A stretch of 64,000 bases of DNA. Origin: Umezawaea endophytica (GTDB lineage: Bacteria > Actinomycetota > Actinomycetes > Mycobacteriales > Pseudonocardiaceae). How positions within the stretch are numbered: the stretch's first letter is position 1; each line of letters opens with the position of its first letter. Below are positions 1 through 64,000 of the stretch, piece by piece. The notes below the pieces were generated by a model that was not told where the DNA came from, made no database searches, and saw only the letters and a list, made by a program, of their open reading frames with translations. The DNA is taken from contig NZ_JANYMP010000020.1 in assembly GCF_025061645.1 (NCBI RefSeq), forward strand, positions 1 through 64,000, read 5' to 3'. The translations under genes were made by a program, and so were the position numbers.

Positions 1-2
1 AA

Positions 3-1469
3 CTCTCCCAAGCCCGCACCGCCGCCGCCATCACCGCGCTGCTCGGTGGAGGTGGGGCACCGGCGCCGAAGGCGATCGAGAACACCGGCGCCGAGGCGGT
101 GGTGATCGCCCCGCAGCGGCTGGTGATGGCGGAGTTCGCGCTGCCGTCGGCCACCGCCCCCGAATCGTTGGCCGGTCGGCGCTTCCTGGTCGTCGGCGAC
201 GGCGAGGAACTGGTGGCACGGCTCGTGGACCTGGGCGCGGAGGTGACCCGCGACCCGGCCGCGACGGTCGACGGCGTGTTCCACCTCGACCGCTCGACCG
301 CGCTGCCCGAGGCGTTCCCGCTGTTCCGGGCGTTGCTGGCCAACGGTCCTCGCCACCTGGTCGTCGTGGGGTCCGGCGAAGGCCTGCGCGGGTTCACCCG
401 CAGCGCCGCCAGGGAGTACCCCGACACGGCGGTGAAGGTCGTCGAGTTCGACGGTGAGGTCCGGGTGGACGCGCTGGTCGCCGAACTCGGGGCCACCGAC
501 GGAGAACCCGTCGTCCGGATCACCGGAGCGGGCCGGGTCGGGCTGCGGATGGTCGAGACCGACCTGGGGCTGCTCGGCAGCTCCGGCGCGGGCCCGGCCG
601 GTGACGGCGCCGCCGAAGCGCTGGCGATCGGGCTCGACCGCGACTCCGTCGTGCTGCTGGTCGGTGGCGCGAAGGGCATCACCGCCCGCTTCGCCGCCAC
701 GGTGGCGAGCGCGAGCCGGTGCCGGATCGAACTGCTGGGCCGCACCGCGCTGCCCACCGAGGACGAGCCGCCCGCCATCGCGGCGGCGGCCGACCCCGCC
801 GCCCTGCGGGCCGCGCTGATCGCGAGCGGGCTGCGGGTCCCGGCCGAGATCGAACGGGAGATCGGGCGGATCGAGGCCGTGCGGGAGGTGCGCGACACCG
901 TGCGGCGGCTGACCGAGTTGGGCAGCGCGGTGCGCTACCACTCCGTGGACATGCGGGACGTCGAGGCCGTGCACCGCGCGGTCAAGGAGATCCACACCGA
1001 GCACGGCAGGCTCGACGGCGTCGTGTACGCGGCCGGGGTCATCGAGGACAAGCTGATCGCGGAGAAGACCGCCGAGTCGTTCGGCCGGGTGTTCGCCACC
1101 AAGGTCGACGGCGCCAAGACGCTCCTCGAAGCCGTCGACGGGCTGCCGAACGGGCCGCGGTTCGCGGTGTTCTTCGGCAGCATCGCCGCGGTGCTGGGCA
1201 ACCGCGGCCAGTCCGACTACGCCGCCGCGAACGACGCACTGGAATCGTTGGCGCGCCGGTGCTCCTACCGCGCGCTGACCGTCCACTGGGGACCGTGGGC
1301 GCCGACCGGCGTCAACAACGGCATGGTGACGCCGGAGCTGATGCGGTCCTACGCCAAGCGCGGCATCAAGCTGATCGACCCGGAGGAGGGCGCGCTCAGC
1401 CTGCTGCGCGAACTCGCCTGGGGCCCGGAGGCGCTGGACTCGGTGGTCTACACGGCATCGGGCTGGTGA
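3..1469 (+). CDS. Multidomain polyketide/PUFA-synthase-like protein, C-terminal ketoreductase part (5' end outside window)
   Basis: The reading frame is open from the first base, so this is the last 488 residues of a longer protein. The first ~35 residues look like a linker, probably after an ACP. Next come a structural half-Rossmann subdomain (about 35-190) and a catalytic SDR-type ketoreductase: nucleotide-binding motif LLVGGAKGITA, Lys in TKVDGAK, Ser in FFGSIAA and Tyr in QSDYAAAND. This KR style is seen at the C-terminus of PfaA-like and other iterative type I synthases, where it reduces the ACP-bound beta-keto intermediate. The stop is 5 bp before the next synthase gene, so the two are probably co-transcribed. 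The missing N-terminus (KS, AT and ACP are expected) cannot be judged here. KR assignment is confident; the family assignment is inference. Confidence 0.85.
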   Translation, partial: LSQARTAAAITALLGGGGAPAPKAIENTGAEAVVIAPQRLVMAEFALPSATAPESLAGRRFLVVGDGEELVARLVDLGAEVTRDPAATVDGVFHLDRSTALPEAFPLFRALLANGPRHLVVVGSGEGLRGFTRSAAREYPDTAVKVVEFDGEVRVDALVAELGATDGEPVVRITGAGRVGLRMVETDLGLLGSSGAGPAGDGAAEALAIGLDRDSVVLLVGGAKGITARFAATVASASRCRIELLGRTALPTEDEPPAIAAAADPAALRAALIASGLRVPAEIEREIGRIEAVREVRDTVRRLTELGSAVRYHSVDMRDVEAVHRAVKEIHTEHGRLDGVVYAAGVIEDKLIAEKTAESFGRVFATKVDGAKTLLEAVDGLPNGPRFAVFFGSIAAVLGNRGQSDYAAANDALESLARRCSYRALTVHWGPWAPTGVNNGMVTPELMRSYAKRGIKLIDPEEGALSLLRELAWGPEALDSVVYTASGW

Positions 1470-1474
1470 CGACG

Positions 1475-4400
1475 ATGAGCACCCCTGTCGCCATCGTCGG
1501 CATGTCGGTCCTGCTGCCCGGCGCGCCGGACCTGGACACGTACTGGGGCAACATCACCAGCGGCGTGGACGCGATCACCGAGGTCCCGGCCGGCCGCTGG
1601 GACGCCGACTACTACGAGCCCGACCTGGCACGCCGGGCCGACCGGGTCTACTGCCGCCGCGGCGGTTTCGTAGACCCGCTGGCCGAGGTCGACGTCGTGA
1701 GCTTCGGGATCATGCCGAACTCCGTGGCGGGCACCGAACCCGACCAGTTGATCGCCCTGCACGTCGCGGCGGCGGCCATCGCGGACGCGGGCGGCGACGC
1801 CCGGCTGCCGGTCGACCGGGAGCGCGTCGGCGTGGTGCTCGGCCGCGGCGGCTACCTGACGCCCGCGCTGGCCCGGCTGGACCAGCGGGTCCGGACAGCG
1901 CGCCAGCTCGTGCGCACGCTCGGCCAGCTCATGCCGGAACTGGGCGACGAGAAGCTGGAGCAGGTGCGGCAGGCGTTCAGCGACCAGCTCGGCCCGGACT
2001 CCCCGGAGTCCGCGATCGGGCTGGTGCCGAACCTCGCCGCGTCCCGCGTGGCGAACCGGCTCGACCTGCGCGGCCCCGCCTACACCGTGGACGCGGCCTG
2101 CGCGTCCTCGCTGGTCGCGGTCGACCACGCGGTGCGCGAACTCGCCGACGGGCGCTGCGACGTGGTGCTCGCGGGCGGGGTGCACCACTGCCACGACATC
2201 ACGCTGTGGAGCGTCTTCACCCAGCTCGGCGCCCTGTCACCGAGCCAGCGCATCCGTCCGTTCGACAAGGGCGCGGACGGCGTGCTGATCGGCGAGGGCA
2301 CGGGTGTGGTGGTGCTGAAGCGCCTCGCCGACGCCGAGCGCGACGGCGACCGGGTGTACGCGGTGATCACCGGGACCGGTGTCGCCAGCGACGGCCGCAC
2401 CGCGTCGCTCGTCAACCCGGACACCGGCGGCCAGGTCCGCGCGATCCGCCAGGCGTGGCTCGCCGCGGGCACCGATCCGACCGCGTCGGGCTCGATCGGT
2501 CTGCTGGAAGCCCACGGCACGGCCACCCCCGCCGGTGACGCGGCCGAACTCGCGACGCTGGCCGAGGTGTTCGGGCCCGCGTCCGCGACCGACCGGCCGG
2601 TGATCGGCTCGGTCAAGTCCATGATCGGCCACACCATGCCGGCGGCGGGCGTCGCCGCGCTGGTGAAGGCCGCTCTGGCCGTGCACCACGGAGTCCTGCC
2701 GCCCACCCTGCACTGCGAGGACCCGCACCCGGCGCTGGCGACCACCCGGTTCCGGCCGATCGCCGAGGTCCGGCCGTGGGTCGACGAGGTGCGGCGGGCG
2801 GGCGTGAACGCGTTCGGGTTCGGCGGCATCAACGCGCACGTCGTGCTGGAGCAGGCCCCCACCAGCAGGCCGGGTCCGGCCGTGGTGCTGGAACCGGAAC
2901 GGGTGCTGCGGCTGTCCGCGGCGTCCCCCGGCCACCTGGCCGCGCTGCTCGACACCGACGACGCGACCGTGCTCGCCGCGAGCCTGGACGAGCGCGAGGC
3001 GGCGACCGGGCCGACCCGGCTCGGGATCGTCGACCCCACCCCGAAACGCCTCGCGCTGGCGCGCAAGGCCGTGGCCAAGGGCGCGGGCTGGCGGGGCCGC
3101 AACGACGTGTGGTTCGCGCCGAAACCCCTGCTGGGCACCGGGGGCGGCAAGCTCGCGTTCATCTTCCCCGGTCTGGAGGCGGACTTCGCGCCGTCCGTGG
3201 ACGCGCTCGCCCGCCGGTTCGGCCTCGACTGGCGCTCCGAAGCGCTCGTCGGCGACGTCGGCAGGCACGGCACGGGCGTGTTCCAGCTCGGCAGGCTCCT
3301 GGACACCGTGCTGCGCGAACTCGGCGTGCGGCCGGACGGCGTCGCGGGGCACAGCGTCGGCGAGTGGACCGCGATGGCCGCCGGGGGGATCCACTCCGCG
3401 CACCAGGTCGACGCGTTCCTCAGCGCCTTCGACCCGGACGCGCTGCGCGTGCCCGGCCTGGCGTTCGCGGTGCTCGGCGCCCCGGCCGACCAGGTGCTGG
3501 CCGCACTCGCGAACCAGGACGACGTGGTGCTGTCCCACGACAACGCGCCCAGCCAGTCGATGGTCTGCGGACCGGCCGAAGCCGTCGAGGCGCTGGTGCT
3601 GAGGTTCCGCGCCGACGGCGTGATCAGCCAGGTGCTGCCGTTCCAGTCCGGTTTCCACACGCCGATGCTCGAGCCCTACCTCGCGCCGATCCAGCGGGCG
3701 GCGGAGACCTACGACATCAACCCGGCGCGGGTGCCGGTGTGGTCGGCCACGACCGCGAGCGAGTTCCCGACCGACCCGGACGAGGTGCGCGCCCTGTTCG
3801 TCCGGCACCTGCTGGAGCCCGTGCGGTTCCGGCCGATGGTCGAGGCCATGCACGCGGCCGGGTTCCGGGCGTTCGTGCAGCTCGGCGTCGGCCAGACCGG
3901 GTCGCTGATCACGGACACGGTGCAGGGCAACGACACCCTGGTCGTGTCCGCGCACTCGCCGCACCGCGACGGGATCGACCAGGTGCGCCGGGTCGTGACC
4001 GCGCTGTGGGTCGACGGCGCCGAACCGGACGTCCGGCCGCTGCTCCCCGAGTCCGCGAAGCGGCGGCGGGCGCCGGTCCGGCTGGACCTCGGCGGTGCGC
4101 TCATCACGCTCGACTCGCGCACCCGGCTGCGGGTGCCCGGCCAGGCGTCCGCATTGGACAGCCTGGTCGACGGCTCGCCGCTCGCGGCGGAGTTGTCGTT
4201 GCTGCTCAAGGACACCGCGGACGTGGCGGCCGAGCTGCTCACGAAACGCAGGCCCGCCCCCGCTCCCTCGGTGCGGAAGCTCGACGCGGTGCTGCCGGTG
4301 TCCGTCGACACCATGCCCTACCTGCTGGACCACTGCTTCTTCCAGCAGCGCCCAGGCTGGCCCGACCACGTCGATAGCTGGCCGGTCGTGCCCGCCACGA

Positions 4401-5641
4401 CGGTGATCGGCCACCTGATGGCGTTCGCCGAGCAGGCGGCTCCCGGACAGCGGGCCGTCGCGGTGCACGACGTGCGGCTCAGCCAGTGGATCACGGCCAT
4501 CCCGTCGGTCGACGTGCCGGTCAGCGTCGTGCCCGCGGGTGACGACCGGGTGCTGGCCTCGCTGGACGGCTACTCCCGCGCGGTCGTCGAACTGGCGCCG
4601 GAGTTCCCCGCCCAGGCGCCCGCGCCCTGGACGTTCACCGACGAGCGGAAGCCGGACCTGACCGCGCGCGAGCTGTACGACGAGCGCTGGATGTTCCACG
4701 GCCCCCGGTTCCAGGGGGTCGAGGAGCTGACGGCGATCGGCCCGAAGCACGTGCGCGCCAGGCTGGTCACGCCCGCCGCGCCCGGCGCGCTGCTGGACAA
4801 CGTCGGCCAGGTGCTCGGCTACTGGATCATGGCGTCGCTGCCGGACCGCACGACGGTGTTCCCGGTCGCGATCCACCGCATCCGCTTCCACGGCGACCAC
4901 CCGGCCGCCGGGGAGGAGCTGGAGTGCCTGGTGCGCATCACCTCCGTGACCGACAACGCCCTGACCGCGGACATGCAGCTCGTCCGCCGCGGCCGCGTGT
5001 GGGCGGAGTTCGACGGCTGGTCGGACCGCCGGTTCGACAGCGACCCGAACATCCGCGCGAACGACCGGGCGCCGGGCCGCAACACGCTGTCCACTGTGGA
5101 GGATGGCGGCTGGACGCGCGTGCACGAGCGGTGGCCGGACCTGGCGACCCGCGAGCTGATCATGCGCAACCAGCTCGGCAGCGCCGAGCGCGAGCAGTAC
5201 GACCAGCAGTCGCCGCGGGCGAAGCGGCAGTGGCTGCTGGGCCGGATCGCGGCGAAGGACGCGGTGCGCCGCTGGATGTGGGAGCACGGCGAGGGCGAGG
5301 TGTTCCCGGCCGAACTCCTGTTGCGCGACAACGAGGTCGTGGGCGTGCACGGGCGGGAGGCTCCCCCGTTGACGGTGTCGGTCGCCCATCACGGGGAACT
5401 CGGCGTCGGGATCGCCCGACGTGGTCGCTGCGGTATCGCCGTCGAGCCTGCGGACGACCCGGACGCCGTGGCGAAGGCGAGCAGTGCGGCTCTGGAAAAA
5501 GCTTTCGGAGCGCGCTTCGCACCCTCCGACGGCGCGGTCCCCGAAGTGCGGTGCGCACGGATCGGCAACCCGCCGGGTCTGCCGAGCAGGGAGTACATCG
5601 TGGCCTGGACGGCCGACGACGAACAGGAGATGGGCACATGA
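1475..5641 (+). CDS. Iterative type I synthase, KS-AT-DH-PPTase-like (1388 aa)
   Basis: Domain order: ketosynthase (about 1-460) with nucleophile in DAACASSL (C209) and histidines in EAHGTATPAGD (H347) and SMIGHT (H386); acyltransferase (about 555-850) with GHSVGEW (S627) and GFHTP (H728); double-hotdog dehydratase (about 940-1190) with LLDHCF (H953) and LLDNVGQ (D1108, Q1112); then a C-terminal phosphopantetheinyl-transferase-like region (about 1225-1388) with WLLGRIAAKDAVRRW. There is one KS and no chain-length-factor copy, so it is not a standard PfaC. The layout is closer to enediyne or heterocyst-glycolipid-type iterative synthases. The PPTase part looks eroded: the usual GVDIE metal site reads GIAVE, and no WxxKEA motif follows. 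ATG 1475 is used as start; GTG 1466, in frame and overlapping the upstream stop, is an alternative. The end overlaps the ACP gene (ATGA). Confidence 0.88.
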   Translation: MSTPVAIVGMSVLLPGAPDLDTYWGNITSGVDAITEVPAGRWDADYYEPDLARRADRVYCRRGGFVDPLAEVDVVSFGIMPNSVAGTEPDQLIALHVAAAAIADAGGDARLPVDRERVGVVLGRGGYLTPALARLDQRVRTARQLVRTLGQLMPELGDEKLEQVRQAFSDQLGPDSPESAIGLVPNLAASRVANRLDLRGPAYTVDAACASSLVAVDHAVRELADGRCDVVLAGGVHHCHDITLWSVFTQLGALSPSQRIRPFDKGADGVLIGEGTGVVVLKRLADAERDGDRVYAVITGTGVASDGRTASLVNPDTGGQVRAIRQAWLAAGTDPTASGSIGLLEAHGTATPAGDAAELATLAEVFGPASATDRPVIGSVKSMIGHTMPAAGVAALVKAALAVHHGVLPPTLHCEDPHPALATTRFRPIAEVRPWVDEVRRAGVNAFGFGGINAHVVLEQAPTSRPGPAVVLEPERVLRLSAASPGHLAALLDTDDATVLAASLDEREAATGPTRLGIVDPTPKRLALARKAVAKGAGWRGRNDVWFAPKPLLGTGGGKLAFIFPGLEADFAPSVDALARRFGLDWRSEALVGDVGRHGTGVFQLGRLLDTVLRELGVRPDGVAGHSVGEWTAMAAGGIHSAHQVDAFLSAFDPDALRVPGLAFAVLGAPADQVLAALANQDDVVLSHDNAPSQSMVCGPAEAVEALVLRFRADGVISQVLPFQSGFHTPMLEPYLAPIQRAAETYDINPARVPVWSATTASEFPTDPDEVRALFVRHLLEPVRFRPMVEAMHAAGFRAFVQLGVGQTGSLITDTVQGNDTLVVSAHSPHRDGIDQVRRVVTALWVDGAEPDVRPLLPESAKRRRAPVRLDLGGALITLDSRTRLRVPGQASALDSLVDGSPLAAELSLLLKDTADVAAELLTKRRPAPAPSVRKLDAVLPVSVDTMPYLLDHCFFQQRPGWPDHVDSWPVVPATTVIGHLMAFAEQAAPGQRAVAVHDVRLSQWITAIPSVDVPVSVVPAGDDRVLASLDGYSRAVVELAPEFPAQAPAPWTFTDERKPDLTARELYDERWMFHGPRFQGVEELTAIGPKHVRARLVTPAAPGALLDNVGQVLGYWIMASLPDRTTVFPVAIHRIRFHGDHPAAGEELECLVRITSVTDNALTADMQLVRRGRVWAEFDGWSDRRFDSDPNIRANDRAPGRNTLSTVEDGGWTRVHERWPDLATRELIMRNQLGSAEREQYDQQSPRAKRQWLLGRIAAKDAVRRWMWEHGEGEVFPAELLLRDNEVVGVHGREAPPLTVSVAHHGELGVGIARRGRCGIAVEPADDPDAVAKASSAALEKAFGARFAPSDGAVPEVRCARIGNPPGLPSREYIVAWTADDEQEMGT

Positions 5642-5982
5642 GCGTCGAAACCACCGCGCCGGTCACCGAAGGCCAGGTCACCCAGGACCAGATCACCGGC
5701 GAAGCGGTGCTCGCCGAGATCTCCGGGATGCTGCGCGTCCTGCTGGACGAGTACGGCCTCGACGACGTCGAGATCACCATGGCCACCAAGTTCCACGAGG
5801 ACCTGGAGTTGGAGAGCATCGACCTCGTCTCGCTCTCCGCCGACCTCAAGGAGCGCTACGGCAACCAGGTCAACTTCGCCGAGTTCATCGCGGGGTTCGA
5901 CCTGGAGGAGATCATCGCGATGACCGTCGGCCAGCTCGTCGACCACGTCGTGGTGTCGCTGCGCGAAGCGGCCCGCGGATGA
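5638..5982 (+). CDS. Free-standing acyl carrier protein
   Basis: A 114-residue acidic protein with the ACP core: helix I from about residue 22, and the phosphopantetheine site in LELESIDLV (S60), preceded by an acidic stretch. The first ~20 residues (Thr/Gln-rich) are a leader not found in primary-metabolism AcpP. The ATG overlaps the upstream synthase stop by 4 bp and its own stop overlaps the hydrolase start, so it is translated as part of the synthase operon. It probably holds the growing chain or hands the finished chain to the hydrolase/glycosyltransferase; the exact role is inferred. Confidence 0.9.
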   Translation: MSVETTAPVTEGQVTQDQITGEAVLAEISGMLRVLLDEYGLDDVEITMATKFHEDLELESIDLVSLSADLKERYGNQVNFAEFIAGFDLEEIIAMTVGQLVDHVVVSLREAARG

Positions 5983-6779
5983 CGAAGATCCTCGCGGGCG
6001 ACCTCGACACCCACGTGCAGCGCCTCCCGCCGACGATCCCGGTCGACGGCGAGGCGCCGGTCGTGGTGTTCATCCACGGCCTGCTCACCGACAGCCTGGC
6101 GAGCTACTACTTCACCCTCGGGCCCGCGTTCGCGGCGGCGGGCGTCGACGTGGTGATGTACGACCTGCGCGGGCACGGCAAGTCCGGCCGACCGGCGACC
6201 GGCTACCAGTTGGAGCGGTTCGTCTCCGACCTGGTGTCGCTGCTGGACGCCATGGACATCACCCGGCCCGTGCACCTGGTCGGCAACTCCTTCGGCGGCA
6301 GCATCGCGTTCGGCCTCGCCGCAGCGCACCCGGAGCGGGTCGCCACGGTCATCGCCATCGAGGCCGAGCCGCCCGTCCAGGCGTGGACCGTGCGGATGGC
6401 CGAGGGCCTTGACCTGGCCAAGTCGCAGCTCACCCAGGACGCGGTGATCGACTGGATCGCGGTCAACAACGGCAAGCACACCGCCCGGCTGTCACGGGCC
6501 GCGGGCAGGCTGCTCCAGGTGACCTCGATGCTGGAGGACATCCCGGTCAGCGACACGATCGCGGACGACCTGTCGGCGATCCGCTGCCCGGTGCTGGCGA
6601 TCTTCGGCGCCGATTCGGGGCTGTCGCGGCAGGTGCCGTACTTCGAGTCGTACCTGGCGTCGTGCCGCACGGTCGTGCTGCCCGACCAGGGCCACTCGGT
6701 GCTGATCGAGCGCACGGACGAGACCCGCGACGCGATCCTGGGCTGGGTGCGCGACCACGCGTTGGGCCGCGTCGGGTGA
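5979..6779 (+). CDS. Alpha/beta hydrolase, possible chain-release or tailoring enzyme
   Basis: A 266-residue single-domain alpha/beta hydrolase. The oxyanion region is FIHGLL, the strand motif is YDLRGHGKSG, the nucleophile elbow is GNSFGG (S104), an acid lies near IFGADSG and the catalytic His is in DQGHSVL, so the Ser-Asp-His triad is complete. There is no signal peptide, so it should be cytosolic. Start ATG 5979 overlaps the ACP stop (ATGA) and its stop overlaps the glycosyltransferase start (GTGA). In this position a thioesterase or acyl hydrolase releasing the ACP-bound chain is the simplest reading, but esterase or cyclase roles are equally open. Neither synthase protein shows a terminal thioesterase in the window, which supports release by this enzyme. 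Confidence 0.85.
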   Translation: MTKILAGDLDTHVQRLPPTIPVDGEAPVVVFIHGLLTDSLASYYFTLGPAFAAAGVDVVMYDLRGHGKSGRPATGYQLERFVSDLVSLLDAMDITRPVHLVGNSFGGSIAFGLAAAHPERVATVIAIEAEPPVQAWTVRMAEGLDLAKSQLTQDAVIDWIAVNNGKHTARLSRAAGRLLQVTSMLEDIPVSDTIADDLSAIRCPVLAIFGADSGLSRQVPYFESYLASCRTVVLPDQGHSVLIERTDETRDAILGWVRDHALGRVG

Positions 6780-7906
6780 GCCGGTTCCTCTTCGTGGTGC
6801 CGCCGCTGGTCGGGCACGTCAACCCGACCATCGGGGTCGCCGCGGAACTGGTCTCGCGCGGCCACGAGGTCGCGTGGGCGGGCCACCACGACGCGATCGG
6901 GAAGCTCGTCGGACCGGACGCGCGGGTGTTCGGCTGCGCGTCACCGGAACTGGTGCCGCGCGGCTCGGACCTGACCGGCCCGGCGGCGTTCCGGTTCCTG
7001 TGGCAGGAGTTCCTGCTGCCGCTGGGCGAGGCCATGAAACCCGGTGTGCGCACGGCGATCGGGGCGTTCCGGCCGGACGTCGTGGTCGCCGACCAGCAGG
7101 CCATCGCGGGTGGGCTGGTCGCCGAGGAGCTCGGCGTCCCGTGGATCACGTCCGCCACGACGTCCGCCGAACTCGTGGACCCGTTGGCAGGCATGCCGAA
7201 GGTCAAGGCGTGGCTCGCCGAGCGGATCGACGCGCTGCGCGGCGGGCACGGCGGACCGGACCCGAGGATGTCGCCGCACGGCGTCCTCGCGTTCACCACG
7301 CGGGAACTGCTCGGCGAGGTCGACCTCCCCCACGACGACGTGTGGCTGGTCGGCCCATCCATCGTCCCCCGACCGTCCACAGCGGACTTCCCGTGGGAGT
7401 GGCTGACCCGCGACGCGCCCACCGTGCTGGTCACCCTGGGCACGGCGAACGCCGACGCCGGTCACCGCTTCCTCGCCCAGGCCGCGCAGGCGTTGGCGCG
7501 CCTGGACGTCCGGGCCGTGCTGGTCGACCCGGACAGCTCGCTGACCGAGGTCGGCGACAACGTCCTGGTGCGGCGGCACGTCCCACAGCTCGACCTGCTC
7601 CCCCACGTCGACGCCGTGGTCTGCCACGCGGGCCACAACACGGTGTGCGAGGCGCTGTGGCACGGCGTCCCCCTCGTCGTCGCGCCGATCCGCGACGACC
7701 AGCCCATCGTCGCGGGCCAGGTCGTCGACGCGGGCGCGGGCGTGCGGGTGCGCTTCTCCCGCGCCACCTCGACCCACCTGTCCGATGCCGTCACGGCCGT
7801 GCTCGACGAGGCGAACGGCCACCGCAAGGCCGCCGCGCTCGTCGGCGACTCGTTCCGCGCGGCAGGCGGCGCGACCCGCGCCGCCGACCACCTCGAGAAG
7901 GTGTGA
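6776..7906 (+). CDS. UDP-glycosyltransferase family (GT1/MGT-like)
   Basis: A 376-residue GT-B fold protein. The N-terminal acceptor half opens with FVVPPLVGHVNPTIGVAAEL, typical of macrolide-type glycosyltransferases. The C-terminal donor half has CHAGHNTVCEAL followed by GVPLVVAPIRDDQ, the nucleotide-sugar signature. No signal or membrane segment is seen. Start is GTG 6776, overlapping the hydrolase stop by 4 bp. Activity on a product of the neighbouring synthases, giving a glycoside or glycolipid, is inferred from operon position. No sugar-nucleotide biosynthesis genes are in the window, so the donor may be a housekeeping sugar such as UDP-glucose. Confidence 0.9.
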   Translation: MSRFLFVVPPLVGHVNPTIGVAAELVSRGHEVAWAGHHDAIGKLVGPDARVFGCASPELVPRGSDLTGPAAFRFLWQEFLLPLGEAMKPGVRTAIGAFRPDVVVADQQAIAGGLVAEELGVPWITSATTSAELVDPLAGMPKVKAWLAERIDALRGGHGGPDPRMSPHGVLAFTTRELLGEVDLPHDDVWLVGPSIVPRPSTADFPWEWLTRDAPTVLVTLGTANADAGHRFLAQAAQALARLDVRAVLVDPDSSLTEVGDNVLVRRHVPQLDLLPHVDAVVCHAGHNTVCEALWHGVPLVVAPIRDDQPIVAGQVVDAGAGVRVRFSRATSTHLSDAVTAVLDEANGHRKAAALVGDSFRAAGGATRAADHLEKV

Positions 7907-7914
7907 GGACCCCG

Positions 7915-9645
7915 ATGTCCGGATCTTTCGGCACGCTGCTGTCGTACGCGAGGCCGCACCGCGCGGTCCTGCTGTCCACGCTCGCGCTGACCCTGCTGGC
8001 CAGCGCCTGCGGCCTCGCCCAGCCGCTGGTGGCGCAGGACGTGCTGAGCGCGCTGGGCACCGGCGGCGGCGTGACGGGCCCGATCCTCGCGCTCGCCGCC
8101 CTGCTGCTCGCGGGGGCCGCGCTGACCGGCGGGACGGCGTGGCTCCAGCAGCGCACGTCGGAGAGCGTCGTCCGCGACGTCCGCCGCGGCCTGGTGTTCC
8201 GGCTCATCCGGCTCCGCGTCCCCGAGCTGGACCGGCGCCCGCCGGGCGACCTGATCGCCAGGGTCACGTCCGACAGCACCCTGCTCCAGAGCGCGGCGAC
8301 CGAGGGCCTGATCCTGGTCGTCAACGGCGCGCTGACGCTCGTCGGCGCGATCGTGCTGATGGGCACCCTGCACCTCGGGCTGCTCGGCGTGACGCTGCTG
8401 GTCCTGTTCGCGGTCGCGGTGGTCCTGACCCTCGTGCTGCCCCGCATCCGCCAGGCCGTGGCACGGGCCCAGGAGTCGGTCGGCGCGATCGGCGCCACCC
8501 TCGACCGCACGCTGGGCGCCGCCAGGACCGTGAAGGCGAACGGCGCGGAGGACCGCGAGACCGCCCGCGCCGAGGACGCCGTCGAGCACGCCTACCAGGC
8601 CGGACTCGTCGGCGCGCGCTACTCCGCGATCGTCAGCGTCGTCTCCGGCGCGTCGATCCAGGGCGCTTTCCTGGCCGTGCTCGGCTTCGGGGGGATGCTC
8701 GTGGCGTCCGGCGACCTGTCGGTGGCCTCGCTGATCGCGTTCCTCCTCTACGTGTTCTTCCTGGCGGGCCCGATCGCCTCCCTCATCGGCGGCGCCAGCA
8801 AGCTCCAGCAGGGCCTTGGCGCGGTGGGCCGCATCGAGGAGGTCCGCGACATGCCCATCGAGGACGACGTGGCCGCGCTCGTGGCGCTCCCCGACGGCCT
8901 GCCCCCGCCGTCGATCGAACTGCGGGACGTCCACTTCTCCTACCCCGGCCGCGCCCCCGCGTTGCAGGGCGTCTCCTTCACCATCGCGGGCGGCACCCAG
9001 ACCGCGCTGGTCGGCCTGTCCGGCGCGGGCAAGACCACCATGTTCGCCCTGCTCCAGCGCTTCTACGACCCGGTGGCGGGCTCGGTCCTCATCGACGGCC
9101 GGGACGTCTCCTCGATGACCCGCGCCGAGGTCCGCCGACGCATCGCCTACGTCGAGCAGGACGCTCCCGCGATGGCGGGCACCATCCGCGACAACCTCCT
9201 CTACGCCGCCCCTTCGGCGACGGACGAGGACATCGCCGAGGCACTGCGCGTGACCTGCCTCGACACCCTGGTGAACGGTCTTGAGCTGGGCCTGGACACC
9301 TCCGTAGGGCCGCGCGGCGTGACCCTGTCCGGCGGCGAGCGCCAGCGGCTGGCCATCGCCAGGGCGTTGCTCCGCAAACCGCAGGTGCTCCTCCTCGACG
9401 AGGCCACGGCGCAGCTCGACGCCCGCAACGAGCAGGCCCTGCGGGACGCCGTCACCAGCGCCGCGCGGCGCTGCACCGTGGTCCTGATCGCGCACCGCCT
9501 GTCGACGGTGACCGAGGTCGACCAGATCGTGGTGCTGGAACACGGATCGGTGCGGGCGAGGGGCACGCACCGCTCGCTGGTGGACGACGACGACCTGTAC
9601 CGCGAACTGGCGTCGACCCAACTCCTTGCCGATGCTATGGAATAG
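7915..9645 (+). CDS. ABC half-exporter (fused TMD-NBD, ABCB type)
   Basis: A 576-residue fusion with six predicted membrane helices in the first ~320 residues, followed by a nucleotide-binding domain: Walker A GLSGAGKTTMF, signature LSGGERQRLAIARALL, Walker B VLLLDEATA and switch His in LIAHRLSTV. All catalytic motifs are intact. As a half-transporter it should homodimerise and export. It begins 8 bp after the glycosyltransferase stop, at ATG 7915 with GTGTGAGGAC upstream. Export of the glycosylated product is the likely role; lipid flipping is another possibility for this family. Confidence 0.92.
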   Translation: MSGSFGTLLSYARPHRAVLLSTLALTLLASACGLAQPLVAQDVLSALGTGGGVTGPILALAALLLAGAALTGGTAWLQQRTSESVVRDVRRGLVFRLIRLRVPELDRRPPGDLIARVTSDSTLLQSAATEGLILVVNGALTLVGAIVLMGTLHLGLLGVTLLVLFAVAVVLTLVLPRIRQAVARAQESVGAIGATLDRTLGAARTVKANGAEDRETARAEDAVEHAYQAGLVGARYSAIVSVVSGASIQGAFLAVLGFGGMLVASGDLSVASLIAFLLYVFFLAGPIASLIGGASKLQQGLGAVGRIEEVRDMPIEDDVAALVALPDGLPPPSIELRDVHFSYPGRAPALQGVSFTIAGGTQTALVGLSGAGKTTMFALLQRFYDPVAGSVLIDGRDVSSMTRAEVRRRIAYVEQDAPAMAGTIRDNLLYAAPSATDEDIAEALRVTCLDTLVNGLELGLDTSVGPRGVTLSGGERQRLAIARALLRKPQVLLLDEATAQLDARNEQALRDAVTSAARRCTVVLIAHRLSTVTEVDQIVVLEHGSVRARGTHRSLVDDDDLYRELASTQLLADAME

Positions 9646-9653
9646 TCGGTGGT

Positions 9654-10991
9654 GTGCCGGTACGCAAACCGCTCGTGCTCGCCATCTGCTGCATGAGCCT
9701 CTTCATCGTCGGCTTGGACGCGACGATCGTGAACCTCGCGCTGCCGTCGATCCGCGAGGAGCTGGACGCCTCGGTGACCGGACTCCAGTGGACGGTCGAC
9801 GCGTACACGCTCGTCCTGGCGGCCCTGCTCGTGCTGTCCGGCTCCACCGCCGACCGCCTGGGCAGGCGCCGCACGTTCCAGACGGGCCTGGTCCTCTTCA
9901 GCCTCGGCTCGCTGCTGTGCAGCATCGCGCCGTCCGTCGGCCTGCTCATCGTGTTCCGCATGGTCCAGGCCGCGGGCGGCTCCATGCTCAACCCGGTCGC
10001 CATGTCGATCATCACCAACACCTTCACCGAGAAGCGCGAACGCGCCAGGGCCATCGGCGTCTGGGGCGGCGTGGTCGGCCTCAGCATGGCCGCGGGCCCG
10101 CTCGTGGGCGGCGCGCTGGTGGAGACGATCGGCTGGCGGTCGATCTTCTGGCTCAACGTCCCGGTCGGCGTGCTGGCCATCGTCCTCACGGCCCTCTTCG
10201 TCCCGGAGTCGAAGGCCCCGAACCCCCGCCGACTGGACCCGGTCGGCCAACTACTGGTGATCGTGATCCTCGCGGGAACCGTCTTCGGGATCATCGAGGG
10301 CCCCGGCAAGGGCTGGACGTCACCACTGATCATCGGCTGCTTCACCGCGGCCGCACTGGCGCTCGCCGCCCTGCTCTTCTACGAGCCCCGCCGCGAGGAC
10401 CCACTCCTGGAACTGCGCTTCTTCCGCAGCATCCCCTTCTCCGGCGCCACGGTGATCGCGGTCTGCGCCTTCGCCGCGCTGGGCGGCTTCCTGTTCCTCA
10501 ACAGCATCTACCTCCAGGAAACCCGCGGCTTCTCCGCCTTGCACGCGGGTTTGCTGACGTTGCCCATGGCCGCCATGACCGCCATCTTCGCTCCCCTGTC
10601 CGGCCGTCTCGTAGGCGCTTGGGGAGCACGGGTCCCGCTGCTGGTCGCCGGAGTCGGCCTCACCACCGCGGGCCTCCTGCTGACCAGGACCGGCCCCGAC
10701 TCACCGATCGCGCTGCTGGTCGTCGCGTACACCGCGTTCGGCATCGGGTTCGGCATGGTGAACGCACCGATCACGAACACCGCCGTCTCCGGGATGCCCA
10801 CCGAACAGGCGGGCGTGGCCGCGGCCATCGCCTCCACCAGCCGCCAGGTCGGCGCGGCACTGGGCGTCGCCCTGATCGGCGCTTTCGCCGGCAGCGCGGT
10901 CGGCTGGTGGATCATCGCGGGCTGCGGGGTGGCGGTCACCGTGCTGGGCGCGGCGACAACCGGTCAACGAGCGTTGAAGTCCACGCTGTAG
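9654..10991 (+). CDS. MFS exporter, DHA2 (EmrB/QacA) family, 14-TMS
   Basis: A 445-residue very hydrophobic protein. The first helix carries FIVGLDATIVNLALPSI, the DHA2 motif D1; motif A-like loop ADRLGRRRTF and motif C-like GVVGLSMAAGPLVGGAL follow. About 14 membrane helices are expected. Proton-driven drug or metabolite export is the family role. It starts at GTG 9654, 8 bp after the ABC exporter stop, and appears to be the last gene of the biosynthetic operon. Its last 28 bp overlap the end of the opposing SDR gene, so the two transcripts converge with no terminator between them. It may provide self-resistance or a second export route. Confidence 0.9.
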   Translation: MPVRKPLVLAICCMSLFIVGLDATIVNLALPSIREELDASVTGLQWTVDAYTLVLAALLVLSGSTADRLGRRRTFQTGLVLFSLGSLLCSIAPSVGLLIVFRMVQAAGGSMLNPVAMSIITNTFTEKRERARAIGVWGGVVGLSMAAGPLVGGALVETIGWRSIFWLNVPVGVLAIVLTALFVPESKAPNPRRLDPVGQLLVIVILAGTVFGIIEGPGKGWTSPLIIGCFTAAALALAALLFYEPRREDPLLELRFFRSIPFSGATVIAVCAFAALGGFLFLNSIYLQETRGFSALHAGLLTLPMAAMTAIFAPLSGRLVGAWGARVPLLVAGVGLTTAGLLLTRTGPDSPIALLVVAYTAFGIGFGMVNAPITNTAVSGMPTEQAGVAAAIASTSRQVGAALGVALIGAFAGSAVGWWIIAGCGVAVTVLGAATTGQRALKSTL

Positions 10992-11620
10992 AGGATCTTC
11001 TTCGCCGGGTGCGTCCTGGCGACGTCCAGCATGGCGAGGCCGAGGTTCTCGGTCGTGGTGGTCACCTTGGGGAACAGCTTGTTCAGCAGCGGGTAGGCCG
11101 GTCCGAACACCTTGTAGAGACGATTCGCCCACCGGTGCGGCGACACCACACCGTGCAACGGCTGGATGTATCCGGGCCTGAACGCGTATCCCCTTGGTGA
11201 CAACGCCATCACGTCGTTCTCCGTCTTCCCCTTGACCCGCGCCCACATCTGGCGGCCCTTCTCGGAGGTGTCGGTACCGGCGCCGGAGACGTAGATGAAG
11301 GTCGAGTTCGGGTTGAGTTCAGAGAGGAGGCGGGCGGCGGCGAGGGTGAAGTCGTAGGTGATTCGGGTGTAGTCGGGTTCGTTCATGCCTACGGAGGAGA
11401 CGCCCAGGCAGAAGAAGCAGGCGTCGTAGTTGGTTAGCTGGTCTCGGAGGGGGGAGAGGTCGGAGAAGTCGGTGTGGATGACTTCGGTGAGTTTGGGGTC
11501 GGATTTGCCGGTGGGGCGGCGGCCGATGGAGAGGACGGACTCCACATCGGACGCGACCAGACATTCCCGCAACACACCCTGGCCGACCATGCCACTGGCA
11601 CCGAAGACGATGACCTTCAT
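10964..11620 (-). CDS. NAD(P)-binding atypical SDR (NmrA/YbjT-like)
   Basis: A 218-residue Rossmann protein starting MKVIVFGASGMVGQG, the glycine pattern of atypical or extended SDRs. It has no clear YxxxK pair; RGYAFRPGYIQP matches the proline-rich segment of NAD(P)H-binding oxidoreductase-like proteins. It may act as a small oxidoreductase or as a redox-sensing non-enzyme. It lies 50 bp downstream of the SnoaL-like fragment in the same direction, facing a divergent TetR gene, so it is probably expressed from the TetR-controlled promoter. The 3' end overlaps the MFS exporter gene by 28 bp. Parts of the gene use more A/T-ending codons than its neighbours. Confidence 0.82.
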   Translation of the reverse strand: MKVIVFGASGMVGQGVLRECLVASDVESVLSIGRRPTGKSDPKLTEVIHTDFSDLSPLRDQLTNYDACFFCLGVSSVGMNEPDYTRITYDFTLAAARLLSELNPNSTFIYVSGAGTDTSEKGRQMWARVKGKTENDVMALSPRGYAFRPGYIQPLHGVVSPHRWANRLYKVFGPAYPLLNKLFPKVTTTTENLGLAMLDVARTHPAKKILYSVDFNAR

Positions 11621-11669
11621 GAGCGAAGGCTAGAGCAATGGGGGGAGGGGTGAACGGATCTGTCTTGCC

Positions 11670-11909
11670 ATGAACACACACATCCTCAACACGAAACCCC
11701 GCCAGATCCGCCGATCCCGCCCCGGCGAAGTGCTCCCGGATTGCTTCCCGACTGAGCAGCGGGGTGTCGCCGAGTGGGGCCATTGGGTGTCGTACATCGG
11801 TTTCTTCGGCGTAGAACGCGGCCAGCTTGTCCACCTGGCTGCGGTCGCCGTTCTGCAACCGGCAGGCGCCGTCGAGGATGGCGCGGAATACGTCTTCAGG
11901 GGTCGACAT
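11670..11909 (-). pseudogene. Truncated SnoaL-like (NTF2-fold) protein
   Basis: From ATG 11909 the first 80 residues read as the N-terminal half of a SnoaL/NTF2-like protein: MSTPEDVFRAILDGACRL, then VDKLAAFYAEETDVRHPM, then EAIREHF. The family normally has 120-140 residues. After VEDVCVH the reading changes to a Pro-rich stretch and runs, out of frame, into the downstream SDR gene until a stop near 11319. This looks like a deletion that removed the second half of the domain and brought the SDR start close. The promoter region is intact and shared with TetR. A short expressed relic is possible but unlikely to fold. Confidence 0.6.
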
Positions 11910-11927
11910 CGTGTATGTCCTTCCAAG

Positions 11928-11966
11928 CGGAGTATTCGCTCCGGATGATACGGAGTTCAAACTCCG
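11928..11966. promoter_or_regulatory. Two palindromic operators in the TetR/SnoaL-SDR divergent promoter
   Basis: Two inverted repeats share the half-site CGGAG(T). Site 1 (11928-11943) is CGGAG-N6-CTCCG. Site 2 (11951-11966) is CGGAGTT-N2-AACTCCG. Both are 16 bp and their centres are 23 bp apart, about two helical turns. They lie in the ~110-bp gap between the start of the SnoaL relic and the TetR gene. The size and symmetry fit a TetR-family dimer, so autoregulation plus control of the SDR is the natural reading. The half-site repetition is directly visible; the binding protein is inferred. Confidence 0.7.
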
Positions 11967-12020
11967 GTTAGCAAGGGGTGGTCGGCGGGAGTGAGACTGT
12001 TGGGGAGGGAGGATGGTGGG

Positions 12021-12572
12021 ATGCGGAGTGACGCGCGGGCTAACCGGGACCGGGTGTTGGCTGCTGCCGAAGAGGTTTTTGGTGAGTCCGGCAACGCCGG
12101 CTCGACCGACGAGGTCGCGCGGCGCGCCGGTGTCGGTATCGGTACGGTTTTCCGGCATTTCCCGACCAAACGGGCGCTGCTCAAGGCCACGATCGTTCGA
12201 CACCTCACGCTGCTAGCCGAAACAGCGCGAGCGCGCAGTGAAGGCGGCGAAGCCGGAGCGGCGTTTCGGGAAACGTTCCGCGAGATGGTTTCCGGCGCTC
12301 CGGCGAAGCTCGCGCTCGTCGCGTTGCTGGAAGAACCCGCCGACCCGACCGACTCAACCGACGAGGTGATGGCCGCGGCCATCATGGTGCGCGACGCCGT
12401 CGAGGAGTTGCTGTCCCGTGGCCAGCAGGCCGGCGAGGTGCGGGCGGACGCGACCGTCGATGAGGTCTACCTGCTGATCAGAGCGCTGGCCAACGCCAGG
12501 GGTGACCGGACCGTCGTGGACAGAGCGGTCGACATAGTGCTGGACGGCCTGTCCCCCCAACATTCCGAATAG
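12021..12572 (+). CDS. TetR/AcrR family transcriptional regulator
   Basis: A 183-residue protein with an N-terminal TetR DNA-binding domain: RDRVLAAAEEVFGESG, then VARRAGVGIGTVFRHF, then PTKRALL. A divergent helical ligand domain follows. Start ATG 12021 is chosen because GGAGG lies just upstream and the TetR domain begins right after it; an in-frame GTG at 11991 would add ten unlikely residues. It is divergent from the SnoaL relic/SDR pair, with two palindromes between them, so it probably represses both itself and the SDR. The ligand is unknown. Confidence 0.9.
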   Translation: MRSDARANRDRVLAAAEEVFGESGNAGSTDEVARRAGVGIGTVFRHFPTKRALLKATIVRHLTLLAETARARSEGGEAGAAFRETFREMVSGAPAKLALVALLEEPADPTDSTDEVMAAAIMVRDAVEELLSRGQQAGEVRADATVDEVYLLIRALANARGDRTVVDRAVDIVLDGLSPQHSE

Positions 12573-13113
12573 CCCACCCCGACGCGCCGAGAGCGCGGAT
12601 TCAGGCAGCAGTCGGGTGGGGGTGGCAGCGTTGGGCAGGTGAGCGGCGCGAACTGTTCCACGCCGGGGCGCCGCCACCCAGGTCGACGCTGGTCGCGGTG
12701 AGCCAGGTGATTCACGAGCCGAGCGCTAGTTCACCAGCCAACCGGCGGGATCGAGGAGCGCGGTTCCGGACACCGCGCGACCCGACCGGCAGGCCGCCCG
12801 AACCGAGCACCGGCCCCGTCACCCACCGCAACGCGGCGAAAGCCAGGCGCACCACCGCCAGACGAAAGCCAAGCACACCAACACAGGACCAAAGCCGGAC
12901 ACGGCCACCACCAGGCCAAAGCCAGGCGCACCGCCGCCAGGCGAAAGCTAGGCGCGCTCAGCCCGTCGCACCACCGCCAGGCGAAAGCCAGACGCGCTCA
13001 GCCTGTCGCACCACCACCCGGCCAAAACCAGGCACGCTCAGCCCATCGCACCACCACCCGGCCAAAACCAGACGCACTCAGCCCATCGCACCACCACCCG
13101 ACAAACCCACCCC
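12573..13113. other. Gene-free region containing a minisatellite
   Basis: 541 bp lie between the TetR stop and the convergent radical-SAM stop. Open frames on both strands translate to Pro/Arg/Thr-rich repeats without a plausible start or domain, so none is called. From about 12835 the DNA is purine/CCA-rich and becomes progressively repetitive (CACCACC, CCAGGC, AAAGCC). It ends in the regular 40-bp array listed separately. No obvious promoter or strong terminator hairpin was seen in the first 260 bp. Confidence 0.6.
12956..13105. repeat. 40-bp tandem repeat (minisatellite), 3.75 units
   Basis: Units begin at 12956, 12996, 13036 and 13076 (the last truncated) with exact 40-bp spacing. Each reads [G/A]CTCAGCC then YRTCGCACCACC, followed by a CCxGGC(C/G)AAA block. 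Adjacent units differ at a few positions, and units 2 and 3 are closest to each other. Shorter, degenerate relatives of the CCAGGCGAAAGCC block extend upstream to about 12835. There are no unique spacers, so it is not a CRISPR array. The array lies between two convergent genes. Confidence 0.85.
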
Positions 13114-14982
13114 CTACAACAGCGTCAACTGGTCCCGGTCAATCCCCCTCTGCGTAGGCACTCCTGCGGGCAGCGCGCCGTTCGGCCAGCGGCCCTCGCC
13201 GTCGCCCGGCACGCCGGCCTCTCCTCTCCCCACGAACCCGTGCCGTCTCAGCAGCGGCCGCATTCGGGTCTCCAGCCACCTCCGGTACCGCTTGTCCGCG
13301 TAGCTCCCGGACCCGTACAGGTTCCGGTACCCGTCCAGCAGGTCCGGGTGTTCGCGGAGCAGCCAGGACGCGAACCACTCCCGTGCGCCCGGTCGCAGGT
13401 GTAGGGCGAGTGCTGTCACGCCGGTGGCTCCGGTGGCCGCTACCGCGCCCAGCAGGGCGTCCAGGTGTTCCTCGGAGTCGGTCAGGGCGGGCAGGACGGG
13501 TGCGATGAAGACGCCGCAGGGCAGGCCTGCGTCCCGGACCCGGCGGACCAGGTCCAGGCGGGCCTGGGGGCTGGGGGTGCCGGGTTCGAGCGACTGCTGG
13601 AGGTCGCGGTCCAGCAGGGCGAGGGACACGCCGATCCCGACCGGCACGGACTTCGCGGCCTCGGTCAGCAGGGGTAGGTCGCGGGCGAGCACCGTGCCCT
13701 TGGTCAGGATGGAGAACGGGGTGCCCGAGTCGGCGAGCGCCTTGATGATCCCCGGCATCAGCCGGTACCGGCCCTCGGCCCGCTGGTACGGGTCCGTGTT
13801 GGTGCCCATCGCCACGTGCTCGCGCTGCCACCGCGTCGACCGCAACTGCCGGGTGAGCACCTGGACGGCGTTGACCTTCACCACGACCTGGGTGTCGAAG
13901 TCGTGGCCCGTGTCCAGGTCGAGGTAGCTGTGCGTGTTGCGGGCGAAGCAGTTGTGGCTCACGACACCGTTGGCGACGAAGTCGCCGGTGCCGGTGGTGA
14001 TGTCGAACAGCTCCCGGTCCTCCCCGAGCGCCTCGACGGCGACGACGCCCACGGCCGCGTCGAGCGGCGCGGCGTCGACGGATCGGGACGAGCTGCGAGC
14101 CGGGTCGACCACGTGGCAGAACCGCAGGGCCTCCGGCGCGCCGCCGCGCACCCGCGTGACGCCGTCCTCGACCGTGCAGTCGAAGTCGAGGCGTTTCAAC
14201 CCCAGCACCACGGCGTCCACGATGGGGTGGTCCGTGCGGATCCGCAGCACCCCGCCGTCGCACCGGCCCGCCGCGTCGAACACGCCCGCGAGGAACCCCT
14301 TGGTCCACCCGTCCCCCGGCGCGACGGGCCACTCGATCCGGTCACGGTCGAGGCCCGCGTACAGCTCGGCCCGCTCCAGCGCCTCGGGCTCGGTGGTCAG
14401 CCCGCCCCGGACGACGCCCCACAGGTACCCGCTCCGGTACTCGGCGTCCTGCTCGGGACCGGCGGAGAACCCGCCGAACCCGACCAGCCTGTCACCCACC
14501 GCCAGCCGCGGGAGGTCGCAGGAGCCGGACGCCACGTGCCTCCAGCCCTCGGTGGTCAGGAAGCGGTGGTCCCCACTGGACACCAGGGACGCACCGTCCT
14601 CGAGGACCACCCGGAACGCGGGCTTCACGGTGCGCCAGTGCGCGAGGACGGTGGTACGAACGTACCGACCGCCACGAGTGCCGCAGACCTCGTCGCCGAC
14701 CTCCAGGTCGGCGAGCGCCCGAACCCTCCCGTCGCCCAGCAGCACCGGGGTCGAACCGTCCAAGCAGTACGTGCAGCCGTGCGTGCACCCGCGATAGGGG
14801 TTGACCGTCCACTTGAACGGCATCGGGGAGGCTCCGGGGACCTTGTTCAGCACGGACTTGGCGTGGACCTCGTGGAACACCACCTCGGCGAACTCGGGAG
14901 TTCGTACGCTGCGCACGAGCCCCGGCAACCCCGGTAGCGCCTGCCGAGGCGCCGCCCCGTCCTTCTGCCCGTCCCATCGCAT
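13114..14982 (-). CDS. Rv2578c-family radical SAM protein with an in-frame intein
   Basis: The 622-residue precursor contains a 272-residue intein (residues 73-344), leaving a 350-residue mature protein, the usual size for the Rv2578c family (spore-photoproduct-lyase-like radical SAM). The SAM/4Fe-4S motif is split: RGCTHGCTY precedes the intein and CFARNTH follows, so the CxxxCxxC cluster motif exists only after splicing. Downstream are GTNTDPYQRAE and later SAM-barrel segments. Start ATG 14982 (MRWDGQ) fits family starts; an upstream GTG/ATG would run through the SOS box. The M. tuberculosis homologue is reported as LexA-controlled, and a perfect SOS box lies 8 bp upstream here. The substrate is unknown. 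It is convergent with the TetR side and divergent from pnuC. Confidence 0.92.
   Translation of the reverse strand: MRWDGQKDGAAPRQALPGLPGLVRSVRTPEFAEVVFHEVHAKSVLNKVPGASPMPFKWTVNPYRGCTHGCTYCLDGSTPVLLGDGRVRALADLEVGDEVCGTRGGRYVRTTVLAHWRTVKPAFRVVLEDGASLVSSGDHRFLTTEGWRHVASGSCDLPRLAVGDRLVGFGGFSAGPEQDAEYRSGYLWGVVRGGLTTEPEALERAELYAGLDRDRIEWPVAPGDGWTKGFLAGVFDAAGRCDGGVLRIRTDHPIVDAVVLGLKRLDFDCTVEDGVTRVRGGAPEALRFCHVVDPARSSSRSVDAAPLDAAVGVVAVEALGEDRELFDITTGTGDFVANGVVSHNCFARNTHSYLDLDTGHDFDTQVVVKVNAVQVLTRQLRSTRWQREHVAMGTNTDPYQRAEGRYRLMPGIIKALADSGTPFSILTKGTVLARDLPLLTEAAKSVPVGIGVSLALLDRDLQQSLEPGTPSPQARLDLVRRVRDAGLPCGVFIAPVLPALTDSEEHLDALLGAVAATGATGVTALALHLRPGAREWFASWLLREHPDLLDGYRNLYGSGSYADKRYRRWLETRMRPLLRRHGFVGRGEAGVPGDGEGRWPNGALPAGVPTQRGIDRDQLTLL
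13951..14766 (-). other. Intein (272 aa) inserted in the radical-SAM cysteine motif
   Basis: The N-terminal splice block starts CLDGSTPVLLGDGRV with Cys1. A block-B-like segment is SSGDHRFLT. The C-terminal blocks are ELFDITTGTGDFVANGV and VVSHN, ending in His-Asn, and the +1 extein residue is Cys345. All residues needed for class 1 splicing are present. The centre carries two DOD-like motifs, GYLWGVVRGG and GFLAGVFDAAG. These resemble LAGLIDADG helices, but the acidic catalytic residue is doubtful in the first, so the homing endonuclease is probably degenerate. NCBI-style annotations already recognise intein-containing members of this family, so the insertion site itself may be known. Confidence 0.92.
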
Positions 14983-14989
14983 GCAAATA

Positions 14990-15007
14990 TTCGAACACGT
15001 GTTCGAA
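14990..15007. promoter_or_regulatory. LexA/SOS box, 18-bp perfect palindrome
   Basis: TTCGAACACGTGTTCGAA is a perfect palindrome. It contains the Gram-positive/mycobacterial SOS core CGAAC-N4-GTTCG. It lies 8 bp before the radical-SAM start on the minus strand and 23 bp before the pnuC start on the plus strand. On the minus strand GAATAT (about 14986-14992) could serve as a -10 placing the transcript start at or next to the ATG, that is, a leaderless mRNA with LexA bound over the promoter. The motif is seen directly; LexA binding is inferred. Confidence 0.9.
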
Positions 15008-15030
15008 CCGGCGTCAATCGGAGTCACCCG

Positions 15031-15660
15031 TTGGATTACCTACTGTCACTCTTCACCACCCCCGCGCTCACCTTCGCGGGCGCCACGACCACCTGGGGCG
15101 AGGTGTTCGGGTTCGTGACGGGCGCCCTCTGCGTGTGGTTGGTGGCCCGGCAGAACACCTGGAACTGGCCCATCGGCATCCTGAACAACCTGGCGTTCCT
15201 CGCGCTGTTCGCCACCAGCGGCCTCTACGCCGACTCGGGGTTGCAGGTCGTCTACCTGGGACTGGCGCTCTACGGCTGGTGGTCCTGGCTGCGCGGCGGC
15301 GTCGAGCACACGCCGCTGCCGGTCAGCCGCACGACGACGGCGCAGTGGCTCTGGCTGGCCGTCGCGGGCGTCGTGCTGACCGGTGTCCTGGTGTGGGTCC
15401 TGACGGCCTTCACGTCGTCGACCGTGCCGTGGGCGGACGCGATCACGACGGTCCTGTCGCTGCTGGCGACCTGGGGCCAGACGCGCAAGAAGCTGGAGTC
15501 GTGGTGGCTCTGGATCGCCGCCGACGTCATCTACGTGCCGCTCTACGCGTACAAGGGCCTGTGGCTCACGGCCGTCCTGTACCTCGGCTTCATCGCCCTG
15601 TGCGTCCTGGGCCTGCGGTCCTGGTCGAAGGCCTACCGCCGGGACCTGGTGGCCGCGTGA
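15031..15660 (+). CDS. pnuC: Nicotinamide riboside transporter PnuC
   Basis: A 209-residue integral membrane protein with about seven helices. Family marks are RQNTWNWPIGILNN, a YGWWSWLRGG loop, and the C-terminal ESWWLWIAADVIYVPLY segment, which carry the aromatic/Asn residues of the substrate channel in PnuC proteins. It mediates facilitated uptake of nicotinamide riboside. The start is TTG 15031 with GGAG 7 bp upstream. Its stop overlaps the nadR start (GTGA), so transport and phosphorylation are translationally coupled. The promoter region contains the SOS box of the divergent radical-SAM gene, so DNA-damage control of NAD salvage is possible but unproven. Confidence 0.93.
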   Translation: MDYLLSLFTTPALTFAGATTTWGEVFGFVTGALCVWLVARQNTWNWPIGILNNLAFLALFATSGLYADSGLQVVYLGLALYGWWSWLRGGVEHTPLPVSRTTTAQWLWLAVAGVVLTGVLVWVLTAFTSSTVPWADAITTVLSLLATWGQTRKKLESWWLWIAADVIYVPLYAYKGLWLTAVLYLGFIALCVLGLRSWSKAYRRDLVAA

Positions 15661-16757
15661 CCCGCTTCCGCCACGCGCTGGTGCTCGGCAAGTTCTACCC
15701 GCCGCACGCCGGGCACCACCACCTGGTCCGCACGGCCGCGGCGAGCAGCGAGCGCACGACCGTCGCCGTGCTGGGGGCGAGCGTCGAGTCGATCCCGCTG
15801 GCCGACCGGGTGGCCTGGCTGGCCGCCGAGCACGCGGACGATCCCGGCGTGGTCGTCGTCGGTGACGTCGACGACCACCCGATGGACTTCGAGGACGACG
15901 CGATCTGGGAACTGCACATGGGCGTCACGCGGTCGGCGCTGGCCCGTCGGGCGATCCTCGACGGCGACCCGACGGGCGCGCCGGTGGACGCCGTGTTCTC
16001 CAGCGAGGCCTACGGGGACGAGCTGGCGAAGCGGCTGGGCGCGGAGCACGTGCCCGTCGACCCGGCGCGGTCGGCGTTCCCGGTGTCCGGCACGGCGGTG
16101 CGCGCCGACCCGGCCGCCCACTGGCACCACCTGGCGCCGTCGACGCGGCGCGGGCTCGTCGCGCGGATCGTCGTGGTGGGCGCGGAGAGCACCGGGACGA
16201 CGACGCTGTCGCGCGCGCTGGCCGCCGAGCTGGGCGCGCCGTGGGTGCCGGAGTACGGCAGGCGGCACACGGAGCTGAAGCTGGCCGCCGCCAAGGCCTT
16301 CGACCCCCGCGCCGGGGTGGACGATCTGGTGTGGACGGTCGGCGACTTCGTGGACGTGGCCGTGCGCCAGCGGATCGACGAGGACGCGGCCGTGGACGGA
16401 CCGGTCCTGGTGTGCGACAACGACCCGTGGGCGGCGACGGTCTGGGGCCACCGCTACCTCGGCGCGCCGCACCCCGACATCGCGCCGGACGCCCGGAAAC
16501 CCGCCCTGTACCTGCTGACCGACCACGTCGGGGTGCCGTTCGAGCAGGACGGCTGGCGGGACGGCGAGCACCTCCGGGAGGCGATGACGGGCCTGTTCAC
16601 CGCGGGCCTGGCCGACCGCGGTGTGCCGTGGCGGCTGCTCACCGGCACGCCCGACGACCGGCTGGCGCAAGCGGCGACGGCCGTGGAGGAGGTGCTCGCC
16701 GAGCACTTCCGCTTCGCGAAACCCCTGGAGGCGCCGAAAACCGGTCGCCAGGGGTGA
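15657..16757 (+). CDS. nadR: NadR-like bifunctional NMN adenylyltransferase / ribosylnicotinamide kinase
   Basis: 366 residues. The N-terminal nucleotidyltransferase domain has GKFYPPHAGHHHL (the GKFxPxHxGH motif) and the FPVSGTAVR segment equivalent to ISGTxxR. The C-terminal kinase domain starts about residue 165 with VVGAESTGTTTL. The P-loop has Thr where a Lys is usual in Walker A. There is no N-terminal DNA-binding domain as in enterobacterial NadR, so a purely enzymatic role in NAD salvage from the nicotinamide riboside imported by PnuC is likely. It starts at GTG 15657, overlapping the pnuC stop, and is followed 24 bp later by a phosphotransferase gene. Confidence 0.9.
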   Translation: MTRFRHALVLGKFYPPHAGHHHLVRTAAASSERTTVAVLGASVESIPLADRVAWLAAEHADDPGVVVVGDVDDHPMDFEDDAIWELHMGVTRSALARRAILDGDPTGAPVDAVFSSEAYGDELAKRLGAEHVPVDPARSAFPVSGTAVRADPAAHWHHLAPSTRRGLVARIVVVGAESTGTTTLSRALAAELGAPWVPEYGRRHTELKLAAAKAFDPRAGVDDLVWTVGDFVDVAVRQRIDEDAAVDGPVLVCDNDPWAATVWGHRYLGAPHPDIAPDARKPALYLLTDHVGVPFEQDGWRDGEHLREAMTGLFTAGLADRGVPWRLLTGTPDDRLAQAATAVEEVLAEHFRFAKPLEAPKTGRQG

Positions 16758-16781
16758 CCGGGCGGTCTACCGTCCGCGACC

Positions 16782-17708
16782 ATGTCGAACGCCGAACTCC
16801 CCCGCCGGGCCGCCGAGGCGATCCTGCGCCGCGTGGCGCCGTCGGCGACGCTCACCGAGGTCATCCGCCGCACCGGCGGCGAGCTGAGCGGCGTCCACGA
16901 GCTGCGCTGCGCCGAACCGGTGATCGTCAAGGTCTACCCGGAGGAGTGGGACTACCGGCAGGACAAGGAGGTCCACGTCTACCGGACGCTCGCCCGGCAC
17001 GGTGTCGGTCCCGTCCCCGAGGTGCTGCACGTCGAACGGGCGGGCGGCCTGCTCGACGAGGCCTTCACCGTGCTGAGCAGGATTCCCGGCGTGCCGATGT
17101 CCGAGGTCTCCGCGGGGATGGACGAGGCCGAGCACCGCGGGCTCTACCGGGGCATCGGGGAGTTCCTGGCCGCCGTGCACGACATCGGCCAGGACGGCTA
17201 CGGCGAGATCACCACCGAGGTCGTCGACCCCGCGCCCGCCAACACCCCCTACATGACCCGCCGGTTCGCCCGGTCCCTCGCCCTCTTCGACGGCGACCCG
17301 GAGCTGCGCCGCGGCGTGGAGTCGTACGTCGCCGAGCGGGTCGGGCTGTTCGCTAGCTGCGCGGCGCCCGTGCTGTGCCACAACGACCTGCACGAGGGCA
17401 ACGTGCTGGTCGCCGAGGGCCCGAACGGCTGGGCCGTCACGGGGTTCGTCGACGTGGAGAACGCCATCGCCGCCGATCCCCTGATCGACATCGCCAAGAC
17501 CGACTACTACTCGATCCTCGGCGTCGAGGCCAAGCTGACCGGTCTGCTGGAGGGCTACGGCCCGCTGCCGGACGACTGGCGCGAGCGCGTGGCGGTCTAC
17601 TCGCTGCACCACGCGCTGGAGCTGTGGTGCTTCCACAGCATCGTCGGCAACACCCGGTTCCTGCCCGACATCGCCGGGGGCGTGCGCCGCCGCCTGGCTA
17701 GACCGTGA
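16782..17708 (+). CDS. Aminoglycoside-phosphotransferase-family kinase (APH fold)
   Basis: A 308-residue APH/ChoK-fold kinase. Lys is in VIVKVYPEE, the catalytic loop is LCHNDLHEGNVLV and the metal-binding Asp is in GFVDVENA. These residues support an active small-molecule kinase. The name APH does not imply antibiotic resistance; many actinobacterial members phosphorylate vitamins, sugars or homoserine-like substrates. Start ATG 16782 lies 24 bp after nadR, so it is probably the third gene of the pnuC-nadR unit, which hints at a nucleoside or vitamin substrate. Its stop overlaps the convergent nitroreductase stop by 11 bp. Confidence 0.85.
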   Translation: MSNAELPRRAAEAILRRVAPSATLTEVIRRTGGELSGVHELRCAEPVIVKVYPEEWDYRQDKEVHVYRTLARHGVGPVPEVLHVERAGGLLDEAFTVLSRIPGVPMSEVSAGMDEAEHRGLYRGIGEFLAAVHDIGQDGYGEITTEVVDPAPANTPYMTRRFARSLALFDGDPELRRGVESYVAERVGLFASCAAPVLCHNDLHEGNVLVAEGPNGWAVTGFVDVENAIAADPLIDIAKTDYYSILGVEAKLTGLLEGYGPLPDDWRERVAVYSLHHALELWCFHSIVGNTRFLPDIAGGVRRRLARP

Positions 17709-18390
17709 CCACGACCTGGTCCAGCGACTTGCGCATTAGGTTCGGCACGACGCAGTCGTCGGCCGGGTAGCCGATCGGGATGACCGCGAACGCCTTCTCG
17801 TTGCGCGGCCGGTCCAGCACCTCGCCGAGGAACCTCATCGGCGACGGCGTGTGCGTCAGCGCGGCCAGGCCGGACAGGTGCAGTGCGGTCAGCATCATCC
17901 CGACCGCGATGCCGACGGACTCGTCCACGTAGTAGTGCTTGCGCGTGCTGCCGTCGGGTTCGAGGTAGAACCGCTGCTGGAACACGACGACCAGGTGCGG
18001 CGCGTCGGTCAGGTGCGGCTTGTGGTCGTCCGTCCCGAGTGGACGGAGGGCGTCGAGCCACTGCTCGCCGAGCCTGCCCGCGTAGGAGATCCGCTCCTCT
18101 TCCTCCGCAGCGGCCCGGATGCGGGCGCGCACCTCGGGGTCCTTGACCACGACGAACGTCCACGGCTGCTGGTGCGCGCCGCTGGGCGCGGTCGCGGCGA
18201 CCGCGATGGCGTTGAGCACCAGCTCGTCCGGCACGGCGTCCGCGGAGAACATCCGCACGGTGCGGCGTTCGTCCATCCGCGCCCGCAGGTCAGCCGAGAT
18301 CCGCAGCGATTCCTCGAAGGCGAGCCGGGCCGGGCGGTACGGCACGGGGTCGAAGTCGAGGCCGTGGTCGGGAGTCCAGTGCGTCGTCAC
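17698..18390 (-). CDS. Nitroreductase-family FMN protein (iodotyrosine-deiodinase/BluB-like branch)
   Basis: 230 residues with RRTVRMFSADAVPDE (FMN phosphate-binding arginines) and ATAPSGAHQQPWTFVVV, the conserved FMN contact. The C-terminus has HTPSPMRFLGEVLDRPRNEK and PIGYPADD. The lid region between helices resembles the iodotyrosine deiodinase-like branch rather than the NfsA/B type. A dimeric cytosolic flavoprotein using NAD(P)H is expected; the substrate is unknown. The start is GTG 18390 on the minus strand, 85 bp from the divergent YibE/F start. The end overlaps the phosphotransferase gene by 11 bp, tail to tail. Confidence 0.9.
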   Translation of the reverse strand: MTTHWTPDHGLDFDPVPYRPARLAFEESLRISADLRARMDERRTVRMFSADAVPDELVLNAIAVAATAPSGAHQQPWTFVVVKDPEVRARIRAAAEEEERISYAGRLGEQWLDALRPLGTDDHKPHLTDAPHLVVVFQQRFYLEPDGSTRKHYYVDESVGIAVGMMLTALHLSGLAALTHTPSPMRFLGEVLDRPRNEKAFAVIPIGYPADDCVVPNLMRKSLDQVVVTV

Positions 18391-18474
18391 GGTTCGAGTG
18401 TGGCTCGGGTGGGGTGGCGAGGAGAACCCCTGTCCGCCGAACCGTCCGGATGTCGGGCACCCCAGTCGTCGTGA

Positions 18475-19869
18475 ATGATGTGCGCCGTGACGGACAAGCT
18501 GCCGACGGGGCGACGCCGACGCCGAGCTCGACCGACGACGGGCCACGGCCATGGTCACGGTCACGGCCCGGCGGAGCCCGCGTCGAGACAGGTCCGCACG
18601 CTGCTGCTGGTCCTGCTCGTGCCGCTGGTGCTGGCGACCGTCGTCGGCGCGCTGCTGCTCTACCCGTTCGGCCACGACCAGAAGACCGGCGCGGAGATCG
18701 GCCTGCGGCAGAGCCCGGTGAAGGCCGACGTCACGGCCGTGGTCGCCGGGTCGTGCGGCGGCCAGGCGGGTACCGGGGAGTGCCTGCTGGTCACGGTGAG
18801 GATGACCGAGGGCGAGGCGTCCGGGCGGTCGATCACCGTCCCGGTGCCGAACGAGCCCGCGACGCCGAAGTTCGCCGTGGACGACGCCGTCGTGCTGGCC
18901 TACGCGGGCGCGAACCCGACGGACCCCCAGTCCTACCAACTGGTCGACTTCCAGCGCGGGCTGCCGCTGTCCGTGCTCGCGGCCCTGTTCGCGATAGCCG
19001 TGCTGCTGCTCGGCCGGTGGCAGGGGTTGAAGGCGCTCGGCGCGCTGGTGCTCAGCTTCGTGGTGCTGATCCTGTTCGTGCTGCCCGCGATCCTGGCGGG
19101 CGAGGACCCGCTGCTGGTGGCGGTGGTCGGCGCCGGGCTGATCATGTTCGTCGTGCTGTACCTCACGCACGGGCTGACGGCGCGCACGTCGACGGCGGTG
19201 CTCGGCACACTGGTCAGCCTGGCGATCATCGGCGCGCTCGGCTCGGCGTTCTCGGCGTTCGGCAAGCTCACCGGGCTGGACGAGGACACGGCGAACCTGG
19301 TCGCGCTGCTGGGCCGCGGCATCGACACGCGGGGGCTGCTGCTGGCGGGCGCCCTGATCGGCGCGCTCGGCGTGCTGGACGACGTGACCGTGACGCAGAC
19401 CAGCTCCGTGTGGGAGCTGCGCAGGGCGAACCCGTCGCTGAGCCGCCGCGAGCTGTACTCGGCGGGCCTGCGGATCGGCCGCGACCACATGTCGTCGGTG
19501 GTCAACACGCTGGTCATGGCCTATGCGGGCGCGGCGTTGCCGCTGCTGCTGGCGTTCTCGCTGTCCGGGCGCGGGCTGTTCGAGATCTTCACCGCGCAGC
19601 AGGTCGCCCAGGAGATCGTCCGGACGCTGGTGGGCAGCATCGGCCTGGTCGCCGCGGTGCCGGTCACGACCGCGCTGGCCGTTCTGGTGGCGACGCGGGA
19701 GCCGGTGGCGGAATCCACAGTGGAGGAACCGCCCGCCGTCGAACCGGAGCCCGAACCCGAGCCCGAGCCGGTCGCCCCGCTCGGGAGGAGGCGACCGGCC
19801 GCCAGGCTGTCCGGTGACATCTACACCGGCTACCACCGGGACAAGGGTCCGTGGACCCGCCCTCAGTGA
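18475..19869 (+). CDS. YibE/F-like family membrane protein
   Basis: 464 residues. A short basic N-terminus carries a His/Gly tract (GHGHGHGHG) and is followed by one helix, an extracytoplasmic beta-type segment (about 80-155), then about seven helices ending near residue 405. The tail contains a PEPEPEP repeat and a basic end. The membrane core (VLDDVTVTQTSSVWEL, then NTLVMAYAGAALPLLL) matches the YibE/F family, whose function is not established. Start is ambiguous: ATG 18475, ATG 18478 or GTG 18487. The tail overlaps the DUF1304 gene by 7 bp. The His tract could bind metal, but short His/Gly tracts of this kind are common. Confidence 0.82.
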   Translation: MMCAVTDKLPTGRRRRRARPTTGHGHGHGHGPAEPASRQVRTLLLVLLVPLVLATVVGALLLYPFGHDQKTGAEIGLRQSPVKADVTAVVAGSCGGQAGTGECLLVTVRMTEGEASGRSITVPVPNEPATPKFAVDDAVVLAYAGANPTDPQSYQLVDFQRGLPLSVLAALFAIAVLLLGRWQGLKALGALVLSFVVLILFVLPAILAGEDPLLVAVVGAGLIMFVVLYLTHGLTARTSTAVLGTLVSLAIIGALGSAFSAFGKLTGLDEDTANLVALLGRGIDTRGLLLAGALIGALGVLDDVTVTQTSSVWELRRANPSLSRRELYSAGLRIGRDHMSSVVNTLVMAYAGAALPLLLAFSLSGRGLFEIFTAQQVAQEIVRTLVGSIGLVAAVPVTTALAVLVATREPVAESTVEEPPAVEPEPEPEPEPVAPLGRRRPAARLSGDIYTGYHRDKGPWTRPQ

Positions 19870-20225
19870 GCGATCAGCACCGCGACGAGCGCGATGGTCG
19901 CGGGCACCGTCTGGACGAAGATGATCTTCTTGCTGGCCGTCAGCGCGCCGTAGACGCCGGCCACCATGACGCACACCAGGAAGAACACGGCGAACTGGAA
20001 CGAGGGGTCGCCGTCGACGACCAGCGAGTAGAGCAGGCCCGCGCCGAGGAAGCCGTTGTAGAGGCCCTGGTTGGCGCCGAGCGTCTTGGTCTCCTTCGCG
20101 AACTCCGGCGTCAGGCCGAACGCCTTGTACCCGCGCGGCTTGTCCCAGAGGAACATCTCCAGCACCAGGATGTAGAAGTGGATGATCGCCACGAGGCCGA
20201 CCAGGATGTTCGCCGCGATCTGCAC
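19863..20225 (-). CDS. DUF1304 family small membrane protein
   Basis: 120 residues with four predicted helices. The DUF1304 marks FYILVLEMFLWDKPRG and LGANQGLYNGFLGAGL are clear. The family has no established function. Start is GTG 20225. It ends in a 7-bp tail-to-tail overlap with the YibE/F gene and has its own ~145-bp upstream region shared divergently with the spermidine-synthase-like gene. Confidence 0.9.
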   Translation of the reverse strand: MQIAANILVGLVAIIHFYILVLEMFLWDKPRGYKAFGLTPEFAKETKTLGANQGLYNGFLGAGLLYSLVVDGDPSFQFAVFFLVCVMVAGVYGALTASKKIIFVQTVPATIALVAVLIAH

Positions 20226-20370
20226 GGGGTCCTCCAGGGTTGAGCGCGTTTACCGGTCAGTATCGTGACAGCGGGCGGGCGTTCCGGCTCGCCCCGGTGC
20301 CCGGTTAGGGGTTTCGGGCAGCGGATTCAGGGGTGTTCGTGCAGCCCACGCGGTGAGGACCGCTCGGTCC

Positions 20371-21252
20371 ATGGCGGATACTGGTGTCGTGGCACGTGGC
20401 AGGAACACCCCGCAGACGCTCAGCGAGCAGGTCGACTCCGGAACGGCCGAGCTGTCGCCGGACCCCGACCGGCCGAACGCCTGGCTGCTGCGGCTCAACG
20501 GCACCGCGCAGTCCCACGTGGACCTCGACGACCCGACGAACATCGAGTTCGAGTACGTCCAGCGCCTGGCCCACGTCGTGGACCTCATGGCGCCGACCGG
20601 CAAGCCCGTGCGGGCCCTCCACCTGGGCGGCGGCGGGTTCACGCTGCCGCGGTACATCTCCGCGACCAGGCCCCGGTCGACCCAGCAGGTCGTGGAGATC
20701 GACGCGGCGCTGATCGAACTGCTGCGGCGCGTGCTGCCGCCGGACAAGAACGCCCGCATCCGCATCCGCAACGGCGACGCCCGCGAGGTCATGTCCCGCG
20801 CGCCGGGCGACTCGTTCGACCTCGTCGTGAGCGACGTGTTCTCCGGCGCCCGCACACCCGCGCACCTGACGTCGCTCGAGTACGTCCAGGAGGCCGAGCG
20901 CACGATGGTCGCGGACGGGATCTACGCGTCGAACATCGGCGACGGCAACGCGCTGGTGTACGCCCGCGCCCAGGCGTCGACCGTGCGCGCGGTGTTCGAG
21001 CACGTCGCCGTGATCGCCGAGCCGGGCATCCTCCGAGGTCGCCGGTTCGGCAACCTGATCATCCTCGGCTCGCACGTCGAACTGCCCGTCGAGCAGCTCG
21101 TCCGGCGCACCGCGGGCGACCCGTTCCCCGGCCGCGTCGAGCACGGGCGGCAGGTGGAGAAGTTCATCGGCGGCGCGAAGCCGACGACGGACGCGACCGC
21201 CACCCAGTCACCCAGCCCGCCGCCCGGCACGTGGGGCCTGCCCCCGGAGTGA
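20371..21252 (+). CDS. Spermidine-synthase-like methyltransferase-fold protein
   Basis: About 293 residues. The Rossmann core has ALHLGGGGFTLPRY (glycine-rich motif I), VVEIDAALIEL (acidic ribose contact) and DLVVSDVFSGART, typical of the fused/orphan spermidine synthase-like proteins of actinobacteria. The canonical polyamine-binding acidic pair is not clear, and no SAM decarboxylase gene is nearby, so polyamine synthesis is not implied. The Pro/Thr-rich tail (last ~25 residues) looks disordered. Start is uncertain: GTG 20353, ATG 20371 (used) or GTG 20389 (MARGRNTPQT) are in frame and ribosome-binding signals are weak for all. Confidence 0.8.
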   Translation: MADTGVVARGRNTPQTLSEQVDSGTAELSPDPDRPNAWLLRLNGTAQSHVDLDDPTNIEFEYVQRLAHVVDLMAPTGKPVRALHLGGGGFTLPRYISATRPRSTQQVVEIDAALIELLRRVLPPDKNARIRIRNGDAREVMSRAPGDSFDLVVSDVFSGARTPAHLTSLEYVQEAERTMVADGIYASNIGDGNALVYARAQASTVRAVFEHVAVIAEPGILRGRRFGNLIILGSHVELPVEQLVRRTAGDPFPGRVEHGRQVEKFIGGAKPTTDATATQSPSPPPGTWGLPPE

Positions 21253-21368
21253 TCACCTGCCCGGCGCCGCGGAACCCCACCCGATCGGCGGCGGGTGAAA
21301 GCAGTGATCAGGATGGTCGACCGCGCAGTCCGCACCTACCCTCGAAGTACTGGGAGGGAGGCGCGTGG

Positions 21369-22400
21369 ATGTCGACCCTGGTCCTGTACACCCCGCAGAA
21401 CCGCAGGCTCGACCTGTCCCGGCTCGACGGGCAGGACTTCGCCCTCGTCCGGTCGCTGCACCGCCAGATCCGTCGCGGGGACAGGACCCTGCTCTGCTTG
21501 CGCGCCTCGACCGGGGACGGGGCCGAGATGCACGTCCGGGTCCGCGACGGCCGCTACTGGGCGGTGCACTTCCCCGGAGGCGACTGCGGCCTGGATCGGC
21601 ACGAGATCTCGCGGGAGTCCGACGAGCACCGGCGCCAGAAGGACTACTGGCAGCGCGCCGCCGAGCACGCGGGCTACCGGGCGTGGCAGGAGCACCGGAC
21701 CGACGCGAACACGATCCTCGACGTGGCCATCGACGGCCCCTGCCGAACAGGCGTCGAGGTCCAGCACTCGACGCTGGGAACCTTCCAGGTCAAGTCACGC
21801 ACCACGAAGTCGTTCAACGTCGGCTGGCTCCCCGTCTGGTTCCTCGACTCCGACAACACCCCGCCGTGGTTCCACCAGGTGCCCGCGCTCGGGTGCAACA
21901 CGTTGCGGTGGAGTTCGCTGCCCGTGCGAGGCTCGGCCACCGCTTTCGGTCCGAGCAGGTTCGCCGCCCTGGCGTGCACGGTCGCGAACTTCGGCACCTG
22001 CCCGGCCAGCGGGAGATCCCCGTGCGGGAAGCACCACCCGCGACGTGAGCCCTGGCGCGGGCTCACCGTGGACGACATCGCCGAGATGATCCCCGCCAGG
22101 GAGATCGTTCCCATGCGCGATCTGCGGGACCACGTCCACCTCGTCTCACCCGCGAACCTGGCGCTGTTCGAGGAACTCACCGGACGCAGCGGTGAGTACC
22201 GGCCAGGCAGCGCGTCGACGCGAGCCGGTGCCGCCACCAGCAGCACGCCCTGCGCAAACCCCGCCCACGACGATCCGCCACCGGGGCCGGGTTGTTCGAA
22301 GTGCGGCCGTGCACGGGCGGGGCCCGGCCGCGTGCTGTGCCCCGCCTGCCTGCACCGGCTGCGGACCCGGCCCATGAGCTCGTACTACGACGTCCCGTAA
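21369..22400 (+). CDS. CoiA-like predicted nuclease with C-terminal zinc ribbon
   Basis: 343 residues, start ATG 21369 after a strong GGGAGGGAGG. The middle segment follows the pattern of competence protein CoiA: SDEHRRQKDYW, then ILDVAIDG and GVEVQHSTL. This would be the restriction-endonuclease-like D...ExQ core. FQVKSRTTK and VGWLPVWFLD follow. The N-terminal ~60 residues have a small beta-rich segment (LVLYTPQNRRLD). The C-terminus ends in a treble-clef/zinc-ribbon-like C-K-C...C-P-A-C pair. The family's role in competence is poorly understood even in Streptococcus; in actinobacteria it may be a DNA-repair or defence nuclease. It stands alone and converges on the CEOS-like gene. Confidence 0.65.
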   Translation: MSTLVLYTPQNRRLDLSRLDGQDFALVRSLHRQIRRGDRTLLCLRASTGDGAEMHVRVRDGRYWAVHFPGGDCGLDRHEISRESDEHRRQKDYWQRAAEHAGYRAWQEHRTDANTILDVAIDGPCRTGVEVQHSTLGTFQVKSRTTKSFNVGWLPVWFLDSDNTPPWFHQVPALGCNTLRWSSLPVRGSATAFGPSRFAALACTVANFGTCPASGRSPCGKHHPRREPWRGLTVDDIAEMIPAREIVPMRDLRDHVHLVSPANLALFEELTGRSGEYRPGSASTRAGAATSSTPCANPAHDDPPPGPGCSKCGRARAGPGRVLCPACLHRLRTRPMSSYYDVP

Positions 22401-22404
22401 CGGC

Positions 22405-23550
22405 CTAATGCGGGTACTCCGCAGGCCGGTTCTGGAAGGCCAGGATCGCCGGGTTGAGGATGACGCCGTCGCGGATCTCGATCGCTCGCCGGACGGTCTC
22501 GTCGGCGTCCCACGACGCGGGCCCCTCGAGCACCGTGCGCAGGTGCGGCAGCAGGGCCTCGCTGATCTCCCAGCTCGCCGAGTTCCACAGGTGCGACGGG
22601 CTGTGGTCGACGGCGTAGTAGGTGACCTGGTCGCCCACCACGAACGTCGGCGCGGCGAACGTCGTCGGCCTGGCCCAGCTGAAACCCATGCCCTCGTCGC
22701 ACGAGACGTCGACGATCAACGTGCCCGGCGCGAGGGTGGGGAGGTCGTCCTCGATCAGGAACGTGAGCGGCGCGGCGGTGTCCTGGAGGACGCAGTTCAC
22801 GATGATGTCGTGCCCGGCGAGGAACTCGGCGAGCGGCACGCGGCCGTCGCGGGTGTCCGCGTTGCTGCGGCGGGGGTCCTCGTCGTCGTGGTCGAACTGC
22901 ACCATGACCGCCGAGTGGATCGGTGAGCCGACGGCGGCGACGTCGCGGTTGGTGAGGACGTGCACGTCGTGCACGCCGAGCGCGTTCAACGCCGTGACCG
23001 CGCCGCGGGCGGTGGCGCCGAAGCCGATGACGACCGCGCGCAGCCGCCTGCCGTAGTCGCCGGTCGAGCCGACCTGCTCCAGCGCGTGCAGGACCGAGGA
23101 GTAGCCCGCCAGTTCGTTGTTCTTGTGGAACACGTGCAGGCTGAACGCGCCTTCGCTCGTCCAGTGGTTCATCGCCTCGAACGCGATCAGCGTCAGCCGC
23201 CGGTCGATGGCCGCCTGGGTCAGCTTCTCGTCCTGCACGCAGTGCGGCCAGCCCCACAACACCTGCCCGGTGCGCAATCCGGCCACGTCCTGCGGCAGCG
23301 GCTTCGCCAGCAGCACGACGTCGCACTCGGCGACCAGCTCCGCGCGGGTGCGCAGGCCCGCGACCTGCGCCGCCAGCCGCTCGTCCGACACGCCGAAGCG
23401 CTCGCCGTAGCCGTGCTCCAGGTAGATCCGAGCCAGCAGGTCGGCGTCGATCCGGTCGAGGTGCAGCGGGTGGATCGGCAGTCTCCGCTCGTGCTCCTTG
23501 CTCGAACGAGCAACCACCCCGACGGTGAGCAGGTCCACCTGAAGCCCCAT
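22405..23550 (-). CDS. N5-(carboxyethyl)ornithine synthase / alanine dehydrogenase-like oxidoreductase
   Basis: 381 residues. The N-terminal AlaDh/PNT-type domain has SKEHERRLPIHPLHLDRI, the substrate-binding Arg/Lys and His pattern of CEOS-like proteins. The Rossmann domain has VVIGFGATARGAVTAL. The C-terminal part returns to the first domain (FVVGDQVTYYAVDHSP). CEOS condenses pyruvate with ornithine or lysine using NADPH; the actinobacterial homologues' substrate is not known. Start ATG 23550 is used because residues before it are atypical; GTG 23565 is an alternative. It ends 5 bp from the convergent CoiA-like stop. Confidence 0.8.
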   Translation of the reverse strand: MGLQVDLLTVGVVARSSKEHERRLPIHPLHLDRIDADLLARIYLEHGYGERFGVSDERLAAQVAGLRTRAELVAECDVVLLAKPLPQDVAGLRTGQVLWGWPHCVQDEKLTQAAIDRRLTLIAFEAMNHWTSEGAFSLHVFHKNNELAGYSSVLHALEQVGSTGDYGRRLRAVVIGFGATARGAVTALNALGVHDVHVLTNRDVAAVGSPIHSAVMVQFDHDDEDPRRSNADTRDGRVPLAEFLAGHDIIVNCVLQDTAAPLTFLIEDDLPTLAPGTLIVDVSCDEGMGFSWARPTTFAAPTFVVGDQVTYYAVDHSPSHLWNSASWEISEALLPHLRTVLEGPASWDADETVRRAIEIRDGVILNPAILAFQNRPAEYPH

Positions 23551-23647
23551 TCCACGTGCTTTCACGCCGTCACCGCATGGCTGTTGACCAGCTAGTGACC
23601 GGCGCTCCCGACCGTACCCCGTGTGCGGGCGGCACACCGGTCGGCGA

Positions 23648-23686
23648 GATGGCCCGGCGGACGCGGAAGGCGTCCGCCGGGCCATC
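23648..23686 (-). terminator. Strong hairpin terminator after the GH16 gene pair
   Basis: A 17-bp perfect inverted repeat (23648-23664 and 23670-23686) with a 5-nt loop begins 5 bp after the stop of the distal GH16-like gene. The stem is almost all G/C. No T-run follows, which is normal for actinobacterial terminators. It isolates the secreted-enzyme operon from the CEOS-like gene. Confidence 0.85.
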
Positions 23687-23690
23687 CGGA

Positions 23691-24863
23691 CTAGCAGCGG
23701 CCGAGGTCCTCCCACTGGGCGGTCAGGCCCGGCTCGGACCCCTGGGTCCACCAGCGGGCGCGCCACAGCCGCTGGTTGTGCGTGGCGCGCGCGTTCTCCA
23801 GGTAGACGCTCTCCCACTTCCACGCGGACACGCCCGCGCAGCCGACCGGCGTACCGGGCGTGGTGGTCGTCGTCGTGGTCGTGGTCGTGGTGGTCGTCGT
23901 CGTCGTCGTGGGCGGCGTGCCACCGCACTCACCCACGAGGTCGTCGACGAACCGCACACCGGTCGACCGGTAGTTCGCCGCGTTCGCGACGGCCACGGCG
24001 GGCGAGAGCACCTGGTTCTTCGCGTAGTAGACCCAGTCGGCCTGCTCCAGGTACGTGGCCAGACCGCCGTTGTGGGTCGCGAGGTCGATGAACCAGTGGT
24101 TGAAGTTCAGCGACATCGCCTGGCGCGGGTACACGTCGAACGGACCGCTGCGGTCGTGGTCCGCCACCAGCGTGCCGTCGATGTAGTACTTCACGTGGCC
24201 GTCGGCGACCGTCGCGACCACGTTGTGCCAGCCGTCCACACTGGACCGCTGGCTGTTGCTCTTGTTCTTCGACACCCACGGTTCGAGCTGGTAGGTGTGC
24301 CAGCTCGTCTGGTAGTTGATCGGCCCGGCCTCACCCCATCCGCCGTTGGGCAGGTACTCGGAGAAGTCCAGCTCGCTGTACAGCGGGTCGTTGTCGTAGC
24401 GCAGCGGGCTGATCGTGAAGAACGTCTGGTTCACGTGGTCGCCGTCCGGCCCGCTCACCGGCGCGTCGGAGAACCGGATGCGGCTGGCGTACGTGCCTTC
24501 GAGGAACCGGCGTTCCCCTTGCAGGACCTCGGTGTGCTTGGTGCCCGCCGCGGTGCCGTCGGTCGACGACGCCAACTGGAGCACCTTGTCACCGTTCACC
24601 GTGGGGAACGTGACGTTCTCCGGCGCCCACGTCGCGCCCGGCACGCCGGGGCCGCCCGCGTTCGACCGGACCTGCCAGCCGTGCTGGCCCAGCGTCCCGT
24701 CGGTGTGCGAGGAGTAGTTGAAGTCGTCGAACAGGACGCCGCACCCCGCCGCCGCGGCCGGAGCCGCCGCGCCGCTCGCGCCCCCGGCGGTGATCAGGGA
24801 ACCGACCACCACGGCCGCCGCCAGTGCCGCTCCCGCGACCCGGACCTTCGTCGCGCGCCCCAT
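23691..24863 (-). CDS. Secreted GH16-like glycoside hydrolase with Thr linker and CBM5/12-type module (distal copy)
   Basis: 390 residues. Signal peptide about 1-40, with a basic start and Ala/Gly-rich core. A beta-jelly-roll catalytic domain (about 45-300) has YSELDFSEYL, the GH16 E-x-D-x-x-E arrangement. Then comes a linker containing 17 consecutive Thr codons (23859-23909), then a ~45-residue C-terminal module with AWKWESVYLENA and LWRARWWTQGSEPG, the aromatic pattern of CBM5/12 chitin-binding modules. ATG 24863 overlaps the stop of the upstream paralogue by one base (UGAUG), implying termination-reinitiation. A polysaccharide target, possibly chitin-associated glucan, is inferred from the module and the dre-like promoter sites. 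Confidence 0.87.
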   Translation of the reverse strand: MGRATKVRVAGAALAAAVVVGSLITAGGASGAAAPAAAAGCGVLFDDFNYSSHTDGTLGQHGWQVRSNAGGPGVPGATWAPENVTFPTVNGDKVLQLASSTDGTAAGTKHTEVLQGERRFLEGTYASRIRFSDAPVSGPDGDHVNQTFFTISPLRYDNDPLYSELDFSEYLPNGGWGEAGPINYQTSWHTYQLEPWVSKNKSNSQRSSVDGWHNVVATVADGHVKYYIDGTLVADHDRSGPFDVYPRQAMSLNFNHWFIDLATHNGGLATYLEQADWVYYAKNQVLSPAVAVANAANYRSTGVRFVDDLVGECGGTPPTTTTTTTTTTTTTTTTTPGTPVGCAGVSAWKWESVYLENARATHNQRLWRARWWTQGSEPGLTAQWEDLGRC

Positions 24864-26008
24864 CAGGCACGCTGCCAGAGGGCGGGGGTGGCCGAGGGCT
24901 CCCACGAGACGATGGACGTGTGCTGCTGGAGGCAGCGGTAGGTCGCGCCGTCGTAGGTGACCTGGGCACCGACCGGGTAGAAGGTGTTCGGCGCCCACGT
25001 GCCGCTCGCGGGCGGCTGCTGCGTGGTCGTCGTCGGCGGCGGTGGGCTGGTCGTGCAGCTACCCGACCCGAGGTCGTCCTTGAACCGCACGCCGCTCGAC
25101 CGGAACGACGCCGCGTTCGCGACGGCCGTCGACGGCGACAGCACCTGGTCCTTGGCGTAGTAGACCCAGTCGACCTGCTGGAGGTACGTCGCCGTGCCGC
25201 CGCTGTGGCCCGCCGTGTCGATGAACCACTGGTTGAAGTTCAGCGACATCGCCTGGCGCGGGTACACGTCGAACGGACCGCTGCGGTCGTGGTCCGCCAC
25301 CAGCGCGCCGTCGATGTAGTACTTCACGTGCCCGGCCGAGACCGTGGACACGACCGTGTGCCAGCCGTTGATGCTGCGCCGCTGGCTGGCGCTCTTGTTC
25401 TCCGCGTACCAGGGTTCCGGCGTGTAGGTGTGCCAGCTCGTCTGGAAGTTGACCGGGCCGGTCTCACCCCACCCGCCGTTCGGCAGGTACTCGGAGAAGT
25501 CCAGCTCGCTGTAGATCGGGTCGTTGTTGTAGCGCAGCGGGCTGATCGTGAAGAAGGTCTGGTTCACGTGGTCGCCGTCAGGCCCGCTGGACGGGGCGTC
25601 GGAGAACCGGATCCGGCTGGCGTAGGTGCCTTCGAGGAACCGCCTGGCGCCCTGGTAGATCTCGGTCTGCGTCGTGCCCGCGCCGGTCCCGTTGGTGGAC
25701 GACGCGAGCTGGAGCACCTTGTCGCCGTCGGACGTCGGGAACGAGATGCCCTCCGGCGCCCACCTGGCTCCGGGCACGCCTGGACCACCGGCGTTCGCCC
25801 GGACCTGCCAGCCGTGCGAGCCGAGGGCGCCATCGGTGTGCGACGCGTAGTTGAAGTCGTCGAACAGCGCGCCGCACGCGGCGGCGGTGACGTCACTGGC
25901 CTCCACGGGGGCGCCGGACGCGGTGGAGACGCCCACCGCGACCATCGACAGTGCTGACACGGCCGCTGCTGCGGCCGTGGTGAAACGAGTTCTGCTGGAT
26001 CGCGACAT
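24863..26008 (-). CDS. Secreted GH16-like glycoside hydrolase with CBM5/12-type module (proximal copy)
   Basis: 381 residues. Signal peptide about 1-33 (MSRSSRTRF then an Ala-rich core). The catalytic domain is close to the distal copy along its whole length, with YSELDFSEYLPNGGWGE carrying the GH16 E-x-D-x-x-E residues. A short Pro/Thr/Gln linker leads to a different C-terminal module: TWAPNTFYPVGAQVTYDG, then YRCLQQHTSIVSWEPS and LWQRA, a CBM5/12 pattern. The pair is therefore a tandem duplication whose binding modules have diverged. ATG 26008 follows GAGAGCGGACGC. It is the first gene of the operon, divergent from the DasR-like regulator. Confidence 0.88.
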   Translation of the reverse strand: MSRSSRTRFTTAAAAAVSALSMVAVGVSTASGAPVEASDVTAAACGALFDDFNYASHTDGALGSHGWQVRANAGGPGVPGARWAPEGISFPTSDGDKVLQLASSTNGTGAGTTQTEIYQGARRFLEGTYASRIRFSDAPSSGPDGDHVNQTFFTISPLRYNNDPIYSELDFSEYLPNGGWGETGPVNFQTSWHTYTPEPWYAENKSASQRRSINGWHTVVSTVSAGHVKYYIDGALVADHDRSGPFDVYPRQAMSLNFNQWFIDTAGHSGGTATYLQQVDWVYYAKDQVLSPSTAVANAASFRSSGVRFKDDLGSGSCTTSPPPPTTTTQQPPASGTWAPNTFYPVGAQVTYDGATYRCLQQHTSIVSWEPSATPALWQRA

Positions 26009-26106
26009 GAGCGTCCGCTCTCTCGGGTGGGGATGGGGAGAACCGCGGCGACCGGTGACCTGTTGCAGTTTTACCAGTGGTCCAGCAACAGATCCCCCAT
26101 CAGCAA

Positions 26107-26207
26107 AGTGGTCTACCTCACAGGTAAAGTCAAGAGGTCTAGACCGATTATCTGCCAGCGGTTCTGAGGGTTCGATCAACACCCGAGAGGTAATACCACT
26201 GGTCACT
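26107..26207. promoter_or_regulatory. Cluster of dre-like (DasR/GntR-type) sites between GH16 operon and gntR
   Basis: Three motifs in the 265-bp divergent promoter resemble the 16-bp DasR element ASTGGTCTAGACCAST. Site 1 (26107-26122) is AGTGGTCTACCTCACA. Site 2 (26133-26148) has a perfect GGTCTAGACC core. Site 3 (26195-26207) is ACCACTGGTCACT. Two further half-sites (ACCAGTGGTCC near 26073 and GTCACCAGT near 26227) flank them. The regulator gene starts at 26274, so autoregulation plus control of the GH16 operon is expected. Matches were judged by eye. Confidence 0.7.
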
Positions 26208-26273
26208 TTCCGACCGGCTGAACAGGGTCACCAGTTGCTACGATGCAGAGGGCGCAACGGGAGGGAGCCAGCG

Positions 26274-26984
26274 GTGCGGCGAACAGAGGTGCGGGAGCGT
26301 CTGCGCGAGCTCATCCAACAGCGGCGGCCGGGCGAGGTCATGCCGTCCGAACGCGCGCTGAGCGAGGAGTTCGGCGTCTCCCGCCCCACGCTGCGCGCGG
26401 CCATGGACGACCTCGCCAGGGATGGCCTGCTGGTCCGCGAACACGGCCGGGGCACCTTCACCGGCACCAGGAAGATCAGCCAGGAGCTCACGCCCACCAC
26501 CCCCGGCGAACTCGCCGTCCCCCCGGCGGAGGGCACCTGGTTCAGCAAGGTCGTCGAGTTCCGGGTCGAACCGGCGGGCGCGCGGCTCGGCAGGCGCCTG
26601 GAGGTCTCGCCGAGCCACGAACTCCTCGCCGTCACCAGGGTGAGGATCGTGGAGAACGCCCCGATGGCGATCGAGCGCATCCTCCTCCCGCACGACCTGG
26701 TCCCCGGCATCAACCCGGAGGACTTCGAGTCCGGCTCCCTCTACGAGCTGCTCAGGATGCGGTACGAGATCGTCGCCACGACCGCGGTGCAGATCACCGA
26801 GCCCACGGTCACCGACCCGGAGGAGGCGGCACTCCTCGGCGTCCCCCAGTACGCGCCAGCGCTGCTGTTCGAACGCACGACCAGGGACGCCACCGAGCGC
26901 GTCTTCGAGTACACCAGGTCCATCTACCGCGGCGACCGCTACCGCATCACGTCCCACTTGCGCTTCGACCGCACGTCGGGCTGA
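26274..26984 (+). CDS. GntR/HutC-family regulator, DasR-like
   Basis: 236 residues. Winged-helix N-terminus with PSERALSEEFGVSRPTLRAA and REHGRGTFTG. The C-terminal UTRA effector domain has MAIERILLPHDL and ends YTRSIYRGDRYRI, very close to the SVYRGDRYKF segment of DasR. DasR senses phosphorylated glucosamine species and represses chitin/GlcNAc genes. Start GTG 26274 is preceded by GGGAGGG at 8 bp. dre-like sites lie upstream of its own gene, of the GH16 operon and of the Das-like importer at 45.5 kb, suggesting a local regulon. Its last 46 bp overlap the end of the opposing Gfo/Idh gene. It may be a DasR paralogue rather than the global DasR. Confidence 0.9.
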   Translation: MRRTEVRERLRELIQQRRPGEVMPSERALSEEFGVSRPTLRAAMDDLARDGLLVREHGRGTFTGTRKISQELTPTTPGELAVPPAEGTWFSKVVEFRVEPAGARLGRRLEVSPSHELLAVTRVRIVENAPMAIERILLPHDLVPGINPEDFESGSLYELLRMRYEIVATTAVQITEPTVTDPEEAALLGVPQYAPALLFERTTRDATERVFEYTRSIYRGDRYRITSHLRFDRTSG

Positions 26985-28822
26985 CCGGCGGGCGTGACCA
27001 CGCCGTCGTAGAGCCGCAGCACCACCGAGACGGTCACGTCCCAGCCGGGGCGCATGAGCTTCGGCTTGTCCCAGCACAGCGCCGAGCCGATGCCGCGGTA
27101 CTGGGAGACGCGCACGAACCACGGGTCGCTCGGGCCGGACAGCACCGCCGTCCACGGGGCGACGGGGTCGGCGACCACGACGGCCAGCCAGTCCGCGACG
27201 ACGCCGTTCAGGTCGTCCGCGCCGCGGCCGTCCGGGGTGATCACCCGCACGAGCGTCGGGTCGACGTCCGGCAGCCGCCAGAACCACCCGCCGTAGCCCG
27301 CGCCCGGCCGTCCGAGGCTGCCGGGGCTGTTCAGCACCACCTCGGAGTCCGCGGACAGCACGCTGGTCCACGACAGCTCCCAGCCACCCGACACGACCCG
27401 CCTGCGGATCTCACGGCGTTCGCGCAGCAGCACCACGCCGAACGAGTCGCACCACTCGACGGTCCCGTCCTCGGCCTGGCGCACCTGCCCCAGCTCGCCC
27501 TCGACGTAACCCCGGCCGCGCCGGTAGCTCCGACCGCCCCACAGGTTCACGCCGTCGACGTCGGGCAGCGCCAGCCCGATGCCCCGGTGCCACGGGTGGT
27601 CGGCCGGGTGCTCGCCGGTGACGACCGTGCCGCCGAGCGTCCGGACCGGGTGCAGCGCGGGCCTGGACACGACGGCGGGCGGCACGACGGCTTCCCGGCC
27701 GTACTCCGCCGCGCGGCCGAGCACCGACCACGGCGCCCCCAGTTCGGCGAAGGTCCGGAGCTGGTCGGCCGCCCGGACCACCGTGTCGTCGATCCCGTGC
27801 ACCACCATCCGACTCCCCTTCCGCCGCAACCACTTCCGCGCGATCTGCACCGGTTCCGCCGCCGTGCGCACGGCTTCCAGCACGCGCATGAACCCGCCGC
27901 ACGCCGCCAGCGGCGACTGGAGCGGCACCGAGGGGTCCCCGAGGTGCGCCACCAGGTTCCGCAACGGGGAGACGTGGTCGAACAACTCGTCGACGCCGTC
28001 GAGCACCAGCCGGTCGCGCGTGTAGTGCAGTTCCGCGCGCTTGAGGCTGCCGTGGACGACGAGCACGGGCTCCTGCTCGACGTCCGCGCACAGCGTCACG
28101 GCGACGACCACGGTGGTGCCGTTGCCGGTCCGCAGCCGCAGGCAGGAGGTGTCGTCGGCCTCGATGTCGTGCGCGCGCAGCAGTTCCAGCTCGATCGACG
28201 AGACGTCGTCGCTGCCGTCGACGGCCAGCGCGGTCGCGATGGCGTGCGCGTACGGGTTCGTGAGCGCCCCGTCCACCACGGGTTCGCCGTCGAGCGTGCG
28301 CCGCCCGGCCCACGGCGCGCGGGTGTAGTAGGCGTCATCGCGCGACCAGGCGCCACGCACGCCGATGCCCGCCACCTCACCGAGTTCGCCGGTCCGCACC
28401 AGGTCGGCGAGCCGCCGCACCGCGCCGGACCCGAGGCTCTGGAATCCGACCTGGCAGGCGACGCCCGACGTCAGGTCGACGAGTTCCCGCCACTGCCGCA
28501 GCGTCGGCGTCGGCGGCTTCTCCAGCAGGAGGTGCGCGCCGGAAGCCAGGACGTGCCGGGCGAGCGGCAGGTGCGTGTGCATCGGCGTGGACACGACACC
28601 GATGTCCGGCCGGGTCTCGGCCAGCAGTCGCGGCAGGTCGGGGCTCACCGGGCGGCGGCCGACCAGCCGCAGGCCCTCGGCGTCCAGCGGGGCGACCTCG
28701 CAGACCCCGGCGAACCGGACCTCCCCCGCGGCCTCCAGCTCGACGATCTCCCGCAGGTAGCTCCGCCCGTACCCGGACGCGCCGACGAGGACGACGGCCG
28801 GTGGCCCGTCGAGCCGTCCCAT
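26939..28822 (-). CDS. Gfo/Idh/MocA oxidoreductase fused to a DUF6807 (PmoA-like) domain
   Basis: 627 residues. The N-terminal half (about 1-360) has the Rossmann start VVLVGASGYGRSY, STPMHTHLPLA and LLLEKPPT, the EKP motif of Gfo/Idh/MocA dehydrogenases. The C-terminal half (about 380-627) has RPALHPVRTLGGTVVTG and HPADHPWHRGIGLAL, the DUF6807 signature, with NLWGGRSY and PWTAVLSGP following. Both halves look intact. Sugar oxidation or epimerisation coupled to a second sugar-binding or lyase-like activity is possible; the DUF6807 reaction is not established. Start ATG 28822 (GAGGTGG upstream) is preferred over TTG 28840. Divergent from a rhamnogalacturonan lyase with a LacI-type operator between them, so a role in pectin sugar use is inferred. 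Confidence 0.85.
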   Translation of the reverse strand: MGRLDGPPAVVLVGASGYGRSYLREIVELEAAGEVRFAGVCEVAPLDAEGLRLVGRRPVSPDLPRLLAETRPDIGVVSTPMHTHLPLARHVLASGAHLLLEKPPTPTLRQWRELVDLTSGVACQVGFQSLGSGAVRRLADLVRTGELGEVAGIGVRGAWSRDDAYYTRAPWAGRRTLDGEPVVDGALTNPYAHAIATALAVDGSDDVSSIELELLRAHDIEADDTSCLRLRTGNGTTVVVAVTLCADVEQEPVLVVHGSLKRAELHYTRDRLVLDGVDELFDHVSPLRNLVAHLGDPSVPLQSPLAACGGFMRVLEAVRTAAEPVQIARKWLRRKGSRMVVHGIDDTVVRAADQLRTFAELGAPWSVLGRAAEYGREAVVPPAVVSRPALHPVRTLGGTVVTGEHPADHPWHRGIGLALPDVDGVNLWGGRSYRRGRGYVEGELGQVRQAEDGTVEWCDSFGVVLLRERREIRRRVVSGGWELSWTSVLSADSEVVLNSPGSLGRPGAGYGGWFWRLPDVDPTLVRVITPDGRGADDLNGVVADWLAVVVADPVAPWTAVLSGPSDPWFVRVSQYRGIGSALCWDKPKLMRPGWDVTVSVVLRLYDGVVTPAGQPDVRSKRKWDVMR

Positions 28823-28890
28823 CCCGCCCACCTCGCTCAACCGGTTCCGCCAAGCTAAGCGCCGATCCGACCAGCAGTCAAGAGACCAGA

Positions 28891-28906
28891 TGGAAACCGC
28901 TTACCA
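28891..28906. promoter_or_regulatory. LacI-type operator between Gfo/Idh-DUF6807 and rhamnogalacturonan lyase genes
   Basis: TGGAAACCGCTTACCA is a near-palindrome with a central CG. It lies in the 165-bp divergent promoter region. It differs at two positions from the perfect TGGAAAGCGCTTTCCA at 34331-34346 in the other pectin promoter of the window. The shared form suggests one LacI-family repressor for both promoters; no such regulator gene is in the window. Confidence 0.65.
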
Positions 28907-28987
28907 GCTTGTGGCGCAACAGTATCCACCCTTGCGATCAAGGCCTTCCGAGGTCCATCGTTACCGCGGCCGACACCGGGAGGAACC

Positions 28988-31237
28988 GTGGGTCCCCACC
29001 GCAGGAGCAGGTACGCCGCGGCGCTGGCCGCAGTTCTCGTGCTCACCGCCCCGCCGATCACCGCGTCCACCGGGCGCCACCACGGCGGTTGGGAGAGGCT
29101 CGACCGCGGTCTGGTCGCCGCCCGAACGGCCCAGGGCGTGCACCTGAGCTGGCGGCTGCTCCGCGAGGAGACCACGGGCTGGACCGCGACCGGCCTGGCG
29201 GGCCCCGACTTCGCGGTGTACCGGGACGGGCGGCGGATCGCCACCGTCACCGACAGCACCGCCTACCTCGACGCGTCACCCGGCGAGCGCTACCAGGTCG
29301 CCGCCGTGGTGCGCGGCCGGGAGGCCCGGCGGAGCGACCCGGTCACGCCGTGGGCCACGTCCCACCTCGACCTGCCGCTGCGCAGGCCGGCGGACGGCGT
29401 GACCCCGGCGGGCGAGAGCTACACCTACTCCGCCAACGACGTCAGCGTCGGCGACGTGGACGGCGACGGGCGGTACGAGTACGTGGTCAAGTGGGACCCG
29501 TCCAACAGCAAGGACGTCTCCCAGGTCGGCTACACCGGGCCGGTCTACCTCGACACCTACCGGCTCGACGGCACGCTACTGCACCGGGTCGACCTCGGGG
29601 TGAACATCCGGGCGGGCGCGCACTACACCCAGTTCCTCGTGCACGACTTCGACGGCGACGGCCGGGCCGAGATGATGGTCAAGACGGCGCCGGGGACGAA
29701 GGTCGTCGGCCGCGACGGCCGGGAGCGGCACATCACCATGCCGCGCGAGGACGTGCTCGCGGGCCACACCCACCAGGACGACTACCGCGTCGACGCCGAG
29801 GGCTACCGCAGGCACCTGGTCGAGGTGTTCCGGGGCTGGGACCGGCACCCCGAGGTCGTGGCCGGGCACTGGCCCGCGACGCTGGAGCAGGCGCTGGGCC
29901 TCGCGCCCCGGTACGCCTACCCGCTGTCGGAGGCGGACGCCGCCGCGCTGGTGGACCACTTCGTCGACGTCTACGCGCCCGGCCGCAGCGCCAACAACAG
30001 GCTGCGGAACTTCGCCGGGTTCATCCTGAGCGGACCCGAGTACCTGACCGTCTTCGACGGCGCCACTGGCCGGGAGCTCCAGACCGTCCGGTACAAGCCG
30101 GGCCGGACGGACGACGGCCTCCTCTGGGGCGACTACGCGATGAACCGGATCGAGCCCGGCAACCGCGTCGACAGGTTCCTCTCCGGCGTCGCCCACCTCG
30201 ACGGGAAGCACCCGTCGGCGATCTTCGCCCGCGGCTACTACACCCGGTCCACCGTGATCGCCTACGACTGGGACGGCAGGCGGCTGGAGCAGCGGTGGTA
30301 CGCCGACAGCGGCTGGGTGCCGATGTCCAACCCCTTCAACGACTCCCCGCACGGCCGGGACGGCACCGATCCGCGCTGGGCCACCCTGACCACCCAGGGC
30401 GCGCACTCGCTCGGCGTGGCCGACGTGGACGGCGACGGCAGGCAGGAGGTCGTCTACGGCGCGGCGACCCTCGACGACGACGGCAGCCTCCGGTACAGCT
30501 CCACCGGGATCCTGCCGCCCGGCAGCGCCGACCCCGGCGCGCGCAAGCGACTCGGTCACGGCGACGCCCTGCACGTGACCGACATCGACCCGAACCGGCC
30601 CGGCCTGGAGATCTACATGGTCCACGAGGGCGGCCCGGTCGCGCCGTACGGCTACGGCCTGCGCGACGCGGCGACGGGTGAGGTGCTCTACGGCGGCTAC
30701 TCGGGCGTGGACACCGGGCGGGGCATGGTCGGCGACGTCCGGCCGGACGTGCCGGGCCTGGAGACGTGGGCGTCGCTGCCGGGCGGGTCCGGCGCGGTCG
30801 GGGTGTGGAGCGCCGACGGCAGGCTGCTGGAGAACCGCTCCCCCGGAACGAACATGAGCATCCGCTGGGCCGGGGACCTCACCACGCAGATCGTCGGCGG
30901 GGCGCTCGACGCGACCCCGACGATCGAGGACTGGCGGCGCGGCACGCTGCTCACGGCGGACGGGACGCGGACCAACAACGGCACCAAGGGAACGCCGTCG
31001 CTGGTCGCCGACGTCTTCGGCGACTGGCGGGAGGAACTGCTGGTGCGCACGGTGGACAGCTCGGCGCTGCGGTTCTACACGAGCACGGAACCCACCAACC
31101 ACAAGATGTACGCGCTCACGCAGGACCGGCAGTACCGCGTCGAGGTCGCCCGGCAGCAGACCACCTACAACCAGCCCTCGTACCCCGGCTTCTACCTGGC
31201 CTCCGACACCGACTGGGCCGAGGTCCCGAGGCGCTGA
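28988..31237 (+). CDS. Secreted rhamnogalacturonan lyase (PL11-like)
   Basis: 749 residues. Signal peptide about 1-28. A short beta domain (about 35-130) is followed by an eight-bladed propeller-type catalytic region with repeated calcium-binding DGDG loops (VGDVDGDGRYE, HDFDGDGRAE, ADVDGDGRQE) and PL11 segments NIRAGAHYTQF and KWDPSNSKD. It cleaves the rhamnose-galacturonate backbone of rhamnogalacturonan I outside the cell. A ~65-residue insert (about 240-330) absent from the second lyase of this locus resembles the insert in exo-type YesX enzymes. Start GTG 28988 with GGGAGG at 5 bp. 41 bp upstream of the SGNH esterase gene, probably one operon. Confidence 0.9.
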   Translation: MGPHRRSRYAAALAAVLVLTAPPITASTGRHHGGWERLDRGLVAARTAQGVHLSWRLLREETTGWTATGLAGPDFAVYRDGRRIATVTDSTAYLDASPGERYQVAAVVRGREARRSDPVTPWATSHLDLPLRRPADGVTPAGESYTYSANDVSVGDVDGDGRYEYVVKWDPSNSKDVSQVGYTGPVYLDTYRLDGTLLHRVDLGVNIRAGAHYTQFLVHDFDGDGRAEMMVKTAPGTKVVGRDGRERHITMPREDVLAGHTHQDDYRVDAEGYRRHLVEVFRGWDRHPEVVAGHWPATLEQALGLAPRYAYPLSEADAAALVDHFVDVYAPGRSANNRLRNFAGFILSGPEYLTVFDGATGRELQTVRYKPGRTDDGLLWGDYAMNRIEPGNRVDRFLSGVAHLDGKHPSAIFARGYYTRSTVIAYDWDGRRLEQRWYADSGWVPMSNPFNDSPHGRDGTDPRWATLTTQGAHSLGVADVDGDGRQEVVYGAATLDDDGSLRYSSTGILPPGSADPGARKRLGHGDALHVTDIDPNRPGLEIYMVHEGGPVAPYGYGLRDAATGEVLYGGYSGVDTGRGMVGDVRPDVPGLETWASLPGGSGAVGVWSADGRLLENRSPGTNMSIRWAGDLTTQIVGGALDATPTIEDWRRGTLLTADGTRTNNGTKGTPSLVADVFGDWREELLVRTVDSSALRFYTSTEPTNHKMYALTQDRQYRVEVARQQTTYNQPSYPGFYLASDTDWAEVPRR

Positions 31238-31278
31238 CCCCCGAGTCCTTCCGCCGCCCCCACCGGAGGAGGAACCGC

Positions 31279-32289
31279 TTGAGGACCAAGCTCGCACTGC
31301 TCGTGGCGCTCGCCGCGAGCCTCGTCACCGCGCCCGATGCCGCGGCCGCGACCACGGTGTCGCCCACCGATCCCAACATCAGGTACGCCGGACGGTGGAA
31401 CACCAGTGCTCCCAGCGCCTACGTCTCCGAGTGGGCAGGCGCGTACGTCACCGTCGGCTTCACCGGCACCACGGTGAAGCTCAGGCAGCGCAACGCGATC
31501 GACCTCTTCGCCGCCATCGACGGCGGGCCTTTCACGGCGTACGCCAACAGGAGCGGGACGGTCGACCTCACGCCGACACCGCTGGCCGCGGGCAACCACA
31601 CGCTGCGCGTCTCCTACCGCCCGATCGCCGGATCCTACAAGGGCGACGCGGTGTTCCAGGGGGTCGTCCTGGACACCGGCGCGCGGACGTTCGCCCCCGC
31701 CGTGCCGTCGAAGACCGTCGAGTTCGTCGGCGACTCCATCACCGTCGGCCAACTCTCGTCCCGGCAGGCGCTCACCGCGTACGGCTGGCTGGTCGGCGAG
31801 CGGCTGGGCGCGCGGCACACGCAGATCGCGGTGGGCGGCGCGTGCCTGTCCCCGTCGACGGACGGGTGCCTGAACATGAGGGACGGGTTCCTGCGCACGG
31901 GGCTGGCGGAGTCCGCGCCGCCGTGGGACTTCTCCCGCTACCGGGCGGACGCGGTGGTCGTGAACCTGGGCACCAACGACGTCGGGCACGGCGTGACGGG
32001 ACCGCAGTTCCAGAGCGCCTACGTGACCCTGCTGCGCCGGGCCAGGGAGAAGTACCCGACCGCGGCCCTGTTCGCACTCGGGACCTTCCGCAAGCGCTAC
32101 CTCGCCGAGACGCAGGCCGCGGTGAAGACCCTCACCGACGGCGGCGACGCGAACGTCTCGTTCGTCGACACGACGGGCTGGGTCGTCGAGGCCACCGACA
32201 CCGTCGACAACGTGCACCCGAACGACACCGGGCACCGCAAGATCGCCGACCGGCTCGCGCCGATCGTCTCCGCGCGGCTCGGCGGCTGA
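31279..32289 (+). CDS. Secreted SGNH esterase, CE2-like (candidate pectin deacetylase)
   Basis: 336 residues. Signal peptide about 1-24. An N-terminal beta-sandwich (about 25-140) precedes an SGNH domain: FVGDSITVG (S153), conserved Gly near 188, NLGTNDVGHG (N233) and DNVHPNDTGH (D310, H313). The two-domain layout matches CE2-type carbohydrate esterases. Removal of acetyl groups from rhamnogalacturonan before lyase cleavage fits the setting, in parallel with YesT/YesY in Bacillus. Start TTG 31279 is supported by GGAGGAGG at 6 bp. It is followed by a strong bidirectional terminator. Confidence 0.87.
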   Translation: MRTKLALLVALAASLVTAPDAAAATTVSPTDPNIRYAGRWNTSAPSAYVSEWAGAYVTVGFTGTTVKLRQRNAIDLFAAIDGGPFTAYANRSGTVDLTPTPLAAGNHTLRVSYRPIAGSYKGDAVFQGVVLDTGARTFAPAVPSKTVEFVGDSITVGQLSSRQALTAYGWLVGERLGARHTQIAVGGACLSPSTDGCLNMRDGFLRTGLAESAPPWDFSRYRADAVVVNLGTNDVGHGVTGPQFQSAYVTLLRRAREKYPTAALFALGTFRKRYLAETQAAVKTLTDGGDANVSFVDTTGWVVEATDTVDNVHPNDTGHRKIADRLAPIVSARLGG

Positions 32290-32299
32290 CGGCGCGACG

Positions 32300-32331
32300 G
32301 GGCCGCCACCACCTCGTCGTGGTGGCGGCCC
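32300..32331. terminator. Bidirectional hairpin terminator between convergent pectin genes
   Basis: A 13-bp perfect inverted repeat (32300-32312 and 32319-32331) has a 6-nt loop CTCGTC. It lies 10 bp after the esterase stop and 9 bp after the stop of the second rhamnogalacturonan lyase on the other strand, so it can serve both transcripts. Confidence 0.85.
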
Positions 32332-32340
32332 GGTCCGCCG

Positions 32341-34188
32341 CTAGGGAGTGGCGAAGCTGGGGTGCGGCGGCTGGTTGTACGCGGTGTTCTGCCAGGCGAT
32401 GGCGAGCCGGTACTGCCGGTCCTGCATGAGCGACGCGCGCTTGATGGTCGTCGTGTCGGTGGTGGAGTAGATCCGCAGCGCCTTGTTGTCCGACGTGCGC
32501 CAGACGACCTCCTCGCGCCAGTCGCCGAGGATGTCGGCGGACAGGGCGGGCGTGGACTTGGTGCCGTTGTTCGACGCGACGCCGGAGCCCGTGAGCAGGC
32601 GGGTGTCGCCGGACGTGCCGTACTTGTCGATCGTGGTGCCGTTCAGCAGCTCCCGCTGGGCGTCGCCGTCCCACCAGATCACGAAGTTCGCCGAACCGGG
32701 CTTGCGGCTGTTGACCTGCGCCCCGGTGGTGGCGCTGCGCAGCCCGCCGACCGCGGAGGACCACACCTCGGCACCGGCGTTGCCCGCCCAGACGTCCGCC
32801 GCCACGCCCCGACCGTTGTCGCAGCCGCACGACGCGGCGCTCCAGATGATCTGCCCGGTCCGGGCGTCACCGATCCAGTCGGCCGGGTCGCTGCCCGACT
32901 CCGACGGCTTGTAGACCTCAAGGCCGGACCTGGACGGGATGAAGTCGCCCACGTGCAGGGCGTCGCCGTGGTGCGTGTTGTTCTGCCACAGCCCGTAACC
33001 GTTGTCGTCGACGGCCATCGAGCCGTACATGATCTCGTCACGGCCGTCGCCGTCCACGTCCGCGACGGAGAGCTGGTGGTTGCCCTTGCCGGTCCACTGG
33101 GACCCGTTGGTGGACGACGAGGAGTCGAACGTCCACCGCCGGGTCAGCGCGCCGCCGCGGAAGTCCCACGCCACCACCGTGCTGCGGGTGTAGTAGCCGC
33201 GCGCCATGATGATGCTCGGCGACGAACCGTCCACATAGGCCGTTCCGGCGAGGAAGCGGTCGACGCGGTTGCCGTAGCTGTCGCCCCACCCGGAGACGGT
33301 GCCGCGCGCGACCACGAAGTTCTCGGTGTCCAGCACGGCGCCGTCGGTACCGCGGAACACGGACAGGAACTCCGGGCCGGTCAGGACGTAGCCGGAGGAG
33401 TTGCGGTAGTCGGCGGACGAGCTGCCGATCACCTGGCCGGTGCCCGACCGCGTGCCGTCGGCGGTCTTCGTGACCACCTCGGCCCTGCCGTCGCCGTCGT
33501 AGTCGAACACCTGGAACTGGGTGTAGTGGGCGCCCGCGCGGATGTTGCGGCCGAGGTCGATCCGCCACAGCCTGGTGCCGTTGAGCTTGTACGCGTCGAG
33601 GTAGACGTTGCCCGTGTAACCCGACTGCGAGTTGTCCTTGGCGTTGGTGGGGTCCCACTTCAGGACGATCTCGTACGAGCCGTCGCCGTCCAGGTCTCCC
33701 ACGGAGGCGTCGTTCGCGGTGTAGGTGTAGGCCTCGCCGCTGGGCGTGGTGCCGCCCGGCGGGATCTGGAGCGGGACGTCCTGGCTGGTCGCCGCCGCCG
33801 TCACCTCGTCGGCGCTCGCGGAGGGCTGCTCCGCGCCGTCGACCACCGACCGCACGGAGTACCTCGCGCCGGGCGGCGCTCCCACGTCCAGGTAGCTCGT
33901 CGCGGTGGTGACCGGCGTGGTGGTGACCAGCGTCCCGTCGCGGTAGACGTTGAACGCCGAGTCGGCCGAGTCGGTCCGGAGTTGCCGCCAGGACACGAAG
34001 TTGCCGTCGTCGGTGGCGGACCGGAGGCTGATCAGCCCCCTGTCGAGGCGTTCCGTCGTGCCGGTGGGCGCGGGCTCCGCGTGCGCCTGCGCCGCGACGC
34101 CGCCCACCGCCGAGGCGCAGGACGCGACCAGCGCGAGCGCGAGCAGGTGTCGTCGGGCCGGACCCGCCTTGGTGCCGAACAGTCTCAT
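32341..34188 (-). CDS. Secreted rhamnogalacturonan lyase (PL11-like), second copy
   Basis: 615 residues. Signal peptide about 1-37, with a basic start and an Ala/Leu core. The mature part has the same architecture as the lyase at 29-31 kb: VGDLDGDGSYE, KWDPTNAKDNS, NIRAGAHYTQF, FDYDGDGRAE, ADVDGDGRDE and RDGTLV. It lacks the ~65-residue insert of the first copy, so it is closer to endo-acting YesW. The two probably act as an endo/exo pair; this split is inferred from length. Start ATG 34188 (MRLFGTKAG) is preceded by CGGAGCGG. It is divergent from the ABC importer genes with a perfect LacI-type palindrome between. Confidence 0.9.
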   Translation of the reverse strand: MRLFGTKAGPARRHLLALALVASCASAVGGVAAQAHAEPAPTGTTERLDRGLISLRSATDDGNFVSWRQLRTDSADSAFNVYRDGTLVTTTPVTTATSYLDVGAPPGARYSVRSVVDGAEQPSASADEVTAAATSQDVPLQIPPGGTTPSGEAYTYTANDASVGDLDGDGSYEIVLKWDPTNAKDNSQSGYTGNVYLDAYKLNGTRLWRIDLGRNIRAGAHYTQFQVFDYDGDGRAEVVTKTADGTRSGTGQVIGSSSADYRNSSGYVLTGPEFLSVFRGTDGAVLDTENFVVARGTVSGWGDSYGNRVDRFLAGTAYVDGSSPSIIMARGYYTRSTVVAWDFRGGALTRRWTFDSSSSTNGSQWTGKGNHQLSVADVDGDGRDEIMYGSMAVDDNGYGLWQNNTHHGDALHVGDFIPSRSGLEVYKPSESGSDPADWIGDARTGQIIWSAASCGCDNGRGVAADVWAGNAGAEVWSSAVGGLRSATTGAQVNSRKPGSANFVIWWDGDAQRELLNGTTIDKYGTSGDTRLLTGSGVASNNGTKSTPALSADILGDWREEVVWRTSDNKALRIYSTTDTTTIKRASLMQDRQYRLAIAWQNTAYNQPPHPSFATP

Positions 34189-34329
34189 CGTGCCGCTCCG
34201 ATTCTCCGCACAGGCTTTCGATTTCCACGACAATGCGAAACCGACGAGGGCGAAAGACCTCGCCTTGCATGACCCCGGCAGCGGTCGCGCTCGTTCGCGC
34301 CGTCACCCGGAGAACCGGGCGGACGATCA

Positions 34330-34347
34330 CTGGAAAGCGCTTTCCAG
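34330..34347. promoter_or_regulatory. LacI-type operator, 18-bp perfect palindrome, in a 378-bp divergent promoter
   Basis: CTGGAAAGCGCTTTCCAG is a perfect palindrome with the central CG typical of LacI/GalR-family operators. It lies in the gene-free region 34189-34566 between the second rhamnogalacturonan lyase and the solute-binding protein gene. No other strong feature was seen in that region. Its match to the element at 28891-28906 points to joint control of lyases, esterase, importer and the Gfo/Idh fusion. Confidence 0.8.
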
Positions 34348-34566
34348 ATCGTCAACATAGGGGTAACGCCGGAGGTCGTCAACAGGACCGGCCCGCTTCG
34401 AACGCCGTTCGACGCCCCGTTCGACGAATTCGACGATCCGCCGCCGCTCTTTCCTTGCCACAGAGGAAAAGGCGGCATTGACGGTGGCGTAACACCCTCG
34501 TAGCCTTCCCGGCACTGCCGCTGCGAACCGTGTCCTGCCAAGACGATTGCGACCGGAGGCGTCACC

Positions 34567-35850
34567 GTGGTCGAGTTGAAACGATTCAGGGCACTCGTCA
34601 CCTCGGTGGCCGCGCTGCTGCTGGCCGTCACGGTCACCTCCTGCGGCGGCTCCTCGGGCGGAGGCGGCGAGGAGGAGACGGGCCCGGTCACCCTGCGGTT
34701 CTCCTGGTGGGGCAACGCGGAGCGCGCGGGCCTGATGCAGCAGGCACTCGACCTGTTCCACAGCAAGAACCCCACCATCACCGTCACGCCGAGCTTCCAG
34801 GAGTTCGAGGCCTACTGGCAGAAGATCGCCACCGAGACCGCGGGCGGGAACGCGCCGGACGTCCTCCAGACGGACTTCGCCTACCTGAGGGAGTACGCCG
34901 ACCGCCGCGTCCTCTACGACCTGAAGAAGCAGGAGGGCAAGAACCTCGACCTCGGCGACCTCGTCGACGGGCTCAAGGGGGTGGGCGAGATCAAGGGCGG
35001 CCTCTACGGCGTGCCCGTGGGCGGCAACACCTGGGGCTTCGTCTACAACCCCGCGCTCTACGCCCAGGCGGGCGTGCCGGAACCGAAGCTCGGCTGGACC
35101 TGGGACGACTACCGCGCGGGCGCCAAGCAGATCACCGAGAAGACCGGCGTGTTCGGCAGTTCCAACCCCATCGACACCTACTACAACCTGGAGCTGCGGC
35201 TGCGGCAGGAGGGCGGCTCGCTCTACACCGAGGAGGGCGGGCTCGGCTTCGACCGCGCGCGCTTGGCCGCGTTCCTGGCCGAGGGCAAAAAGATGGCCGA
35301 CGACAAGGCCGCGCTGCCCGTCGAGAAGGGCGTGCAGATCAAGCCGAAGCACGCGCTGGAGTCGGACCTCGTGGCGGGCTCGCCCGCGTGGGACAACTTC
35401 CTCGACCGCTACTCCAAGGCCACCAAGGCGGAGCTGAAGATCGCCCCGTCCCCGAGCGACAACCCGCAGGTGTTGGGGCAGTACCTCAAACCGGCCCTGC
35501 TGCTGAGCGTGTCGCAGAAGTCCGAACACCCCGCCGCGGCGGCGAAGCTGGTGTCGTTCATGATCAACGACCCGGAGGTCGGCAAGATCTTCGGCGCCAA
35601 CCGGGGCCTCCCGCCGACCAACGCCCAGCGCTCGGCGGCCCAGCTCACCGGCCCGCTGGCCGCCGTGGCCGCCTACGAGGACGGCATCAAGGACAAGCTC
35701 GGCAAGACCCCGCCCGCACCGCCCAAGGGCGCGGGCTCGCTGGAGCAGGCGTTCATCCGCATCAACGAGGAACTGCTGTACGGCCGGATCACGGTGGACC
35801 AGGCGGTCGACCAGTTCTTCACCGAGGCCGACGAAACGCTCGGCAACTGA
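34567..35850 (+). CDS. ABC importer sugar-binding lipoprotein (YesO-like, family 1 SBP)
   Basis: 427 residues. Lipoprotein signal with lipobox LAVTVTSCGG (Cys near residue 27), then a Gly/Glu-rich linker and a periplasmic-binding fold: VTLRFSWWGNAERAGL, GGNAPDVLQTDFAYL and GVPVGGNTWGFVYNP. Oligosaccharide capture for the two permeases that follow. Start GTG 34567 with GGAGG at 7 bp. The neighbouring lyases, esterase and YesL-like gene suggest unsaturated rhamnogalacturonan oligosaccharides as ligand. No ATPase gene is present, so a shared MsiK-type ATPase elsewhere is expected. Confidence 0.88.
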   Translation: MVELKRFRALVTSVAALLLAVTVTSCGGSSGGGGEEETGPVTLRFSWWGNAERAGLMQQALDLFHSKNPTITVTPSFQEFEAYWQKIATETAGGNAPDVLQTDFAYLREYADRRVLYDLKKQEGKNLDLGDLVDGLKGVGEIKGGLYGVPVGGNTWGFVYNPALYAQAGVPEPKLGWTWDDYRAGAKQITEKTGVFGSSNPIDTYYNLELRLRQEGGSLYTEEGGLGFDRARLAAFLAEGKKMADDKAALPVEKGVQIKPKHALESDLVAGSPAWDNFLDRYSKATKAELKIAPSPSDNPQVLGQYLKPALLLSVSQKSEHPAAAAKLVSFMINDPEVGKIFGANRGLPPTNAQRSAAQLTGPLAAVAAYEDGIKDKLGKTPPAPPKGAGSLEQAFIRINEELLYGRITVDQAVDQFFTEADETLGN

Positions 35851-35852
35851 CG

Positions 35853-36809
35853 ATGGCGACGGTCACCCCGGTCCGCCCCGTCGACGCCACACCTCCCGGA
35901 GCGCCGGGCCCCCGCGGGGCGAGGCGGCGCTCCGGCGACGGCATCACCGGGTACTTCTTCCTGTCGCCGTGGATGCTCGGCATCCTGCTGCTGACGCTCG
36001 GCCCGATGGCGACCTCGCTGTACCTCTCCTTCACCGACTACGACCTGTTCGACACCCCGCGGTGGATCGGCCTGGACAACTACGCGCGGATGTTCCAGGA
36101 CCAGCGCTGGCTCAGGTCGGTCCAGGTGACCGCCCTGTACGTGGTGCTCGCGGTGCCGGTCAAGCTGGCCGTCGCGCTCGCCGTGGCGCTGCTGCTCAAC
36201 AGCGAGCGCAAGGGGCAGGGCCTGTACCGGGCGGCGTTCTACGGGCCTTCGCTGATCGGCGGGAGCGTGAGCGTCGCGATCGTGTGGAAGGCGATGTTCA
36301 GCGACGACGCCGCCGTGGACCAGGTCCTGCGGGTGTTCGGCGTCCACACCGGCGGCTGGTCGGGCAACCCGGACTTCTCCCTGCTGATGCTCGTGCTGCT
36401 GGCCACGTGGCAGCTCGGGGCGCCGATGGTGATCTTCCTGGCCGGGCTCAAGCAGGTGCCGAGGGAGCTGTACGAGGCGGCCGAGGTCGACGGGGCCGGG
36501 CGGTGGCGCCGGTTCGCGTCGATCACGCTGCCGATGATCTCGCCGGTGGTGTTCTTCAACCTGCTGATGGAGACCATCAACTCGTTCCAGGTGTTCACGT
36601 CCGCCTACGTCGTCGGCGGACCGAACGGACAGCCCGCGGGCACGACGCTGTTCTACACCGTCTACCTGTTCGACCGGGGCTTCGGCGACTACCGCATGGG
36701 GTACGCGTCCGCGATGGCCTGGATGCTGCTGCTGGGCGTCGGTCTGGTCACCGCGTTCCTGTTCCGCTCCGCGCGCGGCTGGGTCCACTACTCCGGGGAG
36801 AAGGCGTGA
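35853..36809 (+). CDS. ABC sugar importer permease, MalF-type (YesP-like)
   Basis: 318 residues, six helices after a Pro/Arg-rich cytosolic start. The EAA loop ELYEAAEVDGAGRWRRF contacts the ATPase. ATG 35853 lies 2 bp after the binding-protein stop, and the stop overlaps the next permease start (GTGA). It forms the heterodimeric channel with the gene that follows. Confidence 0.92.
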   Translation: MATVTPVRPVDATPPGAPGPRGARRRSGDGITGYFFLSPWMLGILLLTLGPMATSLYLSFTDYDLFDTPRWIGLDNYARMFQDQRWLRSVQVTALYVVLAVPVKLAVALAVALLLNSERKGQGLYRAAFYGPSLIGGSVSVAIVWKAMFSDDAAVDQVLRVFGVHTGGWSGNPDFSLLMLVLLATWQLGAPMVIFLAGLKQVPRELYEAAEVDGAGRWRRFASITLPMISPVVFFNLLMETINSFQVFTSAYVVGGPNGQPAGTTLFYTVYLFDRGFGDYRMGYASAMAWMLLLGVGLVTAFLFRSARGWVHYSGEKA

Positions 36810-37630
36810 AGCGCGTGGCCTGGCACGTGGGCGTGCTGCTCCTGCTCGCCGTCGTGCTGTACCCGCTGGTGTGGGTCGCGGCCGCCACGTTCAAGCCGTC
36901 AGACGAGATCGTGGGCAGTCTGCGGCTGCTGCCGCTCGACCCCACGGTGGAGAACTACGAACGGGCCGTCGAGGGCGTCGGCGGGGTCGGGATCGGCCGG
37001 TACTTCCTCAACTCCGGGCTGCTGGCCGTGCTGTCCGTGGTCGGCACCGTGGCGTCATCGGCGCTGGCCGCCTTCGCGTTCGCCAGGCTGCGCTTCCGGG
37101 GCCGTTCGGCGATGTTCGCCGTCATGATCTCCACGCTGCTGCTGCCGTTCCACGTGCTGATCATCCCGCAGTACGTCGTGTTCCAGCGCCTCGACCTCGT
37201 CGACACCTACGTGCCGCTGCTGATCGGCAAGTTCCTGGCGTCGGAGGCGTTCTTCGTCTTCCTCATCGTCCAGTTCATCAGGACGATCCCGCTCGAACTG
37301 GACGAGTCGGCGAAGATCGACGGCGCCGGGCCGTGGCGGATCTTCTGGAACATCGTGCTGCCGCTGGCGAGACCCGCGCTGATCACCACGGCGATCTTCA
37401 CGTTCATCTGGACGTGGAACGACTTCTTCGGCCCGCTGATCTACCTCAGCACGCCGGACAAGTACCCGCTGCCGCTCGCGCTCCAGCTCTTCATCGACGA
37501 GGCCAGCGGCTCCGACTTCGGCGCGCTGATGGCGATGTCGCTGCTCGCGCTCGTCCCGGTGGTCCTGTTCTTCCTGTTCTTCCAGCGGTTCCTCGTCGAG
37601 GGCGTGTCGACCTCCGGGATCAAGGGGTGA
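36806..37630 (+). CDS. ABC sugar importer permease, MalG-type (YesQ-like)
   Basis: 274 residues, six helices, with the EAA-type loop DESAKIDGAGPWRIFWNI and the C-terminal FQRFLVEGVSTSGIKG typical of MalG/CUT1 permeases. GTG 36806 overlaps the preceding permease stop. Its own stop overlaps the YesL-like start (GTGA), so four genes form one translationally coupled unit. Confidence 0.92.
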   Translation: MKRVAWHVGVLLLLAVVLYPLVWVAAATFKPSDEIVGSLRLLPLDPTVENYERAVEGVGGVGIGRYFLNSGLLAVLSVVGTVASSALAAFAFARLRFRGRSAMFAVMISTLLLPFHVLIIPQYVVFQRLDLVDTYVPLLIGKFLASEAFFVFLIVQFIRTIPLELDESAKIDGAGPWRIFWNIVLPLARPALITTAIFTFIWTWNDFFGPLIYLSTPDKYPLPLALQLFIDEASGSDFGALMAMSLLALVPVVLFFLFFQRFLVEGVSTSGIKG

Positions 37631-38196
37631 GGCGCTTCCCGCTGTTCGCCGAGTGCCTGACGGCCGGTGTCCTGGTGGTGCTCGCCGCGCTCCCGCTGGT
37701 CACGCTGCTGCCCGCGCTCGCCGCGGGCTGCGCGCACGTCAAGGCGCACGTCGACGGCGAGACCACCGCACTCCGCGCCTTCTTCGACCGCGTGCGCGAC
37801 GCGGCGCGCGGCGGCCTCGGCCCGTCCACCGGCGTGGTCGCGGGGTTCGGCGCGCTCGCCGCTGACGTGGCCGTGCTGCGGCGCGTGCCGCTGCCCGGTG
37901 GAGGCGTGGTGAGCGCGGTCTGCGCGGTGGCGGCCGTCGGGCTCGCGGTCGTCGTCCTGCGGGCGGCGGCGGACTGGTCGCCGGGCGAGCGCTGGACGGC
38001 GCTGCTGCGCTCGGCCGCCCGCCGGAGCGCGGCGGACCCGAGCGGCTCGCTGCTGCTCGTCGTGGCGCTCGGCGTGCTCGTCGTGGTCACCTGGCAGCTT
38101 CCGCCGCTGGTCGTGCCCATGCTCGGCTGCGTCCTGATGGCGGCGGTCGCCGTCGAACGCCGCCGCTCCCGGCTTCGGGATGCCGAACACCTCTGA
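37627..38196 (+). CDS. YesL-like (DUF624) membrane protein
   Basis: 189 residues. An N-terminal pair of helices around AECLTAGVLVVLAALPLVTL, a cytosolic segment with RAFFDRVRDAARGGLG, then two to three further helices and a basic tail. The layout and the FPLFAECLTAG...P start follow DUF624/YesL proteins, which sit beside CUT1 sugar importers and two-component systems in Firmicutes and actinobacteria. Function unproven; an accessory role for the importer is inferred. Start GTG 37627 overlaps the permease stop. It ends 74 bp before the kinase gene. Confidence 0.75.
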   Translation: MRRFPLFAECLTAGVLVVLAALPLVTLLPALAAGCAHVKAHVDGETTALRAFFDRVRDAARGGLGPSTGVVAGFGALAADVAVLRRVPLPGGGVVSAVCAVAAVGLAVVVLRAAADWSPGERWTALLRSAARRSAADPSGSLLLVVALGVLVVVTWQLPPLVVPMLGCVLMAAVAVERRRSRLRDAEHL

Positions 38197-38269
38197 TCCA
38201 GAGGTTTGCGCGCCACCGTGCGGGGCACCTAAGAAGGCACGGTCCAGGCGACGGAGAGGTGCGGAGCGC

Positions 38270-39418
38270 GTGTCACTGCTGGCCGACCGCTACCGGCTGG
38301 GCCGGGTGCTGGGCAGCGGCGGCATGGGCGACGTGCACCGGGCCTGGGACACCAAGCTCGGCCGGTTCGTCGCCGTCAAGGTGTTCCGCGCCCGCCTGGA
38401 CGCCGTGTCGACCCGCCGCTTCGACGGCGAGGCCCGCACGCTCGCGGCCCTGTCGCATCCCCGTCTGGTGTCGGTCTTCGACGCGGGAACGGACGGCGAC
38501 GCGACGTTCCTGGTGCTGCAACTCGTGGACGGCCGGACCCTGCACAACCGGATCGGCGACGGCCCGCTGTCACCGGAGGAGGTGCGGACGCTCGGCGCCG
38601 AACTGGCCGACGCGCTCGCCTACGTGCACGCCAACGACGTGGTGCACCGCGACGTCAAGCCGTCGAACATCCTGCTCGACACCGACGGCGACGCCTACCT
38701 GGCCGACTTCGGCCTGGCCAGGCTGACCGGCTCGACGCGCCTCACCGGCACCGGCGAGATGATGGGCACCGCCGCCTACCTCGCCCCCGAACAGGTACGC
38801 GGCCGGGACCTAGGTCCGCCCGTGGACGTATACGCACTCGGCCTCGTGCTGCTGGAGTGCCTGACCGGCTACCGCGAGTACGAGGGCAGCGAGGTGGAGG
38901 CCGCGGTGGCGCGCCTGCACCGCCCACCCGACCTCCCCGCCGACCTCCCCCCGGACCTGGCCAGGCTGCTGACCAGGATGACCGCACTCACACCACGCCG
39001 CCGACCGACCGCCCAGCAGTGCGCCCAAGCACTCCGCGCCGGGACGGACGCGCCGACCGGTTCCCGAACCCGCAAGGCGATCCTGGCCACTACGGCCGCC
39101 GCGGCGGTGGGCCTGATCGGCGCCACGTGGGCCTTCACCGGCGACCACGAACACCCAACGTCCGACCCGATCCCGACCCGCTCGTCAACCGCACCCACCC
39201 CGACGACCAGCGCCGCCCAGGCCGTCACCGCCGAGTCCGAGCCCCCCGTCGGCGTCCCGGCCCCGGAGAACGCCTCGCCGGATCGCGCGATCGTTCCGAC
39301 CGACACAGGGGCGCCGCCCACCGAGGACGACCCTGGCTCGACAAGGGGCAAGGACAAGCAGAACCCAGGTCAGGCGAAGAAGTCCGCCGAAGGCGCGACG
39401 AAGAAGAACGGCGGCTGA
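38270..39418 (+). CDS. Membrane-anchored Ser/Thr protein kinase (PknB type)
   Basis: 382 residues. The kinase domain (about 8-265) has glycine loop GSGGMGDVHRAW, VAVKVF (K37), HRDVKPSN (D128) and DFGLA (D146); all catalytic residues are present. A single helix follows near 285-305 (AILATTAAAAVGLIGATWAF). The ~75-residue extracytoplasmic tail is Thr/Pro-rich then Lys-rich, with no PASTA or other sensor domain. Start GTG 38270 fits the usual LADRYRL beginning; the in-frame ATG 38180 would overlap the YesL-like gene. Substrates are unknown. Confidence 0.93.
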   Translation: MSLLADRYRLGRVLGSGGMGDVHRAWDTKLGRFVAVKVFRARLDAVSTRRFDGEARTLAALSHPRLVSVFDAGTDGDATFLVLQLVDGRTLHNRIGDGPLSPEEVRTLGAELADALAYVHANDVVHRDVKPSNILLDTDGDAYLADFGLARLTGSTRLTGTGEMMGTAAYLAPEQVRGRDLGPPVDVYALGLVLLECLTGYREYEGSEVEAAVARLHRPPDLPADLPPDLARLLTRMTALTPRRRPTAQQCAQALRAGTDAPTGSRTRKAILATTAAAAVGLIGATWAFTGDHEHPTSDPIPTRSSTAPTPTTSAAQAVTAESEPPVGVPAPENASPDRAIVPTDTGAPPTEDDPGSTRGKDKQNPGQAKKSAEGATKKNGG

Positions 39419-39445
39419 TCGGCCGGTCACGCACTCCGGCCACCA

Positions 39446-39490
39446 GACCGCTGTTCGAGTGCTCGAATCGGTCTCAGGGCAAAGCCTGAG
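39446..39490 (+). terminator. Two adjacent hairpins downstream of the kinase gene
   Basis: The first (about 39446-39472) pairs GACCG/CGGTC and TTCGAG/CTCGAA around a TG loop. The second (39473-39490) is CTCAGG-N6-CCTGAG. They lie 28-72 bp after the kinase stop and could end its transcript. The rest of the 458-bp gap up to 39876 holds no gene that I can support; a run of in-frame codons upstream of the next gene lacks a credible start. Confidence 0.5.
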
Positions 39491-39876
39491 CGATGTGTGC
39501 CTGAACGCGCACCGTCCGCTGTGGTCTGTCTATTGCCAAAAAGATGCCCTTTAAGCGGTCAGACGCGCCGGTGGATTTTCGGAGAATCCTCCCGCGGAAC
39601 GCAGGCCGTGACGGACGACGATCGAACGCGGCGACGATCGAACGGCACTCGACCTGCCCTGACCTCGGCCGGAGGCGCGTCCACGGCGCTTGGCCTGCCG
39701 ACCTCCTGCGAACGCGAGCGCCGACGTCTCGCCACGGGCGGGATGGGATTCCGGCATCCACGTCCGCCATGCACCTGATCTACAGCGAGTTACGCACAGC
39801 TACCTCATCCCGATGCACAAGGAGTTGGCCGGAAACGAGCGTCACTCACCGATCAAAGCGAGGAAAGGCCACGAGC

Positions 39877-40740
39877 ATGGAATCGACATGGCGGTTGGGG
39901 CTCAAGCCCGCGGGAAACGTCGCTTGGTCTGCCGGGAGCTCTGCCGCCGCGGTGCCGGAGCGGGACCCGTGCCCGCTGCCGCCCGACGATCGCCGACTCG
40001 ATCCCACCGAGCAGGTGACAGCCGAGGTCGCGCTTCCCGCTCGGCGAGGTCGATCGGACCTGGCGGGGCCTCACGGCCAACTGGTGTACAGACTGGCCGT
40101 CGCCGTCGACATCGAGAACTACAGCAGGTTGGACACCCTGGACCAGTCGCTGATCCAAACCCGGTTGAGCGAGGTCCTCGACTTCGCGGCACGCCACGCG
40201 GGTCTGGCGCGAGACCGGTGGCACCGCCAACTCCGAGGCGATGGGGAACTCGCCGTGCTGCCACCGGACGTGGACGTGGCGTGGGTCGTCGCGGAGTTCA
40301 CCGAGCAGCTCGTCACGGCTCTGGCCGACCTGAGGCGGGCCAACTCGACCGAGCCCGCCCTGCGGATCCGGGTAGCGATGCACCACGGAACGGTGGCGAT
40401 GGGGCACTTCGGGCCCGCGGGCGACACCCCGGTGATCACCTGCCGCCTCCTGGACTCGGACAACGCGCGGAACGCGCTGACTGACGAGACCTCGACCGAC
40501 CTGGTCCTCGTGGTCTCGGAACAGCTCTACCAGGAGGTCGTCGCGAGCCGGTTCTACGGCCTCGCCCCGGACCGGTTCCGACCTACCCTGGTGTCCGCCA
40601 AGGACAAGGACTACGCGGGCTACCTCTGCTCGGGCACCCCTCGAACGCCGGACCGACCGGACAACCGGGCGAGCAGGCCGTCCGGCAACGGCAACGGGAA
40701 CGGGAACGGGAACGTCAGGAGGATGCGCGAGGCGGGTTGA
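39877..40740 (+). CDS. Cyclase-homology-domain protein (class III nucleotidyl cyclase-like)
   Basis: 287 residues. After a ~70-residue low-complexity start, a single domain (about 70-250) shows the class III cyclase pattern: RLAVAVDIENYSRLD (metal Asp D78), LRGDGELAVLPP (D122, second metal Asp), RIRVAMHHGTVAMG and TCRLLDSDNAR. Both metal-binding Asp are kept, but the transition-state Asn/Arg helix is not convincing, so it may be a binding or inactive relative. The tail has a (GN) repeat encoded by five six-base units (about 40684-40714). Start ATG 39877 with GAGGAAAGG upstream; ATG 39544 is rejected. Its neighbours are a kinase and a sugar importer; partner unknown. Confidence 0.72.
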   Translation: MESTWRLGLKPAGNVAWSAGSSAAAVPERDPCPLPPDDRRLDPTEQVTAEVALPARRGRSDLAGPHGQLVYRLAVAVDIENYSRLDTLDQSLIQTRLSEVLDFAARHAGLARDRWHRQLRGDGELAVLPPDVDVAWVVAEFTEQLVTALADLRRANSTEPALRIRVAMHHGTVAMGHFGPAGDTPVITCRLLDSDNARNALTDETSTDLVLVVSEQLYQEVVASRFYGLAPDRFRPTLVSAKDKDYAGYLCSGTPRTPDRPDNRASRPSGNGNGNGNGNVRRMREAG

Positions 40741-40849
40741 CCAGCGCATCGGTTCGGGGTGCGCACCCGCGCCTGCCGGAAGCGCGAATCGGCCCCCACG
40801 AGATCGGGCCGAGACCACGACGTTCGCAGGACCCGAGATAGGACGAAGC

Positions 40850-40885
40850 GCCGCCCCGCTCCCGGCGCCACGAGGAGCGGGCGGC
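40850..40885 (-). terminator. Possible terminator of the Das-like operon
   Basis: GCCGCCCCGCTCC (40850-40862) pairs with GGAGCGGGCGGC (40874-40885) with one bulged C and an 11-nt loop. It lies 12 bp after the hexosaminidase stop on the minus strand. The region 40741-40896 otherwise holds nothing recognisable. Confidence 0.45.
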
Positions 40886-40896
40886 ACCAACCCGCG

Positions 40897-42402
40897 TCAG
40901 CCCGTCGCCCCCAACGGTCGGTGGCGGACCGAGAGTGCGGCCAGGCGGGCCTCGTGGCGGCGCATGTCGGCGAGGAAGCCCGGCCAGTCGTCACCGCCGG
41001 ACCAGGCGTTGCCCGCTAGCGCACAGAGCCTCGGGAACGCGAGGTACTCGGCGTGGGACGGGTCGGGGACGAATTCCGTCCACAACTGGGCCTGGGTGCC
41101 GAGTACCAGCGCTGCCTCCTCCGGGGACCAGCCTGGTGGGGGGAGTTCCTGCGCGTAGACGTCCCGCAGGGTCACCACTCCCGCGGGCTGGCCCGCGAGT
41201 TCGTCCGCGGCGTCGGTCTGCGGGTAGTCGAGGTACGTCGAGCGCCACGGGGTCATGATCACGGGGTGGCCGTTGCGGGCTGCCTCCAGGCCGTGGACGG
41301 GGTCGCGCCAGACCATGACCGTGGTCTCCCGCGGCAGGGACGCGGCGCCGCCGCCCTCGTCCCAGCAGACCGGTGTGCGGCCGTTCTCCAGCAGGAAACC
41401 GCTGATCTCGCCGAGGAACCAGCCGTGCAGGGCGTCCGGGCCTGGCAGGCCCGCCGACCGGACGCGCTCCAACGCCAGCGGGCTGCGGCCCCACTCCGCC
41501 GTGGGGCACTCGTCGCCGCCGATGTGGACGTGCTGCGACGGGAAGACGTCCATGACCTCCTCCAGCACGGCCCGACAGAAGTCCATTGTGGACTCCTGCA
41601 CGCCGAACACCTCCTCGGAGACGCCCCAGCTCGTCCACACGGGCAGGTGGCGGTCCGGGAAGTTGCCGAGCTGCGGGTACGCGGCGAGCGCGGCGCGGGC
41701 GTGGCCGGGCATCTCGATCTCGGGCATGACGGTGACACCGCGCTCGGCCGCGTAGGCGACCAGGCCGCGCAGTTCGGCGGTGGTGTACGCGCCGCCGTGC
41801 GGACTGGCGTCGAACCGGGTGCTGCCCGCCGGGCCGATCATGCTCTCGGCGCGCCAGCCGCCCACCTCGGTGAGCTTCGGGTAGCCGGGAACGGGCATGC
41901 GCCAGCCCTGGTCGTCGGTGAGGTGCAGGTGCAGGACCGTGAGCTTGTGCAGCGCCAGCAGGTCCACGAACCGGTGCAGGAACGCGATGGGCATGAAGTG
42001 CCGCGCCACGTCCAGCATCGCGCCGCGCCACGGGAACGCCGGGACGTCCTGGACCTCCAGGCACGGCAGGGCGATCGGCCCCGTCGGCTCCACCGGGAGG
42101 AGTTGGCGCAGCGACTGGACCCCGTGCAGCAGGCCCGCGGGGGCCGCCGCGCGCAGCCGGACCCCGCCCTGGTCGACGCGGAGTTCGTAGCCCTCGGCGC
42201 CGAGGTGGCCCAGCGCCGGGTTGACGGCCAGCACCACGTCGCCGTCCGGTGAGGGCGGTAGCGCGACGCCGTACGGCCTCAGGTAGCCGCGCAGGAGGTG
42301 GACCGCTTGCGCGGCACCGGATCCCGTGCGGACGGCGGTGGCGCCGCCGATCGTGAAGCTGCCGGGAAGCCGCACCAGTTGCTTCGGCGGGGGAACGATC
42401 AC
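40897..42402 (-). CDS. GH20 beta-N-acetylhexosaminidase
   Basis: 501 residues, no signal peptide, so cytosolic. An N-terminal GH20b-type domain (about 1-115) precedes the (beta/alpha)8 barrel with HLTDDQGWRMP, PEIEMPGHARAAL and the catalytic pair in HIGGDECPTAEW (D297-E298; the Asp supports the substrate acetamido group). It releases GlcNAc from imported chitobiose or chito-oligomers. Start GTG 42402 is preferred because GAGGAG lies about 10 bp upstream and the gene then begins after the permease stop; GTG 42432 is an alternative overlapping it. Last gene of the binding protein-permease-permease operon. Confidence 0.93.
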   Translation of the reverse strand: MIVPPPKQLVRLPGSFTIGGATAVRTGSGAAQAVHLLRGYLRPYGVALPPSPDGDVVLAVNPALGHLGAEGYELRVDQGGVRLRAAAPAGLLHGVQSLRQLLPVEPTGPIALPCLEVQDVPAFPWRGAMLDVARHFMPIAFLHRFVDLLALHKLTVLHLHLTDDQGWRMPVPGYPKLTEVGGWRAESMIGPAGSTRFDASPHGGAYTTAELRGLVAYAAERGVTVMPEIEMPGHARAALAAYPQLGNFPDRHLPVWTSWGVSEEVFGVQESTMDFCRAVLEEVMDVFPSQHVHIGGDECPTAEWGRSPLALERVRSAGLPGPDALHGWFLGEISGFLLENGRTPVCWDEGGGAASLPRETTVMVWRDPVHGLEAARNGHPVIMTPWRSTYLDYPQTDAADELAGQPAGVVTLRDVYAQELPPPGWSPEEAALVLGTQAQLWTEFVPDPSHAEYLAFPRLCALAGNAWSGGDDWPGFLADMRRHEARLAALSVRHRPLGATG

Positions 42403-42415
42403 GCCTGCACTCTCC

Positions 42416-43240
42416 TCACCCTTTGACCGCACCCGCGGTGATACCGGAAGTGACCCGCCCCTGAAGGGCGAGGAAGACCAGGAGGACGGGAACCATGAAC
42501 AGCGTGGAAGCGGCCATCGTGGCGCCCCAGTCGGTGCCGAACGTGTTGCTGAACGACGACAGCCACACCGGCAGCGTCCGGTCGTCGCGGTTCTTGATGA
42601 TCAGCAGGTTGGCGAAGGCGAACTCGTTCCACGCCGTGATGAACCCGAACAGCGACGTAGACATCAGGCCGGGGGCCAGCAGCGGGAAGACGATGCGGCG
42701 GAACGCCTGGAAGCGCGTGCAGCCGTCGACCAGCGCGGCCTCCTCCAGGTCGACCGGGATCGCGCCGAGGAACCCGCGCAGGGTCACGATGGTGAACGGC
42801 AGCGTGATCATGAAGTAGATCAGCGTCAGCATGGACAGCTTGTCGAGCATGTCCGTGTCGCGGGCGATGACGTACATCGGGATCAGCAGCGCCTCCCACG
42901 GCGTCATCTGCGCGACGAACACCATCAGGATGAACGCCCGCCTGCCCTTCCACCTCATCCGCGCGACGGCGAACGCCGCCAGCAGCGCGACGGCCAGCGC
43001 GAGCAGGACGCCGCCGAGCGACACGACGAGGCTGTTGCGCCAGAACAACCAGAACCCGCTCGCCCGGACGGCCGTGGCGAAGTGGTCGAAGCTGACCGTG
43101 GTGGGCCAGAACGTCGGCGTCGGAGCCTGGATGTCCTTGGTGGGCTTGAACGCCGTCAGGACCATCCAGTACACCGGGAACACCGCGACGACGCACACGA
43201 GCAGCGCCGAGGCGGTCAGGGGGATCCTGCGCCACTTCAC
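42416..43240 (-). CDS. ABC sugar importer permease, MalG-type (DasC-like)
   Basis: 274 residues, six helices, EAA loop DLEEAALVDGCTRFQAFRRI, C-terminus GRVTSGITAGAVKG typical of CUT1 permeases. ATG 43240 overlaps the preceding permease stop by 4 bp. Partnered with the MalF-type permease; by context it imports chitobiose-type sugars. Confidence 0.92.
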   Translation of the reverse strand: MKWRRIPLTASALLVCVVAVFPVYWMVLTAFKPTKDIQAPTPTFWPTTVSFDHFATAVRASGFWLFWRNSLVVSLGGVLLALAVALLAAFAVARMRWKGRRAFILMVFVAQMTPWEALLIPMYVIARDTDMLDKLSMLTLIYFMITLPFTIVTLRGFLGAIPVDLEEAALVDGCTRFQAFRRIVFPLLAPGLMSTSLFGFITAWNEFAFANLLIIKNRDDRTLPVWLSSFSNTFGTDWGATMAASTLFMVPVLLVFLALQGRVTSGITAGAVKG

Positions 43241-44211
43241 AGTTCCGCCTCCTGCTTGAACATCTGGCGGAAGTAGGCCAGCAGCACGACCACCAGCAGC
43301 AGCACCGTGATCATCGAGACGGCCGCGCCGAGGTCGTACTTGTTGAGCGACTGCGCGATCTGGAACGCGTACACCGGCAGCGTCGTGGTGGCGTCACCCG
43401 GCCCGCCCTGGCTGATGGCCCAGATCTGGACGAACGACTTGAACACCCAGATCACCTCCAGCGACAGGATCAGGCCGAACATGGGGCGCAGGATGGGGAA
43501 CGTGATGGAGGTGAACAGCCGCCACGAGCCCGCGCCGTCGATCTTCGCTGACTCGTAGAGCTCCGACGGCACGGTCGTCATCGCGGAGTACAGCGACAGC
43601 GCGGCGAACGGCACCGACTGCCAGACGATGAGCGCGACGAGGATGCCGAACGTCGAACTGCCGTTCGCGAACCACGTGTAGTCCTGGAACTGCTCGAACC
43701 CGAGCTGGACCAGCACCCAGTTGACCACGCCGAGCCGCGACTGGAACAGCCACTGGAACACCGTGGTCGCGGCGATGATCGGCGTCGCCCAGGTCAGCAC
43801 CAGGCAGCCCATCACCAGCAGCCGCAACCACTTCCCGAGCGCGGACAGCAGCAGCGCGACCAGCGTGGACAGCACCATGATGAGCACGACGTTGACCACC
43901 GTGAACAGCAGCGTGCGCCGGACGACGGCCCAGAACACCGGGTCCGCCAGCGCTTCCCGGTAGTTGTCCAGCCCGACGAAGGTCGCGCCGCCGCGGATCA
44001 GCTCGCCGAGCCGGAAGTGCTGCACCGAGATGACCAGGTTGCGCACCAGCGGGTACAGCAGCAGGTACGCCGACCCGAGCACGGTCGGGGCGATCAGCAG
44101 GTAGGGCCAGATCGACACCCGGCGCCGCCGCCTCGGGCGCTGAGGCGGCGGCGGTTCCGGGGTGGCGGTCGGCCGCGGGCCCGCGTCGCGGACCACGGGA
44201 GCGGTCGACAC
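43237..44211 (-). CDS. ABC sugar importer permease, MalF-type (DasB-like)
   Basis: 324 residues. A Pro/Arg-rich cytosolic start (~30 residues) is followed by six helices and the EAA loop ELYESAKIDGAGSWRLF. GTG 44211 lies 7 bp after the binding-protein stop. No ATPase gene in the operon, as in dasABC of Streptomyces, where the shared ATPase MsiK serves several importers. Confidence 0.92.
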   Translation of the reverse strand: MSTAPVVRDAGPRPTATPEPPPPQRPRRRRRVSIWPYLLIAPTVLGSAYLLLYPLVRNLVISVQHFRLGELIRGGATFVGLDNYREALADPVFWAVVRRTLLFTVVNVVLIMVLSTLVALLLSALGKWLRLLVMGCLVLTWATPIIAATTVFQWLFQSRLGVVNWVLVQLGFEQFQDYTWFANGSSTFGILVALIVWQSVPFAALSLYSAMTTVPSELYESAKIDGAGSWRLFTSITFPILRPMFGLILSLEVIWVFKSFVQIWAISQGGPGDATTTLPVYAFQIAQSLNKYDLGAAVSMITVLLLVVVLLAYFRQMFKQEAEL

Positions 44212-44218
44212 GTCCGGC

Positions 44219-45475
44219 CTACTTGCCGGAGTTCAGGGCGGCGGCGATCACGTCGTCGGCCTTCTTGGCCTCCGCGACGGGATCACCGCCGGTCAGCACC
44301 GCGGTGAGGAAGTCCTTCACCGGGTTCTTCGCCTCGACGGCCGCCCAGTTCGGCGACTGCGGGGTGCCGTGGCCGTTGACCGCGCCCGCGGCCATCGCCG
44401 CCGCGCCGGGGTTCTCGGCGAGCGCGGACGCGAGGCTCGTGCGGTTCGGCACGTAGTTCATCGCCTTGGCCAGCTCGGTCTGCCACTTCTCCCCCGTCAG
44501 CGCCTTGATCATCTTGTACGCCTGGTCGGGGTGGCTGGAGGACTGCGGCACGATCAGGTCCGAGCCGCCGGTGAAGACGGCGCCGGGCTTGTCGGCGGTC
44601 TTGCCGGGGATCGGGAAGAACCCGAGCTTGCCCTCCAGCGCCGGGTTGGCCTTGGTGATCAGACCGGCCGCGCCGGGCACCGCGATCAACTGGGCGACGT
44701 CACCCCTCGAGAAGACGTCGGTCTGCTGCGGCTTGGCCTCGTCGGAGTCCTTCGGGCCCTGGCCCAGCGCCTGGAGGGACCGGTAGAAGTCCACGGCCGC
44801 CGCGCCCGCGGGCGTGCCGAGGCCGCCCTTCCACTTGTCGCCGTCCTTGGTGGCGAGGTCTCCCCCCTCGTCCCACAGGAACCCGGACAGCACGTACCAG
44901 TTCTGGCCGGGCAGGTAGATGCCCTGGGTCGTGCCCTGGTTGAGCTTCGCCGTGGTCTCCAGCCACTCCGCGCGGGTCTTCGGCGGCGCGGTGATCCCGG
45001 CGGCGGCGAACAGGTCCTTGTTGTAGATGACCACGCGGTTCGCCGCGTAGTAGGGGATGCCGAACTGCTTGCCGTCCACCGCTCCGGGATCGCGCAGGCC
45101 GGGGATCCAGTCCTTGCCGTTCAGCTCGTCGACCTTGTCCGTCAGGTCGACCACGCCGCCGCTGGCCGCGTACTGCGCGACCTGGGTGTTGCCGACCTCG
45201 ATCACGTCCGGCGCGTCGTTGCTCGCGAGCGCGCTGACGACCTTCTGCCCGATGCCGCCCCACTCCTGGATCTGGATGTTGAGCTTGATGTTCGCGTTCT
45301 CCGCCTCGAAGTCGCTCTGGAAGCGCTGGAGGAAGTCGGGGGTGACGCTGTCCTTCATGAGCCAGACGTCCAGTGTCGCGGGACCGTCCGATGTGGACGT
45401 CGGCGTGGACGAACCGCAGGCGGCGGTGGCGAACGCCAGCGCGAGAGCGGCGGCGAGCAGGCGGGGGCTCTTCAT
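44219..45475 (-). CDS. ABC importer binding lipoprotein, DasA-like (chitobiose class)
   Basis: 418 residues. Lipoprotein signal with lipobox FATAACGSS (Cys near 21). Mature part has LDVWLMKDSVTP, APDVIEVGNTQVAQYA and GIPYYAANRVVIYN, the pattern of DasA-type N,N'-diacetylchitobiose binders. Start ATG 45475 with GAGGTGA at 5 bp. The downstream hexosaminidase and dre-like promoter sites support an aminosugar ligand. First gene of a four-gene operon ending at 40897. Confidence 0.88.
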   Translation of the reverse strand: MKSPRLLAAALALAFATAACGSSTPTSTSDGPATLDVWLMKDSVTPDFLQRFQSDFEAENANIKLNIQIQEWGGIGQKVVSALASNDAPDVIEVGNTQVAQYAASGGVVDLTDKVDELNGKDWIPGLRDPGAVDGKQFGIPYYAANRVVIYNKDLFAAAGITAPPKTRAEWLETTAKLNQGTTQGIYLPGQNWYVLSGFLWDEGGDLATKDGDKWKGGLGTPAGAAAVDFYRSLQALGQGPKDSDEAKPQQTDVFSRGDVAQLIAVPGAAGLITKANPALEGKLGFFPIPGKTADKPGAVFTGGSDLIVPQSSSHPDQAYKMIKALTGEKWQTELAKAMNYVPNRTSLASALAENPGAAAMAAGAVNGHGTPQSPNWAAVEAKNPVKDFLTAVLTGGDPVAEAKKADDVIAAALNSGK

Positions 45476-45502
45476 CAGTCACCTCGTGGCGCGATGTTGA
45501 CC

Positions 45503-45548
45503 ATTGGTAAGACCAGATCTGTTGCACCAGAAGGTGGCATAGACCAAT
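45503..45548 (-). promoter_or_regulatory. dre-like (DasR/GntR-type) sites upstream of the DasA-like gene
   Basis: On the minus strand 45548-45533 reads ATTGGTCTATGCCACC, 12 of 16 positions in agreement with ASTGGTCTAGACCAST by my count. A second, shorter element nearer the gene (45518-45503) reads ATCTGGTCTTACCAAT, a one-base-shortened version. They lie 28-73 bp before the start codon, as expected for a repressor site. The match to sites at 26.1 kb supports control by the DasR-like regulator of this window. Confidence 0.68.
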
Positions 45549-45654
45549 CGTCCGGTCAAGCATCGAGACCAAGAAGATGTTTCCGCAGACCAGCACCCCA
45601 CAAGATGATCTACCGAACGGCGGTTGACACCCAGGCCGGACGCGAAAACGGTCT

Positions 45655-45684
45655 CAACTGGTCAAGTTGCGGCTTGACCAGTTG
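45655..45684. terminator. 12-bp inverted repeat between the uncharacterised gene and the Das-like promoter
   Basis: CAACTGGTCAAG-TTGCGG-CTTGACCAGTTG, a perfect 12-bp stem with a 6-nt loop, starts 8 bp after the stop at 45692. On the minus strand GACCGTTTT follows, so it can act as a terminator. The arms contain ACTGGTC/GACCAGT, the half-site of the dre-like motif, so a regulatory role cannot be excluded. Confidence 0.6.
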
Positions 45685-45691
45685 GCCGCTG

Positions 45692-46657
45692 TCAGGACGT
45701 GCGGGTCGGCCTGCCCGCCCTCAGGCACGCTTCCGCCCGCAGGTCGAGGAACGCCTCCTTGGGGTCCGGGAAGTGCCGCCACGGCTCGCCGTCCGCGTGG
45801 GGGCCGAGCAACCGGAACTGGTCGACGGCTTCGGCGTAGCGGTGGTTGTCGACCAGCGCCAGGACCGCGTAGCCGCGATCGGTCCGCGAAGCCCGGTCGT
45901 CCACGTGGTCGCGCGCCAGCACGGCGTCCAGGGCGGCGTGCACGAGCGGCGTGCGCCAGGCGACGGGGTCGTCCGCGGCCGACTCCAGCGCGGCGTGCAA
46001 GGGCAGCGCGGCCAGGAGGTGCGACGTGTTCGCGGCGCGTTCGGCGAAGGCGGTTGCCAGGTCGTGGGAACCGCACCACCGCTCGCTCCAGTAGCCGAGC
46101 GCCCGGTCGTGGCCCGCGCGGTGCGCGGGCGCCCGCGCCGTGAGCCCGGCCCAGATCCGGCCGAACCGGTCGTGGTCGAAGGACAGGCCGCAGGCGATCT
46201 CCGTGAACGACCACCAGGGCGTCGGGTCGTCCGGAGCCACCTCGACCGCGTGCTCGACGGCCGCCTCCGCCCGGCGCAGCACGCGCTGGAAGGCCCGGAG
46301 GTGTTCGTCCGCCGTCTCCCAGTCCGGGGCCGTGCCGCGAACGGCCCACGCCAACCGCACCCACGCCTCGGCGTCGACCACCGCGAGGTGCGGATCATCG
46401 GGGTGGGCCGCGCGCCACCGGTTCAGCCACCCGTCGTCGTGCGCACCGACGTCGGCGACCGCCCCCACGACGTGGGAGCGCCGGTCCCAGTCGCCCCACG
46501 AGTCGGCGACCACCGCGGCCGCGTGCCGCCACCGCCCGAACCGGGCTTCGGACAGGGCGAAGGTGAGGGCCGGCTCGCGTTCCGGGAAGTGTTCGCGCAC
46601 GTCGCCGTTGGCCACGAGGCCCCACCGGGCCGGGTCGGCGTTCTTCCGAGGATCCAT
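45692..46657 (-). CDS. Uncharacterised Ala/Trp-rich helical protein
   Basis: 321 residues, no signal or membrane segment. Almost all helical, with repeated ~35-residue helix pairs rich in Trp, Ala and Asp (WRHAAAVVADSWGDWD, PTPWWSFTEIACGL, CGSHDLATAFAERAA). The pattern is reminiscent of TPR/Sel1-like solenoids, but no unit is clear enough to count. I do not recognise a named family. Start ATG 46657 with GGAG upstream, 23 bp after the M48 protease stop; the two are probably co-transcribed, so it could be a partner or regulator of that protease. It ends just before an inverted-repeat terminator. Confidence 0.7.
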   Translation of the reverse strand: MDPRKNADPARWGLVANGDVREHFPEREPALTFALSEARFGRWRHAAAVVADSWGDWDRRSHVVGAVADVGAHDDGWLNRWRAAHPDDPHLAVVDAEAWVRLAWAVRGTAPDWETADEHLRAFQRVLRRAEAAVEHAVEVAPDDPTPWWSFTEIACGLSFDHDRFGRIWAGLTARAPAHRAGHDRALGYWSERWCGSHDLATAFAERAANTSHLLAALPLHAALESAADDPVAWRTPLVHAALDAVLARDHVDDRASRTDRGYAVLALVDNHRYAEAVDQFRLLGPHADGEPWRHFPDPKEAFLDLRAEACLRAGRPTRTS

Positions 46658-46680
46658 GGGGGGCAACGGGTTCTCCTGCC

Positions 46681-48162
46681 TCAGGCAGTGGGCCGGTAGT
46701 CGGGTGCGATGCCCGCCGCGGCGAGCGCGGCGCGGAGGGCCGTCGTGCTGCCGCCGTCGGCGACCGCGGCGTCGACGTGCTCCGGCGGGACGCCCACGTA
46801 CTCGACGTCGCCGATCCAGTCCCGCCGCCAGCGCGCCCGACCGGCGTCGACGTGCGCCAGCGAGATGAGCCCGGTCAGGTCCTCCTCGACGAACCCCCTG
46901 GCGAACTCGCGCCGCGCTCGCGGTCCCCCGGACGCGCTGCCGGGACGCAGCCCGTCGGGGGCGAGGTCGACGAGCCTGCCCGCGTCCAACGCGTCCAGGA
47001 CGGCGGTCAGCGTCGCGGGCCGCCCCGAGATCCGCGACGCCGCCCGGAGCAGCCGGTCCGCGGCGAACGCGGTCCGCGCCCGCACGGTGAGGTGCCCGAG
47101 TTCCGCCCAATCCACGCGCACGACGGGCGTCGGGCTCGCGAAGGACGCGTCCAGGACCCGCGTCGGCTCCACCAGCAGCCCGGCCGCGGGACCGCCGCCC
47201 CAGCTCCGAACCGGTTGCGCGGCCAGCGCTTCGACGGCCGCGATGCGCTCCGAGGTCGGCGGGTGGGAGTCGTAGGGGTCCTGCTCCCGGTCGCCGGACC
47301 CCTGCCTGACCTCTTCCAGGAAGTCGGCCAGTTCGTCGCAGCCGAGCAGGTCGGCGAAGCCGTCGAAGACCCCGTTCGGCAGGTATCCCGCGGCGGACGC
47401 GACGGCCAGGTGCCGCTCGACGAAGACATCCCACGCCGCGCCGAGCACCAGCAGTTCCCGCAGCGCGCTCGCGGCCGTGACCGAGCCCGCCACCCGCGCG
47501 GACACGACGTCGGCCGCGAGTTCCTGCCCGCGGCAGACCGCGCTCGACACCTTCAGGTACAGCTTGGTGTACTCCGCGATCAGGGCCGCCACGACGGCAC
47601 GGGCCTGGTTGTCGCCCTTGAGCCCCTTGAGGACGCGTAGCTGCGCGTCTCGGCCGCTCATCACGATCCCGGCCAGGCGGGTGTCGCGGTTGCCGTAGTG
47701 GCCCAGCTCGTGGGCAAGGATCGAGGCGATCTGCTCCTCGGTGAGGCACGCCAGCAGCGGGGCGCCGATGTACAGGCGCCGCCGCACCACCCGCAGGCCG
47801 AGGAGCCTCGTCTGCTCGGACACCGCGGCGTTGACCACCGGGACGATCCGCACCTCGTCCGGCGGTCGGGTGCCGACCACCGCGGCGACCCGGTTCACCA
47901 GGTCCCACAGCCGCGGCTGGTCGTGCGCGGTGACCGGAACGCCGACGGGGTCCTCGCGCTGGGCCCGCCCGATCGTGATCACCGCGCCCACCAGCGCGAA
48001 GAACGCGGAGAACGCGAACACCGCCAGGAAGAGCCCGGTGAGGGGCCGATTCCACAGCAGCAGCCCCTCGCCGACGAGGATGCCGGCGGCCAGTCCCAGC
48101 AGCAGGACGTAGAACCCGGCCGGCATCGCGACCGCCGTGGCGGCGCGCAGCGAAAAGCGCAT
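46681..48162 (-). CDS. M48-family membrane zinc metalloprotease
   Basis: 493 residues. Two helices at the N-terminus (about 15-75). The peptidase has the zinc motif HELGHYGNRDT, and RGQELAADVVSARVAG supplies the third ligand (ExxAD). YDSHPPTSERIAAV matches the conserved H-P...R segment. The C-terminal ~200 residues are not typical of HtpX and may be a regulatory domain. Start ATG 48162 with GGGGAGG at 8 bp; a GTG at 48183 is less likely. Membrane-protein quality control is the family role; the partner downstream is uncharacterised. Confidence 0.88.
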   Translation of the reverse strand: MRFSLRAATAVAMPAGFYVLLLGLAAGILVGEGLLLWNRPLTGLFLAVFAFSAFFALVGAVITIGRAQREDPVGVPVTAHDQPRLWDLVNRVAAVVGTRPPDEVRIVPVVNAAVSEQTRLLGLRVVRRRLYIGAPLLACLTEEQIASILAHELGHYGNRDTRLAGIVMSGRDAQLRVLKGLKGDNQARAVVAALIAEYTKLYLKVSSAVCRGQELAADVVSARVAGSVTAASALRELLVLGAAWDVFVERHLAVASAAGYLPNGVFDGFADLLGCDELADFLEEVRQGSGDREQDPYDSHPPTSERIAAVEALAAQPVRSWGGGPAAGLLVEPTRVLDASFASPTPVVRVDWAELGHLTVRARTAFAADRLLRAASRISGRPATLTAVLDALDAGRLVDLAPDGLRPGSASGGPRARREFARGFVEEDLTGLISLAHVDAGRARWRRDWIGDVEYVGVPPEHVDAAVADGGSTTALRAALAAAGIAPDYRPTA

Positions 48163-48248
48163 CGGACTGCCTCCCCCGAACACCGCAACCCCCTGCGGCT
48201 CCGAGCAGTGTGCGGCACCGCCCGCTCGACGGCCAAGCCGGGACGCGT

Positions 48249-48881
48249 TCAGTCCAGTGAGGCGACGAACCGGGAGACCGCGTCCGGGGTCAGCTTCTGC
48301 GCGAGCCGTCCGCCGGGCGCGAGGGAGGCGAGCTGGTACAGCGGCCGGTCGGCCGCCGCCATGCCCTGCGCCTCGGCCCGCAACTGGGCGACGAGCAGTT
48401 GGGAGAACACCAGCCCGTTCGGGTCACCGCGACCCGCCAGCACGTCCGCCAGCCTGCGCAGCGGGAACACGCCCTGCTCGCGCCCGCCGGTGCCCGCGTA
48501 GATCGCCAGCGCCAGGTTGATCGCCTTGCCGCCGCCGCGCACGAACAGCCCCACCGTGCGGCTGCCGCGGACGTCGGTGACGAGCAGGTCCAGCTCGTCG
48601 GCCGCCCGCAGGTCGACCGACCGCGTGCCGAACGCCCGCACGGACAGCACCTGGCCCTGGAGCCAGACCCGGCGCCGGGCCTCGCTCCACGCCAGGAGCA
48701 GCAGCGGCAGGGCGACGATCGCCAGGGCGATCAGTCCGGGGACGCGGCCCGCGATGAGCCCGAGGACCCCGCCGAAGAACCCCGCCACCATCACCGCCCC
48801 GATGGCGACCATGCGCGCCCGCTTGCGCACCGTCGCCGGGTCGAGGAGGTCCAGCGGGATCCGCTCGGCGTCGTCGGTCAC
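48249..48881 (-). CDS. Conserved actinobacterial membrane protein, function unknown
   Basis: 210 residues. Cytosolic start, two close helices (about 25-65), then a beta-rich cytosolic domain ([22 protein letters not shown], a PH-like or YdbS-like beta segment) and a helical C-terminus. No catalytic motif. GTG 48881 overlaps the hisS stop (GTGA), so it is translated with hisS. The 86 bp to the M48 gene hold no clear promoter. Confidence 0.75.
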
Positions 48882-50140
48882 CGGCCCAGCGCTTCCCGCA
48901 CGGAGACGACCACGTCGACCAGCGGCACCGCGCGCTGGTCACCGGTCGCGAGTTCCTTGAGCTGCACGACACCGGCCTCGATGTCCCGCTCGCCGAGCAC
49001 GAGCGCGAACCTGGCACCGGACTTGTCCGCCGCCTTCATCGCGCCCTTCATCCCACGGCCGCCGTAGGCGAGGTCGAACCGCACCCCGGCCGCCCGCAGC
49101 TCACCGGACAGCCCGACCAGCCGCGACTTCGCGGCCTCGCCGAGCGGCACGCCGTAGACGTCGCAGCGGGTCACGTCGCCGGGCGTGATGCCCTCGGCCT
49201 GGCACGCCAGCAGCGTGCGGTCGACGCCGAGCCCGAAGCCGACACCGGACAGCGGCTGCCCGCCCAACTGCTCCATCAGCCCGTCGTAGCGCCCGCCGCC
49301 ACCGATGCCGGACTGCGAGCCCAGGCCGTCGTGCACGAACTCGAACGTCGTCTTCGTGTAGTAGTCGAGGCCGCGCACCATCCGCGGGTTCTCGGTGAAC
49401 TTCACGCCCAGCTCGTTCAGGTAGCCCTTGACGGTCTCGTAGTGCTCACGCGTCTCCGGCGCCAGGTGGTCCAGCATCAGCGGCGCGTCGTCCATCAGCG
49501 CCCGCACCTCGGGGCGCTTGTCGTCCAGCACCCTCAACGGGTTCAGCTCCGCGCGCGTGCGAGTCGCCTCGTCCAGCGGCAGCTTCGCCAGGAACGCCTG
49601 GAGCTTCTCCCGGTACTGCGGGCGGTCCGAGCTGTCACCGAGCGAGGTGATGTCGAGCCGGAACCCGGTGAGGCCCAGCGACCGGAAGCCCGCGTCGGCG
49701 ATGGCGATCACCTCGGCGTCCAGCGCCGGGTCGTCGACGCCGATCGCCTCCACGCCGACCTGCTGGAGCTGCCGGTAGCGACCGGCCTGCGGGCGCTCGT
49801 AGCGGAAGAACGGCCCGACGTAGTACAGCTTCGCGGGGAGCTGGCCGCGGTCGAGGCCGTGTTCGATCACGGCCCGCATGACCCCGGCCGTGCCCTCGGG
49901 GCGCAGCGTGACGGACCGGTCGCCGCGGTCCGCGAACGAGTACATCTCCTTGCTCACCACGTCGGTGGACTCACCGACGCCGCGCGCGAACAACGCCGTC
50001 TCCTCGAAGATCGGCAGCTCGATGTAGCCGTAGCCCGCCCGGCGCGCGGGCTCGGCCAGCGCCTCGCGCACGGCCAGGAACGACTCCGCGGTCGGCGGGA
50101 AGTAGTCGGGAACGCCCTTGGGGGCGGAAAAAGTAGTCAC
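48878..50140 (-). CDS. hisS: Histidyl-tRNA synthetase
   Basis: 420 residues, the full length for bacterial HisRS. Class II motif 2 is [16 protein letters not shown], the histidine-specific loops are [13 protein letters not shown] and [14 protein letters not shown], and motif 3 is [12 protein letters not shown]-terminal anticodon-binding domain starts about residue 325. Start GTG 50140 ([13 protein letters not shown]). It lies 1 bp after the MBL hydrolase stop and overlaps the next gene. The hisS-MBL-ppiB order is the one seen in mycobacteria. Confidence 0.97.
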
Positions 50141-50141
50141 G

Positions 50142-50840
50142 TCACAGTCCTCGGTGCGGTGCGGCCGGTGCGGAGTCGCCCAGTTGCGTCAGGTACGGGT
50201 TGCTCACGCGCTCCCGGCCGATGGTGGTCGTCGGTCCGTGGCCGGGCAGGACCACCGTGTCGTCCGCCAACGTCAACACCTTGCGGCGCAACGACGTCAG
50301 CATGCTCCGGTGGTCACCACCCGGCAGGTCGGTGCGACCGATCGAGCCCGCGAAGAGGGTGTCGCCGGACAGCACCAGCCGTCCGCCCTCCTCGGTGCCC
50401 GCGCGGAACATCACCGACCCGCCCGTATGGCCGGGGGTGTGGTCGACGGTCATCCTCAGCCCGGCGAGGTCCAGTTCGGCGCCGTCGTCGAGCGAGCGCA
50501 CCTGCTTCGGCTCGCGCATCTCCAGCTTGCCGCCGAAGAACGCGGCCGTCTCGGCGCTGATGCCCTTCAGCGGGTCCGACAGCATCTCCTGGTCGTCCGG
50601 GTGGATCCAGGCGGGGATGTCGTGCCCGTCGCACACGGGGGCGACGGAGAACGAGTGGTCGAAGTGACCGTGGGTCAGCAGCACGGCGACCGGCGACAGC
50701 CGGTGCTCACGCAGCGCCTTCTCCAGCGGCTCGACGGCGTCCTGGCCGGGGTCCACGACGACGCAGGCCTCGCCCTCGCCGGTGGCCACCAGGTAGCAGT
50801 TGGCCTGCAAGGCGCCGGTCGGGAACCCGATCACCAGCAC
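50142..50840 (-). CDS. MBL-fold hydrolase (glyoxalase-II-like, Rv2581c type)
   Basis: 232 residues. Metal site [10 protein letters not shown] (HxHxDH), [24 protein letters not shown] and the final His in LPGHGPTT complete the binuclear zinc centre. The short form without the glyoxalase II C-terminal domain points to a YcbL-like thioester hydrolase. Start GTG 50840 (MLVIGFPTG) with GAGAGG upstream is chosen over TTG 50861. Upstream of hisS in one transcription unit. Confidence 0.9.
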
Positions 50841-51010
50841 GGCGGCACCTCTCGACGGCAACGGATTGGCAACAGAACGCGGTGTAACCGCTGTACCAGC
50901 CTAGCCGGCACACACCAGCTATATACGTGCCCCCTAGACTGCCCAAATTGTCGGCTCTGCCGGCACGCACTATCCACCCGCGAAGCACGAGATCCCTGGG
51001 GAGGGAGCAG

Positions 51011-51880
51011 GTGCCGAACAACGAGCAGCGCCGCGAACAAGCAAAGCGGAAGCTGGAGCGTCAGCTCGTCAACCGACAGCAACGAGCGAAGCGTCGAAGG
51101 CTTACCGCGCTGGTAGCGACGACCTTGACCGTGATCGTGGTCGCGGGCGGCGTCTACTTCCTCGCGACGCACGACTGGAGCAACGGCGACGCCGAGGCCG
51201 CCACCGGTGAGAGCAGCTCGGCGCCGAAGCCGATCCAGATCCCCACGGAGGTCAAGGCACTGCCGAAGCGCCCGACCCCGTTGGCCGACCCGGTCGCCTG
51301 CGAGTACCGCCCCTCCAAGGAGCCCGGTGCCAAGGAAGGCATCAAGGCGCCCGAGGGCGCCGGGATCGCCTCCACCGGCACGCAGACCGTGACGATCAAG
51401 GCCAACATCGGTGAGCTGAAGCTGACCCTGGACAAGTCGCTGGCCCCCTGCACGGTGAACAGCTTCATCAACCTGGTCACGCAGAAGTACTACGACGGGT
51501 CGAGCTGCCACCGCATCGGCACCGAGGGCCTCCAGATGTTGCAGTGCGGTGACCCGACCGGCACCGGTTCGGGCGGCCCCGGCTACGCCTTCGACAACGA
51601 GGTGTGGCCCGAGCTGACCTACGGCCGCTCGTACCTGGCCATGGCGAACGCGGGCGCGGACCCCGAGACGCAGAAGGGGACGAACGGCAGCCAGTTCTTC
51701 ATCGTCTACGGCGACGCGCAACTCTCCCCCGACTACACCGTCTTCGGCAGCCTCGACGAGGCCGGCCTGAAGCTGATCGACGAGGTCGCGAAGGCGGGCC
51801 ACGACGGCGCGTTCGACCCGTCGCCCGGCGGCGGCAAGCCGAACAAGGAAGTCAAGTTCGAGACGGCCACCGTCGGCTAG
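51011..51880 (+). CDS. ppiB: Membrane-anchored cyclophilin-type peptidyl-prolyl isomerase
   Basis: 289 residues. A highly charged cytosolic start (1-30), one helix (about 31-53), a Pro/Ser/Lys linker, and an extracytoplasmic cyclophilin domain (about 120-289): NSFINLVTQKYYDGSSCHRI, QKGTNGSQFFIVYG and YTVFGSLDEAGLKLID. The catalytic Arg of the usual FHRVI motif is replaced: the segment reads CHRIGTEGLQMLQCGDP, with the R still present in HRI. Start GTG 51011 with GGGAGGGAG. Extracytoplasmic protein folding. Divergent from the MBL hydrolase; a clean terminator follows. Confidence 0.92.
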   Translation: MPNNEQRREQAKRKLERQLVNRQQRAKRRRLTALVATTLTVIVVAGGVYFLATHDWSNGDAEAATGESSSAPKPIQIPTEVKALPKRPTPLADPVACEYRPSKEPGAKEGIKAPEGAGIASTGTQTVTIKANIGELKLTLDKSLAPCTVNSFINLVTQKYYDGSSCHRIGTEGLQMLQCGDPTGTGSGGPGYAFDNEVWPELTYGRSYLAMANAGADPETQKGTNGSQFFIVYGDAQLSPDYTVFGSLDEAGLKLIDEVAKAGHDGAFDPSPGGGKPNKEVKFETATVG

Positions 51881-51901
51881 CACGCACCACCACGCACGAG
51901 A

Positions 51902-51924
51902 GCCCCGGCACACCGTGCCGGGGC
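51902..51924 (+). terminator. Hairpin terminator after ppiB
   Basis: A 10-bp perfect G/C stem (51902-51911 with 51915-51924) and a 3-nt loop, 21 bp after the ppiB stop, followed by CCTTCGCGTCTT. It separates ppiB from the convergent HxlR gene. Confidence 0.85.
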
Positions 51925-51982
51925 CCTTCGCGTCTTCCCCTTGGTACTGCACGGGACCTGTCGATCATCCTGCCGAACAGCT

Positions 51983-52339
51983 CTAACGCCCCGCTGACGC
52001 CTCGTCGATCTCCGCCATGTGCGCCTCGGCCCACTCCCGCAGCGCGGCGAGCGGCACCTCCAGCGAAAGCCCGAGTTCGGTCAGCCGGTAGTGCACCCGC
52101 ACCGGCACGGCGGGCTCCACCCGCCGCGCGACCAGCCCGTCGTGCACCAGGCTCTGGAGCGTCACGGACAGCATCTTCTGCGAGATCCCCGGTATCCGCC
52201 GCCGCAGGTCGGCGAACCGCACCTCACCGGGCGCGGCCTCGGCCAGCACCTTCACCGCCATCGACGTCCACTTGGACCCGATCCGGTCCAGCAGCCGCCG
52301 CGTGGGGCACGCGGGCGAGAACAGGTCTCCACGGGTCAC
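51983..52339 (-). CDS. HxlR-family winged-helix regulator
   Basis: 118 residues. Family marks: the N-terminal Cys in SPACPTRRLLDRIGSKWT, FADLRRRIPGISQKMLSVTL (recognition helix), and RVHYRLTELG (wing). The conserved Cys suggests redox or electrophile sensing, as in other HxlR members. Start GTG 52339. Divergent from an epoxide-hydrolase-like gene 98 bp away, with an inverted repeat between; it probably controls that gene. Confidence 0.9.
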   Translation of the reverse strand: MTRGDLFSPACPTRRLLDRIGSKWTSMAVKVLAEAAPGEVRFADLRRRIPGISQKMLSVTLQSLVHDGLVARRVEPAVPVRVHYRLTELGLSLEVPLAALREWAEAHMAEIDEASAGR

Positions 52340-52390
52340 CCGGACCTCACCACCTGACGCGGAAGTGCCGTCTTGGCACGGCGAACGAGA

Positions 52391-52423
52391 GTACCTAGCT
52401 TCACCAGGTAACCAATGGTAACC
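52391..52423. promoter_or_regulatory. Candidate HxlR operator in the divergent promoter
   Basis: TACCT (52392-52396) and AGGTA (52406-52410) form an inverted repeat across 9 bp, and GGTAACC occurs twice at a 10-bp period (52407 and 52417). GTAC/GGTAAC-type half-sites are usual for HxlR/HypR regulators. The second GGTAACC ends 14 bp before the hydrolase start codon. Confidence 0.55.
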
Positions 52424-52437
52424 GCAGAGGAGCTGGG

Positions 52438-53253
52438 ATGACCGACATCACCGTGGACGAGGTGGCCGCGAACGGCATCGAGATCACCGTGGCGACAGCC
52501 GGAACGGGACCGGCGATCCTGCTCCTGCACGGCTTCCCGCACACCTGGCGCATCTGGGAAAAAGTCATTCCCACGCTGGCCGCGAGCCACCGCGTCATCG
52601 CCCCGGACCTACGCGGCCTAGGCGGCACCACCCGAGCCAAGACCGGCTACGACGCCGGCACCCTGGCCCAAGACGCGGAAGCGTTGCTGGACGCACTGGG
52701 CGAACGAACCGCAACCGTCGTAGGCATCGACGCGGGCGCCCCACCAGCGTTCCTCCTGGCCATGCACCACCCCGAGCGAGTCGACCGCCTGGTACTCATG
52801 GAGTCCCTGCTGGGCGACCTACCAGGCGCCGAGGCTTTCACCCCACCGTGGTGGTTCGGCTTCCACCAGGTCCCCGACCTGGCCGAACAGGTCCTGACCG
52901 GCCACGAGGCCAAATACCTCAGGTTCTTCCTCACCGCGGGCACCCAGGGCCGAGGCGTACCACCGGACATCGAAACCGCGTTCACCACCGCCTACACCGG
53001 CCACGACTCCTTGCGCTGCGCCTTCGAGCACTACCGCGCCATGCCCACCAGCACCCGCCAGATCCGCGACGCCGTGGCGCACAGCAGACTCACCACCCCA
53101 ACCCTGACGATCGGCGCCCACCCGGTCGGCTCAACCCTGGAACGACAACTACGCCCGATCGCCGACAACCTCACCGGCCGCGTGATCCCCGACTGCGGCC
53201 ACATCATCCCACTGGACCGACCAGCCGCACTGCTACAGCTACTACTGGAGTAG
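52438..53253 (+). CDS. Alpha/beta hydrolase, epoxide-hydrolase/dehalogenase-like (Asp nucleophile)
   Basis: 271 residues. HGFPHTWRIWEKV oxyanion segment, PDLRGLGGTTRAKTGYD, and the nucleophile elbow VVGIDAGAP, where Asp replaces Ser, as in epoxide hydrolases and haloalkane dehalogenases. A cap segment (about 130-190) follows, and the catalytic His is in DCGHIIPLD. No signal peptide. Start ATG 52438 with GAGGAG upstream. Probably under the divergent HxlR regulator, fitting detoxification of an electrophile. In M. tuberculosis a haloalkane dehalogenase (Rv2579) sits one gene away in the same block, but orientation and position differ here, so orthology is not claimed. Confidence 0.85.
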   Translation: MTDITVDEVAANGIEITVATAGTGPAILLLHGFPHTWRIWEKVIPTLAASHRVIAPDLRGLGGTTRAKTGYDAGTLAQDAEALLDALGERTATVVGIDAGAPPAFLLAMHHPERVDRLVLMESLLGDLPGAEAFTPPWWFGFHQVPDLAEQVLTGHEAKYLRFFLTAGTQGRGVPPDIETAFTTAYTGHDSLRCAFEHYRAMPTSTRQIRDAVAHSRLTTPTLTIGAHPVGSTLERQLRPIADNLTGRVIPDCGHIIPLDRPAALLQLLLE

Positions 53254-53325
53254 CACGCCCCCGCACATCAGCACGCAACTAGAAGACACCCACACTCCCC
53301 CCGCCACCCCGATCCGAAGCGCCCT

Positions 53326-53384
53326 CATGGCCCGTTTCGTTTGTCAAGGCATCTTTCCCGCCTTGACAAACGAAACGGGCCATG
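53326..53384. repeat. 25-bp perfect inverted repeat with 9-nt loop
   Basis: Arms 53326-53350 and 53360-53384 are exact reverse complements; the stem begins CATGGCCCGTTTCGTTTG. It sits between the convergent hydrolase and rel genes, 72 bp after one stop and 37 bp before the other. It could be a bidirectional terminator, but the stem is longer and less G/C-rich than the other terminators here. Its form suggests a dispersed palindromic element. Confidence 0.8.
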
Positions 53385-53421
53385 GAGACACTTGGCGAGC
53401 GGGGTGGCTATCCCCACACCC

Positions 53422-55722
53422 TCAGCTAGCCGAAGTCACCCGGTAAACGTCGTACACACCCTCAACGCTCCGAACGGCCTTCAGCACGTGCCCGAGGTGC
53501 TTCGGATCCCCCATCTCGAACGAGAACCGGCTCACCGCCACCCGGTCCCGCGAAGTGGTCACCGAAGCCGACAGGATGTTGACCTTCTCGTCCGCCAGCA
53601 CCTTCGTCACGTCCGACAGCAGCCGGTGCCGATCGAGCGCCTCCACCTGGATCGCCACCAGGAACACCGACGACGCCGAAGGCGCCCACTCGACGTCCAG
53701 CAGCCGCTCGGGCGAGGCCAGCAGTTCGTCGGCGTTCGTGCAGTCGGTCCGGTGCACCGAGACCCCACCACCACGGGTCACGAAGCCGAGGATGTCGTCA
53801 CCGGGCACCGGCGTGCAGCACCGGGCCAGCTTCACCCACACGTCCGTGGCGTCCTTGACCACGACACCGGCGTCCCCGGTCACCCTCCGGCGGGTGACCG
53901 TCGACGGCGTCGACCGCTCGGCCAGCTCCTCCTCGGCGTGGTCGACCCCGCCCAACTGGGCCACGAGCCGCTGGACGACGTGCCGCCCCGACGTGTGCCC
54001 CTCGCCGACGGCGGCGTACAGGGCGCTCACGTCGGGGTAGTGCAGCTCCTTGGCCAACGCCCCCATCGAGTCGGCCGACACCAATCGCTGCAACGGGAGT
54101 CCGACCCGCCGGACCTCCTTCGCGATGGTGTCCTTGCCGACCTCGATCGCTTCTTCCTTGCGCTCCTTCGCGAACCACTGCTTGATCTTCGCCTTCGCGC
54201 GGGGCGACGCGACGAACGACAGCCAGTCCCTCGAAGGCCCGGCACCCTCGGCCTTCGAGGTGAAGATCTCGACGACCTCGCCGTTCTCCAGCTTCCGCTC
54301 CAGCGCGACGAGCCGCCCGTTCACCCGAGCGCCGATGCACCGGTGGCCCACCTCGGTGTGCACCGAGTAGGCGAAGTCCACCGGCGTCGACCCGGCGGGC
54401 AGCGTCTCCACGTCACCCTTGGGCGTGAACACGAAGATCTCGCGAGCGGCCAGGTCGAAGCGCAGCGACTCCAGGAACTCGCCGGGGTCGGCCGCCTCCC
54501 GCTGCCAGTCGAGGAGCTGGCGCATCCACGCCATCTCGTCGACCTCGACGCCCTTGCCGTTGTGCGTCCCGCGCGTCTCCTTGTACCGCCAGTGCGCCGC
54601 GATGCCGTACTCGGCGGTGCGGTGCATGTCGTACGTCCGGATCTGCACTTCCAGGGGCTTGCCGTCCGGCCCGATCACCGTCGTGTGCAACGACTGGTAG
54701 ACCCCGAACCGCGGCTGCGCGATGTAGTCCTTGAACCGGCCGGGCATCGGCTGCCACAGCGCGTGCACGACACCCATGGCGGCGTAGCAGTCGCGCACCT
54801 CGTCCACCTGGATGCGGACGCCCACCAAGTCGTGGATGTCGTCGAAGTCGCGGCCCCGGACGATCATCTTCTGGTGGATCGAGTAGTAGTGCTTCGGCCT
54901 GCCCTCGACCTTCGCGGTGATCCGCGAGCCCTCGAGCTGGCCGGTCAGCTCGGTGATGACCCCGCCGAGGTACGTGTCGCGCGACGGGGCCCGGTTGGCC
55001 ACCAGCCGCACGATCTCGTCGTACTTCTTCGGCTGGAGGATCGCGAACGCGAGGTCCTCCAACTCCCACTTGACCGTCGCCATGCCCAGGCGGTGCGCCA
55101 GCGGGGCGAGGACCTCCAGGGTCTCCCGCGCCTTGCGCGCCTGCTTCTCCGGCGGCAGGAAGCGCATCGTGCGCATGTTGTGCAGCCGGTCGGCCAGCTT
55201 GATGACCAGCACCCGCGGGTCCTTGGCCATGGCGATGACCATCTTGCGGATGGTCTCGGCCTCGGCCGCCGCGCCGAGCTTCACCTTGTCGAGCTTCGTG
55301 ACACCGTCCACGAGCCGGGCCACCTCGTCGCCGAAGTCCTCGCGGAGGGCTTCGAGCGAGTAGTCGGTGTCCTCGACCGTGTCGTGCAGGAGGGCAGCCA
55401 CCAGCGTGGTGGTGTCCATGCCCAGCTCACCCAGGATCGTCGCCACGGCGAGCGGGTGGGTGATGTACGGGTCGCCGGACTTGCGGCGCTGGGGCCGGTG
55501 CTTCTCCTCGGCCACGTCGTACGCGCTCTGCAACAGGGCCAGGTCGGCCTTGGGGTGCAGGTCGCGGTGGACGGCGGCCAGTGGTTCGAGCACCTGCTTC
55601 ACGGGCGCCGCCCGCTGTGCGGTGATGCGTCGCGCGAGTCGCGCGCGCACGCGCCTGGTGGCTGACGGCGGCCGTGCGGGCACGGGCTGCGTCGTCGCCG
55701 CGGGTTCGGTGTCCTGGCTCAA
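53422..55722 (-). CDS. rel: Bifunctional (p)ppGpp synthetase/hydrolase (Rel)
   Basis: 766 residues, usual Rel length. The HD hydrolase domain has HDTVEDTD and [10 protein letters not shown], so the hydrolase is intact. The synthetase has [12 protein letters not shown] and [18 protein letters not shown] domain: [21 protein letters not shown]-terminal [23 protein letters not shown]. Stringent-response alarmone control in the cytosol. The start is TTG 55722 with GAGGAG at 6 bp. It follows apt, as in mycobacteria, but an apt terminator lies between. Confidence 0.96.
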
Positions 55723-55754
55723 CCACGCTCCTCAGGGGCTAGGACCCGAGAATA

Positions 55755-55787
55755 GCCCCGCGCGCCGAGAAAAACGGCGTGCGGGGC
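55755..55787 (-). terminator. Hairpin between apt and rel
   Basis: GCCCCGCGCGCCG pairs with CGGCGTGCGGGGC around AGAAAAA (13-bp stem, one G-T type mismatch). It begins 16 bp after the apt stop on the minus strand. On that strand it would end or attenuate apt transcription before rel. Confidence 0.7.
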
Positions 55788-55802
55788 GACGAGCGGGGTA
55801 CT

Positions 55803-56321
55803 TCACACGGCGAGCAGCGCGCTGACGTTCCGTCCGGCTAGTCGGGCACGACCGTCCAGGGCGGTGATCTCCAGTACCACGGAGATGCCCGTCACGATCG
55901 CCCCCGCACGCTCCACGAGTGTGCAGGCGGCCTCGGCGGTGCCCCCGGTCGCGAGCACGTCGTCCACGATCACGACGCGCTGACCAGGGAGGATGGCATC
56001 GGCGGGCAGTTCCAGCTCCGCCGTGCCGTACTCCAGGTCGTACGACACGCGGTGCGCGACGGCGGGCAGCTTGCCCGGCTTGCGCAGCGGCACGACGCCG
56101 TAGCGCCAGCCGTACCCGAGGGGTGCTCCGAGCAGGAAACCGCGCGATTCGATCGCGGCGACGACCTGCGTGTCCGGGTCGATCTTGTCCTGCAACCCGT
56201 CCACCACGGCGCGCAGGGCGTCGGGATCGGCGAGCACCGGCGTGAGGTCCCGGAAAACAACACCCGGTCGGGGGAAGTCCGGGACCTCACGCAGGAGTTT
56301 CAGCGCGTTGTCGAGCTTCAA
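55803..56321 (-). CDS. apt: Adenine phosphoribosyltransferase
   Basis: 172 residues, full length for Apt. FPRPGVVFRDLTPVL start segment, IESRGFLLGAPLGY, and the PRPP loop VVIVDDVLATGGTAEA. Salvages adenine to AMP. Start TTG 56321 overlaps the secF stop by 3 bp, so translation is coupled to secF. Confidence 0.95.
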   Translation of the reverse strand: MKLDNALKLLREVPDFPRPGVVFRDLTPVLADPDALRAVVDGLQDKIDPDTQVVAAIESRGFLLGAPLGYGWRYGVVPLRKPGKLPAVAHRVSYDLEYGTAELELPADAILPGQRVVIVDDVLATGGTAEAACTLVERAGAIVTGISVVLEITALDGRARLAGRNVSALLAV

Positions 56322-57508
56322 CGCTGCTTCTTGCCGGTCGGGCGGCCACGACGGAGGTCGCTGGCCTTCGGCGTGCGGGACGGCACACCGGCCGCCGCCG
56401 CGTACGCCTTCTCCTTGCGGAGTTCGGCGTCCAGGACCGACTCGTCGCTGGACTCGATGCCCTCGGGGGCCTCACCGGTCGACTGACCGGCGGCGGCCTT
56501 CTTCGCCAGGCTCTCCCGGCGGGCGAGCACCCGCTGGGCCTGGGCCTTGTACTTCGGGTCGCGCATCTTCAAGTCCACGGCCGCGGGGGTCGCGATGTAG
56601 ATGGACGACAGTGCGCCGATGAAGATACCCGTGAGCTGCACGAGCGCCAGGTCCTGGAGCGTGCCGACGCCGAGCAGGCCGACGCCGATCACGAGCAGGC
56701 CGAGCACGGGCAGCAGGGCGATCAGCGAGGTGTTGATCGACCGCATCAGGGTCTGGTTGACCGCCAGGTTGGCCGCCTCGGCGTAAGTGCGCCGGGTCAG
56801 GCCCAGGATGCCCCTGGTGTTCTCCTTGACCTTGTCGAACACGACCACCGTGTCGTAGAGCGAGAAGCCCAGGATGGTCAGCAGACCGATAACCGTCGCG
56901 GGCGAGACCTCGAACCCGACGAGCGAGTAGATGCCCGCCGTGATGATGACGTCGTGGAACACGGCGATGAGCGCCGCGACGGCCATCGACAGCTCGAAGT
57001 ACAGCGCCAGGAAGATCGCCACCGCCACCAGGAACACCAGCAGCGCGATCAGGGCCTTGGTCGTGATCTCACCGCCCCAGGAGGCGCTGACGGCGCTGTC
57101 GCTGATCGACTGGATGCCGCCGGACGGCTTCAGGTCGTCGTTCAGCGCGGTCTTCAGCTTGGCGACCTGCTCCGTGTTCAGCGTCTCGGTGCGGATCTGG
57201 ATGGTCGCCGTGCCGCCGGTGCCCACGCTCTGCACCGCCGTGGCGTCCTCGCCGAGCGCCTTGCTGAAGCTGTCCTTGACCGCTTGGACCTGGATGTCGC
57301 CCTGCGAGCTCGCGGCGGGCATCTGGATCTTGGTGCCGCCGACGAAGTCGATGCCGAGGTTGAACTGCTTGATCCCGATCGAGCCGATGCAGATCAGCAG
57401 GATGATCCCGAAGATCACGTACCAGCGCTTGCGCTTGCCGACGATGTCGAACGCGCCAGTGCCGACGTAGAGGCGGTGGAAGACTCCGTTGCCCTTGGTC
57501 TTCGCCAC
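56318..57508 (-). CDS. secF: Protein translocase subunit SecF
   Basis: 396 residues, six helices. FNLGIDFVGGTKI is the SecF signature in the first periplasmic region. LYFELSMAVAALIAVFHDV and FSLYDTVVVFDKVKENTR mark the conserved transmembrane core. The ~95-residue charged C-terminal tail is typical of actinobacteria. GTG 57508 begins 1 bp after the secD stop. Works with SecD and YajC to drive the late step of Sec export. Confidence 0.96.
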   Translation of the reverse strand: MAKTKGNGVFHRLYVGTGAFDIVGKRKRWYVIFGIILLICIGSIGIKQFNLGIDFVGGTKIQMPAASSQGDIQVQAVKDSFSKALGEDATAVQSVGTGGTATIQIRTETLNTEQVAKLKTALNDDLKPSGGIQSISDSAVSASWGGEITTKALIALLVFLVAVAIFLALYFELSMAVAALIAVFHDVIITAGIYSLVGFEVSPATVIGLLTILGFSLYDTVVVFDKVKENTRGILGLTRRTYAEAANLAVNQTLMRSINTSLIALLPVLGLLVIGVGLLGVGTLQDLALVQLTGIFIGALSSIYIATPAAVDLKMRDPKYKAQAQRVLARRESLAKKAAAGQSTGEAPEGIESSDESVLDAELRKEKAYAAAAGVPSRTPKASDLRRGRPTGKKQR

Positions 57509-57509
57509 G

Positions 57510-59369
57510 TCAGGCCTCCTTCACGGCGGTGGTCTTCGAGCTCGCGTGCGCGCGCTGGTCGACACCGGCCTGCTGCGCCCCGCCGAGGCCGGACACCTTC
57601 GGGTTGGACAGGAACTTGGACTTCGACGCCAGCGCCACCAGCGGGTGCGTGACCAGGAAGACGACCACCAGGTCGAGCACCGTCGACATGCCGAGCGTGA
57701 ACGCGAAGCCCTTCACCTGGCCGACGGCGATCACGTACAGGATCGCCGAGGCCAGGAAGCTGACCGCGTCGGCGGACAGGATCGTCCGCCGCGAGCGGAT
57801 CCAGGCGCGCGGCACGGCCGACCGGAACGACCGGCCCTCCCGCACCTCGTCCTTCAACCGCTCGAAGAACACCACGAACGAGTCCGCCGTGATACCGATC
57901 GACACGATGAAGCCCGCGATGCCCGCGAGGTCGAGGGTGAACCCGATCCAGCGGCCGAGCAACACCAGGACGGCGTAGACGATGCCACCGGACAGGAGCA
58001 GCGACAGGATCGTCAGGATGCCCAGCAGGCGGTAGTAGAAGAGGCAGTAGAGGAACACCAGGCCGAGGCCGATGCCACCCGCGAGGAGGCCGGCTTCCAG
58101 CGAGGCGAGGCCCAGGGTCGCGGACACCGTCTCGGCCTCGGAGGCCTCGAACGACAGCGGCAGCGAGCCGTACTTCAGCACGTTCGCGAGCTGGTCGGCC
58201 TCCTTCTGCGTGAAGGTGCCGCTGATCTGGGTGCTGCCGCCGAGGATCGGCTCGTTGATGTTCGGGGCCGACACGACCTGGCTGTCGAGCACCACGGCGA
58301 CCTGCTGCTGCGTGTTCGCGGTGGTGAACTTGCCCCACTTCGAACCGCCGTCGCCCTTGAAGTCCAGGGAGACCACGAAGCCCGCGCCCTGCGGGTCGCT
58401 GCCCGAGGTCGCGTTGTTGATGTCCTCACCGGTCAGGCGGGTGTAGAGCGAGTAGTCGTCTTCCTTGACCGTCTTGTCGTCGGCCGCCGGGTTCACCGGC
58501 GCGAGGACGTACTTGTTCGCCTTGTCCTGGTCGCAGGTGATCAGGGGCTTGTCGAAGTCGTCGTTGCCGATCAGCGGGTCGACGTCGACCGGGCAGGTGA
58601 ACGCCTGGAGGGCCTGCTGCACGGTCTGCGCGTCCAGCGTGGTGAGCGCCGGGTCCTGCCTGCACGCCTTCGCCTCGGCGATGGCCTTGGTCGTGTCGTC
58701 CGAGTACTTGCCGTTGAACACGGCCTGGCAGTCGGGCTGGTCGGCGGGCGGCTGCGCGGCGTCGCTCGCGGGCGGCGCGGACGGGTCCGTGCTCACGGGG
58801 GCGGACGGGTCCGTGCTGGCGGGCTGGCCCTCCTGGAGGGGAGCCGGACGGCCCTGCGGGGCACCGCTGGACGGCGGCGTCGAGCCCGCGGTCTCACCGG
58901 GCGGGACCGAGCCCGACGTGGGGGCGGGGCTGCCGGACGTCGACGCGGGAGGCGTCGAGCCGGTCGTCTGCGGGACGACCGGGGCGTTCGGCGCCGGGGA
59001 GCCCACGACCTTGCGGAACGCCAGGCGCGCCGTCTTGCCGAGGCTCTTCGCGCCCTCGCCGTCGGCGCCGGGCACGGTGATGACCAGGTTCGTGCCGTCG
59101 CGGACGACCTCGGAGCCGGACACACCGAGGCCGTTGACACGGGTCTCGATGAGGGTTCGGGCCTGGTTGAGCGCCTCGTCCGTCGGAGTCTTCCCGTCGG
59201 GGGCTCGCGCGGTCAGCGTGACCCGCGTTCCTCCCTGGAGGTCGATGCCGAGCTTGGGGGTCGCCTTGCCGCTCCCGGTGAAGAACACCAGGGAGTACAG
59301 CGCGACCACGATGAGGACAAATGCGCCCAGGTACTTCGCTGGGCGGATCTGCCCGGCCGGAGGTGCCAC
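57510..59369 (-). CDS. secD: Protein translocase subunit SecD
   Basis: 619 residues. First helix at about 13-30, then LGIDLQGGTRVTLTA (SecD motif). A long Ser/Pro/Thr low-complexity insert (about 130-210) is common in actinobacterial SecD. The first periplasmic domain continues to about 380, and the five C-terminal helices include FIVSIGITADSFVVFFERLKDE. Start GTG 59369. 202 bp separate it from yajC; that gap holds one weak stem (GTTGGCA/TGCCAAC, 59522-59546), so secD may have its own promoter. Confidence 0.96.
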   Translation of the reverse strand: MAPPAGQIRPAKYLGAFVLIVVALYSLVFFTGSGKATPKLGIDLQGGTRVTLTARAPDGKTPTDEALNQARTLIETRVNGLGVSGSEVVRDGTNLVITVPGADGEGAKSLGKTARLAFRKVVGSPAPNAPVVPQTTGSTPPASTSGSPAPTSGSVPPGETAGSTPPSSGAPQGRPAPLQEGQPASTDPSAPVSTDPSAPPASDAAQPPADQPDCQAVFNGKYSDDTTKAIAEAKACRQDPALTTLDAQTVQQALQAFTCPVDVDPLIGNDDFDKPLITCDQDKANKYVLAPVNPAADDKTVKEDDYSLYTRLTGEDINNATSGSDPQGAGFVVSLDFKGDGGSKWGKFTTANTQQQVAVVLDSQVVSAPNINEPILGGSTQISGTFTQKEADQLANVLKYGSLPLSFEASEAETVSATLGLASLEAGLLAGGIGLGLVFLYCLFYYRLLGILTILSLLLSGGIVYAVLVLLGRWIGFTLDLAGIAGFIVSIGITADSFVVFFERLKDEVREGRSFRSAVPRAWIRSRRTILSADAVSFLASAILYVIAVGQVKGFAFTLGMSTVLDLVVVFLVTHPLVALASKSKFLSNPKVSGLGGAQQAGVDQRAHASSKTTAVKEA

Positions 59370-59571
59370 GGTCCGTCCGTCTCCTCGAACTGGAAGATGA
59401 TGTCAGGTCGGCGGACCTCGTCCTGGTGGGACGAGGACAGCACGCCCTCACCCGAAGGTGTTCAGTCCGGGCGAGGGCGCAGCGTACCCCGCGTCGTGTG
59501 AGCTGGACGTCACTGCCCGCAGTTGGCAGTTTTGACCGTTGCCAACCGCGGACCGACGCGCTCCGACGCGC

Positions 59572-59952
59572 TTACTTCTTGGTGTTGTGCTCCAGCGGCG
59601 GCGCGATCTCCGCGGCGGTCGCCGGGGCGACCTCGTCGACGACGGCGTCCTGTTCGTCGTCCTCGACCTCGTCGAGGTCGTCGGCCGGGACGATCTTCTC
59701 GCGCACGGCCTGGCGCAGCCAGGTCGTGACGACGCCGTCGGCGATCTCCAGGTCGATCGTGGCGTCGTCGGTGGCGTCGGCGACCGTCGCGTAGAGACCG
59801 GAGGTGGTCATCACGCGGTCACCCGGCTCCAGGGAGGACAGGAGCTGCTGCTGCTCGGCTGCCGCGCGCTTCTGCTTGCGAGCGCTGAGGAACAGCGGCA
59901 CGGCGAGCAGCACCAGCAGCAACGGGAACATCAGGGACGAAAGGTTCATCAT
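59572..59952 (-). CDS. yajC: Preprotein translocase accessory subunit YajC
   Basis: 126 residues. One helix (FPLLLVLLAVPLFL), then the cytosolic SARKQKRAAAEQQQLLSSL and EPGDRVMTTSGLYATV, the YajC signature. An acidic 40-residue tail follows. Two ATGs are adjacent; 59949 has the better spacing from GGAG. Part of the SecDF-YajC complex. Confidence 0.94.
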   Translation of the reverse strand: MMNLSSLMFPLLLVLLAVPLFLSARKQKRAAAEQQQLLSSLEPGDRVMTTSGLYATVADATDDATIDLEIADGVVTTWLRQAVREKIVPADDLDEVEDDEQDAVVDEVAPATAAEIAPPLEHNTKK

Positions 59953-60047
59953 TCTCCGTTCGGCCGAACGCCCGATCCGTGTCCGGAACGTCCGATTTTT
60001 CTGGGTGCCACCGGCGATTGTGCCAGGTCATCGAACCCGATCACTCG

Positions 60048-61061
60048 TCAGGCCGTGGGTGGCTGCAATCCCAGGTGCAACCAGGCGGCGTCGGTGGCCA
60101 CGCGTCCTCTGGGCGTACGGGCCAGCATGCCGGCTCTGACCAGGTAGGGCTCGCACACCTCCTCCACCGTGGTCACCTCCTCACCCACGGCGACGGCGAG
60201 GGTCGCGACCCCGACCGGCCCGCCGCCGAACGAGCGAACCAGCGCGCCGAGCACGGCCCGGTCCAACCGGTCCAGGCCCAGTTCGTCGACGTCGTAGACG
60301 GCGAGGGCGTCGCGGGCGACCTGGAGGTCGACCACGCCGTCCGCGCGGACCTCGGCGAAGTCGCGGACCCGGCGCAGCAGCCGGTTCGCGATCCGGGGCG
60401 TGCCGCGGGACCGGCCCGCGATCTCCAGCGCGCCGTCCTCCCGCAGGTCGACGCCCAGGATCTTGGCCGAGCGCCTGATGATGTGGTCCAGCTCGTCGGC
60501 GGTGTAGAACTCCATGTGCCCGGTGAAGCCGAACCGGTCGCGCAGCGGGCCGGTCAGCGAGCCGGACCGGGTGGTGGCGCCGACCAGCGTGAACGGCGCG
60601 ATGTCCAGCGGGATGCTGGTCGCGCCCGGCCCCTTGCCGACGACGACGTCGACCCGGAAATCCTCCATCGCCAGGTACAGCATCTCCTCGGCGGGCCGGG
60701 CGATGCGGTGGATCTCGTCGATGAACAGCACGTCGCCCTCGACGAGGTTCGACAGCATCGCGGCGAGGTCGCCCGCCCGTTCCAGCGCGGGCCCGGAGGT
60801 GATCCGCAGCGACGCGCCCAGCTCGGCCGCGATGATCATCGCGAGGCTGGTCTTGCCGAGTCCGGGAGGGCCGGACAGCAGCACGTGGTCCGGCGGCGAC
60901 CCGCGGCGCATCGCGCCCTGGAGCACCAGTTCCAACTGCTCGCGGACCTTGAGCTGGCCGACGAACTCGGTCAGGTCCTTGGGCCGCAGCGTTCCCTCGA
61001 CGTCCCGCTCGGTCGGGATGACCAACGGCGAGAGGGTCTCGTCCTCTTCCTCGTAATTCAC
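60048..61061 (-). CDS. ruvB: Holliday-junction helicase subunit RuvB
   Basis: 337 residues. Walker [12 protein letters not shown], Walker [10 protein letters not shown], sensor [18 protein letters not shown], arginine [15 protein letters not shown], and the C-terminal winged helix ending RTPRGR. Branch-migration motor. GTG 61061 overlaps the ruvA stop by 4 bp. Last gene of ruvCAB under the SOS box upstream of ruvC. Confidence 0.97.
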
Positions 61062-61648
61062 CTCTTGCGCCCCAAGGCGGCCAGCGAACGGCGGAGCACG
61101 GTCGGGGTGGTCTGCGCGGAGTCCTCGGCGATGACCGCGTCCACGGTCGACTCGGCCTGCTTGACCGGGAAACCGAGGCCCAGCAGCGCTTCCACGACCT
61201 GCTCGCGCACCTGCGGAGCGCCGTCCGCGACGCCGTCGGCGGTCGGCAGCGGGCCCGCCTTGTCGCGCAGCTCGATGATCAGCCGCTCGGCGCCCTTGCG
61301 GCCGATGCCGGGCACCTGGGTGAGCACGGTGATGTTGCCGTCGGCCAGCGCGGCCCGCAGCTTGTCCGGCTCCAGCACCGCCAGCGTGGCCAGCGCGAGC
61401 CGCGGCCCGATGCCGGACACGGTCTGCAACAGGCCGAACAGCTCCCGCGCGTCCGCGTCGGTGAAGCCGAACAGGGTCAACGAGTCCTCGCGCACGACCA
61501 GCGAGGTCGAGAGCGTCGCCTCCTCGCCGCGCCGCAGCCCGGCGAGCGTCGTGGGCGTCGCCTGGACGGCGAACCCGACTCCCCCGACCTCGACGACCAC
61601 GTGATCGAGTCCGATGGACAGCACCTGTCCACGCAGCGACGAAATCAC
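61058..61648 (-). CDS. ruvA: Holliday-junction-binding subunit RuvA
   Basis: 196 residues. OB domain [20 protein letters not shown], the HhH motifs [13 protein letters not shown] and [18 protein letters not shown], and a C-terminal three-helix domain that meets RuvB. GTG 61648 overlaps the ruvC stop by 4 bp. Confidence 0.97.
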
Positions 61649-62220
61649 TTGGTCCTACCTCCGTTTTTCGCGGCCTGCGCGAGCTTGAGCTTGTGGGTGC
61701 GGGCCATCTCGGCGGCCTTGGCCTGCGCCTGGGCCATCCTCGACTGCATCGGCGCCCGCCAGATGTGGCAGATGGCCAGCGCCAGCGCGTCCGCCGCGTC
61801 CGCGGGCTTCGGCGCCTCGACCAGGCCGAGCAGCTTGGTGACCATCATCGTCACCTGCGCCTTGTCCGCGCGGCCCGACCCCGTGACGGCGGCCTTGACC
61901 TCGCTGGGCGTGTGGAACATGACCGGCAGGCCCCGCCGCGCGGCGGCCAGGGCGACCACGCCACCGGCCTGGGCCGTGGCCATCGCGGTGCGCACGTTGT
62001 GCTGGCTGAAGACCCGCTCGATGGCGATCACCTCCGGCCGGTACCGGTCCAGCCAGACCTCCACCTCGTCGGCGAGGTGCATCAGCCGGATCGCCAGCTC
62101 GTCGTCAACCGACGTGCGGACCACGTCGACCGCGACGATCTTCACCGCGCGGCCGGGGCCACCGTCGACGACGCCGAACCCGCACCGGGTCAGGCCTGGG
62201 TCGACGCCGAACACGCGCAC
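61645..62220 (-). CDS. ruvC: Holliday-junction resolvase RuvC
   Basis: 191 residues. Catalytic acids in [11 protein letters not shown] (Asp), [13 protein letters not shown] (Glu) and [12 protein letters not shown] (Asp pair). Start GTG 62220 (MRVFGVDPG) with GGAGGG upstream; longer in-frame starts would cover the SOS box. The C-terminus has ~20 extra Ala/Lys-rich residues. First gene of the ruvCAB operon. Confidence 0.97.
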
Positions 62221-62239
62221 TGGGGTCCCTCCACCGAGA

Positions 62240-62253
62240 CGAACATCCGTTCG
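62240..62253. promoter_or_regulatory. LexA/SOS box upstream of ruvCAB
   Basis: CGAACATCCGTTCG is an exact match to CGAAC-N4-GTTCG, 20 bp before the ruvC start. ruvC is a known LexA target in mycobacteria. With the box at 14990-15007, the window holds two SOS elements. Confidence 0.88.
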
Positions 62254-62462
62254 AACTTTAGTGGGTGGGCCACCGCCCGCTCCCCGCGACACGCGACCAC
62301 CCGTCCAGGTGGTCCGCGACCGCCGATTCCCCCTCACGGGGACAGTCACGGATTGGCGACACCGGGGACGTGCGCGGTCGACACTGAGTCACCACCTCGC
62401 TACGGTGACGCGGTCCCTTTGATCCACTTCACCTTCCCGGTCGCGACAAGCGGGAGGCCACG

Positions 62463-63980
62463 ATGCCGAGGCGATTCTGCGCTCGAACGGCCTTCCTCTG
62501 CACCCTGCTGGCGCTGCTGGTGGGTGTCGTGGTGTCGGGCGTGCTCGGCCACCAGGCGTCCGTCGCGCTGGACAAGACGTCGCAGCTCGCCGCCGCCGTC
62601 GCCGCGCTGGTCCTCTTCCTCCGGGCCGCCCGCCGCGAGCAGGGCACCGAGCGCCGCTGGCGGCTGTGGATGGTCGCGTCGACGGCGAGCCTGACCGTCG
62701 GCCTGAGCGCGTGGATCTGGGGCCAGCTCTTCCTCGGCGTCTCGCTGCCCTCGTCCACGTTGGCACCGCTGGGTTTCATCCTCACGCCGGTGCTCGCGCT
62801 GGGCGCGGTGCTGACGCTGGCGCACGGCGCGGCGGACTCGCTGCCGAACCACCGCAGCAAGCTGCTGGTGGTGCTGGACGGCCTGATCGTCGTGGGCTCG
62901 CTGTTCGTGCTGACCTGGGTGTCGGCGCTGGAGTCGATCGCCCGCGCCTGGGCCACGTCCGGGCCCGGTTTCGCCACCGTGATCGCCCACCCGGCCGCGT
63001 ACCTGGTGCTGCTGGTGACGCTCCTGGTCACGTCGTGGACCCACCGCACCGTCCGCCAGTTGCCGATGCTGTTCCTCGCCCTCGCGGGGCTCGCGCAGTC
63101 GGCGTCCGGCTGGATCTTCGCCTGGCTCGTCAGCCACGGCGCCGAGGCCATCCCACCGATCGCCGACGTGGGCTTCATGGCGTGCCCGGTGATGCTCCTG
63201 CTCAGCTCGTTGGCCCCCACCAAGGGGAAACCGGTCCGCACGGGCGGGCTCGGCACCGGGGAGCTGCTGCACCTGCTCGTGCCGTACCTGCCGATGCTGA
63301 TCACCGGTCTGTTCATCGTCGTCGGCACCGCGACGGGCGTCAGGTTCAACCCGCTGGAGATCTACGCGGGTCTCGGCGTCGTGCTGCTGGTGATCGTGCG
63401 GCAGCTCGTGACGCTGATGGACAACGCCCGCCTGCTCGACCAGCTCCACGAGAGCCGGGAACAGCTCCGGCACCAGGCCTTCCACGACCCGCTGACGGGG
63501 GTGGCGAACCGCGAGCTGTTCCGCGAGCGCCTCACCGCCGCGCTCCGCCGCGGCGACCCGGTCGTGCTCGCGTTCATCGACGTGGACGGCTTCAAGCACG
63601 TCAACGACAACTTCGGCCACGCCGAGGGCGACGCCGTCCTGCGGATCGTGGCGACCAGGCTCCAGCACTGCGTGCGCGACGAGGACACCGTAGCCCGGCT
63701 CGGCGGCGACGAGTTCGGCGTCCTGGTGGAGAGCGGCGACGTCGACCCGTCGGAGATCGGCAACCGCGTCCTGGCCGCGCTCAAGTCCCCGCACCAGACC
63801 CAGGGCCGCGAGCACGAGGTGTGCGCGAGCGTGGGCATAGCCCACCGCACGGCCCACGACGCCGCCGTGTCCGCCGACGACATGCTCGGTTCGGCCGACG
63901 CCGCCATGTACACGGCGAAGCGGCTGGGCAAGGGCATGGTCGTCGTCCACGGCTCGATCCCCGCACCGGAGCACGCGTGA
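62463..63980 (+). CDS. Membrane GGDEF-domain diguanylate cyclase
   Basis: 505 residues. About nine helices (residues 8-310) form an MHYT/MASE-like integral sensor that I cannot assign to a named family. A short coiled linker (LLDQLHESREQLRHQ) leads to a GGDEF domain with DPLTGVANRELF, DVDGFKHVNDNFGH and the active-site LGGDEFGVL. The I-site RxxD is not obvious. It makes c-di-GMP from GTP. Start ATG 62463 with GGGAGG at 6 bp. The next start (GTG 63977) overlaps its stop, so a second gene is coupled. Confidence 0.92.
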   Translation: MPRRFCARTAFLCTLLALLVGVVVSGVLGHQASVALDKTSQLAAAVAALVLFLRAARREQGTERRWRLWMVASTASLTVGLSAWIWGQLFLGVSLPSSTLAPLGFILTPVLALGAVLTLAHGAADSLPNHRSKLLVVLDGLIVVGSLFVLTWVSALESIARAWATSGPGFATVIAHPAAYLVLLVTLLVTSWTHRTVRQLPMLFLALAGLAQSASGWIFAWLVSHGAEAIPPIADVGFMACPVMLLLSSLAPTKGKPVRTGGLGTGELLHLLVPYLPMLITGLFIVVGTATGVRFNPLEIYAGLGVVLLVIVRQLVTLMDNARLLDQLHESREQLRHQAFHDPLTGVANRELFRERLTAALRRGDPVVLAFIDVDGFKHVNDNFGHAEGDAVLRIVATRLQHCVRDEDTVARLGGDEFGVLVESGDVDPSEIGNRVLAALKSPHQTQGREHEVCASVGIAHRTAHDAAVSADDMLGSADAAMYTAKRLGKGMVVVHGSIPAPEHA

Positions 63981-64000
63981 CCGCCGACGACGTCATCGCC
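63977..64000 (+). CDS. Start of a further gene, cut by the window end
   Basis: GTG at 63977 overlaps the diguanylate cyclase stop in the GTGA form used throughout this DNA, and the frame stays open to the end (VTADDVIA). Only eight codons are visible, so no function can be given. A phosphodiesterase partner would be plausible but is a guess. Confidence 0.4.

Follow-up and report, generated by a model that had tools for sequence, protein, structure and literature searches.

A PUFA-synthase-like operon in Umezawaea endophytica, probably dedicated to a glycosylated long-chain lipid

The window analyzed here, 64,000 nucleotides of Umezawaea endophytica (contig NZ_JANYMP010000020.1), opens with what is likely to be a PUFA-synthase-like "secondary lipid" operon of the type with fused PfaDA and fused PfaBC-PPTase proteins, dedicated to a glycosylated long-chain product. 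It probably specifies an iterative synthase whose product is a long-chain (hydroxy) fatty acid that is then glycosylated. Synthase 1 (S1), synthase 2 (S2), a free acyl carrier protein (ACP), an alpha/beta hydrolase and a glycosyltransferase (GT) form a conserved core that recurs together across many actinobacteria. To our knowledge no metabolite is assigned to any member, and no characterized product for this layout was found in the open-access literature, whose coverage is limited; the product class is thus one that we infer. The statement in an earlier, sequence-only reading that no characterized pathway has exactly this order agrees with the same limited body of literature. The close association with the GT allows a specific prediction for what would otherwise be an "unknown PUFA-like cluster": a long-chain hydroxy acid that bears a sugar.

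Gene order and features of the operon

Seven open reading frames, all on the plus strand, were confirmed at positions 3–10991 of the window, which bears out both the existence and the placement of the operon. The frames run without gaps as the sequence-only reading had described: four-base overlaps join S2/ACP, ACP/hydrolase, hydrolase/GT and GT/ABC exporter, and spacings of 5 and 8 bases separate S1/S2 and ABC/MFS exporters, respectively. The features are as follows.

3..1469, plus strand: C-terminal part of S1; ACP tail, then KR at ~648–1301
1475..5641, plus strand: S2, KS-AT-DH-PPTase remnant, 1388 aa
1481..2719, plus strand: KS domain of S2, Cys-His-His intact, no chain-length factor (CLF) after it
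3092..3964, plus strand: acyltransferase (AT) region of S2, limits approximate; Pfam match at aa 612–803
4310..5044, plus strand: DH of S2, PKS-type double hotdog, limits approximate; catalytic His and Asp kept
5180..5638, plus strand: decayed PPTase domain of S2, start approximate
5638..5982, plus strand: discrete ACP, motif LESIDLV
5979..6779, plus strand: alpha/beta hydrolase, thioesterase/acyltransferase-like; Ser nucleophile in GNSFGG, conserved His239
6776..7906, plus strand: GT1/MGT-family GT
7903..9645, plus strand: MsbA-like ABC half-exporter, lineage-specific
9654..10991, plus strand: DHA2-type MFS exporter

Each gene call was backed by Pfam and NCBIfam (KR; KS, AT and PS-DH; PP-binding; Abhydrolase_1; UDPGT/MGT; ABC_membrane and ABC_tran; MFS/EmrB). 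In comparison with Umezawaea tangerina, dN/dS values from a simple Nei-Gojobori script were 0.09–0.27 in each of the seven genes. In U. tangerina DSM 44720 (L009) a single contig carries all seven.

Domain structure of the synthases and their partners

The window begins at base 1 of its contig, inside the ACP region of S1. Extension to the left, which the sequence-only reading had named as a check, recovered the N-terminal part, which takes up the last bases of a second contig (C17; 225,002 bases) from base 220019 onward (positions 15020–19990 of locus L097), where a PfaD-like enoyl reductase (ER), KS, AT and ACP are encoded. The complete order of S1 is ER-KS-AT-ACP-KR with an N-terminal NMO/PfaD-like ER, and the earlier description of a KR-ending protein was correct, with Pfam placing the KR after the ACP tail. 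The S1 of U. tangerina (locus L009, P0001) comprises NMO, KS, AT, two PP-binding domains and KR in this order, with which the window's own copy, in two pieces, agrees. The tandem ACPs of that protein are identical at 63 of 70 aa and 186 of 210 nt; the contig break of the window falls in the ACP region. Motif counts in the 69 full-length S1 copies among the best 80 of 230 relatives gave one to three ACPs per protein, KS motifs in 69, 68 and 66 copies, and the ER motif in 66. The KR pattern was too strict (46/69) and its count was set aside. The malonyl-type Arg and Gln of the AT were each present in 70/70 copies when the C17 piece was included.

The intact S1 of U. tangerina matched the PfaA model TIGR02813 as its top NCBIfam model with 878 bits, whereas a modular PKS piece of the same genome, used as a control, had NF045894 as its top model (1704 bits) and scored only 400 bits with TIGR02813. 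The C3 paralogue scored 846 bits with TIGR02813, which was also the top NCBIfam model for S2 of the window (464.6 bits). The view of the two proteins, ER-KS-AT-ACP-KR and KS-AT-DH, as split, PUFA-synthase-like iterative synthases was supported. As the S1 front consists of a PfaD-like ER followed by KS-AT-ACP, the system was placed with uncharacterized PUFA-like secondary-lipid synthases.

S2 has a single KS, followed by an AT and then by PS-DH as the sole Pfam dehydratase type, in agreement with the earlier description, in which a lone KS is paired with its own AT and a CLF is absent. The catalytic Cys of the KS is kept in 81/81 copies (the window plus the best 80 of 230 relatives). At one distant locus (L123) the S2 match begins only downstream of the KS, and the second KS thus is not universal. 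The AT had been called intact, which holds for the catalytic Ser and His (GHSVGE and SGFH in the window) but not for the malonyl-binding residues, the Arg being replaced by Phe in the window (FDPD). In the same 81 copies GHSxGE and the His are universal, and Arg and Gln occur in none at the aligned columns, of which the Gln column is the less certain alignment. A malonyl AT was rejected accordingly. The Gln-Arg pair also is lost in PfaB, a terminal long-chain acyltransferase, as described in the accessible part of PMC12895367. Thus, loss of the Arg and Gln with retention of Ser and His points to a PfaB-like, non-malonyl acyl-chain transferase. The analogy is partial since bacterial PfaB has the motif GYSxG in that source (PMC12895367), whereas the Tyr before the catalytic Ser is absent from all 81 S2 copies. 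The catalytic His and Asp of the DH are retained in at least 95% of these copies, and a structure model matched a PKS DH fold (5hst, TMt 0.77); the models were built with 47 of the 81 S2 sequences and 43 of the 79 hydrolase sequences.

The proposed KS-AT-DH-PPTase-like architecture of S2 stood for the first three domains but not for a working PPTase. The C-terminus in the window is a relic in which the GxDxE and WxxKEA motifs are lost, GIDIEE of the relatives having become GIAVEP and the FWxAKEA segment having been deleted, and it has no Pfam match to PF01648; a functional domain was rejected on these grounds. The four motif-keeping relatives scanned (L010, L015, L031, L056) all matched PF01648. 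Strict patterns flagged 10/81 (GxDxE) and 13/81 (WxxKEA) copies, among which L021, L026, L034, L035 and L039 keep variants by eye. The Asp is lost in nine of the 81 copies (the window, L009 and seven other loci among the best 80 of 230 relatives), and both Asp and KEA in five (the window, L009, L059, L063, L064). In an S2 tree built with FastTree, midpoint-rooted and read without support values, decay occurred in Umezawaea and separately in one Streptomyces clade. As the built-in PPTase has decayed in this genus, activation of its carriers would have to come from a PPTase outside the operon; the host genome has two further PF01648 matches, and a PPTase is encoded on contig C18.

The hydrolase yielded a confident model with no diagnostic fold match, resembling many esterases. 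Its nucleophile is Cys instead of Ser in 9/79 copies (the window and matched loci of the best 80 of 230 relatives). The top NCBIfam models for the GT were MGT/OleI/Mgt, all under cut-off.

A five-gene core with variable flanks

As the relatives compared were the best 80 of 230, counts over these 80 loci, a few of which are cut by contig ends, lean to close relatives. S1, S2, ACP and GT each were matched in 80/80 of these loci and the hydrolase in 78/80, with no match in L076 and L082. In a sample of 200 genomes of the family, the synthase was present in 79, so that a lipid pathway with no assigned product occupies approximately two fifths of them. Of 94 places, the second fragment of the gene in G057 being left out, 88 had a GT (threshold E 1e-60) no more than 8 kb from S2, and six had no nearby GT. 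The synthase is uncommon and patchy outside the family, occurring in 9/396 genomes of an even phylum sample, U. endophytica included; seven of the eight further genomes have a GT beside S2 and one does not. Distant clusters with the same gene order retain the GT.

The downstream flanks, called within 7.5 kb, are variable. Among the best 80 of 230 relatives, a close ABC exporter (>60% identity, >400 residues) was found in 10/80 loci and a close MFS exporter in 1/80 (U. tangerina). A methyltransferase follows the core in 47/80 loci, none of which has the close ABC exporter, and other flank families defined by clustering each reach at most 14 loci in this set. The sequence-only reading had asked whether GT and exporters are conserved with the synthases: the GT is, and the two exporters, which were dropped as a defining part of the cluster, are not.

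Proposed product and relation to known systems

In the predicted pathway, the malonyl-type AT of S1 would load malonyl units on the S1 ACP(s), the S1 KS would condense iteratively, and the S1 KR and fused PfaD-like ER would reduce, with the DH of S2 dehydrating in trans. As DH and ER are at separate sites, some cycles could end at the hydroxyl stage, and a long hydroxy-fatty acyl chain would result. The S2 KS and PfaB-like AT may perform late elongation, transfer of the finished chain to the free ACP, or both. The hydrolase would release or transfer the chain as an acyl-enzyme, and the MGT-family GT would add a sugar to a hydroxyl. Export in this lineage may proceed through the MsbA-like ABC and MFS proteins, and elsewhere a SAM methyltransferase follows the core. 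What the sequences show directly is gene content, domain order, kept or lost catalytic residues, the conserved five-gene core and selection; all of the chemistry, the sequence of steps, the length of the chain, the sugar and the export are predicted. The forecast of a glycosylated, exported secondary lipid is upheld as a prediction. A single GT leaves multiply glycosylated products unexplained.

Two narrower forms of this reading were weighed. The product may, at less than an even chance, be a linear glycolipid of the envelope or surface that the ABC protein flips and that has a structural or barrier function, as heterocyst glycolipids and phenolic lipids do. The ABC exporter is MsbA-like and also matches the HepA model under cut-off, and the breadth of the synthase in the family fits such a role. 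However, the export genes are not conserved among the best 80 of 230 relatives and the synthase is patchy outside the family; moreover, hgl islands contain a thioester reductase, whereas Pfam found none among the seven proteins. Related synthases make lipids of this kind (PMC3098273, in part), and related heterocyst glycolipid synthases produce C26–C32 chains, hydroxylated or with keto groups, to which HglT adds glucose (PMC3098273, PMC11804610, both in part). The latter chains also accord with a more doubtful proposal, that the core is the machinery of the macrocyclic glycolipids fattiviracin, cycloviracin, glucolypsin and macroviracin. A long 3-hydroxy (poly)hydroxy fatty acid would be glucosylated at the 3-hydroxyl and the hydrolase, as a cyclodimerizing acyltransferase, would join two units head to tail via the glucose 6-OH; lineages with the methyltransferase or ABC exporter might make methylated or exported variants. 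The macrocyclic glycolipids consist of two O-glucosylated hydroxy fatty acids (~C18–C28) joined in a ring and come from Streptomyces, Kibdelosporangium and Nocardia (accessible part of PMC4365757). A synthase, GT and acyl-enzyme hydrolase suit a singly glucosylated dimer, and the Cys nucleophile in 9/79 hydrolases is compatible with acyl transfer. Nevertheless, a Ser-to-Cys change in one thioesterase lowered cyclization although loading rose (PMC11934086, in part), the number of sugars on fattiviracin and cycloviracin exceeds what a single GT accounts for, and no named producer of macrocyclic glycolipids is among the 80 loci (best 80 of 230 relatives). The titles and abstract openings of the open-access literature naming fattiviracin-type compounds report no biosynthetic genes for them; if the proposal were true, antiviral compounds described in 1992–1999, as far as the accessible text goes, would gain their genes.

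The remaining alternatives depart further from the glycosylated hydroxy acid. That the GT serves self-protection, inactivating a bioactive product intracellularly in the manner of OleI/Mgt with macrolides, is improbable: the model matches recall those enzymes, but the GT is kept at 88/94 family places, with or without the ABC exporter or methyltransferase, and in distant clusters of the same gene order. A decaying, non-functional cluster is highly improbable. The lost PPTase motifs speak for decay; however, KS, AT, DH, ACP and hydrolase motifs are kept, dN/dS is 0.09–0.27 across the genes, with 0.23 versus L009 even in the PPTase relic, and other PF01648 matches exist in the genome. An omega-3-type PUFA synthase is the least credible candidate despite TIGR02813 being the top model for both synthases, as the 878 bits of the U. 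tangerina S1 lie under the curated PfaA cut-off of 1010.1, Pfam finds only a PKS-type DH and no FabA-type DH/isomerase in S2, there is no CLF, and a dedicated GT is present. The operon failed the tests for an omega-3 PUFA synthase; identity with a known PUFA cluster was among the outcomes that the sequence-only reading had named as its refutation.

The domain order and gene content presumably also differ from those of enediyne (PksE-type) and aryl-polyene (type II) clusters. PfaABCDE systems share ER, KS-MAT-ACP-KR, second KS, non-malonyl AT, DH and PPTase functions with the relatives' synthases, but have 4–6 ACPs compared to one to three in S1 (motif count, 69 copies); here neither a CLF nor a FabA-like DH/isomerase was found, and a dedicated GT and hydrolase are present. 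The Streptomyces coelicolor pair SCO0126–SCO0127 (labeled "eicosapentaenoic acid", from a Type L organism) likewise is a PUFA-like synthase in an actinobacterium; we take it to be the Type L cluster of that species, and it was weighed as a possible equivalent of the operon and set aside as Type L. In Type L the KS-CLF-DH2-AT is fused and the ER stands apart (PMC3098273, in part). The hgl islands (Type F) share an iterative synthase, a glucosyltransferase (HglT), an exporter and a long hydroxylated chain with the operon. Their hglC encodes KS-CLF-AT, in a cluster without DH/I (PMC3098273, in part), whereas S2 is KS-AT-DH without a CLF by Pfam and model, and an alpha/beta hydrolase is added.

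The closest likeness is to Type M secondary-lipid synthases, for which the listed organisms are actinobacteria, Renibacterium among them (Shulse and Allen, 2011, PMC3098273, in part). A resemblance to the Renibacterium arrangement is noted for two Bacteroidetes clusters with fused PfaDA and fused PfaBC-PPTase proteins (PMC13291983, in part). The accessible parts of both sources give no known product for such clusters, and the word "glycosyltransferase" is absent from that of the 2011 text (PMC3098273). Type M synthases combine a fused PfaD-PfaA protein with a fused PfaB/C protein that ends in a PPTase. The former (ER-KS-AT-ACP-KR) is present here; the latter is present in relatives (KS-AT-DH-PPTase), whereas its PPTase has decayed to a relic in the window; the comparison with Type M covered domain layout and published descriptions. 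Actinosynnema pretiosum (L031), whose genus includes a listed Type M organism, carries the five-gene core.

Operon structure and the contig break

All seven frames of the sequence-only reading were present at 3-10991 on the forward strand, and with four 4-base overlaps and gaps of only 5 and 8 bases (one of each) they read as one operon. Pfam and NCBIfam domains were, in gene order, KR; KS-AT-DH; ACP; alpha/beta hydrolase; MGT-family glycosyltransferase; MsbA-like ABC exporter; and DHA2 exporter. The source genome comprises 11.0 Mb in 65 contigs, the window being bases 1-64000 of contig C20. Extension to the left, as that reading had proposed, used the locus DNA of Umezawaea tangerina: the missing front part of synthase 1 matched the extreme end of contig C17 (225,002 bases) at 86% identity over 2.2 kb, and the remainder of the gene lies in the window. 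Umezawaea tangerina is the nearest named relative among the best 80 of 230 (synthase 2 identity 91%), and its intact synthase 1 (P0001, 2272 aa) contains an NMO/PfaD-like ER, KS, AT, two ACPs and KR. Its tandem ACPs are near-identical (63/70 residues, 186/210 bases) and such a repeat is the likely cause of the C17/C20 assembly break. In both Umezawaea-type loci, synthase 1 is directly preceded by a GDSL lipase gene (L097:13919-14764 on contig C17 and L009:2090-2908 in U. tangerina), and members of the lipase family occur near the cluster in 12/80 loci.

Two further features were noted downstream in the window:

13114-15027, reverse strand: radical-SAM protein, apparently interrupted by an intein (Intein_splicing match under the cut-off)
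15031-16757, forward strand: PnuC-like NMN transporter, then an AAA_28 protein

The AAA_28 protein resembles NadR, and the two genes are perhaps a nicotinamide riboside salvage pair.

A conserved core with variable exporters

Among the best 80 of 230 relatives, both synthases, the ACP and the glycosyltransferase were matched in every locus and the hydrolase in 78, but the ABC exporter was matched in only 10 (>60% identity and >400 residues) and a close MFS homologue in one. Thus, conservation with the synthases held for the glycosyltransferase and failed for the exporters. A SAM methyltransferase follows the glycosyltransferase in 47 of these 80 loci and never co-occurs with a close ABC exporter.

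Synthase 2 is carried by 79 of 200 genomes of the family, in 18 of 46 genera, and the glycosyltransferase lies ≤8 kb away at 88 of 94 places; at the other six the same contig held no glycosyltransferase match at the threshold used. An even sample of the phylum yielded synthase 2 in only 9/396 genomes, including the source genome. The glycosyltransferase adjoins it in seven of the other eight and is ~850 kb distant in the eighth (G403). Four distant loci were compared. In three of them (L120, L121 and L123) the gene order is still synthase 1, synthase 2, ACP, hydrolase, glycosyltransferase; in L122 the two synthases occur with the hydrolase but without the glycosyltransferase. At L123 (genome G388, contig C42) the synthase 2 match begins only at residue 475, past the KS and immediately behind synthase 1, within an open frame of 3365 aa that may encode one fused protein lacking the second KS. 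Two tandem genes beside the L120 copy (L120:3665-6579) resemble what we take to be wax-ester synthase/DGAT-type acyltransferases.

The source genome has a second set on contig C3 (469600-489500; loci L099 and L112) comprising both synthases, ACP, hydrolase, glycosyltransferase and a methyltransferase. Compared with the window set, its glycosyltransferase is 53% and its synthase 2 45% identical; no PPTase was found in this synthase 2. Separately, contig C16 (L110:4064-16576) and a same-genus locus, L124, hold a differently built cluster of AT-ACP, SDR-KS-KR, P450, KR and ACP, which carries a glycosyltransferase of the operon enzyme's family (56%). Homologues of the glycosyltransferase without synthase 2 nearby are present in the three searched genomes of the genus.

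Catalytic residues and PPTase loss

The KS Cys of synthase 2 is retained in 81/81 copies, so the domain is a KS and not a chain-length factor, as the sequence-only reading had it. The same protein's AT had been called intact, which is accurate for GHSxGE and His (81/81) but not for the malonyl Gln and Arg, both absent from all 81 copies; synthase 1 ATs have the pair in 70/70. Loss of this pair is also known for PfaB, reported as a terminal long-chain acyltransferase (PMC12895367), although PfaB carries Tyr in place of the His in GHSxGE. The DH His and Asp are kept in at least 95% of the 81 copies, and when the C-terminal half was modelled (pLDDT averaging 87.7) the structure matched PKS dehydratases (5hst, TMt 0.77).

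The hydrolase nucleophile is Ser in 70/79 and Cys in 9/79 (L041, L047, L051, L058, L059, L061, L063, L064 and L065), residues that would fit an acyl-enzyme. Seven of these nine are the Streptomyces loci with a decayed PPTase. In another thioesterase, Ser-to-Cys exchange reportedly increased loading but decreased cyclisation (PMC11934086).

The end of synthase 2 described as PPTase-like is a PPTase relic, without a PF01648 match and with its motifs lost. PF01648 matched 4/4 scanned relatives with motifs kept and none of the three motif-less copies scanned (window, L009 and L058). Motif loss was counted by strict pattern and then by eye across 81 copies: the metal-binding Asp is missing in nine, and in five of these (window, L009, L059, L063 and L064) the KEA motif is gone as well. 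In the synthase 2 tree the seven Streptomyces cases group as a single clade apart from Umezawaea, and the PPTase was therefore probably lost at least twice. At the sequence level, the relic remains under purifying selection, with a dN/dS of 0.23 (other synthase 2 segments 0.04-0.25), and its structure model is mostly of high confidence. Two PF01648 matches lie elsewhere in the genome.

Proposed route and known systems

Beyond the gene content, order, residues and selection observed here, the synthases would elongate a chain iteratively with partial reduction, and the AT would transfer it; release, glycosylation and export would follow, in that putative order.

The best NCBIfam model for the intact U. 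tangerina synthase 1 was PfaA (TIGR02813; 878 bits, under the 1010 cut-off), and for a modular PKS piece from the same genome, taken as the control, the PfaA score was 400 bits and that of a different model 1704. PUFA-like secondary-lipid synthases are a known kind of system: in Shulse and Allen (2011; PMC3098273), Renibacterium appears as Type M in a table of types with uncharacterised products. Within the open-access literature covered, no earlier description was found of the glycosyltransferase-hydrolase-ACP core, the exporter/methyltransferase split or repeated PPTase loss.

In heterocyst-forming cyanobacteria, the products of related synthases are C26-C32 chains that bear hydroxyl or keto groups and are glucosylated by a dedicated glycosyltransferase, HglT (PMC3098273; PMC11804610). 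Macrocyclic dimers built from glucosylated hydroxy fatty acids (~C18-C28) are known from actinobacteria (PMC4365757), and titles and abstract openings of open-access papers naming these compounds report no genes for them. These three points together prompt the boldest reading, which we consider unlikely, that the five-gene core would be the route to the actinobacterial macrocyclic glycolipids.
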